In this document: one piece after another, positions 1 through 47,358 of the stretch | How positions within the stretch are numbered: position 1 is the stretch's first letter | Layout of the letters: each line of letters opens with the position of its first letter | Virus record (IMG/VR): IMGVR_UViG_3300021963_000207 | Coordinates: 1-47,358 of that record | Direction: 5' to 3' (one strand) | Source: a virus | DNA length: 47,358 bases | Translations under genes and position numbers: made by a program | Notes under the pieces: model-generated | What the model saw: the letters and a program-made list of their open reading frames with translations, nothing else | Databases searched by the model: none | What the model was told of the DNA's origin: nothing

Positions 1-71
1 ACTGTATAGAGTGTTGTATTTGTGGTTGCACTTGGAGCACTTTGCCCAAGTACTTTATATGTTGTTGCCAT
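1..71 (-). CDS. Virion/tail-associated protein, N-terminal fragment
   Basis: An ATG at 71 opens a minus-strand frame that leaves the window at base 1; 23 complete codons are visible, beginning MATTYKVLGQSAPSATTNTT. This opening resembles small virion proteins found beside fibre genes in T4-like cyanophages (recalled family resemblance, not searched). It follows the 474-aa fibre gene by four bases and is the most promoter-distal gene of the fibre cluster seen here. The rest lies outside the window, so length and function cannot be judged. Confidence 0.6.
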   Translation of the reverse strand, partial: MATTYKVLGQSAPSATTNTTLYT

Positions 72-75
72 TTGT

Positions 76-1500
76 TTATGCTCCCATTAGTAAGAAAGGA
101 CTGATGGTTTCTCCACCTCCACCACCTCCAGTGGAAGTAATTGTTACATTACCAGTGCTTTGATTTATTGAAATACCAGAACCAGCAGTAATTGAAGTTA
201 CAATACCAGTTAAATTGGATCCAGAACCAGAGAATGAAGTGGCAGTCACTACTCCAGTTGCAAGAGCATCACCAACGATGTGCAGTTTTGATGTTGGATT
301 TGTCGTTCCTATGCCGACATTTCCACTTGAGTTTGCATATAATCTTATATTGCCACTACCATCAGCAATTACAACATTATTGTTAGATGTTCTTATATCT
401 AAACCACCCGAATTACCATTAAACTTGCCTAATATTGTATTATTACTTCCACTAGTAACTGAACCTCCAGATTGACCCCCGATAAATGTATTATCGGAAC
501 CAGTCGTAAAATATGCTGCACCCTGACCAACAAATACATTGCCAGTTCCAGTTGTTAGTACGTATCCACAACCTGATCCAATGCTAACATTACTTGTTCC
601 TGATGCAGTAGGTGATGCCCATGCACCAATATATACACTATTTAAAGATGTTGGATTGGAAGTAGGATTTCCACTATTCCATATCATAGAAGCATTACTA
701 GGATCATTACCTGATGATCTTAGTAATATTTGAGATCCCCAAGTAATTTTTGATGCACTTGATCCAATACCATATGTTAGTGTAATATCCCCACTTACAG
801 ATGCAATACCAACTACATGTAGCTTTGTTGCTGGATTTGTTGTTCCAATGCCAACATTTCCAGAGACGTAAGCTCCACCAGTTACTTGAAGTAGTTGTGA
901 TGTTGTTCCTGTTGATGATGAAGTTCCTACTAAAAGATTTCCTTGAGTAACTTTAACTGGACCACCACCACCTTTTAACTCAACACCACCAGTTTCTTCA
1001 GAACCACCATCAATAATAAGACCTGCACTATCTGTAAATAGTATATTATTTCTTGTGGTTTGAACCCCACCACCAATTAATTGAATTTGTCCATTAGGTC
1101 GGTAAAGAGTTTGTCCAGAATCTGTAATAACTAAATTGTTAAGATTAACATCACCATTAACCTGAAGTTTTGCTGTTGGATTTGTGGTTCCTATGCCGAC
1201 ATTTCCATTGAGTTTATAAATGTTGTCGCCAGTTCCAGTAGTCCATCTTGATGCTACAAATTGACTTCCATTTTGATAAAATGTGCCAGTAAAATTAATA
1301 TCTCCAAGTACGTCTAATTTGTATTGTGGATTTGTGGTTCCTATACCAATATTAGAAAGTGTATAAAGTCCAGTTGCAGATATCAACCAATCGGAATTAG
1401 TACTAAAAGAATTCCAGGAAGTTCCATCCCAAATCCAGTTAGTATTTCCAGAATTAAAAGTTTGATTTAATGAAGGGCTATTTGGAAAATTTAATGCCAT
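76..1500 (-). CDS. Tail-fibre-like virion protein with GIGTTNP modules
   Basis: This 474-residue protein starts at the ATG at 1500 (MALNFPNSPSLNQTF), a usual opening for this cyanophage fibre family; an upstream in-frame start at 1533 would add 11 atypical residues and overlap the preceding gene. The body repeats the module xIGIGTTNPxxKLxVxGD about every 100 residues. A middle section of short repeats (NvxiG...G..lttGtgN) looks like a beta-roll. The C-terminus is Gly-rich and ends GGGGGGETISPFLLMGA. It probably forms part of a trimeric beta-structured fibre that contacts the host. The receptor and fibre position cannot be read from sequence. It shares modules with the 253-aa and 281-aa genes and with the plus-strand fibre at the right edge. 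Confidence 0.75.
   Translation of the reverse strand: MALNFPNSPSLNQTFNSGNTNWIWDGTSWNSFSTNSDWLISATGLYTLSNIGIGTTNPQYKLDVLGDINFTGTFYQNGSQFVASRWTTGTGDNIYKLNGNVGIGTTNPTAKLQVNGDVNLNNLVITDSGQTLYRPNGQIQLIGGGVQTTRNNILFTDSAGLIIDGGSEETGGVELKGGGGPVKVTQGNLLVGTSSSTGTTSQLLQVTGGAYVSGNVGIGTTNPATKLHVVGIASVSGDITLTYGIGSSASKITWGSQILLRSSGNDPSNASMIWNSGNPTSNPTSLNSVYIGAWASPTASGTSNVSIGSGCGYVLTTGTGNVFVGQGAAYFTTGSDNTFIGGQSGGSVTSGSNNTILGKFNGNSGGLDIRTSNNNVVIADGSGNIRLYANSSGNVGIGTTNPTSKLHIVGDALATGVVTATSFSGSGSNLTGIVTSITAGSGISINQSTGNVTITSTGGGGGGETISPFLLMGA
1245..1353. repeat. 109-bp inverted repeat, left copy
   Basis: This stretch, which encodes GIGTTNPQYKLDVLGDINFT and its flanks in the 474-aa fibre gene, is the perfect reverse complement of 47250-47358. 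I compared the two copies base by base and found no mismatch. Identity stops at 1353/1354, while at the other end the repeat runs into the window edge, so its full length is unknown. A diverged third copy lies near 4878-4986 in the 281-aa gene. Confidence 0.95.
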
Positions 1501-1522
1501 TTTTAAAAAAATTATAGAACTA

Positions 1523-2284
1523 TTATAGAGCAATAGAATATGCTATAGCTTGAGCTGTAGTTACTCCAACCCCATCAGCCCCAGCTGGTATTGTGAAATC
1601 TAAAACAGCATTTGATGAAGTGCCACTATTTATTACCGAAGCTGATGTTCCTGGGGCTCCAGTAGTAACAGAACCTACAGATATAGCAGCAGCAAGACCA
1701 GAATCACCTCTAGGAATACTAAAATTTAAAATAGCATCTGATAGTGTCCCTACATTTGTTATGGAAGCTGAAGACCCAGGATTTCCAGTAGTTACTGTAC
1801 CAATTTGGATTGTACCTGAATCTCCTTTTTGAGAAACAAATGTATCAACCCACTGAGAACTATCACCATCATTATAATAAATTTTTAATTTTCCCTCATC
1901 AGACTTCCACCATAAATCACCACTGGATGATGAAACTGGAGCAGTGTCAGATATTGTTACAGTTGAATTGCCACCACCAGCAGAGGTAATTGTCACAGCA
2001 CCAGTACTTTGATCTATTGAAATACCAGAACCAGCAATAATTGAAGTTACAATACCAGTTAAATTAGATCCAGAACCAGAGAATGAAGTAGCAGTAGCAG
2101 TTCCATCTACAGTTAAGTCTTCCGTAACATATAAATTGCCTTGAACATGTAATGTTTGAGATGGAACATCAGTTCCTATACCAACTCTATCATTAATAGA
2201 ATCTACTATTAGTGTATTTGTGCCAACGCCAGATTTATCAGTTTGTAATCCATAATTAATAGTAAAATCTCTTTTAGTTGCCAT
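1523..2284 (-). CDS. Tail-fibre-like virion protein (253 aa)
   Basis: The protein starts MATKRDFTINYGLQT, a common opening of cyanophage fibre proteins. It has one GIGTDVP module, then the block TSFSGSGSNLTGIVTSI with its flanks, which is nearly the same as the C-terminal part of the neighbouring 474-aa protein. Next comes a short tryptophan-containing segment (SSSGDLWWKSDEGKLKIYY). Last are two copies of a ~40-residue unit of the form vGtVTTGxPGsSASvxNxGTxSxAxLxFxIPxGxxG, which occurs in many phage fibres. It is a predicted structural fibre component in the same minus-strand cluster; its target is unknown. Confidence 0.72.
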   Translation of the reverse strand: MATKRDFTINYGLQTDKSGVGTNTLIVDSINDRVGIGTDVPSQTLHVQGNLYVTEDLTVDGTATATSFSGSGSNLTGIVTSIIAGSGISIDQSTGAVTITSAGGGNSTVTISDTAPVSSSSGDLWWKSDEGKLKIYYNDGDSSQWVDTFVSQKGDSGTIQIGTVTTGNPGSSASITNVGTLSDAILNFSIPRGDSGLAAAISVGSVTTGAPGTSASVINSGTSSNAVLDFTIPAGADGVGVTTAQAIAYSIAL

Positions 2285-2298
2285 TTAAAATACCTGGA

Positions 2299-4410
2299 TT
2301 ATACAACAATTGAAGTTCTTGATACTTTTACAGTTGCTGAAGTTGCAGAACCCATTGTTACTAGAAGTCTTACATTTCCACCAGAAATATCAGCATCTAA
2401 TGTACCTAAAACACTTCCAGAAGCAACAGTTCCATATTCAGTAATAAATGCAGTTGTTCCATTATGAACAAGAAGAATTTTACTGATTTGATATGCACTA
2501 CCCTGTACAATCTGAACTAAATACTCAGCACTTCTGAATGTAGCTGCGGGGAATGTATCAGTAGCAGTTTGATTGACTGTTGCAACTGTTGTCGTAGAAG
2601 CTTCTATAGCTGCCTGGGTTCCTGTGTAGATTAGTGATCCAACTCCACCAATGTTTACAGATCCTGTAACACTAGTGAAGATATTTGCAGTTCCAGTTGT
2701 GACATCAGTAGTTAAATTAATTGAACCTGCGGCAGTACTGTTAATTTGAATTGTATTTCCACTTACTGCACCACCAAATGTTAAAGTTGACGCACCAGCA
2801 GTAGCTGCGGTAGCAATATTAATACTTCTTGCAGTAGTTTCAGTATTAGCAAGAGCTAATGTTGTGGCAGCACCAAATGCATTGACTGTGGTTGCTGTTG
2901 TATTGAATACATCAAAAGATGTAGAACCAGTTGTTACACTTGTAGTGAATGCTGGTGATGTGCCAAATACTAGAGCACCAGAACCAGTTTCATCTGAAAT
3001 AACTCCAGCAAGTTCAGCAGAAGTTGTTGCAGCAAACACATTAAGTTTGTTTGCGGTAATTGCTAAAGTAGCGTTTGCTGCAGCAGTTGGTAAACTATAT
3101 GTAAAAGCAGAACCTTGTGCTAAAATTGAAGTTCCAATCTTAGTTTTACCAGTTGGTAACTGAACTGCAGTTGCACCAGTACCACCGATAGTAATGGTAC
3201 CAGTTGTTGCAGTTGCAATGTTAACTGCTTGTGCTGCAGCAGTTCCAGTATTACCAATATCAACTTGACCAGAACCATCTGCAGAACCAATTCTTAAAGT
3301 TCCAGTAGTTAATCCATTAGCAATGGAAACATTACCTGTGGTGGTTGTGGAGAATAATCTTGATGTAGTATCAGCTGCAGAGAAAATATCTCCACCTGTT
3401 ACATATAAATCTCTAATTTCTACATCACCTACAGTTCCAGAGAATACTTCAGAAACATTATTTGACTGAGGAATAAACGTGAATCTTTGTGTACTTTGAT
3501 CAAAACCAAAGAAACCATTTTTAGAATATATTAAGTTTCCTAGATTTGTTGTGTAAGTTCCAGCAGCAACAATAGATGAAACTGTAAATGTAAATGTAGA
3601 AAGATCATTTGACTGAATTTTCCAGGTTCCATTTAATTTTGATTGTTCAGTTCCAGTCGCACCTGAAATTGTAATAGTATTACCAACTAGTTCTTGAGGT
3701 GGAAAGAACAAAGAATGAGATGCAGTAACTGTGGTAGTTCCATTACCAGTATAGTTGTCTACGAGGAGAGATAGACCTCCCCATTTAAATTCAATACCTC
3801 TATCCTTTGTTGTTTCTACAGTAGACGTATCTCCACCCAATGCAAGGATAGGATCATCAAGAGATGTTACGGTGGAATTTACAATTGTAGTAGTGCCATC
3901 TACTTGTAAATTTCCAGAAACAACTAAATTATTTCTAACAGTAGTATTTCCAGATGCAGCACCTATTTTTAAATCTGTTGCAGCACCAAATGCATTGACT
4001 GTAGTTGCTGTGGTATTGAATACATCAAAAGATGTAGAACCAGTTGTTACACTTGTAGTGAATGCTGGTGATGTGCCAAATACTAGAGCACCAGAACCAG
4101 TTTCATCAGAAATAACTCCAGCAAGTTCAGCAGAAGTTGTGGATGCAAATTGTCCTAAATTTGAATTAGAGTATACTACAGTTCCACCAGAACCAAAATT
4201 AACTGAAGTTGCATCAGTACCAGTAAATGTAAGTGTATTTGATACTGTTAAAGTTTTACTATCAGCTATGGTAAGTGTTGCACCATTTGCTGGAGCAGTA
4301 ATAGTTATTTTATTAATAGTGCCAGAAGTAATATTTCTTGAACTATCGACAAATGAGTTAGTATTTACGCTTATGCCGTATTTAATATCTAAAGCTTTAG
4401 ATGTTGCCAT
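2299..4410 (-). CDS. Tail-fibre-like virion protein (703 aa)
   Basis: This Thr/Ser/Ala/Gly-rich protein starts MATSKALDIKYGIS, with a clear AGGAG ribosome binding site about ten bases upstream of the ATG at 4410. Two internal segments of about 53 residues containing the motif SAELAGVISDETGSGALVFG are almost identical, 371 codons apart. The last ~95 residues (YLVQIVQ...KILLVHNGTTAFITEY...DADISGGNVRLLVT) match the end of the 281-aa upstream neighbour at many positions, which suggests a shared tip, cap or trimerisation domain. No enzymatic motif is visible. It is a predicted fibre protein from composition, repeats and context. Confidence 0.72.
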   Translation of the reverse strand: MATSKALDIKYGISVNTNSFVDSSRNITSGTINKITITAPANGATLTIADSKTLTVSNTLTFTGTDATSVNFGSGGTVVYSNSNLGQFASTTSAELAGVISDETGSGALVFGTSPAFTTSVTTGSTSFDVFNTTATTVNAFGAATDLKIGAASGNTTVRNNLVVSGNLQVDGTTTIVNSTVTSLDDPILALGGDTSTVETTKDRGIEFKWGGLSLLVDNYTGNGTTTVTASHSLFFPPQELVGNTITISGATGTEQSKLNGTWKIQSNDLSTFTFTVSSIVAAGTYTTNLGNLIYSKNGFFGFDQSTQRFTFIPQSNNVSEVFSGTVGDVEIRDLYVTGGDIFSAADTTSRLFSTTTTGNVSIANGLTTGTLRIGSADGSGQVDIGNTGTAAAQAVNIATATTGTITIGGTGATAVQLPTGKTKIGTSILAQGSAFTYSLPTAAANATLAITANKLNVFAATTSAELAGVISDETGSGALVFGTSPAFTTSVTTGSTSFDVFNTTATTVNAFGAATTLALANTETTARSINIATAATAGASTLTFGGAVSGNTIQINSTAAGSINLTTDVTTGTANIFTSVTGSVNIGGVGSLIYTGTQAAIEASTTTVATVNQTATDTFPAATFRSAEYLVQIVQGSAYQISKILLVHNGTTAFITEYGTVASGSVLGTLDADISGGNVRLLVTMGSATSATVKVSRTSIVV
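2869..3027. repeat. 159-bp in-frame direct repeat, copy A
   Basis: This copy pairs with 3982-4140, offset 1113 bp (371 codons), inside the 703-aa fibre gene. Only about four mismatches are visible, including gtggttgctgttg versus gtagttgctgtgg. The repeat encodes the SAELAGVISDETGSGALVFG segment and the following residues up to NAFGAAT. Recombination between the copies would delete 371 residues without breaking the frame. Confidence 0.9.
3982..4140. repeat. 159-bp in-frame direct repeat, copy B
   Basis: This is the second copy of the repeat at 2869-3027, nearer the N-terminus of the 703-aa fibre protein. The high nucleotide identity points to recent duplication or continuing gene conversion rather than old divergence. 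Confidence 0.9.
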
Positions 4411-4421
4411 TTGTTAATCTC

Positions 4422-5267
4422 CTACGCTGTTAAAGAAATTCTGGAAATTTTAGTAGTTGTGTTTGCAACCGAAGGTGTAACTAATAGTCTAATATTACCA
4501 TTATTTATGTCAGCATCAATAGAAGAAATTGGAGAATTAGTAGTTGCTAAAATTGCATATTCTGTAATATAAACATTGGTATCATCATGCATCAGTAATA
4601 TTTCAGAACTGTAAAATTCAGAAACTCCTGTTTGCTCTACCTGTATTAAATATTTAGTCGTTCTATATGTTGTAGATGAGAAAGAATCTGCAACAAATTG
4701 ATCGAAAGACGCAGATTGTATAGTTGTCGTAGATTTTATTTGAGAATCATTAATTAAAACTGAATTATCTGTTTTAATTTTTCCTATTATATCTAATTTT
4801 TCTGTTGGATTTGTGGTTCCTATGCCGACATTTCCATTGAGTTTATAAATATCATCTCCAGTTCCAGCAGTCCATCTTGATGCTACAAATGGATTTCCGT
4901 TCTGGTAGAAAATTCCAGTAAAATTAATATCACCAAGTACGTCTAATTTGTATTGTGGATTTGTGGTTCCTATACCAATATAATTAGTTGTAGTAATTTT
5001 TCCAGTGGTATTAAATTCTGCAGTAATTCCAGTTCTAGTTGTGGTTGTATGTATATATTGTGTATGATCATCATTAATTAAATTTGCAAAAGTACTATGA
5101 TTTGTTAAATCAATAATACTATCTGTGCTAATTCCAGTGCCCTTTCTAATGAACAGTTTGCCATCAGCAGTGTTTACTGCAAGTTCTCTTAGGGATAAGT
5201 CTGAAAGTGCTGGTAATTTTCCAGATACCGCACTAGACTTTAAACGAATATTTGTAATTGTGGCCAT
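4422..5267 (-). CDS. Tail-fibre-like virion protein (281 aa)
   Basis: The N-terminus contains LSLRELAVNTADGKLFIRKG, a form of the 'elavN..dGklyik' motif common at the start of phage fibre and tropism-determinant proteins, followed by DDHTQYIHTTTT. Two GIGTTNP modules follow; the first is a diverged copy of the 109-bp repeat module. The C-terminal ~95 residues share a domain with the 703-aa neighbour. The ATG at 5267 is preceded by CAGGA at suitable spacing. A palindromic terminator lies between this gene and the 165-aa gene upstream of it, so this gene probably begins a transcription unit or depends on readthrough. It is a predicted fibre protein. Confidence 0.72.
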   Translation of the reverse strand: MATITNIRLKSSAVSGKLPALSDLSLRELAVNTADGKLFIRKGTGISTDSIIDLTNHSTFANLINDDHTQYIHTTTTRTGITAEFNTTGKITTTNYIGIGTTNPQYKLDVLGDINFTGIFYQNGNPFVASRWTAGTGDDIYKLNGNVGIGTTNPTEKLDIIGKIKTDNSVLINDSQIKSTTTIQSASFDQFVADSFSSTTYRTTKYLIQVEQTGVSEFYSSEILLMHDDTNVYITEYAILATTNSPISSIDADINNGNIRLLVTPSVANTTTKISRISLTA

Positions 5268-5297
5268 ATGGCAAAATTCCTGGGTATATATCTATTA

Positions 5298-5323
5298 AAA
5301 AGAGGGATATATATCCCTCTTTT
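5298..5323. terminator. Palindromic terminator between 165-aa and 281-aa genes
   Basis: A perfect 26-base palindrome (AAAAGAGGGATAT and its complement) has an A-run on one side and a T-run on the other. The transcript folds into a stem containing GAGGG/CCCTC that ends in U's in either orientation. Coming from the minus strand, it would end transcripts leaving the 165-aa gene. Confidence 0.65.
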
Positions 5324-5336
5324 ATTTATTAAGTGT

Positions 5337-5834
5337 TCAATTAATCTCGACAATATTTTCTGGGGGAGGACCAAACATATTTTCAATATCTTCTCTTGTT
5401 AAATTTTCTGGGTTAATTTCATTTATGTATGTTGCTATATTTTCAGTAGGTTCATTATTAGATTCTTCCAAAACATAATTTTCTTCAGTTAAATTTTCAG
5501 TATTTTCAGTATTTTCAGTATTTTGACCTAAAAATTCATCAAGTTGTTCTACTATTTTTGATGGATCATATAGTGCTTTTGATTTATTTGATAAATGATG
5601 GTGAGCATAAATTCTATTTCCTTCCTCACATGGAGTAAATGAAATACTATAATATCCGTGAATTGGATTAAATGCAGGGATTGGACTCCCTGCTTCAATT
5701 GTAGATCTAATAATTTCTTTTAATTCTTCAGGGACATCATCAGATTCTAATTGTTGTTCGCAGATGTTCCTGTTTTCTTCATCTAAAAATAAGTTCAATT
5801 CGTGTTCTTGTTCATCAGTTAAAAAATACGACAT
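5337..5834 (-). CDS. Hypothetical acidic protein (165 aa)
   Basis: I do not recognise this protein. It is acidic (many Glu, Asp and Asn). Its N-terminal half is compact (MSYFLTDEQEHELNLFLDEE...) with a central HGYYSISFTPCEEGNRIYAHHH segment. A low-complexity linker NTENTENTEN comes from a 9-bp tandem repeat, and the tail is Pro/Glu-rich (MFGPPPENIVEIN). It follows the giant virion gene by 21 bases and precedes a terminator, so it is probably expressed late with it. A small virion protein or a chaperone for the giant protein are possibilities only. Confidence 0.6.
   Translation of the reverse strand: MSYFLTDEQEHELNLFLDEENRNICEQQLESDDVPEELKEIIRSTIEAGSPIPAFNPIHGYYSISFTPCEEGNRIYAHHHLSNKSKALYDPSKIVEQLDEFLGQNTENTENTENLTEENYVLEESNNEPTENIATYINEINPENLTREDIENMFGPPPENIVEIN
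5493..5519. repeat. 9-bp tandem repeat (3 units)
   Basis: Three perfect copies of attttcagt (plus-strand reading) lie in the 165-aa gene and encode the repeated Asn-Thr-Glu tripeptide on the minus strand. The unit is a multiple of three, so slippage changes linker length without a frameshift. Confidence 0.85.
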
Positions 5835-5855
5835 TGTTCATTCTCCAGTGAATAA

Positions 5856-8800
5856 TTAAATGTTAGTTTCATTTCCTACAACAGAAATTGATTGCTCAAT
5901 GTGGGTTTTTGGATTTAATCTTGTCACTTCTACATTCATAAGTGGAGATCTATAAGTTGAAAGATCACCTAGATTAATATCAATTACTTTACTAGCATCA
6001 TCAATTGTTTTAGTTGCAAGAAGTTGGTCGTAAGTATTTAGAAGAACTGTTTGGTTGAATGTTCTTCTATTGATATTAAATCTGTAATTATATCTGTTAT
6101 ATCCAGTAGCCGAAGTTGCAGCAACATTAAATCCTGCATTGTTCACGTCATTAATATCTGTAGTAGATGTAGAACCTCCACCAGAGAATACTAATGCATT
6201 TGATGGTGCGTTAGTAGTTCCTGCATGTTTAACTCTTGGAGAAATATAACTCCATGAAGTATTTCCACTGATAGTTGTTCCAGTATAATTCATTGATAAT
6301 GTAACTGAATTTCCATCTGCAGCTACAGATTTTACTATTCCAATTCTATTTGAAGAAGTTGGTGTAGATCCACTATAAACTACATCTCCAGGTAGAAGTC
6401 TAGAGCCGATGCCAGTTCCAGTTAATGTTGCTGTATTTTGAGTTATAGAAATTGCTAGTGTCTGAGTTATTCTTGAATCTGTTATACTGAGAGATGGCTT
6501 GTAGTGAATAATTCTATCTACAATATACTGCTCAGAGAGTCTAGATGTATCTCCACCAGCAACTGTTCCAGTTCCAGATACAGTTCCATTTTGTAAATTA
6601 TACTTGAGTCTTACTGAAGATGTAAATTGATATTGTTTTGTATCATATGATTCACCACCTCCAGATATGTAAGCTCCATGGTTTAATCCAGCGTAAATGC
6701 TTCCAGTATTTAAGGATGTATGATTCAATGCATTTAATTTAAATCTACCAACTCTATCATATGAAGTTAATGTATTGAGTGCATAATTACTTTCAATTCC
6801 AGCAATATTTTGATTAATTTGCATCATATAATTGCCATAACCAACGGATTCCCATATTGCATGTACTGGAACTGCAGTTAGCCACATTGAATAATTATAT
6901 TGTCTTCCCCACTGAACAGATGAAGCTCCATTCATTACTAATCCTTTCGCTCTTTCTCCAGCATTTGTCAATCCAAAGTTTCCAACCCAACCCTGTCTTC
7001 CAGAAATTTCTTGACCACCAGGCTCAGTGCCAGCACGGATATAATTTTGATATCTTTCATACCAAATTCTATAATCACCAAATGTTAATTTAACTCCAGT
7101 ATCAGTGTAAATAAATTTCTTCACTACAGGGCCATCATTTGTGAAGTTACCTTCTCTATGGCTGACAAAAATTTCATCAATACTTAACCAAAGTTTTTTA
7201 TTTGCAAATAAAGTATGTAAAATTTGGTATTGATCTGCTGAGGCAAGGGTGCAAGTAGCTACTCCAGAAGTAGTTGTTACACTGAATATTTGGGATGAGA
7301 ATGTATATGTTCTTCCAGTAGAAGTATACTTCCACCCACTATGAGAACTTAAATTGCCAGTATAGGTAGTATTTAAATTAATCGCATTGCTGGTTACAGA
7401 TGTAACTGTTCCAATTAAATTGGAAGATGCATCATAAATTACAGCTCCAGGGAAAATATAAGATCTTTGATCATTTTGAGTTGCAATTGTGGAACTATTA
7501 TTTATTGTAATTGTTCCTCCTGCATGACTTGTAGATTCTACTACTAATTCATCTTCCCAAGTGTATGTTAACAAATCTCCTGCTTGAATTCTACCACTTC
7601 TATTTGGAAGTTGAATTGTAGTTCCTATTCCATTTGCATCTGGGGCAGTCATTATCGCATTATTTGGACGGAATGAACTACCTCCAGTCTTAGGATAAGT
7701 CCAACCACCACTATTAACATACATTAAACCATAAGATCTCATTGCAGAAGATGAATAGTTATCAGGATAATCATCTGCTAGATAAATATTAAGTTTGTTT
7801 GTATCTTTTTCAATATCAATTATTTTAGATTTGAATACAAAACTATTTGTTTCTCTAATACCAGCTTCTCCAAAATATCCTTCATTTTGATGGTTACATG
7901 GACAAAGTGATAGTGTAGTTCCTTCTGGAATATTTTCAATAAGTGGCTTGTCTAGAATTAATCTTACAGAGTTATCAGTGAAAGATTGATAATACCAAAG
8001 AACCCAATCTCCTGCATATACTGAAGTAGTATTTGGATTTCCATCTTGTGCATCTGGGTCAATTAAGTTTGCATTTAATGTAATTGTAGCTACTTTAGTT
8101 GTAGCATCAACTGATTTAGAAGTTATCACTCTTGTCCAACAGCAATGATTTCTCATCCAAACTAGATAATCAGAATTTCCTGATTTCTGTCCGTTGAAAG
8201 TTTGACTTCCAGATGGAGGTGTAACACCAGCTTGTAACTGTATTCTATAAACTCCAGATCCTCCGTTTCCAGTTAAAACTATATCATCTTCATATGTTCC
8301 AGATTCGTTAATTGCATCACCTTCAAAACCAACTACATAACCAATAAGAGTTCCAGAACCAACTGTACCTCCAGTTCTAATTGGTTGACCTTTGTATAAT
8401 CCACCACTTGTTACTCCAGTTACAGTAAGGATTCTTTCAGTTGGATCTGTAGTGTTATTAATATCAGTGATAGTTGCAGTAAATACAGCATCAGAACCTA
8501 ATCTATGAGTAGATCTAACATATGCAGGACTAATTTTTATATTAGCTTGACCTGCGTTTGCACTTTCATGAAGTGGAGTCCACATATAATTCCAGCTTAC
8601 AAATCCTGCAGGTCCAATTCTAAAAGTTTCGCCTCTAGGACTAGAGAATCTTGCAGCTGTTAGTGGATTTACATATTGATATGGCTCCATGTTTGTAGCA
8701 GAAGAACCAAAAATATTAAAAGTTCTACTATCTCTAGTTTCAAATGTATTAGTGCTTCTTATTGTTCCACTAATCATTCGGTCTCCCGCTCTATTAGTAG

Positions 8801-11800
8801 AATTACTTGCTCCAGCAGTATATTGGGCATCACCAACAGTGATAGTGCAACCAGACCAATCATAGGTATCTGTGATATTTTTGTAAGGTATGGTAACTGG
8901 TTGTCCAATAGATAATTTCTGGAAATCATTATCTACATTGTTAGATGCAATACTAACTCTAGCGATTTTATTTGAAACGATACCAGTTGGACTTACATAT
9001 TCAGGAACAGTTAGAGTTCCAAAACTTTGATTGCTAGAATTAGTGCTTGGGAATACTCTACGTAATCCATAGCAAGTAACATCTACTGGATCTGCCAATC
9101 TTAATATTGTAGATTCTAGACTACTTAGTGTAACAGTGGCATCAGTAGAATCATTTGGATCTAGACCCTCCCAGTCACGAATATAATGTGGCCAGTACTT
9201 TGTCATACTTCTGGTCAATCTTAATTCATATCCAGTATTTGTAGTAGGATCTCCAACTTTTTGGAAATCACAAGTTTCACGATTTCCAATCACCATTCTT
9301 CCAGAAGATGGCCAGTAATCTAGAATATTATCATAATCAAATAGGTCAACTCTAGTATTTGCAGGATATGTTGGATCATATTCTGGATCCTCAAGCATCA
9401 CTACAATATCTGCTCTTTGGTCTGAAAGATTAGAAGTATTAATATATTTGTATATTCCCAAATATGGTTTAGAATTTGTGGTGTCAGTATTTGCAATTCT
9501 ATAGTAAGTTCCGCCTAGAAGAATGTAGCTTCCTGGTTTGAAGATTGTTCTAGCAGCAACTAATTTTTGCTTAATTGCTGTAGTAGATGGTTGATTAACT
9601 CCATTCAGAATAAAGCAATTCTGTGGCAAGATAGCCATATACTCAGAGTCACCTAACACGTTAACATCAATATCAAGATTTCTTCTTGCAGTGATTTGAA
9701 TAGCTGAAGTTAAATTTATAGCTCCATTGTAAATAGCTAATTTAGCACCTTCTTTATGACCAGAACCATAATCTAAAATATCAAGACTTGTAATTACTCC
9801 AGCACTATTTGTTGACATTCTAACTTTTCCATCAGTAGCAGTATTATCATCTAAATTTCTTAGTGACAATATAGTTGCTCTGCTTACATTAGGAGTTATG
9901 TTTGCAGATCCAATAGCTAAATCTGCATGTTCTGCAAAAGTATTTACATTATTATCGGTTGCAAGAATTAATTTAGAGGTTCCATTGACAACTGTTTTTT
10001 GATAACGAGATGTTACAGTTGAAACATAATTATATCTCTTAGAATCAAGATATCTTGTATTAATTTGGATATTGGAACCACTAGTAGAACCAATTTCAGA
10101 AGGAATATTTCCACTGTATTTGATACGTGCTAACTTATACGCCCCATTTGCAGATGGATTTCCATCTTTATCAAATCTATTAGTATAAGTTGTTAATCTT
10201 GTAACTGTCGCATAAGTAGTTTCAATATTAGTAGTTTTTACAATCTTTGTTGCATTTGCACCAAAGAAAATATTATTAACTAAATCTTGACCACTATCAG
10301 TATCTGCAGGATATAAGAATGTCAATGTTTTAGGTGGAAGAGTTGCCAAATCTCCACTTGTAACTGTAGTTCCAGTGGAACGTGTAGTTGAAGAACTATT
10401 ATTCCATCTTAATCGAATTGCACTAGCTTTTGTTCCATTGGAAAGTTCTACATATTTATTTCCATTAGTATCATTTGGAATACTTGTTGGATTTGTAGTA
10501 GTTGTATTATCATAATATAATGGATAAGGTGCTTGATATCTTTCAAACAGAGATAGTCTAGTTTGAACTCCACCAGGAGGAATTACAGTGCCATCCCATG
10601 CTGTAATTGAACTTGGACTTAAATTATATCTTCTAATAGCTTGGTTTGTTGAAATTGGGAAAGTTCTGGAATCACCATCACTCAATTGACCATAAGGATC
10701 TTTAGAAGGCTCTAGGAACACATTTGATAGAGGATCATATTCTGTAATCTTTCTAAATTCCTCATCTTCTTTTGAAGTTAAAATGTGTTGTGCAGGACGT
10801 TCTCCACCAATTCTTTCAAAAGAGTTTTGATCTTCCATCTGGAACATCTCAATTGAGTGTCCAGCAATGAATAAACCACCCGCTCTAGAATTTGTATTGC
10901 TTAATAGTCCAGTCCAATCAAGAGATAGATTTCCTCTGAATCTAGTTCCAGAAAGTGTTAACTTAGAACCTCTACATCTAATTAATCCACCACGATATCC
11001 ACCACCAAATGTATTTGCTGCTTCACTTGCAGGTGATTGAGCACCAATGGTAACACCACTAAGATTTAAATCAAAGTTAGAACCTGGAATTGCATCTACA
11101 TTAATTAGGCTGCTCTGATAATTTCCGTTTACTGCACTACTGCTATCTCCAGGTGCTGATGGGAATCTTCTTCTGAGTGCTCTATATGATTGTGGCCAAG
11201 AAGAATAAATTTTCTTGCCTCTAGCACTAAGAACATCAATATCGCCAAAACTATCAAGATTGTAATCTTCAACATATGGAGATCCTGGTACTACAGTACC
11301 ATTTCCAGTTACTCTAACTGCAGCAAAGAAATTAGTTTTTGCAACGAAAGTAAAATCATCACCATCTAATCTTGTGCTATTGACATCAACAGTTCTTCCT
11401 GTAGGTGATAATACAAATCCCTTTCTGTCAGATACTGTAATTGTCCAATTTCCATTGAATGCAACTTGAGTTGCACCAACAGTATATACACCAAACCCAG
11501 TAATAGTGCCAGCTCCACCCGCAGTATTGATTATTGGATATACTACATAACCAGTTCCACCAGTTCCACCAGCAGGACTTAAAGTTGCAGTTGCATATCC
11601 ATTATATTTACGTCCATTATTTGTAATTGCAGCATTTAATTTTGCTGCAATTGCAGCAGGAGTAGATTCTCCAGCAAAGTTTATTGTATTTGCAGCAAAT
11701 CCAGTTCCAACTCCACCTCCAAAACTAAAGATGTTTGGATTATATGAAGCAAATTCTTTAATTAAATCTGCATTAATTCCAGCATTTTCAATATAGCTAT

Positions 11801-14800
11801 TTAAGCTAGAGTTTTGAGGATTTGCTGGATTGATTGAAGCAAGATCTGCAATACTATTTGGATTTATATCAAGGATGACAAATCTAGATTCTTGGAAACC
11901 ACTAACTCTCTTAGTATACGCTCTTGCTCTAGGGATTGCATATGCACAATCTTCAGGAGATGCGAATTGAGTAGTAACAGATGAATGGCTAGTCTTCGAT
12001 TGGATTAGAGCTGTTGGATATAAACTGAAACTTTGGGCTCCATATGGATATGGGGAAATAGTGTTATCAATATCATAGTTAGGATTTCTATCAATTATAA
12101 GTGAAATATATGAGTTATCTGATGATCGTGTAATTCCAAAGATTTCTGGAATATCATATTTTTGAATTTCATCTCCAAAATCATTAAATTGAGTAAATGA
12201 TAGAGGAGTTTTTGCTGCAATAGCAGAACTGATATTATCAGAAGTTACAATAGTTTTAGTTCCAGGAGGAATAGATGCAATTCTTGTTCCAGGTTGAATA
12301 CCAGCTCCAACTATTTTGTCTCCAACTTGAAGTAAATCTACATTATCTAGAGTAATAGTAACTCCACTAGATCCTGCACCTGGATTTACTGCAGTAGTAA
12401 CTCTCTTAATAATTGCTGGTTGATAGCCACCTTCATGCATGAAACCTTTTGGTAGGAAGTTTCTTCTGCGGTTGAGTGCCCAGTTATATGTTAATGTAGT
12501 AAATTCTGCACCATCTTCATTTAAAAATACTAATTTTTTATCTCCAGTTGTGTATCCTGAAATATTTAAATCTTCAATAATATTGGTACGAGAAGAAAGA
12601 TTTCCTTGATAGTTTGGAGATCCTGGTGTTCTATAAATAGAAACCATTACATGAATTTCTTCAGTAGAATCACTACCCCATGTAGTAGCAGTAGATTGAT
12701 TTACTTTTCTTACACTGATAACCTTAGTTTTATCACTTAATATAGATACTGCAGTATTAGTATTTAACCAATACATTGTTGTACCTGGAATAATATATTT
12801 TCTAGCTAGTGCAAAGTTTCTTCTTGATGTTGAATCTGCAGCAAAATTAGAAGCTTTCAATCTAACAATCATGTAACGTGAGTTGGTAGCTGATGCAGAG
12901 TTTAATTCACCATAATTTTGACTATCAATTGAACTATTAATTACATTATCACTATTAACAATCCAATTAAGTTCTGCTTTTGTTTGACCTACACTTACGC
13001 TTGTATTTGCAGTAAAGGATAGTGCTCCATCTACTCCATCTTCGGTTTTTGTATTATAATATTTTTTAATAAATGATTTAGTATAATATGCTTTTCTTAC
13101 TAATCTTCTTGCAGATATAGTATTATCATCATTAGAATATAAAGTATCTGGAATTTCATTTTTAGTTACAGCTTCATTTAATCCTAAGAAGTGTACATTT
13201 GTTAAATTAAATCCACCTTTAGAAGTTAATCCTCCAGGAACGTCTACATAAATTGCATCGTTTCCAAATCCCCATTGATCATTAAATACTGGTGAACGAT
13301 AGAAGTAAATGCTATCACCTCTCTTAATGGAATCTTCAAGATAACCTCCCATTCTTCCTGCTGAAATACCAGTTTGTTCTTTTCCAGCAAATACTGAACT
13401 CTTAACAAGTCCACTACCATTAATTTTAATTTTACATGGGAATACTGAGCCGTCTAGTTTATAATAACCAGGCTTCATAAGAAGTTCTACTTCATCAGTA
13501 GGATTAAATCCACTATTTTCACACCAAGACTGTACTTGTTTGAAGTAAGATAATGGAGCAAATTTCTTAACTGCAGTTCTATTTTGAATGTTTACACCGA
13601 GTGCCTTTGAGCTGAAAGGATTCGGTAGATTTTGTGAAATATAATCCTCGTTAATGTCAACTGCAGATGGAACTGACTTAACTGGAATTTCATATAGAGT
13701 AGCTTCTTCAATATTAACATCTTCTACAGATCCTTTAGTTGGATCTAGAGGTGGAATAAATGGTGATTCAGAAGCCCATCTATCAGAGAATGAAACAATT
13801 GTATTACATCCTGCAAAGAATACGTTTTTATCATCAATTCCTGGATACTTGTTCTCATAATCTGCTCGGTAGGTATGCCCAGCATCATTTGTACTACCGT
13901 TTCCTACTTTTTTAATTAAAGTAAATGTTCCTTGAGTGCTACTCTTAAAGTAAACATAAGTAGAAACTCTATATTGATTAGAAGCAGTTCCTCTTGGATA
14001 TTCTCTTAGAGATAGAGCACCTCTATTTGGCCACTTGTTCCATTCGGTAGCAGTTGTTGTTATTGAAATATTTTTATATGTGCTTGAATCTGCAGGAATT
14101 GGAGATCCAATAGAATCCACAGCAACATCTGAAGATAATTTTGCAGTTAGATATTTAATATCTGCCTCACTAGCATCAATACCGAATGCACCATTTGTCA
14201 GGAATCCAGTATAACTCTTTATAATTTGATTATATTCAGAAGTTCCAAGACAACTCTTAATATAATCTACAATTGGGAAATTATTTTGGAATTTACTTAT
14301 TACAATATAATTTTCTGTATAATCAATCTCATCATATTTTAATGTTACAGAAATCTTTGGATTTAGATAAGATCTTGATCCAGCTGATACTTTGTAATCA
14401 GTAATTTCTACTTGTTGCAATGACATTTCAATATCAATGCTACCATAAGATGGTAATCCAGAAGTTTCCTTTAAATATAGTCTAATTTGTTGATTGTTAG
14501 CTATTTTTGTTTGAATGTAACTTAGAGAAAGTCCTTCATAAATTCCAGTTGTTGGATCATAGCTATCTACTAGAGCTTGAGTATAAGGCTCAATATAAAT
14601 TCTATTATTATCAAGAGTAACTGCAGATGCAGAAATTAGTTGTCTCTTTACTCTCCAGGCATCTAGATACTTAGGAGATACATATAATTTGTCATTAGTA
14701 TCAGTAGAGATAAATCCAGTCTTTTCTGGCTTTGCTCCCTTTACAAATCCATATGCATTTGTATTTGCTTCTGGGAAGAATGCAGCATTATTAATAGATG

Positions 14801-17800
14801 CATTGCTAATATATAGTTTTTCTTGAACAATTAGGCTATTAATTGTTGCAATATTACTTACACTTAATTTCTCAGCATTGAAGAAGTTTGAAAGTGCTTT
14901 AATTGCAGATTGAGCAGAGCCACTCTTACCAGCAGTAGATGCAGTAACATTAACAACAGAGTTTGAAATTCTGTTTTCAATGTTTTCAATATCTACATAA
15001 TTTGATTCAGAAGATTTACGAACTTTAGGAACATTTAGAGATACAGTGCTAGATCCACCAGCCTGAATAATCTGAGTTCCAATATAGAAATCACCGTTAG
15101 AGTTTGTACCAGAAGAAGCAACGAAACCACCAGCATTCTCATATCCCTGAGCAATGTATTGTTCGTAAGGCTTAAGAACTCTGGTTTGTAGCTGTGGGAA
15201 ACCAGTTGAGTAGTTACCAGAACCTAGACCGATATATTCCCAAGTATGTGAAGATGCACGGAGAATAGATGGTCTGTATAGTAATAAAGTTTGGCCAATT
15301 GTATAATTGTTTAATTCAGTTGTAGTGAATGTTGCTTTTGAAGAGTTACAAACTATAATTCTTCTTTCAACTGAATCTCCGACAATACCATATAGGTTGA
15401 TATTTGCAGCAGGGTTATAATCTGCAGCATTTACATTTGTTTGAATTGTTCTGGTTGATTTGTCCTTACCAATTCTATAAGTTGCAGAAGGACCATAGAT
15501 ATCAACACTAGTATTATAACCAAGAGTGGTTAGTCCAGTTCTATCATCCCAGCCAACAACAGGAGCTACTGCAATATTAGCAGTAGATCTGGTAGATGCT
15601 TGTGCGTAACGAAGATCAAATGCTTGAACTAATCTATGAACTGCTTCTGCAGTTATAGAATACATTGCAGGAACATCTCTGAATGGAGTGCTTCCTCCTC
15701 TATATCTTGTATAATTTGGAACAGTTAGATCTTTTATTCTAGTACCAGCTCCAATTTTTTCAATTAATACACGGCTATCTGCTTGTGGTGGGTTCCAAGT
15801 TCTTCTAACATCATAAGTAGGACCTTCTTCATTAACTGATGGATATAGATAATTTACGTTAGATACCAATCTGGTATCTTTATCATAGTTATTAACTTCT
15901 TCAATAAATGAACATGCAAATGAGCTACCTGCACTAATAGCAGTAGGTCTTCTAACTACTTTAGTTACAGCATTGTCATTTCCATCTACAAATTTATTTA
16001 CATCAGCACGAATAAGAGTTAGATAATATACGCCATCTCTAACATTTCTTTCCCAAGTGAGATATTCTTCGACATCCCAGACCATAAATCTATAGTCTGT
16101 ATAAGGCATACCATCTTCACCATTTCCAGGACGAATTCCTTTAATAACGAATCTTTTTTCTGGTGGTTTTGGAATTTCTGCACAATCTTTTGGAATAGTA
16201 TATTCAACTCTCCATAGTAGATCTGATGGAGTTGAACCTCTATTATCTTCATTTTTTGTAACAGTAAGTCCTGCAGGGAATCCATCAAAATACTCTAGGA
16301 TATTTTGAACAGTAGAAACAAATTTTGTAGTAATGCTACCATCATCTGCGATATCTTCAATAAAGCTGAAAACTTCTTCACTCTTTGTTCTAAACACAAA
16401 GCCACTGAGGAAAGATTTCGTTTGAGCATCTGTTCCATCAAGTTTTAAATAGACCCTATTTTTGATTGGATCCCAGAAATATCCTTGGCGCTGAGAATTA
16501 TTTCCAATAGCATTTTCTGCAGTTGTTCCAGTGAAATAAACTTTTGCAAAATATTGTGTCTTATCTCCGTCAGTACCTTCAACTTCTGTTTTGACATATC
16601 TGTAAGCAGAATCAGTTGTTCCAGAAGTATTATAAAAATCTCTGAATAGAGCATATTGATTTGTAGTTCCAAATGTCAAATATCTCTTTGTTACAGTAGG
16701 ATATTCGCCATTTCCATCTGGTGTTTGACTATAATCTGGAGCTTCAACTACTAGCTCTGGAATATCTCCTTCACTGGAGAAATTACCAATTTCTAGATAA
16801 AGTCTTAATTGATCTGCATCAGATGAGAATTGAGATAAACGGCTTGAAACAAAAAGATTGTCTGATTGACCCATTCTTTCCCAAGTATTATCTCTATCAA
16901 TATTATAGAATGTTACATCAGTTGCTTTTGCTGCAATACCTTTTGGAGGAATAATTGCAGTGATCTTACCTTGGGATGCTGGTTTGAATGCATTAAACTG
17001 AGAACCTTTGGCACGTAGGGAAATCTGACCAAAGTTAGAGTTTGAGTTGGTGATAGACATATCACCACCAGATTCTGCAAGGAATTGATCAGCGTAACCA
17101 ACTGCGAAAACAGAAACTACCTGAATGAATCCGCCATTGGACGCTTTAATATGGAAGTGTCTCCAATCATGCTTATACTGTGCATCTGGATCTGCATAAA
17201 TTGGAGGAGCTGTAGTAGAAGTAATGTCATCATTATATAAAGGATTATCTCTATCACCTTCAAGATCTTTTGGTTGAAAGAATGCATTTGCATCTTTTTG
17301 TAGTGAAATTCCAGTAAATTGAGCAACAACCATTGACTTGAAGCTGTTCTCTGCTACTTTGCTGCCATCGGTATGCATACCACACATACCAAATACAGAA
17401 CGCAATGAACAATTGAAGATATATGGCGAGCAAGAATTTACAGTATCAATTGTTATATTTGTGCTTCCGTCTCCAACGATAGTATATTCTTCAGGTCTCA
17501 CATCTCTAGTTCCAGCATTATCAAATGTTTGATCCCATGCATCAATTTTTTTATAATATTGGTCTAGTTCACCATCAGTTGTTCTCTGATCTGCATAAGT
17601 AAATGCAACAACTTTATGGTGAGAATAGTTTGCATTTGGCGCTGTAGTAAATGATGGGATGCCATTTGCATCAAATGATGCTGAATTATAAGGAGTGCCA
17701 AGTGCATCCTTAAAAGTCATTTGCCAGAAATAACAACCACCAGTTACTTTAAATATTGATGTTTGTTTAAATACACCTTGAGTTTTTCTGTATATAGTGG

Positions 17801-19010
17801 TGTATGTATCTGGAGCAGCTAGAATGCCAGATGCTAATTGACCAAGAACATTTACAGCACTTGCTACAGTAGAACAATCTCCGTTGGAAAGGTATCCATT
17901 TCCTGGGCTAAATGAAGTTCTAGTAATAGTTTTGCCAGAAGTATATTCTGTATATGAGCCCCAGTTGTTTTCTACTGTATATCTCATCAGTAGAGCTGCT
18001 CTTATAAATGCATTTTGTGTTGCAGTTACTTCAGCAGTTAGATTTCCGTCACCAGCATTTAGGAATTTATCTCTGTATCCGCCATTACCATCAATATAAT
18101 ATTCAGAATTAATAAATGTATTTTCATTGCCACCTTCTCTTAAGTCAGCAATAACTGCATCAATAAAATACCCAATGTCACGAATACATAATTCTTTTTT
18201 AGTATCATTTAGTGAAGTATATCCTGCTTGAGTGGCTGCTAGATATAGTTTGGTCTGTTCTTGAATGTAACCACGATTTCTTTCAATCATGGTTGCCCCA
18301 TCATACATTACATGTGATAGAATATATCCATCATTAGTAATGCTTCCTTCTTCAGTAGTTGTAGTAGTTGAAGGAATAGGTACATATTTTGGTCTGATTA
18401 CAGTTTTTCTCAAATCGTAACCAACAATAGAAGTACCTCTAGGTACAACAACGCCACCATTTCTGGGATTGAAACGGAATAATCCATTATCAACAGTAAC
18501 AGTAGTTCCTGCAGTGAGGGGATTAGTTCTTACATCATATCCTGGTCTATTGTCAATTTCGTATTGACCTGGCATAACCATGATGGTAAATGCTTCAAAC
18601 TTATCTGGCTCAGATGGCTTGTAGCTCTTTCTCGCTGCTTCTAATAAAGCTCTTTCAATAGTTTTAAATGGTCTATTTAAATTACCGCCGTCATTATCTT
18701 CAGAATCTGTTGCGTTTAGGTCAGACTGATTTACATATAAAGTAATATTTTTTGCACCTAAGAAGTCTGGATTAGTTCCCCCAAGAATAGTGCCATTTCC
18801 AGTAACGATTTTACCATCAGATTTGAAAGTTAGTCTTGGCTGACCTGAGGTGGCAATTGCCACCTCATTTACTGCTGGACTATAGATACCAGTTCCAGCA
18901 TTACCAACTCCCTCAAATCCAATAGCTGGTGCTGTTGGACTATTATTTTGGTCAAATTTTATAGTTATACCTTCCGCAATACCACCAGATGTAATTCTAG
19001 TTAGAGCCAT
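5856..19010 (-). CDS. Giant virion structural protein (4384 aa), beta-helix rich
   Basis: One uninterrupted frame of 13.2 kb begins MALTRITSGGIAEG at the ATG at 19010. The first ~60 residues resemble cyanophage fibre N-termini (GTGIYSPAVNEVAIATSGQ). Next is a segment (DNDGGNLNRPFKTIERALLE...MVMPGQYEI) typical of pectate-lyase-like right-handed beta-helices. A second such region lies near residues 1810-1960 (SWCENSGFNPTDEVELLMKP, then NLTNVHFLGLN). The remainder is Ser/Thr/Asn/Gly-rich with scattered small domains. T4-like cyanophages often carry one very large virion ORF of this kind; placement at the distal tail or as a long fibre is inference. A late promoter lies 34 bases upstream. No catalytic motif was seen. 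Confidence 0.8.
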   Translation of the reverse strand: MALTRITSGGIAEGITIKFDQNNSPTAPAIGFEGVGNAGTGIYSPAVNEVAIATSGQPRLTFKSDGKIVTGNGTILGGTNPDFLGAKNITLYVNQSDLNATDSEDNDGGNLNRPFKTIERALLEAARKSYKPSEPDKFEAFTIMVMPGQYEIDNRPGYDVRTNPLTAGTTVTVDNGLFRFNPRNGGVVVPRGTSIVGYDLRKTVIRPKYVPIPSTTTTTEEGSITNDGYILSHVMYDGATMIERNRGYIQEQTKLYLAATQAGYTSLNDTKKELCIRDIGYFIDAVIADLREGGNENTFINSEYYIDGNGGYRDKFLNAGDGNLTAEVTATQNAFIRAALLMRYTVENNWGSYTEYTSGKTITRTSFSPGNGYLSNGDCSTVASAVNVLGQLASGILAAPDTYTTIYRKTQGVFKQTSIFKVTGGCYFWQMTFKDALGTPYNSASFDANGIPSFTTAPNANYSHHKVVAFTYADQRTTDGELDQYYKKIDAWDQTFDNAGTRDVRPEEYTIVGDGSTNITIDTVNSCSPYIFNCSLRSVFGMCGMHTDGSKVAENSFKSMVVAQFTGISLQKDANAFFQPKDLEGDRDNPLYNDDITSTTAPPIYADPDAQYKHDWRHFHIKASNGGFIQVVSVFAVGYADQFLAESGGDMSITNSNSNFGQISLRAKGSQFNAFKPASQGKITAIIPPKGIAAKATDVTFYNIDRDNTWERMGQSDNLFVSSRLSQFSSDADQLRLYLEIGNFSSEGDIPELVVEAPDYSQTPDGNGEYPTVTKRYLTFGTTNQYALFRDFYNTSGTTDSAYRYVKTEVEGTDGDKTQYFAKVYFTGTTAENAIGNNSQRQGYFWDPIKNRVYLKLDGTDAQTKSFLSGFVFRTKSEEVFSFIEDIADDGSITTKFVSTVQNILEYFDGFPAGLTVTKNEDNRGSTPSDLLWRVEYTIPKDCAEIPKPPEKRFVIKGIRPGNGEDGMPYTDYRFMVWDVEEYLTWERNVRDGVYYLTLIRADVNKFVDGNDNAVTKVVRRPTAISAGSSFACSFIEEVNNYDKDTRLVSNVNYLYPSVNEEGPTYDVRRTWNPPQADSRVLIEKIGAGTRIKDLTVPNYTRYRGGSTPFRDVPAMYSITAEAVHRLVQAFDLRYAQASTRSTANIAVAPVVGWDDRTGLTTLGYNTSVDIYGPSATYRIGKDKSTRTIQTNVNAADYNPAANINLYGIVGDSVERRIIVCNSSKATFTTTELNNYTIGQTLLLYRPSILRASSHTWEYIGLGSGNYSTGFPQLQTRVLKPYEQYIAQGYENAGGFVASSGTNSNGDFYIGTQIIQAGGSSTVSLNVPKVRKSSESNYVDIENIENRISNSVVNVTASTAGKSGSAQSAIKALSNFFNAEKLSVSNIATINSLIVQEKLYISNASINNAAFFPEANTNAYGFVKGAKPEKTGFISTDTNDKLYVSPKYLDAWRVKRQLISASAVTLDNNRIYIEPYTQALVDSYDPTTGIYEGLSLSYIQTKIANNQQIRLYLKETSGLPSYGSIDIEMSLQQVEITDYKVSAGSRSYLNPKISVTLKYDEIDYTENYIVISKFQNNFPIVDYIKSCLGTSEYNQIIKSYTGFLTNGAFGIDASEADIKYLTAKLSSDVAVDSIGSPIPADSSTYKNISITTTATEWNKWPNRGALSLREYPRGTASNQYRVSTYVYFKSSTQGTFTLIKKVGNGSTNDAGHTYRADYENKYPGIDDKNVFFAGCNTIVSFSDRWASESPFIPPLDPTKGSVEDVNIEEATLYEIPVKSVPSAVDINEDYISQNLPNPFSSKALGVNIQNRTAVKKFAPLSYFKQVQSWCENSGFNPTDEVELLMKPGYYKLDGSVFPCKIKINGSGLVKSSVFAGKEQTGISAGRMGGYLEDSIKRGDSIYFYRSPVFNDQWGFGNDAIYVDVPGGLTSKGGFNLTNVHFLGLNEAVTKNEIPDTLYSNDDNTISARRLVRKAYYTKSFIKKYYNTKTEDGVDGALSFTANTSVSVGQTKAELNWIVNSDNVINSSIDSQNYGELNSASATNSRYMIVRLKASNFAADSTSRRNFALARKYIIPGTTMYWLNTNTAVSILSDKTKVISVRKVNQSTATTWGSDSTEEIHVMVSIYRTPGSPNYQGNLSSRTNIIEDLNISGYTTGDKKLVFLNEDGAEFTTLTYNWALNRRRNFLPKGFMHEGGYQPAIIKRVTTAVNPGAGSSGVTITLDNVDLLQVGDKIVGAGIQPGTRIASIPPGTKTIVTSDNISSAIAAKTPLSFTQFNDFGDEIQKYDIPEIFGITRSSDNSYISLIIDRNPNYDIDNTISPYPYGAQSFSLYPTALIQSKTSHSSVTTQFASPEDCAYAIPRARAYTKRVSGFQESRFVILDINPNSIADLASINPANPQNSSLNSYIENAGINADLIKEFASYNPNIFSFGGGVGTGFAANTINFAGESTPAAIAAKLNAAITNNGRKYNGYATATLSPAGGTGGTGYVVYPIINTAGGAGTITGFGVYTVGATQVAFNGNWTITVSDRKGFVLSPTGRTVDVNSTRLDGDDFTFVAKTNFFAAVRVTGNGTVVPGSPYVEDYNLDSFGDIDVLSARGKKIYSSWPQSYRALRRRFPSAPGDSSSAVNGNYQSSLINVDAIPGSNFDLNLSGVTIGAQSPASEAANTFGGGYRGGLIRCRGSKLTLSGTRFRGNLSLDWTGLLSNTNSRAGGLFIAGHSIEMFQMEDQNSFERIGGERPAQHILTSKEDEEFRKITEYDPLSNVFLEPSKDPYGQLSDGDSRTFPISTNQAIRRYNLSPSSITAWDGTVIPPGGVQTRLSLFERYQAPYPLYYDNTTTTNPTSIPNDTNGNKYVELSNGTKASAIRLRWNNSSSTTRSTGTTVTSGDLATLPPKTLTFLYPADTDSGQDLVNNIFFGANATKIVKTTNIETTYATVTRLTTYTNRFDKDGNPSANGAYKLARIKYSGNIPSEIGSTSGSNIQINTRYLDSKRYNYVSTVTSRYQKTVVNGTSKLILATDNNVNTFAEHADLAIGSANITPNVSRATILSLRNLDDNTATDGKVRMSTNSAGVITSLDILDYGSGHKEGAKLAIYNGAINLTSAIQITARRNLDIDVNVLGDSEYMAILPQNCFILNGVNQPSTTAIKQKLVAARTIFKPGSYILLGGTYYRIANTDTTNSKPYLGIYKYINTSNLSDQRADIVVMLEDPEYDPTYPANTRVDLFDYDNILDYWPSSGRMVIGNRETCDFQKVGDPTTNTGYELRLTRSMTKYWPHYIRDWEGLDPNDSTDATVTLSSLESTILRLADPVDVTCYGLRRVFPSTNSSNQSFGTLTVPEYVSPTGIVSNKIARVSIASNNVDNDFQKLSIGQPVTIPYKNITDTYDWSGCTITVGDAQYTAGASNSTNRAGDRMISGTIRSTNTFETRDSRTFNIFGSSATNMEPYQYVNPLTAARFSSPRGETFRIGPAGFVSWNYMWTPLHESANAGQANIKISPAYVRSTHRLGSDAVFTATITDINNTTDPTERILTVTGVTSGGLYKGQPIRTGGTVGSGTLIGYVVGFEGDAINESGTYEDDIVLTGNGGSGVYRIQLQAGVTPPSGSQTFNGQKSGNSDYLVWMRNHCCWTRVITSKSVDATTKVATITLNANLIDPDAQDGNPNTTSVYAGDWVLWYYQSFTDNSVRLILDKPLIENIPEGTTLSLCPCNHQNEGYFGEAGIRETNSFVFKSKIIDIEKDTNKLNIYLADDYPDNYSSSAMRSYGLMYVNSGGWTYPKTGGSSFRPNNAIMTAPDANGIGTTIQLPNRSGRIQAGDLLTYTWEDELVVESTSHAGGTITINNSSTIATQNDQRSYIFPGAVIYDASSNLIGTVTSVTSNAINLNTTYTGNLSSHSGWKYTSTGRTYTFSSQIFSVTTTSGVATCTLASADQYQILHTLFANKKLWLSIDEIFVSHREGNFTNDGPVVKKFIYTDTGVKLTFGDYRIWYERYQNYIRAGTEPGGQEISGRQGWVGNFGLTNAGERAKGLVMNGASSVQWGRQYNYSMWLTAVPVHAIWESVGYGNYMMQINQNIAGIESNYALNTLTSYDRVGRFKLNALNHTSLNTGSIYAGLNHGAYISGGGESYDTKQYQFTSSVRLKYNLQNGTVSGTGTVAGGDTSRLSEQYIVDRIIHYKPSLSITDSRITQTLAISITQNTATLTGTGIGSRLLPGDVVYSGSTPTSSNRIGIVKSVAADGNSVTLSMNYTGTTISGNTSWSYISPRVKHAGTTNAPSNALVFSGGGSTSTTDINDVNNAGFNVAATSATGYNRYNYRFNINRRTFNQTVLLNTYDQLLATKTIDDASKVIDINLGDLSTYRSPLMNVEVTRLNPKTHIEQSISVVGNETNI

Positions 19011-19043
19011 ATATTTACCCTGAAAGAGGCTAAAAACTAGATT

Positions 19044-19051
19044 TATTTATA
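19044..19051 (-). promoter_or_regulatory. T4-type late promoter for the giant virion gene
   Basis: The minus strand reads TATAAATA exactly, the consensus recognised by gp55-type late sigma factors with gp33 and the sliding clamp. It lies in the short gap between speD and the 4384-aa gene, 33 bases before the ATG. Confidence 0.75.
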
Positions 19052-19061
19052 AGACTTATAC

Positions 19062-19397
19062 TTATCTATCGAAGCAATTCATATTATATTCTGTAGGTTT
19101 TAAGAAATTTATGACATGTAAAAGGGCTAAATCTGGCTTAGAATTTCCGCAGGTAAAAACGTCTAATGCGGCATTTCCATCTTCTGGCCACGTATGAATT
19201 GAAATATGGCTTTCTGATAGTAAAGCTACTATAGTAACTCCCTGAGGATTAAATTTATGAGATGAAATTTCAAGTAGTGTTGCGCCAGCAACGTCAATAG
19301 ATTCTTTAATAATAGCAATTAAACTTTTTTCATTATCTAAAATAGAGTGATCGCAGCCATATAATTCTGCAACACAATGCTTTCCTAAATTTTTCAA
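19062..19397 (-). CDS. speD: S-adenosylmethionine decarboxylase proenzyme
   Basis: The enzyme decarboxylates S-adenosylmethionine to supply aminopropyl groups for spermidine synthesis. This is the short (111-aa) bacterial/archaeal class that self-cleaves to create a pyruvoyl cofactor. The cleavage motif LSESHISIHTWPE gives Glu62-Ser63, with His68 and Cys83 (DVFTCG) at the positions expected from the Thermotoga-type enzyme, so the proenzyme looks intact. The only usable in-frame start is TTG at 19397; an in-frame TAA lies upstream inside the late promoter, and no clear Shine-Dalgarno is visible. A TATAAATA late box sits 25 bases before the start and a sigma70-type promoter lies beyond tRNA-Leu, so both early and late expression are possible. 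It is known in some cyanophages as an auxiliary metabolic gene. Confidence 0.93.
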   Translation of the reverse strand: MKNLGKHCVAELYGCDHSILDNEKSLIAIIKESIDVAGATLLEISSHKFNPQGVTIVALLSESHISIHTWPEDGNAALDVFTCGNSKPDLALLHVINFLKPTEYNMNCFDR

Positions 19398-19422
19398 CTT
19401 GGTGCTAGTATAAACGATAACT

Positions 19423-19430
19423 TATTTATA
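19423..19430 (-). promoter_or_regulatory. T4-type late promoter for speD, touching tRNA-Leu 3' end
   Basis: An exact TATAAATA on the minus strand. Its first two bases are the last acceptor-stem base and the discriminator of tRNA-Leu. The speD TTG start follows 25 bases later. Confidence 0.7.
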
Positions 19431-19512
19431 GGGACGGGGGGACTTGAACCCCCACGGGCTTGCGCCCAACAGATTTTAAGTCTGGTGTGTCTACCACTTC
19501 CACCACATCCCC
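19429..19512 (-). tRNA. tRNA-Leu (anticodon TAA)
   Basis: An 84-base class II tRNA folds with acceptor GGGGATG pairing to CGTCCCT (allowing two G-U pairs), D arm GTGGTGG...TAGACAC, anticodon stem CCAGA/TCTGT around loop CTTAAAA (anticodon TAA), a long variable arm TTGGGCGCAAGCCC, and T arm GGGGG-TTCAAGT-CCCCC. No CCA is encoded. It reads UUA/UUG, a frequent codon class in this AT-rich phage. It lies between a sigma70-type promoter and speD. Confidence 0.95.
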
Positions 19513-19525
19513 GTGGTATGAGACA

Positions 19526-19554
19526 ATCATAGCATAGCTTGCTGAGATTGTCAA
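19526..19554 (-). promoter_or_regulatory. Sigma70-type promoter between the two tRNAs
   Basis: The minus strand has TTGACA (19549-19554), a 17-base spacer ending TGC, and TATGAT (19526-19531). This extended -10 layout recurs in the window. It would transcribe tRNA-Leu and then speD. Confidence 0.75.
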
Positions 19555-19555
19555 G

Positions 19556-19628
19556 TGCAGGTTGTGGGGATCGAACCCACCTTGGCCGCTTTATGAGAAC
19601 GGTGCTTTCGCCAGAGAGCTAAACCTGC
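19556..19628 (-). tRNA. tRNA-Met (anticodon CAT)
   Basis: A 73-base tRNA has acceptor GCAGGTT/AACCTGC, a short D stem GCT/AGC, anticodon stem CCGTT/AGCGG with loop CTCATAA (anticodon CAT), variable loop CCAAG, T arm GTGGG-TTCGATC-CCCAC and discriminator A. It could be elongator Met, or Ile-type if the C is lysidine-modified by the host. The G1-C72 pair and lack of three G-C pairs flanking the anticodon argue against an initiator. No CCA is encoded. Confidence 0.92.
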
Positions 19629-19629
19629 A

Positions 19630-19654
19630 AAAATCCTATCGTTGTTAGGATTTT
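19630..19654 (-). terminator. Hairpin between the 61-aa gene and tRNA-Met
   Basis: A 9-bp perfect stem (AAAATCCTA/TAGGATTTT) with a 7-base loop is followed on the minus strand by one further T before tRNA-Met. It could be a weak terminator or a processing signal that separates mRNA from tRNA. Confidence 0.4.
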
Positions 19655-19664
19655 ATAACTCTAT

Positions 19665-19850
19665 TTAATATGTGTATGTAATCATATCTTCAGATAGTGT
19701 TTTGTTGATGAACATACACATGTTTGTAAATTGCTCAGAATCTGAATCATCTACACACATATATTCGCCATCATCTCCATGAAGATGGATTTTTCGGGAT
19801 AACATATCAACTTCTACATGACTTAATGTAGAATTTTCTCGGATGTTCAT
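19665..19850 (-). CDS. Hypothetical small acidic protein (61 aa)
   Basis: I do not recognise this protein. The ATG at 19850 (MNIRENSTLSHVEVDMLSRK) is preferred over an in-frame TTG two codons earlier. The protein is acidic with a central HLHGDDGEYMCVDDSDSEQF segment and no transmembrane stretch. It is the first gene after the promoter at 19873-19901 and heads the tRNA/speD cluster, so early expression is expected. Confidence 0.6.
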   Translation of the reverse strand: MNIRENSTLSHVEVDMLSRKIHLHGDDGEYMCVDDSDSEQFTNMCMFINKTLSEDMITYTY

Positions 19851-19872
19851 GGGCAAAACCTACTGACAATAT

Positions 19873-19901
19873 ATTGTAGCACACCTTGCCTGAGCTGTCA
19901 A
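19873..19901 (-). promoter_or_regulatory. Sigma70-type promoter upstream of the 61-aa gene and tRNAs
   Basis: TTGACA (19896-19901), a 17-base spacer ending TGC, and TACAAT (19873-19878) on the minus strand. The -35 box is flanked by an inverted repeat, GAGCT-TGAC-AGCTC. It lies in the gap between the end of gp5 and the 61-aa gene. Confidence 0.8.
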
Positions 19902-19911
19902 GCTCTTAATA

Positions 19912-22365
19912 TTATGTATCAAAGATTGCTGGTCCCTCTCTAAATGCTAATGCTGCAGAAATATCTAGCATTACACCTTCAATACTTTTAGTGCATAATC
20001 CAGTTGTGTTTGTAAACATTGCACCAGTAACAGTTTCTAAATTTGTAGATAATTTATTTTTAGATGTTGCTCCGACAGTTGTATCGTTATCAATTCCCAA
20101 TCGAGTAACAGTATTAGTTCCCATAATTGATGTATTATATAATCCACCTTTCCAAACATTTTCTGCAGTTGCTTGAAATTTGCTGGATAGCCCAGTGCCA
20201 ATATCAGTATTTGTGCCTGCACGTAAATTAGTTCTATTTCCTCCAATTAAACAGAATTTATTTAATCCAATAAATTTATTTTCATATAACGAAAACAAAT
20301 TCCAAGACCCTGTACATAAATGATTTTGTTCGGTGCAAAAAGTACTAAAAGTTGGAGAAAACAAATCAAGTTGTCCAGAAGCACTTAAACCTAACTTTGA
20401 AGCTGCCAGAGCTAATCCATTAGATGCACTCAATTTAGAATTATTTTTATAAATTGTTTCGTGCTCTCCATAATATGTAACTTTGCTTTCCCTACTAACT
20501 GAAAGATTATACTGACCTCTAACTTCTAAATGATAATTGCCGCCAACTTGTAAGTGATAGTCTCCTTTAGTTTTAATATATGCGTCACCCATAATGGTAA
20601 CTTGTTGTTTGCCAAATGTAACTTCTGTTTTATTGTTGCTATTTGTTACACGAATATTTCCATCATCATCTACTTGAAACCCAGTTCTACTTCCAGCAGC
20701 TTCAATAACGAGCCTATTATTATGTGGAGTATCATCCATAACAATAATATGCCCTGCTTCAGAAGCCTGAACATTAACTTTTGAATATTCAGGGTTCCAT
20801 TTACCTGCAATATTACTTGTCACTTTAAAATTAAATGGGTTGCAATTGTTTCCAGTTAAAGCGCAGTCATCCCAATCAATTTGCAAAATAGAATCAGTAG
20901 TTTTATTGCAACCAATTCCAAGTAAATTTAAAATAAATGCCACAATATTACCAACATTGGATAGTAAATTTGCATTTACCATTCCATCGGAATCAAATAA
21001 ATCTCCCATCTTTCCGATATCGCCAATACCTTCAATTAAATCTATAATTCCACTAATAGCACTTGCAATTTCTGTGCCAATTGAAACAATTTCAAATATA
21101 GACCCAAAAATATTATTGATACATTCTTCGGCAAAGTCTATATATGAATCTGCCATATCAAGTAATTGCTGAGTCATTTTGTCAACAAAAGTTTTGATAA
21201 AACCTTCAACGCCATTCATAAGAGCATCAACTAAAGCTTGGTCTATTGTGCAAGAAATACTATTTAAAATTGCAACTATAACTTCTGTTAAAGTTTTTAC
21301 AAAATATGGAACTGGACTACTGGCAGACAAACCAATATCGTTTAAAATTCTAGTTATTTCTTGCATTAACCAAGATTTAAGTTGATTCACAACATACCAA
21401 ATTAAATTTCTAATAACATTAATACATTGTTTAATTGCATTTTCTGTATTAACTAATTTGTGTGTAAATTTTCCATACAGTTCAAGTCCACTTTTAGTTG
21501 TCTTCTTTTCTACATATTTTACTTTAGCATTTTTCAAATGTGCTGCGGGCTTAGTTCCTTCTGCACCTCGTTTTACATTTATTAATGATTTTTCATTCTT
21601 ACCATTGTATAAAATAACTTCATTTCCGATGATAATTTTTCCAATAGGAGGAAATGAATTTACATCAGATACTGTGATAAACTGCTCTTCTATTGAAAGA
21701 TCTCTTGTTAATTTTGGATTTTTAGAATTAGGTTGATATATAATTCCTGTTTTAAATATATTTCCAAGTCCTTCTATACACCTTTTAATATCTTCTGCTA
21801 ATGTTTTTGCTGGTCCATCCTTTCCATCTGCAATAGATGTTGATCCCATATTTCCAGATGGGTTTGAAGGTGATGCTGGCAATGAAGCAGCAGCTACAGA
21901 ATCTGATGCCAACCCTTCCGCATCATTTGTTCTTTCTGCATCCTGAGGTTGACCAGTGCTACTTTCATTTACACTAGTTATATTTACTGCACCAGGATTA
22001 TTTACTTGCGATTGCGTATCGGGTATAGCCACATTTTTAATTTGACTATAAAAAGATCCCATCACCACAGGTTGCTGGCAATCTGGATAGTCTAGAAAAA
22101 ACCCCATTACAAAACTTCCAGGTTTCAATCCTGTGTTGGCAGAATTGCCTACTCCACTTGTTGCTGCATTTGTGGTTGGTTGAAGAACCAAAGCCCAGGG
22201 AAGATTTTCTGGCTTTTCAAATGGATCATGAAAGCCAAGAATTTTAACACGAACTCTACCTAACTTAGCATCTCTATCGTCAGCATTCTCTACTGTTCCA
22301 AGCCACCAAGTAAAATCATTATTTCCAAGAAAAGCAGAGCTTTGTAATGTAGGATTTATAGACAT
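19912..22365 (-). CDS. 5: Baseplate hub / spike protein gp5-like (no lysozyme domain seen)
   Basis: In T4, gp5 forms the central spike under gp27. Here residues ~18-110 form the OB-fold (WWLGTVENADDRDAKLGRVRVKILGFH...SFVMGFFLDYPDCQQPVVMGSF), as in gp5/VgrG spikes. Residues ~230-290 contain a small domain of the type IG.E.ilYng...l..vkRG..GT...H. Residues ~325-460 are long hydrophobic helices. From ~560 there is a repetitive beta-helix (KTKGDYHLQVGGNYHLEVRG). I see no T4-lysozyme-like catalytic domain between OB-fold and helix, unlike T4. The 817-aa length exceeds T4 gp5 (575 aa). It follows the 71-aa gene by three bases within the hub operon. Confidence 0.85.
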   Translation of the reverse strand: MSINPTLQSSAFLGNNDFTWWLGTVENADDRDAKLGRVRVKILGFHDPFEKPENLPWALVLQPTTNAATSGVGNSANTGLKPGSFVMGFFLDYPDCQQPVVMGSFYSQIKNVAIPDTQSQVNNPGAVNITSVNESSTGQPQDAERTNDAEGLASDSVAAASLPASPSNPSGNMGSTSIADGKDGPAKTLAEDIKRCIEGLGNIFKTGIIYQPNSKNPKLTRDLSIEEQFITVSDVNSFPPIGKIIIGNEVILYNGKNEKSLINVKRGAEGTKPAAHLKNAKVKYVEKKTTKSGLELYGKFTHKLVNTENAIKQCINVIRNLIWYVVNQLKSWLMQEITRILNDIGLSASSPVPYFVKTLTEVIVAILNSISCTIDQALVDALMNGVEGFIKTFVDKMTQQLLDMADSYIDFAEECINNIFGSIFEIVSIGTEIASAISGIIDLIEGIGDIGKMGDLFDSDGMVNANLLSNVGNIVAFILNLLGIGCNKTTDSILQIDWDDCALTGNNCNPFNFKVTSNIAGKWNPEYSKVNVQASEAGHIIVMDDTPHNNRLVIEAAGSRTGFQVDDDGNIRVTNSNNKTEVTFGKQQVTIMGDAYIKTKGDYHLQVGGNYHLEVRGQYNLSVSRESKVTYYGEHETIYKNNSKLSASNGLALAASKLGLSASGQLDLFSPTFSTFCTEQNHLCTGSWNLFSLYENKFIGLNKFCLIGGNRTNLRAGTNTDIGTGLSSKFQATAENVWKGGLYNTSIMGTNTVTRLGIDNDTTVGATSKNKLSTNLETVTGAMFTNTTGLCTKSIEGVMLDISAALAFREGPAIFDT

Positions 22366-22368
22366 CTA

Positions 22369-22584
22369 TTATACTTCGTAAATTCGGCATTCTGATGCGT
22401 CTGGATTTTCATCACAAAATAACTCAAATGCAGTTGGATTTTCAATTTTTTCTGGATGATTGGCTTTATATTGCAATAAAGAATTTAGTTCTTCTTCTAG
22501 AAAACGACGACGTTGTGAACTAGTACCAGGATCATCAATTTGATTGCGATTACTTTTTATGTGACCATCTAATGTGTTGTCCAT
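22369..22584 (-). CDS. Conserved small protein between gp5 and hub (71 aa)
   Basis: No function is recognised. The N-terminal half is basic/polar with a helix-forming stretch (SSQRRRFLEEELNSLLQYKANHPE); the end carries two cysteines in FELFCDENPDASECRIYEV. I recall similar small proteins beside gp5 in other T4-like cyanophages, unsearched. The ATG directly abuts the stop of the gp27-like gene, which suggests translational coupling and a role in hub assembly (inference). Confidence 0.65.
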   Translation of the reverse strand: MDNTLDGHIKSNRNQIDDPGTSSQRRRFLEEELNSLLQYKANHPEKIENPTAFELFCDENPDASECRIYEV

Positions 22585-23937
22585 TTAGAATGTTTCTCCA
22601 GTTTCTACTTTTATGTTCTTTATGTTATTTCCACCAAACGAATCTCTAGTTAATGTTGCTATGGTTCTCAATTCAGTTCTATTTAGTATAGTATGCTTGA
22701 TAGAATGTACTAAGTATCTTCCACTTATTCTTTTATCTTCAACAATTTTATTAGACTTATCTCTTTTTGGAGATGGAATAGATATATCAATTACATTTCC
22801 TGCTCGCAATTTCAAATCTCCTGGTATAGAAATTTCTAACTTATTATATTCTAAAAAATAATATCTGTAAATACTTTTTTCATAATTTTTATTAACTTCA
22901 TCTATATTTTTTTTGTTTTCTATTCCTTCGGAATCCAATTCCTTCCAATTAAATGTAGATATTGTTGTTGGTCTATAAATTAATCTTGTTGGTCTGGCCA
23001 GTAAATTATCTGGATCTGTTTTATCTTCTTTCACAACTGGAAATGGTTTCATTTTGTTTAAATGAGTCATATTGTCCCAGTATTCAGAAGCATTTGTTAT
23101 TGTGTTGCTATAACTTCTATTATTAATGTCAATATAAATTGAATTATGACAGAATCCTCCATTACGTAAATCTTCAAAAATATCGAAAGCTTTGGGGGAT
23201 GAATAATTTATAATCCTGTAGTTATTTACATCAGTTTTTGAAGAACTTGTGTTGCCTTGAACGAAAGTATATTTTGTGTTTTTATTTGGGTATGGTTCTG
23301 TATTAAATAATACATCAATTGATTTAAAATTAAATCCGTCTAAAGTTTCATAGAATAAATATCCAATTGAATTTTGATATTTTGATGGTACTGCTCTACG
23401 AGACATCCATATTGCTGTATCAAATAATCTCCAATTTGGAACATACATATCAAAATCATATAAAGTTGGATCTATATGATTTTCAAATTTTTTATTACTA
23501 ATTAATTTAATTTTTTCTTTCAAAAAATCCTCTGCTTTTTTTCCATCAACTCTTTCACGTAATCTAGTATATTCATTCATCAAAGCTTCCTTGCTAACAC
23601 TATGTACAACATATACTTGATTTTTTTCTTGCATCACTCTACCATCAATTTTATGAATATAAAAATTTAAATTGTAATTTGCATATGCTGTGGATACAAT
23701 AATCTGAATTCTTTCCTGTCCAACTAATGGAAGTTCTCCAATTAAATTATTCCCAATATCTTGTATAACTAATTGACAATATAAACTAGTAGAAATTACA
23801 CTTTCATATAAACTAATTTCTTGAACTAACTCCTTTATTTCAAGAAATTTTCTTCCTCCAGTTAAATTTGCATCGTCATGCATAGGATATAGTCTTACTT
23901 CTTTTAAAGAAAAATCTCCAGCAAATTGTTGTTTCAT
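22585..23937 (-). CDS. 27: Baseplate hub protein, gp27-like
   Basis: The 450-residue protein has the layout of T4 gp27, the trimeric torus that holds the gp5 spike. An N-terminal beta domain contains LPLVGQERIQIIVST and NFYIHKIDGRVMQ. A helical DGKKAEDFLKEKI segment follows, then VPNWRLFDTAIWMSRRA and SIGYLFYETLDGFNFKSIDVL, and a second beta domain ends with LRAGNVIDISIPS...SGRYLVHSIKHTI. It is longer than T4 gp27 (391 aa) and the assignment rests on these motifs and on its position beside gp5. The start overlaps the stop of the 987-aa gene by one base (TAATG). Confidence 0.75.
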   Translation of the reverse strand: MKQQFAGDFSLKEVRLYPMHDDANLTGGRKFLEIKELVQEISLYESVISTSLYCQLVIQDIGNNLIGELPLVGQERIQIIVSTAYANYNLNFYIHKIDGRVMQEKNQVYVVHSVSKEALMNEYTRLRERVDGKKAEDFLKEKIKLISNKKFENHIDPTLYDFDMYVPNWRLFDTAIWMSRRAVPSKYQNSIGYLFYETLDGFNFKSIDVLFNTEPYPNKNTKYTFVQGNTSSSKTDVNNYRIINYSSPKAFDIFEDLRNGGFCHNSIYIDINNRSYSNTITNASEYWDNMTHLNKMKPFPVVKEDKTDPDNLLARPTRLIYRPTTISTFNWKELDSEGIENKKNIDEVNKNYEKSIYRYYFLEYNKLEISIPGDLKLRAGNVIDISIPSPKRDKSNKIVEDKRISGRYLVHSIKHTILNRTELRTIATLTRDSFGGNNIKNIKVETGETF

Positions 23938-26900
23938 TATAGTCTACGCTGTGATGAGTAAGATGAACTATCTATTTGTGAAAATGAACCTAATGAATAA
24001 TCTGTCTGTGGCATAGTATATACTAAGTTCATACTAGATACCATCGTAACTTGCTTAGGTATAATATATGTATCTGAAACTAATGGTTGCATTTTAGATG
24101 CTTGAACAAAATTCATACTCTTAGATGCCAATGCAGTAGAATCAATTTTTGGCGCTGATGGGTTTAACATCTCAGCAAGTTTTGCAAGTTGTGGTGCTAT
24201 ATCAGCCCAAGTAGGTGCAGACTCTTCGGGGGCAGACTCCGAACCTGGAGTGGGATTTTGTAAAGAGTCTTGACCAGAATCTTGAATTGGAGCACCTGAT
24301 AACAAACTTCTAACTTGTTGATAATTTAAAAATTCATTCTGTTCTCTATCTTTTACAAATCCAACATGAACATGAGGAACATCATTTGCAACTCCAGACA
24401 ACCCAAGAAAATCGCCAGCATTAATTTTTATTCCAGACTTGTTTGCAACTGAACTACTTAACTGATATAAATGAGTTGCATAGAAGTAATTAACTTGCTT
24501 TCCAGAAAATGTAAATGGTTTATCTAACTTAATACGAACACTATGTTGATCTTGCTTTCCAGGCATGTTTGGATTTGCATCCTGACCCATCTGGCGAACA
24601 TGACCTTTTTCTGCATATTCTAGTATTCCAGAAACAGGAGATACAACTCTAGATCCTATCGGAGTTAAAATATCAAGTCCAGTATCTGCAGCATATCCAC
24701 CTTTATTTGTAGCAATGTTTTGTGAAGGAATTGGATTTACTACACCTCCAGTTTGCATAGCTTTGTATTTTTCAACATTCGAATTATATCTTGATAGGAA
24801 CCCTCTACTATGAACATTCTCCTGAGTTCCTCCAGGTAATGATGGCCAAGTTCCCCTCAACTTTGCGGATGCTTTCAATGGATCTTGCTGAGCATCTTTA
24901 ACTAATTGAGCTTCACCTCCAGGATAAACACTTGCCATTAACATCCTGGCAATTTTTGTTTGATTTTCTTGATTAAATTTGTCTGTGTCTGGATTCAATC
25001 CTGCATCTCTAGCTCTGCTTAAAATAAACTGAGGCATCTGTTGCCATTTACCCATAGCACCAGATCCATTTTTTTGATCTGCAACTTGCAGTGCCTTTAT
25101 TCTAGCCTCTGCAATTGTCATGTTGCTTAGACCAGGAACATTAGTACTTGGATTTACAGAATCCCAACTACCTTCACCACCAGCAATTGCGTCAAGCATT
25201 GCTTTTACTTCTGGAGGCGCATCTCCAGGAAGCATTCCTCCCCCAGTGCCAGCTCCAGTATCATCACTAGGTCCAGGTCTACTAGTAGGAGAAGTGAAGT
25301 CCAAATTGATAATGTTATTCAAAATATCAGCGAGAATTTCACGCATACTATTGCCAGGATTATATCTCTCTTGCTTTTGGCTTTCCTTTTTCTGTAGTAC
25401 AGATAAGGGTAATCCAGCTCCAACAATTTTATTTAATTCTTCGCTGATATTTTCGTCTTCAGAGGTTCCTGCTTTTACATTTAAGTTGCCTGATTGCTTA
25501 GCAATATCTGATGTAAATGTATAATTATTTTTTCCAAACTGACGTGTGTATGGAGCTAGTAATTGCTGAGCAAATGGTCTAATTGATAATCCAATTGGAC
25601 CCATTGAAGATAGCAGTGCATCAATTCCTCCAATCATCGAAGATGCAATAATGCCAAACGGAGCACTCAATAAAGTACCATTATAAATGTGTCCCAGTGG
25701 GATAACTGCTTCAGGTCCAGCCTCACCAATCAAAGCTCTGGTTGGCTTGGTGACAATGCCACCAACAGCAAGTGCAGGTTCTTCTTTCTTCTGCCCACCA
25801 AATATAGACTTCAGCCACCCATATGCCATGTCGGCAATCCATTCTCCAATCAAATTACCAATAAATCCACCTACAGCAAGACCAGCAACCCCACCAATAG
25901 CGGTCCCTGCACCAGGAATAACACTACCAAGGAAAGACCCAAGCAATCCAAACAATATTCTTCCGAGCCATTCTCCTGCGATTGCACCTGCAAATCTGAC
26001 AGCAGATACATCCAGTGGGGTTCCCATTAATAAATTGACTCCAAGACCAATAAAAGGTCCTATAAATGGAATACGTTTTGCAACTGCAGTGGCAGTTTTT
26101 GCTACTGTAGTTTTTACCATCGCAGTTGCAGTTTTGAATCCAAGCTTAATTGCTAATGACTGAATTGCTTTTAATCCACCTTTTCCAAATACTTTTAATA
26201 TGACTCTTTGAATTGCCTGCCCAAGACCCTTTCGGAATATTTGAGGTGTTAATAATTTTTTAATGCCAGCAATAGCACCTTTGAAATCTCTGGAAGCTAA
26301 CGTTTTAAAAATTCTTGATATAATTCCAGCGTTTTTCTTTAGATCCTTTATTGCATTAAATGGATTAGACCATCTAAGCATTTTAGCTAATATAAAGAAT
26401 CCACCAAATATTTTAAATACCGCAAAGAGCCTTTGGATTGTAGTGCTATCTGGAGATACTAAATCTCCCAGACCACCAAGGACTCCCTCAACTCCAATAG
26501 TTGCAAAGAAATCTATAACTTTAAAGAATCCTTTAAAAAAATTAACAATTCCCTGCAATATTTTGACATTATTAGGATCTGCCATCCACAACAATGCTTT
26601 AATTTTTACAAGAGTTAAAAGTAAATCCATTAAGCTAGATGATGCTAATCTTTCTCCCTTTTTAGCTAATTTTCCTTTTAATGATTTTTGTTTCTTTTTT
26701 TCTTGTGCCTTTTCTCTATCTAATATTTGCTGCCTAGTTGCAAACTTATCTTTGGTCTGTTGAAATTTGTCTTCTAACTTTAATCTGTCCTTTTTGAATT
26801 TTAATAACTTTATCGAAGCACTACGAATTTTGGTAAGCTCAGTGAGACGCTTACCTGAATATAAAAATGCACTCGTTTTGATAGGAGTTAATGTCTGCAT
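23937..26900 (-). CDS. Tape-measure-like tail protein with lysozyme-like and M23-like domains
   Basis: The N-terminal ~85 residues are a charged coiled coil. Gly/Ala-rich hydrophobic segments follow (about 275-355). At ~379-402 is GGIVTKPTRALIGEAGPEAV, a motif common in phage tape-measure proteins. Residues ~560-690 resemble a lysozyme or transglycosylase fold (AIAGGEGSWDSVNPS, GSGAMGKWQQMP). Residues ~728-850 resemble a peptidase M23 domain (GLDILTPIGSRVVSPVSG, THLY, then HVHVGF), but the usual first metal-binding His appears as Asp (DTGLDI), so activity is uncertain. It probably sits in the tail lumen or hub and helps breach peptidoglycan. It lies one base from a paralogous gene and overlaps the gp27-like gene by one base. 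Confidence 0.78.
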   Translation of the reverse strand: MQTLTPIKTSAFLYSGKRLTELTKIRSASIKLLKFKKDRLKLEDKFQQTKDKFATRQQILDREKAQEKKKQKSLKGKLAKKGERLASSSLMDLLLTLVKIKALLWMADPNNVKILQGIVNFFKGFFKVIDFFATIGVEGVLGGLGDLVSPDSTTIQRLFAVFKIFGGFFILAKMLRWSNPFNAIKDLKKNAGIISRIFKTLASRDFKGAIAGIKKLLTPQIFRKGLGQAIQRVILKVFGKGGLKAIQSLAIKLGFKTATAMVKTTVAKTATAVAKRIPFIGPFIGLGVNLLMGTPLDVSAVRFAGAIAGEWLGRILFGLLGSFLGSVIPGAGTAIGGVAGLAVGGFIGNLIGEWIADMAYGWLKSIFGGQKKEEPALAVGGIVTKPTRALIGEAGPEAVIPLGHIYNGTLLSAPFGIIASSMIGGIDALLSSMGPIGLSIRPFAQQLLAPYTRQFGKNNYTFTSDIAKQSGNLNVKAGTSEDENISEELNKIVGAGLPLSVLQKKESQKQERYNPGNSMREILADILNNIINLDFTSPTSRPGPSDDTGAGTGGGMLPGDAPPEVKAMLDAIAGGEGSWDSVNPSTNVPGLSNMTIAEARIKALQVADQKNGSGAMGKWQQMPQFILSRARDAGLNPDTDKFNQENQTKIARMLMASVYPGGEAQLVKDAQQDPLKASAKLRGTWPSLPGGTQENVHSRGFLSRYNSNVEKYKAMQTGGVVNPIPSQNIATNKGGYAADTGLDILTPIGSRVVSPVSGILEYAEKGHVRQMGQDANPNMPGKQDQHSVRIKLDKPFTFSGKQVNYFYATHLYQLSSSVANKSGIKINAGDFLGLSGVANDVPHVHVGFVKDREQNEFLNYQQVRSLLSGAPIQDSGQDSLQNPTPGSESAPEESAPTWADIAPQLAKLAEMLNPSAPKIDSTALASKSMNFVQASKMQPLVSDTYIIPKQVTMVSSMNLVYTMPQTDYSLGSFSQIDSSSYSSQRRL

Positions 26901-26901
26901 T

Positions 26902-29900
26902 TTATGGTGCTAATGGATAGGTTGCTAGTGGAATTGGAGGAGTAGTTCCACCTAAAGGTTGAGCCAATGGTCTGCTATTAGCTTCAGATATTGTCTGTGG
27001 CTGTGTTGGAAGTGTAACAATATTTGGTCCAGCATTTCCTGCCGTTCTACGTTGTGCTTGGATATTATTATTTTCTCGTTGAGCACTCTGTAGACTTTGA
27101 GATCTTGGAGATGTTGAAGGAACAACTTTTAAAGGTTGTGCTTTTGCAGTGTCAGTTGATTCTGGTCCATGAGTTTTAGATGGAGCCCCAGTTAACATCT
27201 CAGTTAGTTTAGTTAATTGTGGAACTATACTGGACCAAGTTGGTTCTGGAGTATTATTTTGATCTGCATTAGATGTATCAGTGCTTGCAGTTGATGTGGT
27301 TTGTCCTGTTACAGATGGAGTTGCTTTTCCTTTAGTCCACGCAATAGGTTCAACCTTTCCTCCAATAGTTCCATTCCAAGAATTTCCAATCTCCCAGTGC
27401 AAATGTGGACCTGTACTTCTTCCTCCACCATGTTGATGTCCACTAGATGCAACTTGTTCTCCAGTTTTTATGGTATCTCCTTTCTTTTTAGTATATGAAC
27501 TAACATGTCCAAATAATGAGAACAATCCGCTATTACTCTTCAATACAATATAGTTCCCCCATCCACCAGAATTTTTATTGATCTCATGAACCTTTCCATC
27601 AAATGGAGATAGCAATGGAGTTCCCACTGGCATTGGCAAATCTCTTGCTACATAACCATGCTCCAGACCTCTACCCAATACAACCCCACTGGAATCTTCT
27701 GGAACTGGTGCCCATCCACCACCAAGTTTCAAAAATTTTCTAGTTGCAACTGGACCACCACCAAATCTTGGGAAGAGTCCATGGTTTATTTTATCTAATG
27801 CTGCTGGACCACCCATTGCTTTAGTGGCATTTTTGTTCAGCATATATTCACCAGGCTCTGCCAATATACTGATTTTATCTCCAATTCCACTTCCTCTTAT
27901 TGGACCACCCTTATCAATCCATTTTGCATCTTGTTTAACTTGAGTTTTAGATCCAGTGGTTTCTTTTTCTAATGTTCCTCCTTTATTAATAATTCTGAAT
28001 AACTCTAACTGTCGTTGAATCTCTTGATTATTTCTTGAGCCAACTGTACGCTCACTTCCAGCTGCAGTAAATCCTTTGTTTATTTGATCTTCGGTGACTG
28101 CTTTTAATTTATATACTGGGTCCCCGACCCCCATCATTGTTGCTAAACTAGTATTATTTCTGGTTGTAGTGGCTTCGTATAATCTTCCCTGACTATCTTG
28201 CCAGAATCTATTTGCAGTATTGACAATATAGTTGAATCCCTTCTTTTCTAAATCTCGTCGAGTTCCCGCAACATTTTGAACTTTGGAATCACCAGCCTTC
28301 GCAAGATTCGCATTTTCTTGCATTGGTTTTGTAGATCCACCTACTTTAGTAGGATTAGCTGATGGCTCAGTTGAAGGAGTCGTGGAAGGAGTCGTGGAAG
28401 GAGTCGTGGAAGGAGTCGTGGAAGGTGGTGTAGTTGATTGTGGATTGTCGCTAGAAGATTTAGAATTCTTACTAATCAATGCACTAAGAATATCTCCTAA
28501 CAATCCTCTAACTGAAGTATCTCCCGAAGGTTTAAACTCATCTGCTTTAGACTTAGTTACTTTTGGTTCTTCGATACCAAATACTTCTTTCACCGCAGAC
28601 ATTCCATCTCCAACAGATTTAATTGCTGCAGATGCAAAGTTAGACATTCCCTTCACAAGTGAAGGAGGAATGCCAAACATAGATGCAACATTAGAAATCA
28701 GAGGCATCAAAATTGGACCGATGCCAGGAATCCTAGAAACACTAGAAGATATTAAAGCAACTATACCAGCACCAACAATCTTAAATGGAAGGGTAAGTAA
28801 CTTTATAAAACTTGGAATCTGCTTATCGACCTGACCTTTGAATTCATCAACTCCAAAGGATCCCAATTTATCCAATGGAAGAATAGCTTCTGGCCCAGCT
28901 TCTCCGACAATTGCTTCAGTTGGTTTAGTAACAATACCACCTTTAGCAAGTTTAGGTAGTTCTTCATCCTTTTTACCAAAGAGTCCTGATATTCCTTTAC
29001 CAACTGAGGCTATTAAATTTCCACCAGGAATTACATTTTGCAGTACAGTGCTGGCAACATTCTTTAGAGAATCGCCAAACATCTTTCCGAAATCAATTCC
29101 CTCGGATTTGGATTCTTCCCCTCCGCTTGGTGCTACTTCAGCTTTAGCTGGTTCTACTGATGGAGAATTTACTTCGGATTCCAGTTGATCTTTAGTTCCA
29201 TTCAATCCTTGAGTTAGAACACTCTCAATGAAATTTGGAATCAAGTTAGTTACAAAACTAACCAAAGATCCTATTGCATCTGGAATAGATTTTAATACAT
29301 TAATTGAATCAGATATTAATTTACCTACTCCTTGAACAGATTCTCCAAGCCATTTGAATGAAAGAAAATCTACTATTCCACCGACAACTTTGATAACCAG
29401 ATCAAAAGCTTTTGGAAGATTATTTAATACTATACCAATTGGACTTGCCCCAAAAGCAAACGCAATTCCTTTCCCAATAACTCCAATAAATTTGAATAGT
29501 CTAGAGAAGAAATTTATTATGTTCTGTATCTTCTTTGCATTCTCTGGCTTCCCAGCCCACTCAAGAATTTTATAGCCAATGAATAACTTCATCATTTTCT
29601 GAAGGAACTCTGCAATTCCTTCAAGTCTTCTTTGACCTTCTTTGACTAAAGGATTCTTTGTTTCATCTTTATTTTTATCTCCATCCTTTTTATTTTCCTG
29701 AGATGCTTCCTCTTCTTTCGCTTGTCTTTTTTCTTCAGATAATGCAAACTTTTTAATGGACTCTCCGACCATATCAAAGTGTCTTTTTTCAAGAGTCACT
29801 AAAGTTTCTAATGCTTTTCTGATATAGCTTAACTCTTTTACTTCTTTAAGTGCTGTTGCTTTTTCTGCAGCTTCACTCTTTAGTGTTGATCTTTTTGCAC

Positions 29901-29991
29901 CAGAAAATGCTCCACCAAATTTAGTTGGATCAACAAATGAAGTTACCTTTGATGTTGGAGTTTTCTTAAAACTAAAGAGTGAGACTGCCAT
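26902..29991 (-). CDS. Tape-measure-like tail protein with C-terminal M23 peptidase domain
   Basis: The 1029-residue protein has a charged helical N-terminus, hydrophobic helices at ~130-260, and GGIVTKPTEAIVGEAGPEAI near 330-355, the same tape-measure motif as in its neighbour. A Pro/Thr linker (repeating TTPS) lies near 517-545, and a second tape-measure-like motif (ILAEPGEYMLNKNAT) near 700-725. Residues ~770-870 form an M23 endopeptidase domain with all expected metal-binding elements: HGYVARD, VGTPLLSPFDGKV, LFGHV and GPHLHWE. It is predicted to cut peptide cross-links of the host wall during DNA entry. It begins four bases after the gp51 frame, directly downstream of gp26/gp51, as tape-measure genes follow chaperone genes in other tailed phages. 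Confidence 0.8.
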   Translation of the reverse strand: MAVSLFSFKKTPTSKVTSFVDPTKFGGAFSGAKRSTLKSEAAEKATALKEVKELSYIRKALETLVTLEKRHFDMVGESIKKFALSEEKRQAKEEEASQENKKDGDKNKDETKNPLVKEGQRRLEGIAEFLQKMMKLFIGYKILEWAGKPENAKKIQNIINFFSRLFKFIGVIGKGIAFAFGASPIGIVLNNLPKAFDLVIKVVGGIVDFLSFKWLGESVQGVGKLISDSINVLKSIPDAIGSLVSFVTNLIPNFIESVLTQGLNGTKDQLESEVNSPSVEPAKAEVAPSGGEESKSEGIDFGKMFGDSLKNVASTVLQNVIPGGNLIASVGKGISGLFGKKDEELPKLAKGGIVTKPTEAIVGEAGPEAILPLDKLGSFGVDEFKGQVDKQIPSFIKLLTLPFKIVGAGIVALISSSVSRIPGIGPILMPLISNVASMFGIPPSLVKGMSNFASAAIKSVGDGMSAVKEVFGIEEPKVTKSKADEFKPSGDTSVRGLLGDILSALISKNSKSSSDNPQSTTPPSTTPSTTPSTTPSTTPSTEPSANPTKVGGSTKPMQENANLAKAGDSKVQNVAGTRRDLEKKGFNYIVNTANRFWQDSQGRLYEATTTRNNTSLATMMGVGDPVYKLKAVTEDQINKGFTAAGSERTVGSRNNQEIQRQLELFRIINKGGTLEKETTGSKTQVKQDAKWIDKGGPIRGSGIGDKISILAEPGEYMLNKNATKAMGGPAALDKINHGLFPRFGGGPVATRKFLKLGGGWAPVPEDSSGVVLGRGLEHGYVARDLPMPVGTPLLSPFDGKVHEINKNSGGWGNYIVLKSNSGLFSLFGHVSSYTKKKGDTIKTGEQVASSGHQHGGGRSTGPHLHWEIGNSWNGTIGGKVEPIAWTKGKATPSVTGQTTSTASTDTSNADQNNTPEPTWSSIVPQLTKLTEMLTGAPSKTHGPESTDTAKAQPLKVVPSTSPRSQSLQSAQRENNNIQAQRRTAGNAGPNIVTLPTQPQTISEANSRPLAQPLGGTTPPIPLATYPLAP
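28373..28420. repeat. 12-bp tandem repeat (4 perfect units)
   Basis: Four perfect copies of gaaggagtcgtg (plus reading) plus a partial fifth lie in the 1029-aa gene and encode a repeated four-residue Thr-Thr-Pro-Ser unit on the minus strand. The unit is a multiple of three, so copy number can change the linker length in frame. Confidence 0.95.
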
Positions 29992-29994
29992 GTA

Positions 29995-30183
29995 TTAGAG
30001 AGGCTGTGAAGTTTTATTCCTATTATTTTCTTCTTCAATAAATTCAATCAACATTTGAACATACACATCTCGTTCCCAGGGAATCATCAATTCAATTTCA
30101 CTCAATGACCATTTATGATGTTGCAATAATGTAAAGTTAGTGCGAAAATAATTCTCTAACGATTGATGTGCTAGGTTTATGCG
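29995..30183 (-). CDS. 51: gp51-like baseplate hub assembly protein, probably made by -1 frameshift from gp26
   Basis: This frame encodes 62 residues from the shift point to the stop, including ENYFRTNFTLLQHHKWSLSE and IPWERDVYVQMLIEFIEEEN, the pattern I associate with cyanophage gp51 (hub assembly catalyst). It has no ATG or GTG. Upstream it is open only from a TGA at 30202-30204, and the conserved part begins before the only TTG. The frame is -1 relative to gp26 and the gp26 end carries T TTT TTC (30184-30190), a canonical slippery heptamer, seven bases before the gp26 TAA. The likely product is a gp26-gp51 fusion of about 297 residues. An ATA start overlapping the gp26 stop is the weaker alternative. 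Confidence 0.75.
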   Translation of the reverse strand, partial: RINLAHQSLENYFRTNFTLLQHHKWSLSEIELMIPWERDVYVQMLIEFIEEENNRNKTSQPL

Positions 30184-30887
30184 AAAAAAGACGCAAGACC
30201 CTCAATAACAACTTCACTATCCTTTCCTGTATTTGGATTTGAAACAGTAATAGTATGACTTAGTTTAGGCATAGTTTCAAAGAACTTTTGAACTCGCATA
30301 AACTGACTAGTATCAAAGCTGTCTAGGAATTCAGTAATTTCTTTTTTACTGAAACTCTTGACTTCATAGACTTCTTCGCCATCAATTACTTGATCAATAC
30401 AGGATTGAGCCAACTCAAATACATCTTCAGTTTTCATGGTTCCAGTGAAATTGTTTTGAACAAACATTTCCATACTTGGATACTTCATAACAAGTGAAGT
30501 CTTGTCATTCAATGCAATAATACGTTCATGATCATCTGATTTCTGAATGTTAATGTCTTCAACATTGATAGTTACAGGAACCACAGTTTCGCCATCATCA
30601 GGACAGGTTACATTCAGTTCAATTTCTTCGCCAACTGATTTTGCACGAATGTTTAAGAACAGATATTCAATATCGAAGATAGAAAGATCATCAATTTTTA
30701 CTTTAGTTTGAATGCAGTTTTTGAGAATAGTTTGTACTGCATTGATCATTTGTTTCTCATCTTCAGATTCCATAGCAAGCAGAAGAACTTTTTCTTCTTT
30801 AACTAGGAATGGACGATATTTGATTTTTTGGCCAGTTGAAGGAAGTTCCAACTCATAAGTCGGGGCAACTAATTTAGGTAATGGCAT
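30177..30887 (-). CDS. 26: Baseplate hub assembly protein gp26
   Basis: The 236-residue protein (MPLPKLVAPTYELELPSTGQ) matches the T4 gp26 family (T4_baseplate): a beta-rich start with KIKYRPFLVKEEKVLLLAMES, then ILKNCIQTKVKIDDLSIFDIEYLFLNIRAKSVGE and a CPDDGE-containing beta section. T4 gp26 (208 aa) is needed for assembly of the central hub. It lies directly before gp51 and the tape-measure-like genes. The end of the gene contains the slippery run described for gp51, so two products (short gp26 and a gp26-51 fusion) are predicted. It begins 32 bases after the end of gp54. Confidence 0.88.
   Translation of the reverse strand: MPLPKLVAPTYELELPSTGQKIKYRPFLVKEEKVLLLAMESEDEKQMINAVQTILKNCIQTKVKIDDLSIFDIEYLFLNIRAKSVGEEIELNVTCPDDGETVVPVTINVEDINIQKSDDHERIIALNDKTSLVMKYPSMEMFVQNNFTGTMKTEDVFELAQSCIDQVIDGEEVYEVKSFSKKEITEFLDSFDTSQFMRVQKFFETMPKLSHTITVSNPNTGKDSEVVIEGLASFFA
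30184..30190 (-). promoter_or_regulatory. Predicted -1 ribosomal frameshift site (T TTT TTC)
   Basis: On the minus strand the gp26 codons read TCT TTT TTC GCA TAA. The heptamer T TTT TTC fits X XXY YYZ with both tRNAs able to re-pair after a -1 slip. Reading then continues CGC ATA AAC into the gp51 frame. No strong downstream stem or pseudoknot was obvious by eye. Confidence 0.65.
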
Positions 30888-30919
30888 GGTAAATTATAAT
30901 ATAATTTTGAATTATTTAG

Positions 30920-31768
30920 TTAACCAACAGCAGTTCTCCAATTTCCACTTGCACCAATAGTTCCTCCAGTTTGAGAAGCTGGTGCGACCATATCATATTC
31001 AAAAGTAACTTGAATTTTTACCAATTGTGATGCCCCACTATTCAATGGAATTGCAGAAATTGTAGTTGGAAATGCATTTTTTATCCTAACAGAATATTTT
31101 TGAAGTGCTTGTCCAAACTCAGAGTCAACCATTCTCTCTGAAGCAACATTAACTCCAGGGAATAAATCTGCGTTTGATATTACTTTGTGTGGAACAATTT
31201 CTCCATTAATATTTAAAGACAGAGGACTATTTTTTTTACTACTTCTATATCGTTCTAGTTTAATGATTACAATATCTAAAGTATAATCATCTTTATATCT
31301 AGTTCTTCCTAAATCAGTTATAGAATTAATATTTATTCCATTAATTCTATCTCCGTTTGATGTAATTCCACTGTAAATATAATTTCCCCACCCATCAAAA
31401 GTTTGTCGTATTTCGGAATCTGCGTCGGAAATAAACGACATAGTAAGTTCGTTATTAACTACGCCATATGCGTACTTCATGTTAGGACTGTTTGTAATTC
31501 GGAAATCTCCAGTTGCAATAGAAAACCCAGGAATAGAACATTCATCTGCATATAATCTCATTAAATTACTAATCGTGCCACCACCAGAAGTATTAGTTTG
31601 AATTCCTCTTGTGAAAATACTTTTTAAAAAACTTGAATTATTATTTCCCAATAAAAATTGCACATCATAAAAATTACTTAATGAAAACCCAGATGTCGAT
31701 ACATAAGATTTGAATTCTTTGAAATTTTTAATATCTCTATCTAATATCGTATCATTATACTTTATCAT
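30920..31768 (-). CDS. 54: Baseplate tail-tube initiator gp54-like
   Basis: In T4, gp54 binds the baseplate on gp48 and starts tail-tube polymerisation. The 282-aa protein shows the tube-like beta fold of the gp19/gp48/gp54 group: FYDVQFLLG, LYADECSIPGFSI, then NSPNMKYAYGVVNNELTMSFISDADSEIRQTFDGWGNYI (given here in part), which parallels the T4 gp54 region around its NSPNIRITGRELDPLVISFRMD. A C-terminal strand VKIQVTFEYDMVAP follows, and the protein ends GASGNWRTAVG. Its ATG overlaps the stop of the 185-aa gene (ATGA), indicating translational coupling. Confidence 0.78.
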   Translation of the reverse strand: MIKYNDTILDRDIKNFKEFKSYVSTSGFSLSNFYDVQFLLGNNNSSFLKSIFTRGIQTNTSGGGTISNLMRLYADECSIPGFSIATGDFRITNSPNMKYAYGVVNNELTMSFISDADSEIRQTFDGWGNYIYSGITSNGDRINGININSITDLGRTRYKDDYTLDIVIIKLERYRSSKKNSPLSLNINGEIVPHKVISNADLFPGVNVASERMVDSEFGQALQKYSVRIKNAFPTTISAIPLNSGASQLVKIQVTFEYDMVAPASQTGGTIGASGNWRTAVG

Positions 31769-32322
31769 TTGGAATCTCCCCAGACATAAGATTTACTTAC
31801 TTGTTTGTATGATCCACTTTGCCTGCTTACAAAACTTTCCAAAGGCAAGAAAATAGATTTTATCCAGTCTTCATTATTTATTTTAAATAATGGTGTTTCA
31901 AGACCTTCATAAACATAATTATGAAAGCACTGTTTAGGAATTGTTGGTCGTCCATCCAAAATACTTTTTAGTACTTTATATCTAGTTGGCAAATTTAAAT
32001 AATGAAGATTGGCACCAAAAAATTTTCTTCCACCTTGCAGCATATAAACTAATGGAAACTCATCGTAGTATGGAAGCTTCTTAGCCCACGTTGCGTTATA
32101 TTCAAATAAGTATAAATTGCCGCCACTAGGTATTAATGTTTCATCAAGAGTTACAAGAGTTTTATATATATCATTCTTCTTTGCAATTGCTGCTACATTA
32201 TCCTTATACCAATTATAACTTTTTGTATGAAATCCTTTTTCTTTATTTGCTAGTTGATCTACTTGTTGAAATATATTAAGTTGTGGTACATTTTTAGTCC
32301 TTGCCGATACTTCTCTTCTCAT
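31765..32322 (-). CDS. Conserved phage protein (185 aa), possible DNA-end or neck function
   Basis: The protein begins MRREVSARTKNVPQLNIFQQ. Its core, LYLFEYNATWAKKLPYYDEF followed by PLVYML and FFGANLHYLNLPTRYKVL, resembles a family I have seen in many large myoviruses without an agreed function. It sits next to gp4, where T4 carries gene 2 (DNA end protector), but I cannot show homology to gp2; that is a synteny-based guess. Overlaps of four bases with both gp4 and gp54 (ATGA junctions) make it part of the late gp4 operon. Confidence 0.65.
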   Translation of the reverse strand: MRREVSARTKNVPQLNIFQQVDQLANKEKGFHTKSYNWYKDNVAAIAKKNDIYKTLVTLDETLIPSGGNLYLFEYNATWAKKLPYYDEFPLVYMLQGGRKFFGANLHYLNLPTRYKVLKSILDGRPTIPKQCFHNYVYEGLETPLFKINNEDWIKSIFLPLESFVSRQSGSYKQVSKSYVWGDSK

Positions 32323-32756
32323 ACTTTTAACTCCGACTCGGTGAGGATTTTAAATTTCCACATTTTATCTTCACAGAATTCTTTAGCAGCTTTCCACTTT
32401 GCTTGGTTTTTAACGTACTCAGTTACCTCATAAATGTAACTTTTGGTTTGCCTTTGAGGTTTTTTTGGTGGAACTGTTTGCTTGCTAGGTTTAATTTCAA
32501 TTAAATATTTTGTAATCACTCCATTACTGTCTACAATTTTTACATAAAAGTCAACAAAGTATCTATGAATTTTATTATCTAATGGAGATCTATATGGAAT
32601 GACGATCTCTTCTGAACCCCATTCTAACACATTCTGTCTTGTATCGCAATATTTCATGAACTTTAATTCCCAGGAAGATCTATAAATTATATTTCTGGGA
32701 TTTCCTCGATACTTATGAATATTGTTAGGAGTGTATTTTCCCTTTAAAGTATTCAT
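32319..32756 (-). CDS. 4: Head completion protein gp4
   Basis: The 145-aa protein closely follows the T4 gp4 (50/65) head completion family in length (150 aa) and motifs: YRGNPRNIIYRSSWELKFMK, the nuclease-like core VLEWGSEEIVIPYRSP, HRYFVDFYVK, LIEIKPSKQT, and AKWKAAKEFCEDKMWKFKIL. The E...D...ExK arrangement is that of an endonuclease-like fold. It acts on the filled head before tail joining. Its late promoter (CATAAATA at 32787-32794) overlaps the start codon of the divergent gp48, and its own start codon overlaps the gp48 late promoter. Confidence 0.92.
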   Translation of the reverse strand: MNTLKGKYTPNNIHKYRGNPRNIIYRSSWELKFMKYCDTRQNVLEWGSEEIVIPYRSPLDNKIHRYFVDFYVKIVDSNGVITKYLIEIKPSKQTVPPKKPQRQTKSYIYEVTEYVKNQAKWKAAKEFCEDKMWKFKILTESELKV

Positions 32757-32761
32757 AAATA
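32754..32761 (+). promoter_or_regulatory. Late promoter for gp48-gp53 (CATAAATA)
   Basis: CATAAATA, a one-base variant of the T4 late box TATAAATA, on the plus strand; gp48 starts 30 bases after its end. Its first three bases are the complement of the gp4 start codon. Confidence 0.6.
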
Positions 32762-32786
32762 TTATTACAAAGGGTATATCATAAAA

Positions 32787-32794
32787 TATTTATG
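32787..32794 (-). promoter_or_regulatory. Late promoter for the gp4 operon (CATAAATA)
   Basis: CATAAATA on the minus strand, ending 30 bases before the gp4 ATG. Its first three bases are the complement of the gp48 start codon, mirroring the box at 32754-32761. Confidence 0.6.
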
Positions 32795-33760
32795 GCTTCT
32801 GCAAGTAAAGATTATACTCAACCTACAGGATTGGATAGGAAAGATTTATATTGGCCTAATACAAAAGATCTGCACGATCTGCTAAGAATTGACATCGTAG
32901 AATATCTTCCAATATCACGTTCTAGTGTTGGACAAAATACTAAGCTAGAATTCATTACTAATATTCAACAGGAAAATACAATACTTGATAGATTTGAAGG
33001 AGGATCTAAACCAAGAAACAGAAATACTTTATCTACTGTATTATTACCAATTCCAAATGATATAAACTATTCAGATCAATTAACATGGGACAATGAATCT
33101 CTTGGAATTCTAGGAAAAATGGCTCCAGCTTTAGCAGGAGGAGCATTAACAGATCAATCTGGTCTTGGCAGCAAATTATCTCAGTTAGCATCAAGTGGAA
33201 CTCCAGAAGTTATTTTAAGTGAGATAGGAAAAGTTGCTACATTTTCACCTTCGGCTCTCACTCAAGGAATTGGAGGAAAAATTTTAAATCCATATCAAGA
33301 ACAAATTTTCAAAGGAATCGCAATGAGAGATTTTAATTTCTCCTGGAAACTTGTTCCAAGAAATGCCATCGAGCAATCCAGAATTCACGGGATCATAAAA
33401 AATTTAAGGTTTTATTCTCTTCCAAATTATAGTTCAAGAGCAGGAGTTTTTCAAGATAATGCAACTCAAGATGTTCCAACAAATAATTTATCTGATAGAT
33501 GGCTAAGTGTTCCTCACATCTTTAATTTAAAATGGGTTCAAGCTGGAACTGATAGCACAACTATACAATCACTTCCAAAAATAAAACCATGTGTTTTAAA
33601 AAGTGTTACTGTAAATTATACCCCTGATAATGTATGGGCAACTCATATTTCCACATCATCAACAGGCTTAAGTGGACCTGCACCAGTTGCATATGAGTTA
33701 AGTCTTAACTTTACTGAAACTGAAATCATTACTGCAAACGATGTATCAGGAGGATATTAA
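32792..33760 (+). CDS. 48: Baseplate tail-tube cap gp48-like
   Basis: The 322-aa protein aligns by eye with T4 gp48 (364 aa) in several blocks: LSTVLLPIPND (T4: IANILLPRSKSD), FNFSWKLVPRNAIEQSRIHG (T4: KVFTWDLTPRSTEDLMAI), RFYSLPNYSS, and near the end KPCVLKSVTVNYTPD followed by YELSLNFTETEIITANDV (T4: ITMREIITLNRA). gp48 caps the baseplate dome and carries gp54 and the tail tube. It starts a two-gene plus-strand unit, divergent from gp4, and is followed by gp53 after two bases. Confidence 0.85.
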   Translation: MASASKDYTQPTGLDRKDLYWPNTKDLHDLLRIDIVEYLPISRSSVGQNTKLEFITNIQQENTILDRFEGGSKPRNRNTLSTVLLPIPNDINYSDQLTWDNESLGILGKMAPALAGGALTDQSGLGSKLSQLASSGTPEVILSEIGKVATFSPSALTQGIGGKILNPYQEQIFKGIAMRDFNFSWKLVPRNAIEQSRIHGIIKNLRFYSLPNYSSRAGVFQDNATQDVPTNNLSDRWLSVPHIFNLKWVQAGTDSTTIQSLPKIKPCVLKSVTVNYTPDNVWATHISTSSTGLSGPAPVAYELSLNFTETEIITANDVSGGY

Positions 33761-33762
33761 AA

Positions 33763-34398
33763 ATGTTTTTTGATGCACAACCAAATTTTTATTATCCCTA
33801 TAAAGGAGGTATTAAATTATCTAAAAATTTATTCCGTAGAGTTAGATTTAGAGATAATTTAAATTCTTTATATGTAGTTTCTACAAGACACACAATTCAA
33901 ACTGGAGAAACTCCAGAAATTATATCAAATGAAAAATATGGATCTACAGATTGGTATTGGACAATTTTATTATTGAACAATATTATTGATATGAATAACG
34001 ATTGGCCAGTATCAGAATATGAATTGGATAATGCAATTGAACAGAAGTATGGTCATGAGCAAAACAATGTTCGCTTTTGGGAAACTAAATCAGTTTATGA
34101 GGGAGATAATCTAGTTCTTAAAAGTGGAATTATATTAGAATATAATGAAGGGAGAGAATCTCAACAAAATCCAAATTATTATCCATCATTTTCTTTCAAC
34201 GGAAAAAGTGGAATTGAAGTAATTGAAAAAGTTACAAACAGAGAATATGAATATAGACAAAATGAAAAGAAAAAAAATATTTACTTAATTAAACCTGAAT
34301 ACTTAACTACGATGCAAGAAGAAATTGAAACTTTATTTGCATATGAAACTGCATATAAAATAGATTCTGCTGGAATTAGATCTTCGGAAGATCTATAA
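33763..34398 (+). CDS. 53: Baseplate wedge protein gp53
   Basis: The 211-aa protein matches the gp53 wedge family (T4 gp53, 196 aa): an early YPYKGG...LFRRVRFRDNL segment and the LysM-like core YVVSTRHTIQTGETPEIISN with YGSTDWYWTILLLNNIIDMN and NDWPVSEYELDNAI. In T4, gp53 joins neighbouring wedges as they assemble around the hub. It is co-transcribed with gp48 and ends at the terminator shared with the convergent gp32. Confidence 0.92.
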   Translation: MFFDAQPNFYYPYKGGIKLSKNLFRRVRFRDNLNSLYVVSTRHTIQTGETPEIISNEKYGSTDWYWTILLLNNIIDMNNDWPVSEYELDNAIEQKYGHEQNNVRFWETKSVYEGDNLVLKSGIILEYNEGRESQQNPNYYPSFSFNGKSGIEVIEKVTNREYEYRQNEKKKNIYLIKPEYLTTMQEEIETLFAYETAYKIDSAGIRSSEDL

Positions 34399-34420
34399 AA
34401 AAAGGGGAGAGTAAATCCCC
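34397..34420 (-). terminator. Rho-independent terminator after gp32 (convergent with gp53)
   Basis: On the minus strand GGGGA-TTTACTC-TCCCC is followed by seven T's, three to four bases beyond the gp53 stop. Reading the plus strand, the same stem is followed by more C's and then TTTATTATATT, so it would work less well for gp53. A nine-base C run lies at 34417-34425. Confidence 0.7.
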
Positions 34421-34444
34421 CCCCCTTTATTATATTAATTTAAA

Positions 34445-35350
34445 TCAGTCTTCTTCCGCAAGTCGAGCGAAGTAGCTGAGAGTGTCATCTTCATCCTCAT
34501 CGCTAGTAGAACGAGAAGAGAAGGAAGGAGTGGAAGAAGAAGCAAAAGAAGCGACATTTTCATTTACTTGATCCTCTTCATTTTCATAAGTTTCACGATC
34601 AATAGCAGGTGCAGGACGAGAATTGAGTACGTGATTCAGACGCTTTTGAAGTTCTTCATAGGTCTTGAAGTTATTATCAGAAGTGAACTGAGTGAGGCTA
34701 TGAGTCTTGGAGTAGATTTGCTCTAGTTGGTCGTCATCAAAATCACCTAGAGTAGATGGATCAGAAAACTCAGACTTATCATAGTTCCAATAACCATCAA
34801 CCTTACGAATCTTTAGCTTGAAGTCAGCACCAGTCCAAAAGTCAAATGGATTGATTGGCTTCTCATCTGCGAATGCTGGTTGCATTGCTTCAGTGATCTT
34901 GTCAAAGATTTTCTTGCCATACTTGTAAAGGAATACTTTACCTTCGTTTTCTGGATGTACAGGATCTTTGATGACGTAAATGTTGCTGTAGTAGGATAGC
35001 TTGCGCTTTTGCTTACGAGCAATTTCTTTGTCCTTCTCGCTACCACTGTTCCAGAGCTGACGATTTAGTTCGCCTACAGGATCTTTCTTGTTAAGTGTAG
35101 TGAGTGAATTCTCGATGTACCAACCACCAGGACCTTGGAAAGCATGGCTCCAGACTTTGGCCCAAGGAACGTCTTCGCCTTCAGGTGGGGGGAGGAGGCG
35201 AATTACAGCGTAACCATTACCTGCTTTGTCCATCTCTGGCTTCCAAAGGCGCTCATCGGCACCACCTTCAGAAGTAGACATTTTTTCAATCTCTTGGGTT
35301 AGCTTCTCAAAAGCATTGCCAGAGTTACGCTTTAGTGTTGCAAAAGACAT
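34445..35350 (-). CDS. 32: Single-stranded DNA binding protein gp32
   Basis: gp32 coats ssDNA during replication, recombination and repair. The start is the ATG at 35350 (MSFATLKRNSGNAFEKL), with GGAG eight bases upstream; a longer frame from 35401 adds 17 atypical residues that overlap the promoter region. The core has YAVIRLLPPPEGED..PWAKVWSHAFQGPGGWYIENS and SNIYVIKDPVHPENEGKVFLY, both gp32 hallmarks. The C-terminal tail is strongly acidic (SDEDEDDTLSYFARLAEED) as needed for partner contacts. The protein contains no cysteine, so the zinc-binding site of T4 gp32 is absent. A sigma70-type promoter lies upstream and a terminator downstream, giving it an independent transcription unit. Confidence 0.93.
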   Translation of the reverse strand: MSFATLKRNSGNAFEKLTQEIEKMSTSEGGADERLWKPEMDKAGNGYAVIRLLPPPEGEDVPWAKVWSHAFQGPGGWYIENSLTTLNKKDPVGELNRQLWNSGSEKDKEIARKQKRKLSYYSNIYVIKDPVHPENEGKVFLYKYGKKIFDKITEAMQPAFADEKPINPFDFWTGADFKLKIRKVDGYWNYDKSEFSDPSTLGDFDDDQLEQIYSKTHSLTQFTSDNNFKTYEELQKRLNHVLNSRPAPAIDRETYENEEDQVNENVASFASSSTPSFSSRSTSDEDEDDTLSYFARLAEED

Positions 35351-35412
35351 GTGTATTCTCCGTATTTGTTGGATTAAATGGATTTGGCTTGTGGACCCCA
35401 ACCCATATGACT

Positions 35413-35441
35413 ATGGTAGCAGGGTCAGATGGATTTGTCAA
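35413..35441 (-). promoter_or_regulatory. Sigma70-type promoter for gp32
   Basis: TTGACA (35436-35441), a 17-base spacer ending TGC, and TACCAT (35413-35418) on the minus strand. It overlaps the last codons of the preceding 111-aa gene and lies about 60 bases before the gp32 ATG. Confidence 0.75.
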
Positions 35442-35760
35442 GCTTTTCCTTGGCCTTACCGATGTCCTCTTTCATCTGTGTAAAGATTTCTGACACATCG
35501 ACATGGGAAGGAACTCCAAGAAATGCAGCAGACGCACGTAGCATATGTACGAATTCTTCTGCTTCAGTATCACTAGAGTATTTTGCTCTAAAATAAAGTA
35601 GTTCTTGAAGTTCAACTAATCTTTCTAATTTATCTAAACATTCTCTACGAGTCGTGTCAGATTTTTCATATAGACTATACATGACTTCAGCGATCTCTTG
35701 GTAGAGTTCAGTCATTTCTTCTAACTCATTGCGAATTAAGTCCTGCTCAAAGAAAGACAT
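35425..35760 (-). CDS. DUF1825-like protein (111 aa)
   Basis: The protein is all-helical and charged, starting MSFFEQDLIRNELEEMTELY and ending VDVSEIFTQMKEDIGKAKEK. Length, N-terminal 'MxFFxxxxxxxE' pattern and the C-terminal Q/E-rich helix fit DUF1825, a family conserved in cyanobacteria with no known function (family recalled, not searched). A cyanobacterial gene family placed between gp59 and gp32 suggests that it modifies a host or replication process. Start and stop abut gp59 (shared base at 35760). Confidence 0.65.
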   Translation of the reverse strand: MSFFEQDLIRNELEEMTELYQEIAEVMYSLYEKSDTTRRECLDKLERLVELQELLYFRAKYSSDTEAEEFVHMLRASAAFLGVPSHVDVSEIFTQMKEDIGKAKEKLDKSI

Positions 35761-36347
35761 TAGTTGGTTACCTTTGACAAAAGTATCTGTTTATATTTAG
35801 CTTTGTCCAGTGAAAGAAAAGGTTCGTATTTTACTACTCGTCTCCTCAGCTCTGGCCATACTACAGGATCCTGAATGATTTTATCAAAATCTTTAACATA
35901 ATTTAGTAATTGGTTAAGTATAACTAAACTTTCTAAAGTTATAGACCTGGACAAATATTTTTTTAATAGTGGTGGATGAGTACTTGTTATTTTAAATATT
36001 TGTTCAAAATCAGTTTCTTCCAAAAGCGTATCCATATCATTTGAAAACACAAAGCTCATACTTTGAATTTTCTTTTGCCAATCTGAATATACCGAAAAAT
36101 GTTCTATCTTAGAGATATCTCCAATCCAAGTATCTTCATTTTGAACAAAATGAGCTACAAAATATTGAATCAATTGATCTTGATCAAATTTTGTAGCTAA
36201 TTTTTTAAAGAAATATTTGTCTCTTCTTTTTTCAAAGGATTCTAGAGTTGTTCTAGTTTTGCCATTGAAAGTAAAGAAGTTATATTTGTCTGTAGTGAAG
36301 TGGAGTTTGATAGCAAGATATAATTTATATACATCAAATCCATTCAT
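35760..36347 (-). CDS. 59: gp59, loader of the gp41 replicative helicase
   Basis: The 195-aa all-helical protein matches T4 gp59 (217 aa): FDVYKLYLAIKLHF, the signature KRRDKYFFKKLATKFDQDQL, FVQNEDTWIGDISKIEHFSV (T4: VANQDAWIGDISDADALVFY), and a C-terminal helical half with ESLVILNQLLNYVKDFDKII. It binds forks and gp32 and loads helicase. It overlaps gp33 by four bases (ATGA), next to gp32, the protein it works with. Confidence 0.9.
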   Translation of the reverse strand: MNGFDVYKLYLAIKLHFTTDKYNFFTFNGKTRTTLESFEKRRDKYFFKKLATKFDQDQLIQYFVAHFVQNEDTWIGDISKIEHFSVYSDWQKKIQSMSFVFSNDMDTLLEETDFEQIFKITSTHPPLLKKYLSRSITLESLVILNQLLNYVKDFDKIIQDPVVWPELRRRVVKYEPFLSLDKAKYKQILLSKVTN

Positions 36348-36607
36348 AAAGGCAATCTTGCACGAGAAGTTTTCTTCATAAAATTCATGCGTTGTGCATC
36401 AACTTTAATTTTTTCTTTAAGTGGCTTTGAGATTAATTTTGACACATTTGCAAGTTCAATATCATTCTCCTCGCAGTATACTAGTACTGCATCAATATAG
36501 TTGAGACCGCCCTGATTGGAACGAACGATCTCTTCTACTTCCATAGAAAATTTTGCTGCTGTCATAAATTTGTCTTCAAATAATTCATCTAGTTGTTTGT
36601 TGTTCAT
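36344..36607 (-). CDS. 33: gp33, late transcription co-activator
   Basis: The 87-aa protein aligns with the C-terminal two thirds of T4 gp33 (112 aa): SMEVEEIVRSNQGGLNYIDA, VLVYCEENDIELANVSKLIS and LKEKIKVDAQRMNF correspond to the T4 segments around MVEEFGMSYLEAT and AFLEENSIPETQFAKFI. gp33 bridges RNA polymerase and the sliding clamp to activate late promoters such as the TATAAATA boxes in this window. The start overlaps the end of the nuclease gene by 23 bases. Confidence 0.85.
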   Translation of the reverse strand: MNNKQLDELFEDKFMTAAKFSMEVEEIVRSNQGGLNYIDAVLVYCEENDIELANVSKLISKPLKEKIKVDAQRMNFMKKTSRARLPL

Positions 36608-37253
36608 AGGCTCGGATGTATTCCATTAGTACTTTCATGTATTTCATGATATCGTACTCCTGGAAGACTTGAATTTCTCCGTCCTCACAGGCAATTAAAG
36701 TTACAAGTTTTTTTACTTTGATACCAGTACGTTCATAATACATCATTGCATAGGCACATTCTTGAGCAATATAGTTTTCAATCCACTCTCGTTTCTTAGG
36801 TTCAGTAGAAGTCTTAAAATCTATAATTGCAAGTTCATTTTCGTACTCTGCAATGCAATCAACTCGTCCAGCAAGTTTTAGTTTGTCACTATATAAAGCA
36901 CCCTCTAAAACATGAATATTATTAATTCTGTTTAGAAAGGGTTTTAAGTGTTTAAACATGAACAGAGGAAGTACTTTATCTTTGTACTTCTCTTCATTGA
37001 ACATATTATTTAGGTAATCTTCATTCATAGAGTGAAGATTTGTACCCCTAAGTGCAGCTCGGGAAGAAATACGATTGGCTTCTTTTTCACCTACTCGTTT
37101 TCTCCATTCAATAATAGATTGTTTTTGTTTAGCTCCAATAACAGTAGTAACAGAAGGATACTTGTTACCTTCAGGGGTAACATATAACCTTCCGTTATCT
37201 GAGGTTATGGATTCTAAATCAATTAAAGGTGCATAATCTAAATGTACGAACAC
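36585..37253 (-). CDS. PD-(D/E)XK family exonuclease
   Basis: The 222-aa protein has the RecB/MGME1-type nuclease layout: N-terminal YPSVTTVIGAKQK, helix with ALRGTNLHSMNEDYL, E117 (VLEGALYS), D132 (LAGRVDCIAEYENE) and the D145-x-K147 pair (LAIIDFKTST), then a QECAYAMMYYERTG helix (motif Q164-x-x-A-Y). These are the residues expected for two-metal DNA cleavage. It is common in T4-like cyanophages beside phoH. Likely roles are DNA processing in replication-recombination or host DNA degradation. Confidence 0.85.
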   Translation of the reverse strand: MFVHLDYAPLIDLESITSDNGRLYVTPEGNKYPSVTTVIGAKQKQSIIEWRKRVGEKEANRISSRAALRGTNLHSMNEDYLNNMFNEEKYKDKVLPLFMFKHLKPFLNRINNIHVLEGALYSDKLKLAGRVDCIAEYENELAIIDFKTSTEPKKREWIENYIAQECAYAMMYYERTGIKVKKLVTLIACEDGEIQVFQEYDIMKYMKVLMEYIRAYEQQTTR

Positions 37254-37254
37254 G

Positions 37255-38010
37255 TCAGAATCCCAAATTAAGTTTACTAATTAGATAACTGCGAATGAGA
37301 CCAGAACGTACAATATCTTGAATTCCAAATTCAATCATGGAAAACTCATCCATGGTATTTAGAATACTCATAAAGTTTAGGACTCCATTTTTTTCATTAG
37401 TTTTAACTAGATCTGTTTGTTGAACATCACCACAGAAAATAATTTTAGCATCTTGTCCGACACGAGTGATGATAGAATCTAGTTCATGAAAGTTTAAATT
37501 TTGACTTTCATCTACAATGATAATACAATTATCTAAAGTTGTGCCACGAATAAATGAAGTACTCCAAAAACTAATAGTTCCTTGATTTTTTAGATTGCCG
37601 TATAAAGCTTCAAATGAAGGATCGTCTGGCATCTCAAACATGTACTTTACCATATTCTTATATGGAATTTGATAAAGGCTTGACTTATCTTCATGATCTC
37701 CAGGAAGAAATCCAATCTCTCTAGTAGAAACTAAAGAACGAACCATATAAACTTTTTCATATGGAGTCTTATCGTTCAAAACATCTTTTAGAGCAAGATA
37801 TAAACTAACAAAAGTTTTACCAGTACCAGCAGCGCCATAAAGAAATAGATTTTTGTTTTCGGCATATGCCTCAAATACTTTTTCTTGTGCTGGAGTTAGT
37901 GGTTGAATATCAACCATATGCTCTGCATCAATTGGCTTTTTACGCCTCATTTTTTTAGAGGACATATCTGCAAATGAGGTTTCATTTTTTCTTCTGCGGG
38001 AACTTGTCAT
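37255..38010 (-). CDS. phoH: PhoH-like ATPase
   Basis: The 251-aa protein has Walker A GAAGTGKT at residues 59-66 and Walker B CIIIVDESQN with D167-E168, preceded by the family opening PLTPAQEKVFEAYAENKNLF. Further PhoH motifs are MVRSLVSTREIGFLPGD, FWSTSFIRGTTLDN and KIIFCGDVQQTDL. An N-terminal basic segment (SSKKMRRKKP) is specific to phage forms. The name comes from the E. coli phosphate regulon, but the function in cyanophages is not settled; it is a core cyanophage gene. Four-base overlap with the gene upstream. Confidence 0.93.
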   Translation of the reverse strand: MTSSRRRKNETSFADMSSKKMRRKKPIDAEHMVDIQPLTPAQEKVFEAYAENKNLFLYGAAGTGKTFVSLYLALKDVLNDKTPYEKVYMVRSLVSTREIGFLPGDHEDKSSLYQIPYKNMVKYMFEMPDDPSFEALYGNLKNQGTISFWSTSFIRGTTLDNCIIIVDESQNLNFHELDSIITRVGQDAKIIFCGDVQQTDLVKTNEKNGVLNFMSILNTMDEFSMIEFGIQDIVRSGLIRSYLISKLNLGF

Positions 38011-38240
38011 ACTTCAAAAGTGGAATTGGGATATGATTTTTTGATGCGACCTAACACATCTTTAAATGAGCCAGGGACTTTAGAATTTTTCCAGTCCCCA
38101 ACTTCGCTAATCGAATACATTCCAGTTGGAACTTGGGTGATGTGTGGATTTTCTTTCAAATATGGCTCTCGATCAGCCATATACATCCACCTTTCAAACT
38201 CTTCACCTGTGTTATTATCTTTAAATCTGTAAGTAGGCAT
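38007..38240 (-). CDS. FmdB-like small protein without zinc cysteines (77 aa)
   Basis: The start is chosen at the ATG at 38240 (MPTYRFKDNNTGEEFERWMY); an upstream start would add 22 residues inside the preceding gene. The opening resembles the N-terminus of FmdB-type proteins, but the CxxC pairs that bind zinc there are missing. The rest includes ADREPYLKENPHITQVPTG and a basic C-terminus. It overlaps the preceding gene by 20 bases and phoH by four. Function unknown. Confidence 0.65.
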   Translation of the reverse strand: MPTYRFKDNNTGEEFERWMYMADREPYLKENPHITQVPTGMYSISEVGDWKNSKVPGSFKDVLGRIKKSYPNSTFEV

Positions 38241-38775
38241 GTTGGTTAAACCATTCAGGGACAACAGCTGGAGATTTCCATTTCGCAAAAGAAACTTTTT
38301 CCCCAATGTAATAATTGCGATAAGACTGAATTGTGTCAGTTTCCTTATATTTATTAGGCATGGCTGGGGGTGGATCTGACCATCCTCGATCAGGAAGATT
38401 ATTGGGAGCGTGTTTTAAATATGCTCTCAAAGATTCAGTAGCATGAAACTTGTTATATCTCCTGGTGTATTCAATACAGCATTGCTCAAATAGTTCAAAG
38501 AGCCACTTATAATGTGATTTAGAACTCCTAGCCCAGATAGCAGAAGGATGATTGATATGACAAGCTTTGTAGAGATTAGACTCTCTTGGCTCATCAAGTT
38601 TGAATCTTTTGACCTTACGATTCTTTTCAGTAAGTTCAACATAACCAATGCCGTCAATAACTCGATGAGCAGTTGATAGAAGTTGTGCATACTCAACAAT
38701 CATCTTGACTACATGTTTGTCACAATGTTCTTGAGCACATATTGTAGGATTATAATCTAGATAAAAAATGTTCAT
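38221..38775 (-). CDS. Conserved phage protein (184 aa) with N-terminal Cys/His cluster
   Basis: No function is firmly recognised. The N-terminus MNIFYLDYNPTICAQEHCDK followed by HVVKMIVEYAQLLSTAHRV is characteristic of a family widespread in T4-like cyanophages and other large phages. The central region has NHPSAIWARSSKSHYKWLFE, and the C-terminal part includes YRNYYIGEKVSFAKWKSP. The conserved Cys/His near the start suggests a metal site or active site (inference). It lies between thyX and the FmdB-like/phoH genes, so a nucleotide or DNA-repair role would fit but is unproven. Confidence 0.65.
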   Translation of the reverse strand: MNIFYLDYNPTICAQEHCDKHVVKMIVEYAQLLSTAHRVIDGIGYVELTEKNRKVKRFKLDEPRESNLYKACHINHPSAIWARSSKSHYKWLFELFEQCCIEYTRRYNKFHATESLRAYLKHAPNNLPDRGWSDPPPAMPNKYKETDTIQSYRNYYIGEKVSFAKWKSPAVVPEWFNQHAYLQI

Positions 38776-38792
38776 AACAAAGAAATTTCACA

Positions 38793-39455
38793 TTACCATT
38801 CTAAAGCTTCTGCAACGTCTGGGAAACAGGTTTTGAACACATCTTTACATTCGTTTGCGATATCCATATGTTCTTTTTGTGTTCCATTTGAAGACCGCAG
38901 GTTAATGTAGTGTATCCATGACCTGGCTGATCCTTTCATGTAAATTCTAGTAGGAGTTGCAAGTGGAAGAACAAACCTCGCACATTCTTTTGCAACTCCT
39001 TGTTTTAGAAGAGAATCATATAATTGTTGACTTTTCTCAAAGTGTTCTTGAATCTCCCCTTGCATTTTTAGTTTTACATAATCACCAAAGTCATCAATTG
39101 AGTTTTGGCGATTTTTAGTATCCTGACGACGAAGATCTGGAACTGATGGTTTATCAGTAAGAAGTTTCGTATCGGCATACCGTTGTGAAAATTCTTGAAA
39201 TGTAAATGATCTATGACGAAGCACTTGAGCCGCTATACCTCTAGTAGTATTAATCTCTAGAGTCATATCAGCTTGCTCAAAAATACTCCAGTGATTTTCA
39301 CGAATACAATAACGAAGAAGACCTGCAGCAGTATCAAATTTTTCTTGGTTTGCAGGATTACTTACACGAGCAGTATAAGTAATCACTTCTTGTGCAGATT
39401 TACCTTCAAGTTTACCAGCACCCTGACTCAACGAAATCAAAAAAACATTACTCAT
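38793..39455 (-). CDS. thyX: Flavin-dependent thymidylate synthase
   Basis: ThyX makes dTMP from dUMP with FAD, NADPH and methylene-tetrahydrofolate. The 220-aa protein carries the diagnostic RHRX7S motif at residues 80-90 (RHRSFTFQEFSQRY), the N-terminal VITYTARVSNP and HWSIFEQADMTLEI segments, and a C-terminal ARSWIHYINLRSSNGTQKEH that includes the substrate-binding arginine. It supplies dTTP for phage DNA synthesis in the same operon as gp32, gp59 and RNase H. A promoter candidate lies within the gene upstream. Confidence 0.95.
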   Translation of the reverse strand: MSNVFLISLSQGAGKLEGKSAQEVITYTARVSNPANQEKFDTAAGLLRYCIRENHWSIFEQADMTLEINTTRGIAAQVLRHRSFTFQEFSQRYADTKLLTDKPSVPDLRRQDTKNRQNSIDDFGDYVKLKMQGEIQEHFEKSQQLYDSLLKQGVAKECARFVLPLATPTRIYMKGSARSWIHYINLRSSNGTQKEHMDIANECKDVFKTCFPDVAEALEW

Positions 39456-39457
39456 AA

Positions 39458-39715
39458 TTACTTTTTCTTTTTAGGTTCTTTTGGTTCTACTCCCCAAAGT
39501 TTGGGATTGACCTTACCATCGGTCCAACGGATGTCTTTCAAACCTTCACGGTACTTGTCCCAGTACATATCGAAGATCTGAGCCCGTTTGTTACATACTA
39601 TTATATCATACCTTGTTTGGTTGTCAACCTCATAGGTGACTAGATAAGAATTCAGTGGTAGTGTTTTGTCTTTTGCTAGATCTCTACTGCAATCTTGATG
39701 TACGATTTTACACAT
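39458..39715 (-). CDS. Hypothetical protein (85 aa)
   Basis: I do not recognise a function. The protein starts MCKIVHQDCSRDLAKDKTLP and has a central YLVTYEVDNQTRYDIIVCNK strand-like region, then helix AQIFDMYWDKYREGLKDIRW and a very basic C-terminus (EPKEPKKKK). It looks like a small nucleic-acid-associated protein, but only by charge. Its coding sequence contains a good promoter candidate (39600-39627). It is separated from the DUF6433-like gene by one base. Confidence 0.65.
   Translation of the reverse strand: MCKIVHQDCSRDLAKDKTLPLNSYLVTYEVDNQTRYDIIVCNKRAQIFDMYWDKYREGLKDIRWTDGKVNPKLWGVEPKEPKKKK
39600..39627 (-). promoter_or_regulatory. Internal sigma70-type promoter candidate upstream of thyX
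   Basis: TTGACA (39622-39627), a 16-base spacer ending TGA, and a perfect TATAAT (39600-39605), inside the 85-aa gene and about 145 bases before thyX. It would boost thyX and downstream phoH/gp33/gp59 over the upstream part of the operon. Confidence 0.5.
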
Positions 39716-39716
39716 A

Positions 39717-40169
39717 TCACGACCTATTTCCCCACTTAATTTCAGGATAAGCTTCTTCTACACAAGCTTTAGTAATTTTATATTTTTTACCTAAAGTTTT
39801 ATCTTTTACCATACAAAGAACTTTAGCCTCATCCTGATGAAGACTTTCTAGTAGTTGAATAAACATGGTCTCTCGTTTGTTGTTTGCAAGACCATCATTG
39901 CCGCCCTTTACAAAATTATACAAGACTCTATATTCATGAAGAAGCCGTGTATGTTCTGTATCTACTGGAGCTTCATTTGGAACATAAGGAACTTCTCCAC
40001 TAGGAAGTAGAGAAACAACACTTTCATCAAAATTCCATATTAGAATTGCTTGAAGTGCTGGAGTTGTATACTTATGCAGTAGATTAATTTTTTCCTTTTT
40101 TGTTTTTGCGTTAGATACTTTTTGAAGAACTTCTGATATCAAAAGTCTTTCTACTGGTAATTCAGCCAT
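39717..40169 (-). CDS. DUF6433-like protein (150 aa)
   Basis: The opening MAELPVERLLISEVLQKVSN followed by AKTKKEKINLLHKY matches my recollection of the DUF6433 family, found in T4-like cyanophages next to RNase H. Other conserved parts are LIWNFDESVVSLLPSGEVPY and LLESLHQDEAKVLCMVKDK, and the C-terminal ACVEEAYPEIKWGNRS. It is mostly helical and soluble. Function is unknown; the position in the replication operon suggests a DNA replication accessory role. Confidence 0.7.
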   Translation of the reverse strand: MAELPVERLLISEVLQKVSNAKTKKEKINLLHKYTTPALQAILIWNFDESVVSLLPSGEVPYVPNEAPVDTEHTRLLHEYRVLYNFVKGGNDGLANNKRETMFIQLLESLHQDEAKVLCMVKDKTLGKKYKITKACVEEAYPEIKWGNRS

Positions 40170-40172
40170 AGT

Positions 40173-41054
40173 TTAAAAATCCTCCATTTCATTTAATAGT
40201 GAAACTAATTTATGTTCAATAAAATAATTTATTGAAACTTTATTTGGCTTACTACTATTTAACAAATTATATTCGGATACAATTTTTTCTTGAATAGCAT
40301 CTGGAATGCAAGCCAAATCAATTAATTTTAAATTGCGATGATAATTTACAAGTTGATCTTCTGTGCAATAAGTTTCGGGTTCACAATGAATCCATTTATC
40401 AATATTTTTTTTGCTAATTGGTTTTTGCCTTTTGCCAGTTACAAAAGTATCTGATGGAGATAAAAAGTTTGGAATCCCATCCGAACGATCACCCTTGATA
40501 ACATGTTCTTTGATATACAACTTTGGATCAATTCCATCAGTTACGTATTTCTTTTGAACAGGATTGTATTGAGTTACGCAAGGATATTTTGATAATTGAA
40601 TAAAATCTTTGTCTCCAGATAAAATTAAAACTTTTTCTATGTTTAGATTATCCTTTTGTTTTTTTATGTTTTGAGTTGTAACATATTTTGATAACGTAGC
40701 AATAACATCATCAGCTTCTGCGCCATAAACTTCCATAACAAGATATGGAAAATTATCACGAATCTCATCTCTAATTTTATTTAAAATTTCAAAGATTTGA
40801 CTCCAATCAAAGTCAGATTTTTCTCTGTCTTTTTTTCTATTTTGCTTATAGTAAGGAAAAAATTCTTTTCGCCAATAATGTTTACTGTCATAACAAAGAA
40901 CTAAGCTTCCATACTCTGCGTGAAATTTTTTCTTGTATGATTTAAGAGATGTAAGTACCATATGACGAACTATATTTTCATCTAGTCCGTCACTTAGTCG
41001 AGTTTGCATCATTAAGTTACTAATCATACACTGATTCATATCAACCAGTATCAT
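40173..41054 (-). CDS. rnh: T4-type RNase H (5'-3' flap exonuclease)
   Basis: The 293-aa protein has the FEN/5'-nuclease fold of T4 RNase H (305 aa). Metal-site acidic residues are visible: D5 (ILVDMNQ), D56 (LVLCYDSKHYWRKEFFPYYK), E113-A-D115-D116 (EVYGAEADDVIATL) and D148/D150 (LILSGDKDFIQL); a helix-hairpin-like DRSDGIPNFL follows near residue 195. It removes RNA primers and flaps from lagging-strand fragments. It lies between a small membrane protein gene and the DUF6433-like gene with gaps of only three bases. Confidence 0.92.
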   Translation of the reverse strand: MILVDMNQCMISNLMMQTRLSDGLDENIVRHMVLTSLKSYKKKFHAEYGSLVLCYDSKHYWRKEFFPYYKQNRKKDREKSDFDWSQIFEILNKIRDEIRDNFPYLVMEVYGAEADDVIATLSKYVTTQNIKKQKDNLNIEKVLILSGDKDFIQLSKYPCVTQYNPVQKKYVTDGIDPKLYIKEHVIKGDRSDGIPNFLSPSDTFVTGKRQKPISKKNIDKWIHCEPETYCTEDQLVNYHRNLKLIDLACIPDAIQEKIVSEYNLLNSSKPNKVSINYFIEHKLVSLLNEMEDF

Positions 41055-41057
41055 AAA

Positions 41058-41297
41058 TTAATCCTCTTCGTCGTCGTATTCTTCGTCGTCTTCTTCAAAA
41101 CGAACAGCAATTAATTCTTCGGTAATATAGTTTCCATTTTCATCATACATTTCTGGATGAGCAGAATTTGAATGATTTGAAATTGGATTAAAATATTCAT
41201 TAGCGAACCATCCAAATATCATACCAATTAAAAAACTTAAACCTATTAAAACAAATCCTACTGCAAATACAGTAAGCAAAAGTAATAGATTTGTCAT
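41058..41297 (-). CDS. Small membrane protein (79 aa)
   Basis: The N-terminal ~35 residues form one or two tightly packed transmembrane segments (LLLLLTVFAVGFVLIGLSFL, then IGMIFGWFANEYF). The C-terminal half is polar and ends in a run of Asp/Glu (EEDDEEYDDEED). No function is recognised; an inner-membrane location with a cytoplasmic acidic tail is plausible. The start is preceded by AGGAGAGAG-type purines (strong ribosome binding site). Confidence 0.7.
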   Translation of the reverse strand: MTNLLLLLTVFAVGFVLIGLSFLIGMIFGWFANEYFNPISNHSNSAHPEMYDENGNYITEELIAVRFEEDDEEYDDEED

Positions 41298-41316
41298 GGT
41301 TCTCTCTCCTAGAGTG

Positions 41317-41484
41317 TTAGTCTTTTTGTTTTTCTATAAAGATTTTAACTTCCACTCTATAGTTTCGTTTGAATATGGAAACTAGTTTATCGAAGTGGAA
41401 GTCAGGCTTTTGCAAGTCTTTTTTCCTCCCACTTATCATTGCTCTTACATTTTTATTTAGTAACTTTTCATTAATAGAACTCAT
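41317..41484 (-). CDS. Hypothetical small basic protein (55 aa)
   Basis: This short frame runs from an ATG that overlaps the stop of the 233-aa gene (ATGA) to a TAA at 41317. The product (MSSINEKLLNKNVRAMISGR...) is lysine/arginine-rich with a predicted helix followed by beta-like VSIFKRNYRVEVKIFIEKQK. The coupling overlap and the way it fills an otherwise empty 180-base gap support it as a gene. No function is recognised. Confidence 0.6.
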   Translation of the reverse strand: MSSINEKLLNKNVRAMISGRKKDLQKPDFHFDKLVSIFKRNYRVEVKIFIEKQKD

Positions 41485-42182
41485 ACAATAACCTTGATAA
41501 GAATATGTTTTGATGTCATTCTTCCTGTAGGAGTTTTTGGTTTTGTAGTTAAATGCTTTTGAATATTATCGACATTAAACTTACTACAAGAAATAACTTC
41601 CGAAAGGAATTGTTCTGGTTTTCTTAGTGTGCGAACCCAAGATTTGTCTGAATCAAATCCATCAACCATAGTGCGACGAACTGTTAAAGATCTGCCAGTA
41701 TAATAACAGAGTTCTCGCTTCTCTACATTATAAAGAAAGACATGCTTGGAACCAATGATATCTGTTGCAGGAAGAGGCTTGTAAGTTGCACTATCAAATA
41801 CCAATTCTTTATCGTATAATGTGACAAGTCGAACTAATTTTTCGGGAGTAATTCGACGCTTTTTGCGAATAATCTTTTTGGCATCTTTATACGAATACAG
41901 ATCATCTACAATCTGATTCAAAAGTTCTCTGAAATCACGAAGCTCTGGACGACGAAAATTGGAGTATGCTTCTTTAACTACAGGATCTTCTCCATCTAAT
42001 GCAAGAGAAATTTCTTCAATTTGCTCAGTAACAAATCCAAGTTTGCTCTCAACAAAATCATTGATAGTTCTACGATCAATATCTTCGGAACGAAGAAACT
42101 GCGTGAAACTAGCTTTAGGCTTTTTGCGAGTTATTACAAAATCATCAATAATGGTGTCGATAAATGCAGCAATTTCACTCAT
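41481..42182 (-). CDS. Conserved hypothetical protein (233 aa)
   Basis: No domain is recognised. The protein is helical and highly charged in the first 120 residues (KKPKASFTQFLRSEDIDRRT, AKKIIRKKRRITPEKLVRLV), then has a beta-rich part (HVFLYNVEKRELCYYTGRSL) and a C-terminus rich in Lys/Thr. It lies between glutaredoxin and a 55-aa gene with four-base overlaps at both junctions. A nucleic-acid-binding role would fit its charge, but is not shown. Confidence 0.65.
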   Translation of the reverse strand: MSEIAAFIDTIIDDFVITRKKPKASFTQFLRSEDIDRRTINDFVESKLGFVTEQIEEISLALDGEDPVVKEAYSNFRRPELRDFRELLNQIVDDLYSYKDAKKIIRKKRRITPEKLVRLVTLYDKELVFDSATYKPLPATDIIGSKHVFLYNVEKRELCYYTGRSLTVRRTMVDGFDSDKSWVRTLRKPEQFLSEVISCSKFNVDNIQKHLTTKPKTPTGRMTSKHILIKVIV

Positions 42183-42415
42183 ACTAGATTGTTCTCCTTT
42201 AGATACGAAATAGTTTCAGTACAACCACCAACTAAAGTGTCATCAATTAACACTCGGGGGAAAGTGGAACCTTCTCCAAACTCAGCAACAAAATTCTCCC
42301 TAGTGAAGTGTTCATTAAGTTTGCGCTCAACAAAATTTAAATTGATGAGATTGAATACCTGTTTAATTTTTTCGCAGTAAGGACAGTCTTCCTTACTATA
42401 GATCGTAATTTTCAT
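42179..42415 (-). CDS. grx: Glutaredoxin
   Basis: The 78-aa protein is a complete small glutaredoxin: beta strand MKITIYSK, CPYC active site at residues 11-14, the TFPRVLIDD cis-Pro segment and the C-terminal VGGCTETISYLKE glutathione-binding motif. It would reduce ribonucleotide reductase or other disulfides with glutathione. It is the first gene of the long minus-strand replication operon, driven by the promoter at 42438-42466 just upstream. Confidence 0.93.
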   Translation of the reverse strand: MKITIYSKEDCPYCEKIKQVFNLINLNFVERKLNEHFTRENFVAEFGEGSTFPRVLIDDTLVGGCTETISYLKENNLV

Positions 42416-42437
42416 GTCCGATTTGAATCACGTACCT

Positions 42438-42466
42438 AGTATAGCAAAAAAAGAGGGGCTTGTCAA
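42438..42466 (-). promoter_or_regulatory. Sigma70-type promoter for the glutaredoxin-to-gp59 operon
   Basis: TTGACA (42461-42466), a 17-base spacer ending TGC, and TATACT (42438-42443) on the minus strand. The -35 box is in the middle of the terminator hairpin at 42455-42471, and the T-run of that terminator is inside the spacer. Confidence 0.8.
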
Positions 42467-42471
42467 GCCCC
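42445..42471 (-). terminator. Rho-independent terminator after the 53-aa gene, containing the next promoter's -35
   Basis: GGGGCTTGACAAGCCCC folds into a GC-rich stem with a tiny loop and is followed by TC and seven T's on the minus strand. It starts seven bases beyond the stop of the 53-aa gene. Confidence 0.8.
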
Positions 42472-42477
42472 GTCTGG

Positions 42478-42639
42478 TCAGAATTTTTTAAACATCCATT
42501 TAAGTTTAATGTAGTTGAGTTGCAGAACAATCAAGAAGTAGCTGATCTTTATAGTAATCCAATCCAATACATTTGGATCTGCGATACACACGTATACAAC
42601 AATAATTGAAAATAAACTTAGATATATTTGAAGTTCCAT
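42478..42639 (-). CDS. Small hydrophobic membrane protein (53 aa)
   Basis: A 53-residue frame opens MELQIYLSLFSIIVVYVCIA, a membrane-spanning stretch, followed by DPNVLDWITIKISYFLIVLQ, a second hydrophobic segment, and a basic end (IKLKWMFKKF). Its ATG overlaps the stop of the 61-aa gene by one base (TAATG). I recall similar short two-helix proteins in T4-like cyanophages, often near glutaredoxin; function unknown. Confidence 0.65.
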   Translation of the reverse strand: MELQIYLSLFSIIVVYVCIADPNVLDWITIKISYFLIVLQLNYIKLKWMFKKF

Positions 42640-42824
42640 TATTCTAATGGATCGTCTGTGGTGATGTTTTCTGCAGAATCAAAATACCCAGTTTCAATAG
42701 CTTCCACTAAAAGCTCTGTAATTAATTCTTCTGTAGTAATTCCTTTTTCTTTAGCTAGAATTTCTGCAATAGCTGCTGTCTTGTCATCTAATTCAATTTC
42801 AATTTGTTCGGTATCAGTAGTCAT
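42639..42824 (-). CDS. Hypothetical acidic protein (61 aa)
   Basis: The protein begins MTTDTEQIEIELDDKTAAIA and has two helices (AIAEILAKEKGITTEELITE, then LLVEAIETGYFD). The 'strand then two helices' layout resembles ribbon-helix-helix proteins, but the charge is strongly negative, so direct DNA binding is doubtful. It overlaps the 68-aa gene by four bases. Confidence 0.55.
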   Translation of the reverse strand: MTTDTEQIEIELDDKTAAIAEILAKEKGITTEELITELLVEAIETGYFDSAENITTDDPLE

Positions 42825-43027
42825 AATGGTAAATTAAATGGTAATGGATCATCGTATCCAGGTGGGTAATCATTCTCTTCATTATAGCAAGGATTAATGC
42901 AAGGAGAATCTACTTTTCTATATTGACAAACTCTCTTTGCAAGAAATTCCAAATCTCCATGTTTTCCATAAGAAAATTTAGCTAATCCATCTTCAATCAC
43001 AACTCCACACGCTGGACATTTTTCCAT
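42821..43027 (-). CDS. Zinc-ribbon-like small protein (68 aa)
   Basis: The N-terminus MEKCPACGVVIEDGLAKFSY carries a CPAC pair; further cysteines occur in RVCQYRK, SPCINPC, enough for one metal site. The end is Pro-rich (NDYPPGYDDPLPFNLPL). It is a probable structural zinc protein of unknown role, translated in the operon from the promoter at 44160-44188. Confidence 0.6.
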   Translation of the reverse strand: MEKCPACGVVIEDGLAKFSYGKHGDLEFLAKRVCQYRKVDSPCINPCYNEENDYPPGYDDPLPFNLPL

Positions 43028-43051
43028 GGGACTTCTCCATACAGAGTGATA

Positions 43052-43207
43052 TTATTTAGTCCCATCATGATGCTTATGTTTCAATTCGTTGACAATCATT
43101 AATGCTTTTTTCAGTCCTAATGCATAATCATTTTGGCCATGCTTTATTGAAATTTGTAGACTGTGCTGAATTTTTTCATAAAACTCTTTGTAAAATTTAT
43201 CATCCAT
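43052..43207 (-). CDS. Hypothetical helical protein (51 aa)
   Basis: The ATG at 43207 (MDDKFYKEFYEKIQHSLQIS) is preferred over one nine codons earlier, because it overlaps the upstream stop in the usual coupled way (ATGGATGA). The product is a short amphipathic helical protein ending KHKHHDGTK, a His/Lys-rich tail. No function is recognised. Confidence 0.55.
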   Translation of the reverse strand: MDDKFYKEFYEKIQHSLQISIKHGQNDYALGLKKALMIVNELKHKHHDGTK

Positions 43208-43439
43208 TGGATTCAGTAAATTCAGTTCGTGCATCTAATTGACGAATTTGATATAATGGACTTTTCATATAACGTTTAATTTTTTTTAACTTTTTATTTA
43301 ATTGTCGTAAATTTTGCAAATCTTGTCTAATCTCTGCGGGAGTCTTTACTTTGTCTTCATTAAGACTTAACTCTGGAGTTAATACGTTTTCCTCTTCATC
43401 TACAACAGAGGATTCAACATCAATAATCTGATCTTCCAT
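43200..43439 (-). CDS. Hypothetical protein (79 aa)
   Basis: An acidic N-terminal half (MEDQIIDVESSVVDEEENVL) is followed by a long basic helix (IRQDLQNLRQLNKKLKKIKR). This charge split suggests a coiled-coil or adaptor. No family is recognised. It is the second gene of the small-gene operon after the 223-aa gene, with a gap of 25 bases. Confidence 0.55.
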   Translation of the reverse strand: MEDQIIDVESSVVDEEENVLTPELSLNEDKVKTPAEIRQDLQNLRQLNKKLKKIKRYMKSPLYQIRQLDARTEFTESNG

Positions 43440-43464
43440 AAAAATAGTTTAGTAAGTGTTTTAT

Positions 43465-44136
43465 TTATTTGAAGCTATGAAGGTCGCCTCGATAGTAAAT
43501 GTGCCAGTCAATTCCTTTGCCTATAGTATCGCCATCACAATAAACATCTTTACCATCATATTCAATTCCAGTTACAACAGTCCAACACTCTGCAACTTCA
43601 TTTAATGTAACGACTAATTTAGATGGGTCAAACTCTTGATCATCAGGAATCTCAAATTCTCCGATGTAATTACCACGTTCATATGAATTGTATACCATCC
43701 ATACTGAATCATCATAGTTAGTTAGTTCATAGAAGACTCGTGCAATTCCATTTGCCTGCTCATCTTCGGATGGACCATTCTCTTCAATTTCTTCTTTAGA
43801 ATAATATGGAAGAGTTTCGATTGCTCTAGTCCAAATTTGTTTCTCTTCATCATCTGCTAGACAAACTCCAATGTTTTGATCTGCAGCATCTGGACCCCAA
43901 CAAAGACATCCTTCAGTAATTTCATCCCAGTTAGGAAGATCACGTTCAGAATCATCCCAATCACGATCAGTTTCTTCACACAAGAGATCCGAATCAAATT
44001 CAATCTCTCCACTCTCATTAAAAGTAAAGTACTTTTCAACTTGCTCTTTATTCAGTTGTACAGCACCCAACTCATTGAAGTAAGTCCTGTGCCACGGGCT
44101 GTCGCCACAGCTGATCCAAACTTTGTAATTTGTCAT
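43465..44136 (-). CDS. Hypothetical acidic protein (223 aa)
   Basis: The start is the ATG at 44136 (MTNYKVWISCGDSPWHRTYF); an in-frame TTG two codons earlier is less likely. The protein is very acidic and rich in Trp and Asp/Glu (DLLCEETDRDWDDSERDLPN, GPDAADQNIGVCLADDEEKQ), with a beta-rich C-terminal half ending GKGIDWHIYYRGDLHSFK. No domain is recognised; the acidity could suit a DNA-mimic or inhibitor, which is speculation. It is first in the operon behind the promoter embedded in the psbA terminator, so early expression is expected. Confidence 0.6.
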   Translation of the reverse strand: MTNYKVWISCGDSPWHRTYFNELGAVQLNKEQVEKYFTFNESGEIEFDSDLLCEETDRDWDDSERDLPNWDEITEGCLCWGPDAADQNIGVCLADDEEKQIWTRAIETLPYYSKEEIEENGPSEDEQANGIARVFYELTNYDDSVWMVYNSYERGNYIGEFEIPDDQEFDPSKLVVTLNEVAECWTVVTGIEYDGKDVYCDGDTIGKGIDWHIYYRGDLHSFK

Positions 44137-44143
44137 AGTCAAT

Positions 44144-44172
44144 AAAAAACCACCTACTCATTGTAGGTGGTT
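44144..44172 (-). terminator. Rho-independent terminator after psbA, containing the next promoter's -10
   Basis: AACCACCTAC-AATGA-GTAGGTGGTT is a perfect 10-bp stem followed by further T's on the minus strand, 22 bases beyond the psbA stop. Confidence 0.85.
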
Positions 44173-44188
44173 CGGAAAGATTTGTCAA
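44160..44188 (-). promoter_or_regulatory. Sigma70-type promoter for the 223-aa gene operon
   Basis: TTGACA (44183-44188), a 17-base spacer, and TACAAT (44160-44165) on the minus strand. The -10 spans the 5' arm end and loop of the psbA terminator hairpin. Unlike the other 17-base-spacer promoters, it lacks TGC before the -10. Confidence 0.65.
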
Positions 44189-44193
44189 GTACC

Positions 44194-45273
44194 TCAGCCG
44201 ATAGCTGGTGCAGTGAGAGCAACAGGAGTTGCACTAGCAGCAGCAAGGTCAAGAGGGAAGTTGTGAGCGTTGCGCTCGTGCATCACTTCAAAACCGAGGT
44301 TAGCACGGTTGAGGATGTCTGCCCAAGTGTTGACCACACGACCGCTGCTATCAAGCAACGACTGGTTGAAGTTGAATCCGTTGAGATTGAATGCCATAGT
44401 GCTAACACCTAGAGCAGCAAACCAGATACCCACAACAGGCCAAGCGGCAAGGAAGAAGTGCAGTGAACGTGAGTTATTAAAGGAAGCATATTGGAAAATA
44501 AGACGACCAAAGTAACCGTGTGCAGCTACGATATTGTAGGTTTCTTCTTCTTGTCCGAACTTGTAACCATAGTTTTGGGACTCGGTTTCAGTAGTTTCAC
44601 GAACGAGTGAAGACGTAACCAAGCTTCCGTGCATAGCACTAAAGAGGCTGCCACCAAATACCCCAGCCACACCGAGCATATGGAAAGGATGCATGAGAAT
44701 GTTGTGTTCTGCTTGGAAGACGAGCATGTAGTTAAACGTGCCCGAGATTCCGAGAGGCATTGCATCACTGAAGGAACCTTGACCGAAAGGATAGACAAGG
44801 AAAACTGCAGAAGCAGCGGCAACAGGAGCACTATAAGCAACACAAATCCAAGGACGCATACCCAAACGATATGAGAGTTCCCACTCTCGACCCATGTAAG
44901 CATAGATACCGATTAGAAAATGGAAAACAACCAGCTGGAAAGGACCGCCGTTGTACAGCCACTCATCGAGGCTGGCAGCTTCCCAGATGGGATAGAAGTG
45001 AAGTCCAATTGCATTGCTTGAAGGAACAACAGCACCAGAAATGATGTTGTTTCCATACATTAGAGAGCCAGCAACTGGTTCACGAATACCGTCAATATCG
45101 ACGGGTGGTGCAGCAATGAAAGCAACAATGAAACAAATAGTAGCGGCGAGAAGGGTAGGAATCATTAGAGTTCCGAACCAACCGACATAAAGACGGTTAT
45201 CGGTAGAAGTTACCCACTCACAGAATTGTTCCCAAGTGTTACTTCCACGCTGTTGAGCGATGGATGTAGTCAT
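44194..45273 (-). CDS. psbA: Photosystem II D1 protein
   Basis: D1 is the reaction-centre core that turns over fastest in light; the phage copy keeps photosynthesis running during infection. The start is the ATG at 45273 ([17 protein letters not shown]), giving 359 aa; a longer frame to 45387 reads through the promoter. Expected positions are intact: Glu130 (the high-light form residue), Tyr161, Asp170, Glu189, His190, His198, His215, Ser264, His272, His332, Glu333, His337, Asp342 and the Ala344 processing point, followed by a 15-residue extension ending LTAPAIG. There is no intron. The gene looks richer in G+C than its neighbours, as expected for a host-derived gene. It has overlapping early and late promoters and its own terminator. 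Confidence 0.98.
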
Positions 45274-45338
45274 AGTTTTAAAAGAACGTAAAGGTTTATT
45301 AAAAAGTATGTGAAGGAATGTAACGTTCCCTCGCAACT

Positions 45339-45346
45339 TATTTATA
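45339..45346 (-). promoter_or_regulatory. T4-type late promoter for psbA
   Basis: An exact TATAAATA on the minus strand that shares three bases (TAT) with the -10 of the sigma70-type psbA promoter, 65 bases before the ATG. Confidence 0.65.
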
Positions 45347-45372
45347 GTAGCACGGATTGTTGCGGCTGTCAA
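45344..45372 (-). promoter_or_regulatory. Sigma70-type promoter for psbA
   Basis: TTGACA (45367-45372), a 17-base spacer ending TGC, and TACTAT (45344-45349) on the minus strand. The -35 is flanked by the dyad GGCT-TGAC-AGCC. Confidence 0.8.
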
Positions 45373-45391
45373 GCCCCTCCAGGACAAGATT

Positions 45392-45408
45392 TATAAATAA
45401 TATAAATA
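45392..45408 (+). promoter_or_regulatory. Tandem T4-type late promoters for the plus-strand fibre gene
   Basis: Two exact TATAAATA boxes, at 45392-45399 and 45401-45408, nine bases apart. The second ends 23 bases before the ATG at 45432. They lie back to back with the psbA promoters. Confidence 0.75.
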
Positions 45409-45431
45409 GAAACCTTTTGCAGTAAAGTATA

Positions 45432-47358
45432 ATGGCTAATCGTTTCCCGTTAATTGTAAATTTAACAAGTCAAAGACTTGAAGAATTGATGGGTGGCGAC
45501 AATTTAAATCTTACCGAAAATGGAATTGTTGCAGATAATACATTAGGAGTTAATGGGCAATTTTTAAAATCAACTGGAACTACAGTTGTATGGGATAATG
45601 CTGGGGATGTTTATTTAACTAATACTCAAACTCTTACTAATAAAACTCTTTCTGGATTAAACAACACTTTCACTAATATTCCAAATAATGCGTTAGTAAA
45701 TTCTACTATTAATATTAATGGTGAATCAATTCCTTTAGGTGGATCAGTAAATACATTGGTATATACTGCTTCAGCTAATGGGGGACTAAAATTATCTGGC
45801 ACTGCGTTCTCAATTAAAAATTCTGAAAATTTAATTCAATCGCAAATTGTTAAATGGGATTCGATTAACAATCAATTAACAAATAGCAATATTCAAGATA
45901 ATGGCACAACAGTAACTGTTACTGGAAACTTTAAAGTAGGTGCAACAACATTAGTGCAAAACGGCGCAGTAACTATTACTATGCCAGCAACTACAGGAAC
46001 ATTAATTGCATCTGGGGATACTGGAACAGTTACCAACCAAATGCTTGCTGGAAGTATTTTGCCATCCAAATTAACTATATTAAATGGAAGAATTTTAATT
46101 GGAAATAATTCTAATACTGGTACTGCAGTTGAACTAACTGGAGATGCTACAATAACAAATTCTGGAGCATTAGCTATTTCTGCAAATGCAATATCCTTCT
46201 CTAAATTACAGCAAAGTGCAGCTGCTGGATTATCTGTAATTGGTCGTAATACAAATAGCACAGGCAATTTTGCTGAAATAACAGCAAATACACATGGACA
46301 TATATTACGTTTATTTGGAGATAGTTTAGAATTTGGTCAAATAATAGGTGCAGGCATTACTGCAAATACTATCACATTTGATAAATTGCAACAAAGTGCA
46401 TCCACTGGATTATCCGTAATTGGTCGTAGTGCAAACAATACTGGAAATTTTGCAGAAATTGTTGCAGGAACAAATGGACATGTATTGCGTTTATCAGGAA
46501 CTTCGCTTGGATTTGGTGAAGTAGCAACTGCAGGAATTGCTAATAATGCAGTAACTTATACCAAAATTCAAAATGTCACTACTGCAAATAGACTTTTAGG
46601 TAGTACTACAGCAAATGCAAACGTATCCGAAGTACAAGTTGAAACAGATATGATTGCAGATAATGCAGTATCATATTCTAAAATTCAGAACATATCTGAT
46701 ACTAATAAATTATTAGGAAGAAGTAGTAGTGGTTCTGGAGATATTGAAGAAATTGATTGCACTGCAGCAGGAAGAGCACTCATAGATGATATAGATTCAG
46801 CTGCACAAAGAATCACATTAGGTCTAGGAACACTATCAACACAAAATTCATCTAATGTTACTGTAGGAAAATTAAATGTAACTGGAGACCTTACTGTAAG
46901 TGGAACAACGACAACATTAAACACTGAGGTCTTAGAAGTAAAAGATAATGAAATAATTTTAAACTCAACAGCAACTGGGATCCCATCATTAAATGCTGGA
47001 ATAGAAGTAGAAAGAGGTTCATCAACAAATGTAAAATTTATCTGGAATGAAACAACTGATAGATGGACATTTACAAATAATGGAACAGATTATTACAATT
47101 TGCCAATCAATGTTAGTGAATTAAATAATGATTCTGGATATTTAAATGTGGAGTCTGATACTTTAACAACAGTAACTTCAAGGGGAAATACTACAACTAA
47201 TGATATTTCTGTTGGTAATTTAACTGCTACATCAATTATAAGTAGTGGAAATATTGGTATAGGAACCACAAATCCACAATACAAATTAGACGTACTTGGA
47301 GATATTAATTTTACTGGCACATTTTATCAAAATGGAAGTCAATTTGTAGCATCAAGAT
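45432..47358 (+). CDS. Tail-fibre-like virion protein, N-terminal 642 residues (runs off the window)
   Basis: A continuous frame from the ATG at 45432 (MANRFPLIVNLTSQRLEEL) to the window end has no stop. The N-terminus (IVDN/VNGQFLKSTGTTVVWDN type) is typical of cyanophage fibres. Internal repeats are visible: two ~48-residue units beginning F(S/D)KLQQSA..GLSVIGR and ending GHxLRL, then two shorter (Y/S)xKIQN units with LLG. Near residue 480, GDLTVSGTTTTLNTEVLEVK marks another fibre module. The last residues are the GIGTTNPQYKLDVLGDINFT module shared at DNA level with the 474-aa gene. Tandem late promoters precede it. It is a predicted receptor-contacting fibre; the C-terminus is not seen. 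Confidence 0.8.
   Translation, partial: MANRFPLIVNLTSQRLEELMGGDNLNLTENGIVADNTLGVNGQFLKSTGTTVVWDNAGDVYLTNTQTLTNKTLSGLNNTFTNIPNNALVNSTININGESIPLGGSVNTLVYTASANGGLKLSGTAFSIKNSENLIQSQIVKWDSINNQLTNSNIQDNGTTVTVTGNFKVGATTLVQNGAVTITMPATTGTLIASGDTGTVTNQMLAGSILPSKLTILNGRILIGNNSNTGTAVELTGDATITNSGALAISANAISFSKLQQSAAAGLSVIGRNTNSTGNFAEITANTHGHILRLFGDSLEFGQIIGAGITANTITFDKLQQSASTGLSVIGRSANNTGNFAEIVAGTNGHVLRLSGTSLGFGEVATAGIANNAVTYTKIQNVTTANRLLGSTTANANVSEVQVETDMIADNAVSYSKIQNISDTNKLLGRSSSGSGDIEEIDCTAAGRALIDDIDSAAQRITLGLGTLSTQNSSNVTVGKLNVTGDLTVSGTTTTLNTEVLEVKDNEIILNSTATGIPSLNAGIEVERGSSTNVKFIWNETTDRWTFTNNGTDYYNLPINVSELNNDSGYLNVESDTLTTVTSRGNTTTNDISVGNLTATSIISSGNIGIGTTNPQYKLDVLGDINFTGTFYQNGSQFVASR
47250..47358. repeat. 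109-bp inverted repeat, right copy (cut by window edge)
   Basis: This is the perfect reverse complement of 1245-1353. Because both copies sit in oppositely oriented fibre genes and the match is still perfect at the last base, the repeat may extend beyond the window. Confidence 0.95.

Follow-up and report, generated by a model that had tools for sequence, protein, structure and literature searches.

A slippery heptamer at the end of gp26 points to a -1 frameshifted gp26-gp51 tail assembly chaperone in a T4-like cyanophage

The T4-like cyanophage IMGVR_UViG_3300021963_000207 (47,358 nt, analysed over its whole length and called the window hereafter) carries, at the 3' end of its minus-strand tail protein gene gp26, a slippery heptamer T TTT TTC from which the -1 reading frame leads directly into a gp51-like segment. 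On comparative sequence evidence we consider it highly probable (roughly 90%) that this locus is decoded by programmed -1 ribosomal frameshifting and yields a short tail assembly chaperone (TAC-N, like lambda G) as well as a long one (TAC-NC, like lambda GT), the ribosomal nature of the slippage and the chaperone role being the parts that we infer. The locus sits between the tail tube gene and two tape-measure-like genes, and is laid out as follows, in the order of transcription.

30920..31768, minus strand: tail tube protein gene, directly upstream of gp26 (PF23849, E 4.6e-12; PHROG 45, E 1.4e-26)
30177..30887, minus strand: gp26, putative short tail assembly chaperone (TAC-N), 236 aa, zero frame (PF12322, E 1.8e-76; PHROG 150, E 9.6e-84)
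30198..30203, minus strand: internal Shine-Dalgarno-like element GAGGGT, with 10 nt between GAGG and the heptamer
30183..30189, minus strand: zero-frame slippery heptamer T TTT TTC, placed 10 nt ahead of the gp26 TAA
29995..30183, minus strand: -1 frame extension (gp51 segment), 62 codons and a stop
26902..29991, minus strand: tape-measure-like protein 1, 1029 aa, with a GEAGPEAILPL motif, a C-terminal M23 peptidase domain (PF01551, E 6e-19) and weak matches to tape-measure PHROGs
23937..26900, minus strand: tape-measure-like protein 2, 987 aa, a paralogue of protein 1 (BLASTP E 3e-14)

The gp26 product of the window scores 257.1 bits against the T4 gp26 family profile PF12322, whose curated cut-off is 24.5, and its gene ends with the codons TCT TTT TTC GCA TAA. 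Across 24 window ORFs with 12,429 codons in all, T TTT TTC occurs in frame a single time, at precisely this 3' end. From 30201 on, the -1 frame meets no stop until 29997..29995. The preliminary description of this DNA had placed the heptamer at the end of gp26 and had the -1 frame running into a 62-residue gp51-like segment; both observations hold, since the heptamer is in the zero frame (30189..30183) and the 62 residues after the slip (RINLAHQ...SQPL) match PHROG 634, "baseplate hub assembly catalyst", with an E-value of 2.2e-28. Residues 1-235 of gp26 followed by this segment would give a predicted fusion, TAC-NC, of 297 residues. With a loose cut-off, tblastn matched the gp51 segment of the window in 611 phage records. 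Three bases past the -1 frame stop, at 29991, the first tape-measure-like ORF begins. It and the second ORF are probably tape-measure proteins; they have in common the motif GGIVTKPTxAxxGEAGPEAxxPL, and a clear M23 peptidase domain is kept only in the first. Elsewhere on the minus strand, the window holds one ORF of 4384 residues (5856..19010) and two tRNA genes, Leu (taa) and Met (cat), at 19429..19628.

The comparison of the site among relatives draws on IMG/VR and GenBank phages, which gave 253 usable loci, reduced to 157 distinct lineages that are less than 92% identical. Of these, 153 have T TTT TTY or T TTT TTA at the site (T TTT TTC in 146, T TTT TTT in 6 and T TTT TTA in 1) and gp51 always lies in the -1 frame; the four lineages that lack the heptamer are three Ackermannviridae and one contig with a broken frame. 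Given the residues and the codon usage, the chance of finding the heptamer in all of 37 lineages is about 10 to the power of -32, under an assumption of independence that is only partly true. Moreover, over 111 disjoint pairs with 60-90% identity, synonymous identity at both phenylalanine codons of the heptamer is 1.00 (111/111 pairs) against a baseline of 0.62 (SD 0.12), and the synonymous constraint is limited to the heptamer and to one codon of the Shine-Dalgarno-like element upstream. The T TTT TTY form is also kept in named phages of Aeromonas (Aeh1), Cronobacter (S13), Variovorax, Desulfovibrio, Pelagibacter (Mosig), Ochrobactrum and Vibrio (EniLVp02) and in freshwater cyanophages, and the -1 relation of gp51 to gp26 is constant across phages of unrelated hosts. 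Rhizobium phages have T TTT TTG (AF3) or T TTT TTA (RHph_I1_18) at the same place. In RHph_I1_18 and Mosig, the distance from the slip site to the gp26 stop is 31-34 nt instead of 7-16, so that their short form has a C-terminal tail of its own, and protein homology in the -1 frame still begins at the slip site. Against frameshifting itself stand the Ackermannviridae relatives (four loci), in which no canonical heptamer accompanies the gp51-like segment in the -1 frame of gp26; some of these loci have a TAATG junction.

Upstream of the heptamer, the mean energy of pairing with the anti-Shine-Dalgarno tail of the 16S rRNA has a sharp minimum at the GAGGGT element, with -7.2 kcal/mol against -0.3 elsewhere. 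The glutamate codon four codons upstream, which supplies the first bases of GAGG, is GAG in 109 of 143 lineages, compared with 30% in the rest of gp26; the formal p-value of this enrichment, 2e-29, overstates its certainty because the lineages counted are related. Synonymous identity at the same codon is 0.86 in the 111 pairs, against the baseline given above. In the E. coli dnaX frameshift cassette, a Shine-Dalgarno-like element stands about 10 nt before the heptamer A AAA AAG and a strong hairpin follows. The cyanophage site thus resembles dnaX in its upstream element and differs from it in its heptamer and in having only weak and varied downstream structure. Just after the heptamer, the mean folding energy is -9.5 kcal/mol per 50 nt, versus about -6 nearby. 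A downstream stem-loop or pseudoknot was considered as a universal stimulator and rejected, the structures being weak and different between lineages and the window folding poorly.

The preliminary description had stated that the segment contains no ATG or GTG and a single TTG; this does not hold for the whole segment, which, counted from the gp26 stop, has ATG at +92 and +125, GTG at +113 and several TTG codons, the first at +53, but it does hold for its beginning, since the first 19 codons after the slip are free of all three. The same absence over at least the first 15 codons is found in 34 of the 153 lineages, the window included, and in Desulfovibrio phage 7757 it extends to the whole -1 gp51 frame. 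For these start-less lineages (24 disjoint pairs), dN/dS over the first 15 post-slip codons is 0.10 when they are read in the -1 frame; the two remaining frames give 2.1 and 1.7. As selection on the protein is visible in the -1 frame only, these codons would be translated in the -1 frame without a usual start. The first -1 codon after the slip encodes arginine in 129 of 153 lineages; the zero-frame residue at this place varies (Ala, Gly, Val, Asp and others, chiefly from GNN codons).

The other lineages include 94 of the 153 that have an ATG four codons after the slip. Homologues with a normal ATG start and no slippery run had been named as a finding that would refute frameshifting; the ATG start is common, yet the lineages that have it keep the heptamer. 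It might be that both routes are used, with a frameshifted long chaperone everywhere and, in the ATG-bearing lineages, an additional free gp51 made by reinitiation, for which the conservation of the heptamer alongside the ATG would speak. We regard this as a possibility of lower rank, although a real one: the position is Met in 94 lineages and Leu in 55, as for an ordinary hydrophobic residue, no Shine-Dalgarno sequence stands at the proper distance from the ATG, and the combination cannot hold for the window, where the start is absent. Much less probable is that gp51 is only a separate small protein, translated by coupling or reinitiation near the gp26 stop, and that the poly-T run is incidental. 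An ATG does overlap the gp26 stop or lie just past it in many relatives (TAATG, TGATG, TAGxxATG; ValKK3 and Marzo are examples), and databases annotate a gp51 CDS of its own in ATG-bearing phages. But coupled reinitiation fails for the start-less lineages, because their -1 codons are selected without any start; the heptamer and the arginine codon, which precede the ATG, are kept even where an ATG is present (Arg in 83/94), and about 25 nt separate the Shine-Dalgarno-like element from that ATG, too great a distance for initiation there. Transcriptional slippage on the T run (T6-T7 throughout) as the source of the -1 product is about as improbable, as the run is fixed at T6 followed by C in 146/157 lineages, tracts on which transcription slips are usually longer than T6, and a constrained Shine-Dalgarno-like element, spaced as in dnaX, would be of use to ribosomes alone. 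Programmed ribosomal frameshifting, as the preliminary description had proposed, is thus the reading best backed by the nearly invariant heptamer, the constant -1 relation, the selection on start-less codons, the synonymous constraint and a fusion of the two parts in T4.

The last of these concerns the T4 proteins themselves. T4 gp51 (249 aa) contains the whole PF12322 domain (residues 1-201, E 3.9e-52) and, behind it, the gp51 tail; it matches PHROG 150 over residues 3-248 and PHROG 634 with an E-value of 1.2e-23. T4 gp26 consists of the PF12322 domain alone, and the two proteins are paralogues. A profile-profile comparison of gp26 with the single T4 gp51 sequence gave no useful alignment, but the Pfam and PHROG profiles did align. 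From its domain content, T4 gp51 is evidently a natural in-frame gp26-gp51 fusion. Since one T4 protein is the domain with the tail and the other the domain alone, T4 would thus have hard-wired short and long forms, of which the cyanophage arrangement would be the frameshifted version. The T4 genes 26 and 51 are divergently transcribed and gene 26 ends in GAG TTC TTT GAG, without the heptamer, whereas the window has one locus and a frameshift site. A full-length T4-type gp51 was found by tblastn in 1,339 phage records, 1,334 of them with at least 80% coverage.

We know of no sequence homology between gp26/gp51 and lambda G/GT, and the likeness is one of arrangement. The AlphaFold model of gp26 has a pLDDT of 86 and the gp51 segment is predicted to be all-helical (pLDDT 85). 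In a Foldseek search of the PDB with gp26, the HK97 tail assembly chaperone 2ob9 had the highest probability among the matches listed (0.47), but with an E-value of 1.2 it is not significant; a PDB sequence search with the gp26 profile gave no match, nor did Foldseek of the gp51 segment against the PDB. The locus shares with lambda G/GT (Levin 1993; Xu 2004) a short product, a -1 slippery site near its 3' end, a start-less extension and an adjoining tape-measure gene; it differs in its heptamer and in the Shine-Dalgarno-like stimulator, which is a feature of the cyanophage site. The analogy with G/GT that had been drawn earlier is supported by the position beside the tape-measure-like genes and by the T4 paralogues.

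From these observations we infer two products, slippage at some frequency and a G/GT-like role in coating and tube loading. The gp26 gene and the gp51 segment would be a single gene with two readings. Most ribosomes would end at the TAA and release the 236-residue TAC-N, while some would pause at U UUU UUC with the tail of their 16S rRNA base-paired to the GAGG upstream; there the two tRNA-Phe may slip by -1 and re-pair on UUU UUU, and the slipped ribosomes would make the TAC-NC that ends in the helical gp51 domain. If the lambda model applies, the tape-measure protein encoded just downstream might be coated by many copies of the short form and few of the long one, which would recruit tail tube subunits and then leave. 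More tentatively, and with less than even odds, the dnaX-like cassette (GAGG, ten-base spacer, U UUU UUC) could make frameshifting far more frequent than the few percent of lambda and thereby set a different short-to-long ratio in the T4-type tail, in which case the T4 genes 26 and 51 might be a duplication that hard-wires this ratio.

The preliminary description knew of no earlier account in cyanophages. For T4-like phages this cannot be maintained in view of the work of Vladimirov, Gautam and Davidson (2022; Virology 566:9-15), which identified the tail assembly chaperone genes of T4-like phages. The phage group is the same and, according to papers that cite this work, so are the genes: poly-T slip signals are known in TAC-N genes of T4-like phages (PMC12846349), and in some T4-like phages a short gene and a long fusion gene take the place of the frameshift (PMC10885494). 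As far as these citing papers show, the frameshifted tail chaperone of T4-like phages is therefore a kind already described in 2022, to which the window adds a member. No report of a gp26-gp51 frameshift in cyanophages was found in the open literature searched, and none of the records examined annotates a joined (slippage) gp26-gp51 CDS. The G-T frameshift has been described as widely conserved except in T4 (PMC5009743). The tail chaperone locus of Vandenendeviridae and Andersonviridae (PMC12846349) likewise has a -1 TAC-NC upstream of the tape-measure gene and a slip site in a T run; these are other families, and their conserved motif is GTTTTT, in place of the T TTT TTC of the window.

The finding may resolve a puzzle in the literature by one rule. 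T4 gp26 and gp51 have been given as hub assembly chaperones, gp51 being essential, absent from the particle and of unknown function (PMC3004832); gp51 of cyanophages and vibriophages has been reported as "missing the first ~200 residues", and gp51 as "missing" in Aeh1 (PMC3037559). The apparently lost residues would be gp26, supplied by the frameshift. Cyanophage gp51 would often be missed because T4 gp51 is a gp26-gp51 fusion, of which the cyanophage -1 frame encodes the tail part; the preliminary description had expected the frameshift arrangement to account for such omissions. Aeh1 has its gp51 segment in the -1 frame, unannotated. Such segments, present in the -1 frame yet unannotated, were also seen in Cronobacter S13, S-BM3 and ACG-2014d, and annotators could recover gp51 in all four of these genomes. 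The frameshift site extends to phages of Desulfovibrio, Variovorax, Pelagibacter and rhizobia, and the role of the essential T4 gp51 becomes testable as that of a long tail chaperone.

Follow-up and report, generated by a model that had tools for sequence, protein, structure and literature searches.

An intergenic element that joins a terminator-like hairpin to a sigma-70-like -35 box in a T4-type cyanophage contig

Locus and anatomy of the element

The contig that makes up the window (the whole stretch of 47,358 nucleotides analysed here) comes from an uncultivated T4-type cyanophage and has psbA on the minus strand, with T4-type replication genes farther along the same strand. The element under study lies in a 62-base gap between the stop codon of a 53-aa ORF, the last of a small-gene operon, and the ATG of a glutaredoxin gene (Table 1). 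By Pfam, the genes that follow on the same strand encode glutaredoxin, a product of unknown type, T4 RNase H, DUF6433, ThyX and PhoH, with gp59 and gp32 farther on; given this content, the term "replication operon" used in the initial annotation is fair but loose. The 233-aa downstream protein had one relative in viral_contigs, and a DNA similarity search with 1,570 bases around the element returned no match among named phages. Within an 85-aa ORF upstream of thyX, a 12/12 sigma-70 promoter match with a spacer of 16 was found at 39600-39627 (minus strand). An Rfam scan of the window reported two tRNAs only (19429-19512 and 19556-19628); upstream of both genes, at ~19880-19907 on the minus strand, is a promoter-like site that has its -35 in a small hairpin and carries no T-run.

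Table 1. Features of the element and its surroundings in the window
Feature	Position	Strand	Remarks
psbA	44194-45387	minus	
Promoter match TTGACA-17-TACAAT after psbA (second terminator-promoter overlap)	44147-44188	minus	-10 inside psbA terminator hairpin
psbA terminator	44173-44147	minus	overlaps strong promoter match by its -10
Last small ORF of upstream operon, 53 aa	42478-42639	minus	stop at 42478; shared by relatives
Terminator stem-loop GGGGCTTGACAAGCCCC, 7 bp, loop GAC	42471-42455	minus	stem compensated in relatives
-35 box TTGACA, inside hairpin	42466-42461	minus	invariant in 8/8 distinct aligned elements
T-run TCTTTTTTT, within promoter spacer	42454-42446	minus	predicted RNA 3' end near 42447
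-10 box TATACT, preceded by TGC (extended -10)	42443-42438	minus	predicted start near 42431
Glutaredoxin (nrdC-like), first gene of downstream operon	42179-42415	minus	Pfam PF00462, E 3.6e-12; gene order conserved

The hairpin, the T-run, TTGACA, a 17-base spacer and TATACT preceded by TGC are all present and placed exactly as the initial annotation had them. The GC-rich stem-loop is followed directly by the T-run, as in an intrinsic (Rho-independent) terminator, and the two hexamers form a predicted sigma-70-type promoter (TTGACA, 16-18 bases, TATAAT-like hexamer) with 11 of 12 matches and TG before the -10. The operons on either side are co-directional, and the terminator of the first shares bases with the promoter of the second. 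The hairpin RNA has a predicted folding energy of -12.8 kcal/mol, which 200 dinucleotide shuffles place at a z of -3.34. The whole window was also shuffled 60 times with dinucleotide content retained and searched for a stem around a -35 (at most 1 mismatch) with a T-run and a -10; one such element is observed, while the strict form (stem of at least 6 bp, at least 4 GC) occurred in none of the shuffles and a looser stem (5 bp, 3 GC) occurred at a mean of 0.033 per shuffled window. Promoter-like matches as such are frequent in this AT-rich DNA (49 found in the scanned region vs 40.4 expected). Between 37000 and 47358 three sigma-70 matches score 11 or 12 of 12, among them the element and the site at the psbA terminator.

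Relatives at the glutaredoxin gene

Relatives were gathered by a glutaredoxin search, which gave 80 viral loci. The order small genes, glutaredoxin, 233-aa gene is common to L002-L012 (eleven loci), L185 and L021, and the same composite of hairpin, T-run and promoter stands before the glutaredoxin ATG in L002-L009, L011 and L185. After removal of identical copies, 8 distinct elements including that of the window were aligned over 38 columns. TTGACA is constant in all of them and the surrounding stem varies: three of the 7 stem pairs are altered on both sides, and 89.3% of cells are still paired. Of 500 shuffles, 6 equalled or exceeded the covariation score of 0.276 (shuffled mean 0.142), and all slid versions stayed below it; the rows behind this score are few and related, and L010, L012 and L021, present in an earlier alignment, are excluded from the count. 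The window itself loses paired cells in the common frame because its hairpin is shifted by one base from the other rows and two extra T-A pairs close the GAC loop.

The composite is dispensable in near relatives, as its losses indicate: L010 and L012 retain the -10, but TTGACA and a clean hairpin are gone from both; L021 has neither. Just upstream of glutaredoxin in L018 (match at 2501), TTGACA lies in a hairpin (GACAC...GTGTC) with TATAAT 17 bases on and no T-run; this site is possibly a promoter with a hairpin and not a terminator.

Regions upstream of glutaredoxin were also classed with a finder that misses degenerate hairpins (as in L010/L012 and L017). By this finder, 66 distinct regions comprised 9 with a terminator and the -35 in its hairpin, 27 with a terminator and then TATAAATTA about 10 bases on, 3 with a terminator only and 27 with none. 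The TATAAATTA regions belong to more distant relatives, and their hairpin loops are sequences such as TTTAT or GAAA, with no TTGACA. The motif ATAAATTA is similar to NATAAATA, given in PMC2984593 as a late promoter of S-PM2. A terminator is thus paired with a promoter-like box in both groups, and TTGACA occupies the loop only in the group with a sigma-70-type -10. This contrast is the clearest indication that retention of the loop serves the promoter. The relatives provide the strongest evidence overall, and from their sequences the loop seems to be preserved for the promoter and the stem for the terminator. The earlier proposal of a shared terminator/promoter element holds at the level of a dual signature seen by comparison (stem compensated, TTGACA invariant, TTGACA absent before the late-type promoter).

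Recurrence and comparison with known elements

Viral contigs were scanned with a hairpin-blind pattern (TTGACA, 5-9 bases, six T, 1-4 bases, TATRNT), and the left flanks were permuted among sites to give a null for hairpin enrichment. Among the matches listed, 46 of 123 distinct viral sites enclose TTGACA in a hairpin of 6 bp or more with 3 GC or more (null mean 8.20, max 14), and 40 of 123 do so in one of at least 7 bp with 4 GC (null mean 3.08, max 8). Genomes of bacteria and archaea, scanned in the same way, yielded 4 and 1 of 119 sites among the matches listed (null means 0.49 and 0.03). Both sets, the 123 viral and the 119 bacterial/archaeal sites, are samples made up of the matches listed, in which related phages are possibly counted repeatedly. 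The 46 composites among the matches listed have a spacer of 17 in 38 cases, stand close after a same-strand stop codon in 36 and lie inside a long same-strand ORF in none. A T4-type cyanophage reference was the best match for 37 of 45 loci with composites, against 26 of 75 without (again among the matches listed).

Whole genomes were counted by detected terminators that contain a -35 (at most 1 mismatch) with a -10 at 16-18. Composites made up 7 of 10 detected terminators in Enterococcus phage VD13, 4 of 7 in Lactococcus phage phiL47, 3 of 21 in P-SSM2, 2 of 28 in S-SRM01, 2 of 25 (one doubtful) in the relative G001, 1 of 21 in S-PM2 and 1 of 7 in the 47-kb window. None was present among the detected terminators of Syn9 (0/16), T4 (0/28) or RB49 (0/34, in 150,000 of 164,018 bases). 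Control hexamers gave mean counts of 0.03 to 0.42. Some of them equal the observed count in VD13 (max 7, mean 0.117) and phiL47 (max 4, mean 0.250), and these high-scoring hexamers presumably hit the composites themselves, read in a shifted frame.

In VD13 (L408, 31000-55726) the composites punctuate the replication gene region; pattern matches at 32817, 35355, 40766, 43736, 46461 and 54118 all fall between co-directional genes, in gaps of 72 to 148 bases. S-SKS1 and phiL47 likewise have their elements between genes of one direction. The match in S-CREM2 starts within the end of an annotated gene, and the gene annotated next to the S-SRM01 element is on the opposite strand. An exact-pattern search alone gave no match in S-CRM01, S-SKS1 or S-CREM2, with weak similarity matches in the latter two. 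VD13 and phiL47 resemble the window in having the -35 in the hairpin, the T-run in the 17-base spacer and then the -10; they differ in being unrelated phages of unrelated hosts with many copies per genome, and their matched stretches carry no annotated feature.

The promoter-early stem-loop (PeSL) cassettes of the papers of Arbiol et al. in 2010 and Comeau et al. in 2014 are reportedly recombination sites in shuffling regions, with several copies per genome. They are elements of T4-type phages, described in a citing text (PMC4503421), and of the named kinds they come closest to the window element. Like them, and as in RB49 examples, this element combines a sigma-70-like or early promoter with a stem-loop inside one short gap between co-directional genes. 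Among 113 promoter-like sites of RB49, a hairpin was found in the spacer at 10, around the -10 at 8 and around the -35 at 1; RB49 hairpins thus fall mostly in the spacer or around the -10, whereas the window hairpin encloses the -35 and is followed by the T-run, which makes this a different geometry. Unlike the several copies of PeSL, the window has a single composite among its detected terminators and G001 has the two counted above. Membership of the window element in PeSL was rejected on the differing -35 hairpin geometry and the single copy.

Overlap of a terminator with a promoter is itself already known. At Salmonella tufB-secE (Brandis et al. 2019; PMC7055797), the terminator of one operon overlaps the promoter of the next, co-directional one, as here, with reported effects on expression and fitness; that case is on a bacterial chromosome and is compared by its description. 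In phiX174, an unrelated small phage likewise compared by description, an overlapping intergenic promoter-terminator element is said to decouple neighbouring genes (PMC9135205). No -35 box in a terminator loop was described in the literature searched, and since most subscription journals lie outside that search its absence is not proven; within the same literature, the form with the -35 in the loop, the stem compensation and the recurrence appear to be new.

Interpretation and alternatives

The element is probably dual-use punctuation, a terminator and a sigma-70-like promoter that share bases, with termination and initiation at the positions predicted from sequence. RNA of the small-gene operon would form the hairpin and be released at the T-run. 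A host-type (sigma-70-like) holoenzyme would bind TTGACA in the same DNA together with the extended -10, and the glutaredoxin/RNase H/ThyX operon would initiate downstream of it. As the new transcript would begin after the hairpin, the terminator would not act on it. Selection would retain the -35 function of the loop, and in the stem any GC-rich sequence would do as long as its arms are complementary.

Another reading keeps a single real signal, either a terminator in which TTGACA arose by chance or a promoter whose hairpin is fortuitous. This is very unlikely: both RNA ends are predictions and consensus matches are common in this DNA, but TTGACA is invariant within a compensated stem, it is missing from the regions with a late-type promoter, and hairpins are enriched in the viral sample among the matches listed. 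The inverted repeat could instead be an operator for a dimeric DNA-binding regulator, since its arms form a perfect palindrome about a centre close to the -35; yet a T-run follows it, it stands just after a stop codon, and its arms vary among relatives with pairing kept, a pattern more in keeping with pairing in RNA than with recognition of a fixed sequence. The operator reading was rejected on this stem compensation and is considered highly improbable.

If the element is dual-use punctuation, some mutual exclusion between upstream termination and promoter use is physically expected, since a polymerase stopped at the T-run, its active site near 42447 by rule, would cover the promoter. Release is predicted ~16 bases ahead of the predicted start, a distance below one polymerase footprint. 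The initial annotation proposed interference, arriving polymerases occupying the promoter until release and so holding down the downstream operon while the upstream one is active. The idea draws on that spacing and is possible but doubtful, for termination at the T-run also spares the promoter from read-through occlusion, and a released polymerase could have the opposite effect: according to PMC6978380, E. coli polymerase in vitro can remain bound to the DNA once intrinsic termination has occurred and start again from a promoter downstream, in 37% of termination events or 55% with added sigma. A hand-over, in which polymerase released at the T-run would be recaptured by the promoter beneath it so that the upstream operon feeds the downstream one, draws on the same geometry, on those in vitro figures and on the repeated occurrence of the design, in most cases with a spacer of 17 among the matches listed. 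It is nonetheless unlikely, as compaction alone explains the overlap and the enzyme would still need to move ~16 bp and to carry or regain sigma. The sign of coupling between the two operons cannot be read from sequence.

It is quite unlikely that terminators with the -35 in the loop evolved repeatedly in phages of unrelated hosts as polymerase relay stations. If they did, the enzyme released by one operon would be caught within one footprint by the next promoter, a single polymerase could thus walk a chain of short operons, and VD13 would be a genome wired largely in this way. The many natural copies in these phages bear on the choice among space saving, blocking and polymerase passing, and natural variants, with or without TTGACA in the loop, separate the terminator and promoter roles. 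Under dual-use punctuation, the same stretch of DNA would serve the operon on one side as an RNA structure and its neighbour as a protein-binding site, a compact and testable arrangement that separate promoter and terminator finders would miss as a single unit.

The overlap is economical, is preserved in related viruses and is also present in other phages, and compaction of intergenic space is most likely its driving force. The psbA junction (44188-44147) carries the second overlap of Table 1, which does share the -10 hairpin geometry of RB49. The same geometry, with a different stem, occurs at the psbA junction of L021. In L002, L004 and L005 the -35 spans the psbA stop codon as T-TGA-CA, and the -35 of L135 also includes that stop codon, but its paired -10 is weak. 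Stop codon, terminator and promoter are therefore interleaved in several ways in these phages, which favours space economy as a common cause. The promoter match at the psbA junction of the window is possibly the promoter of the upstream small-gene operon.
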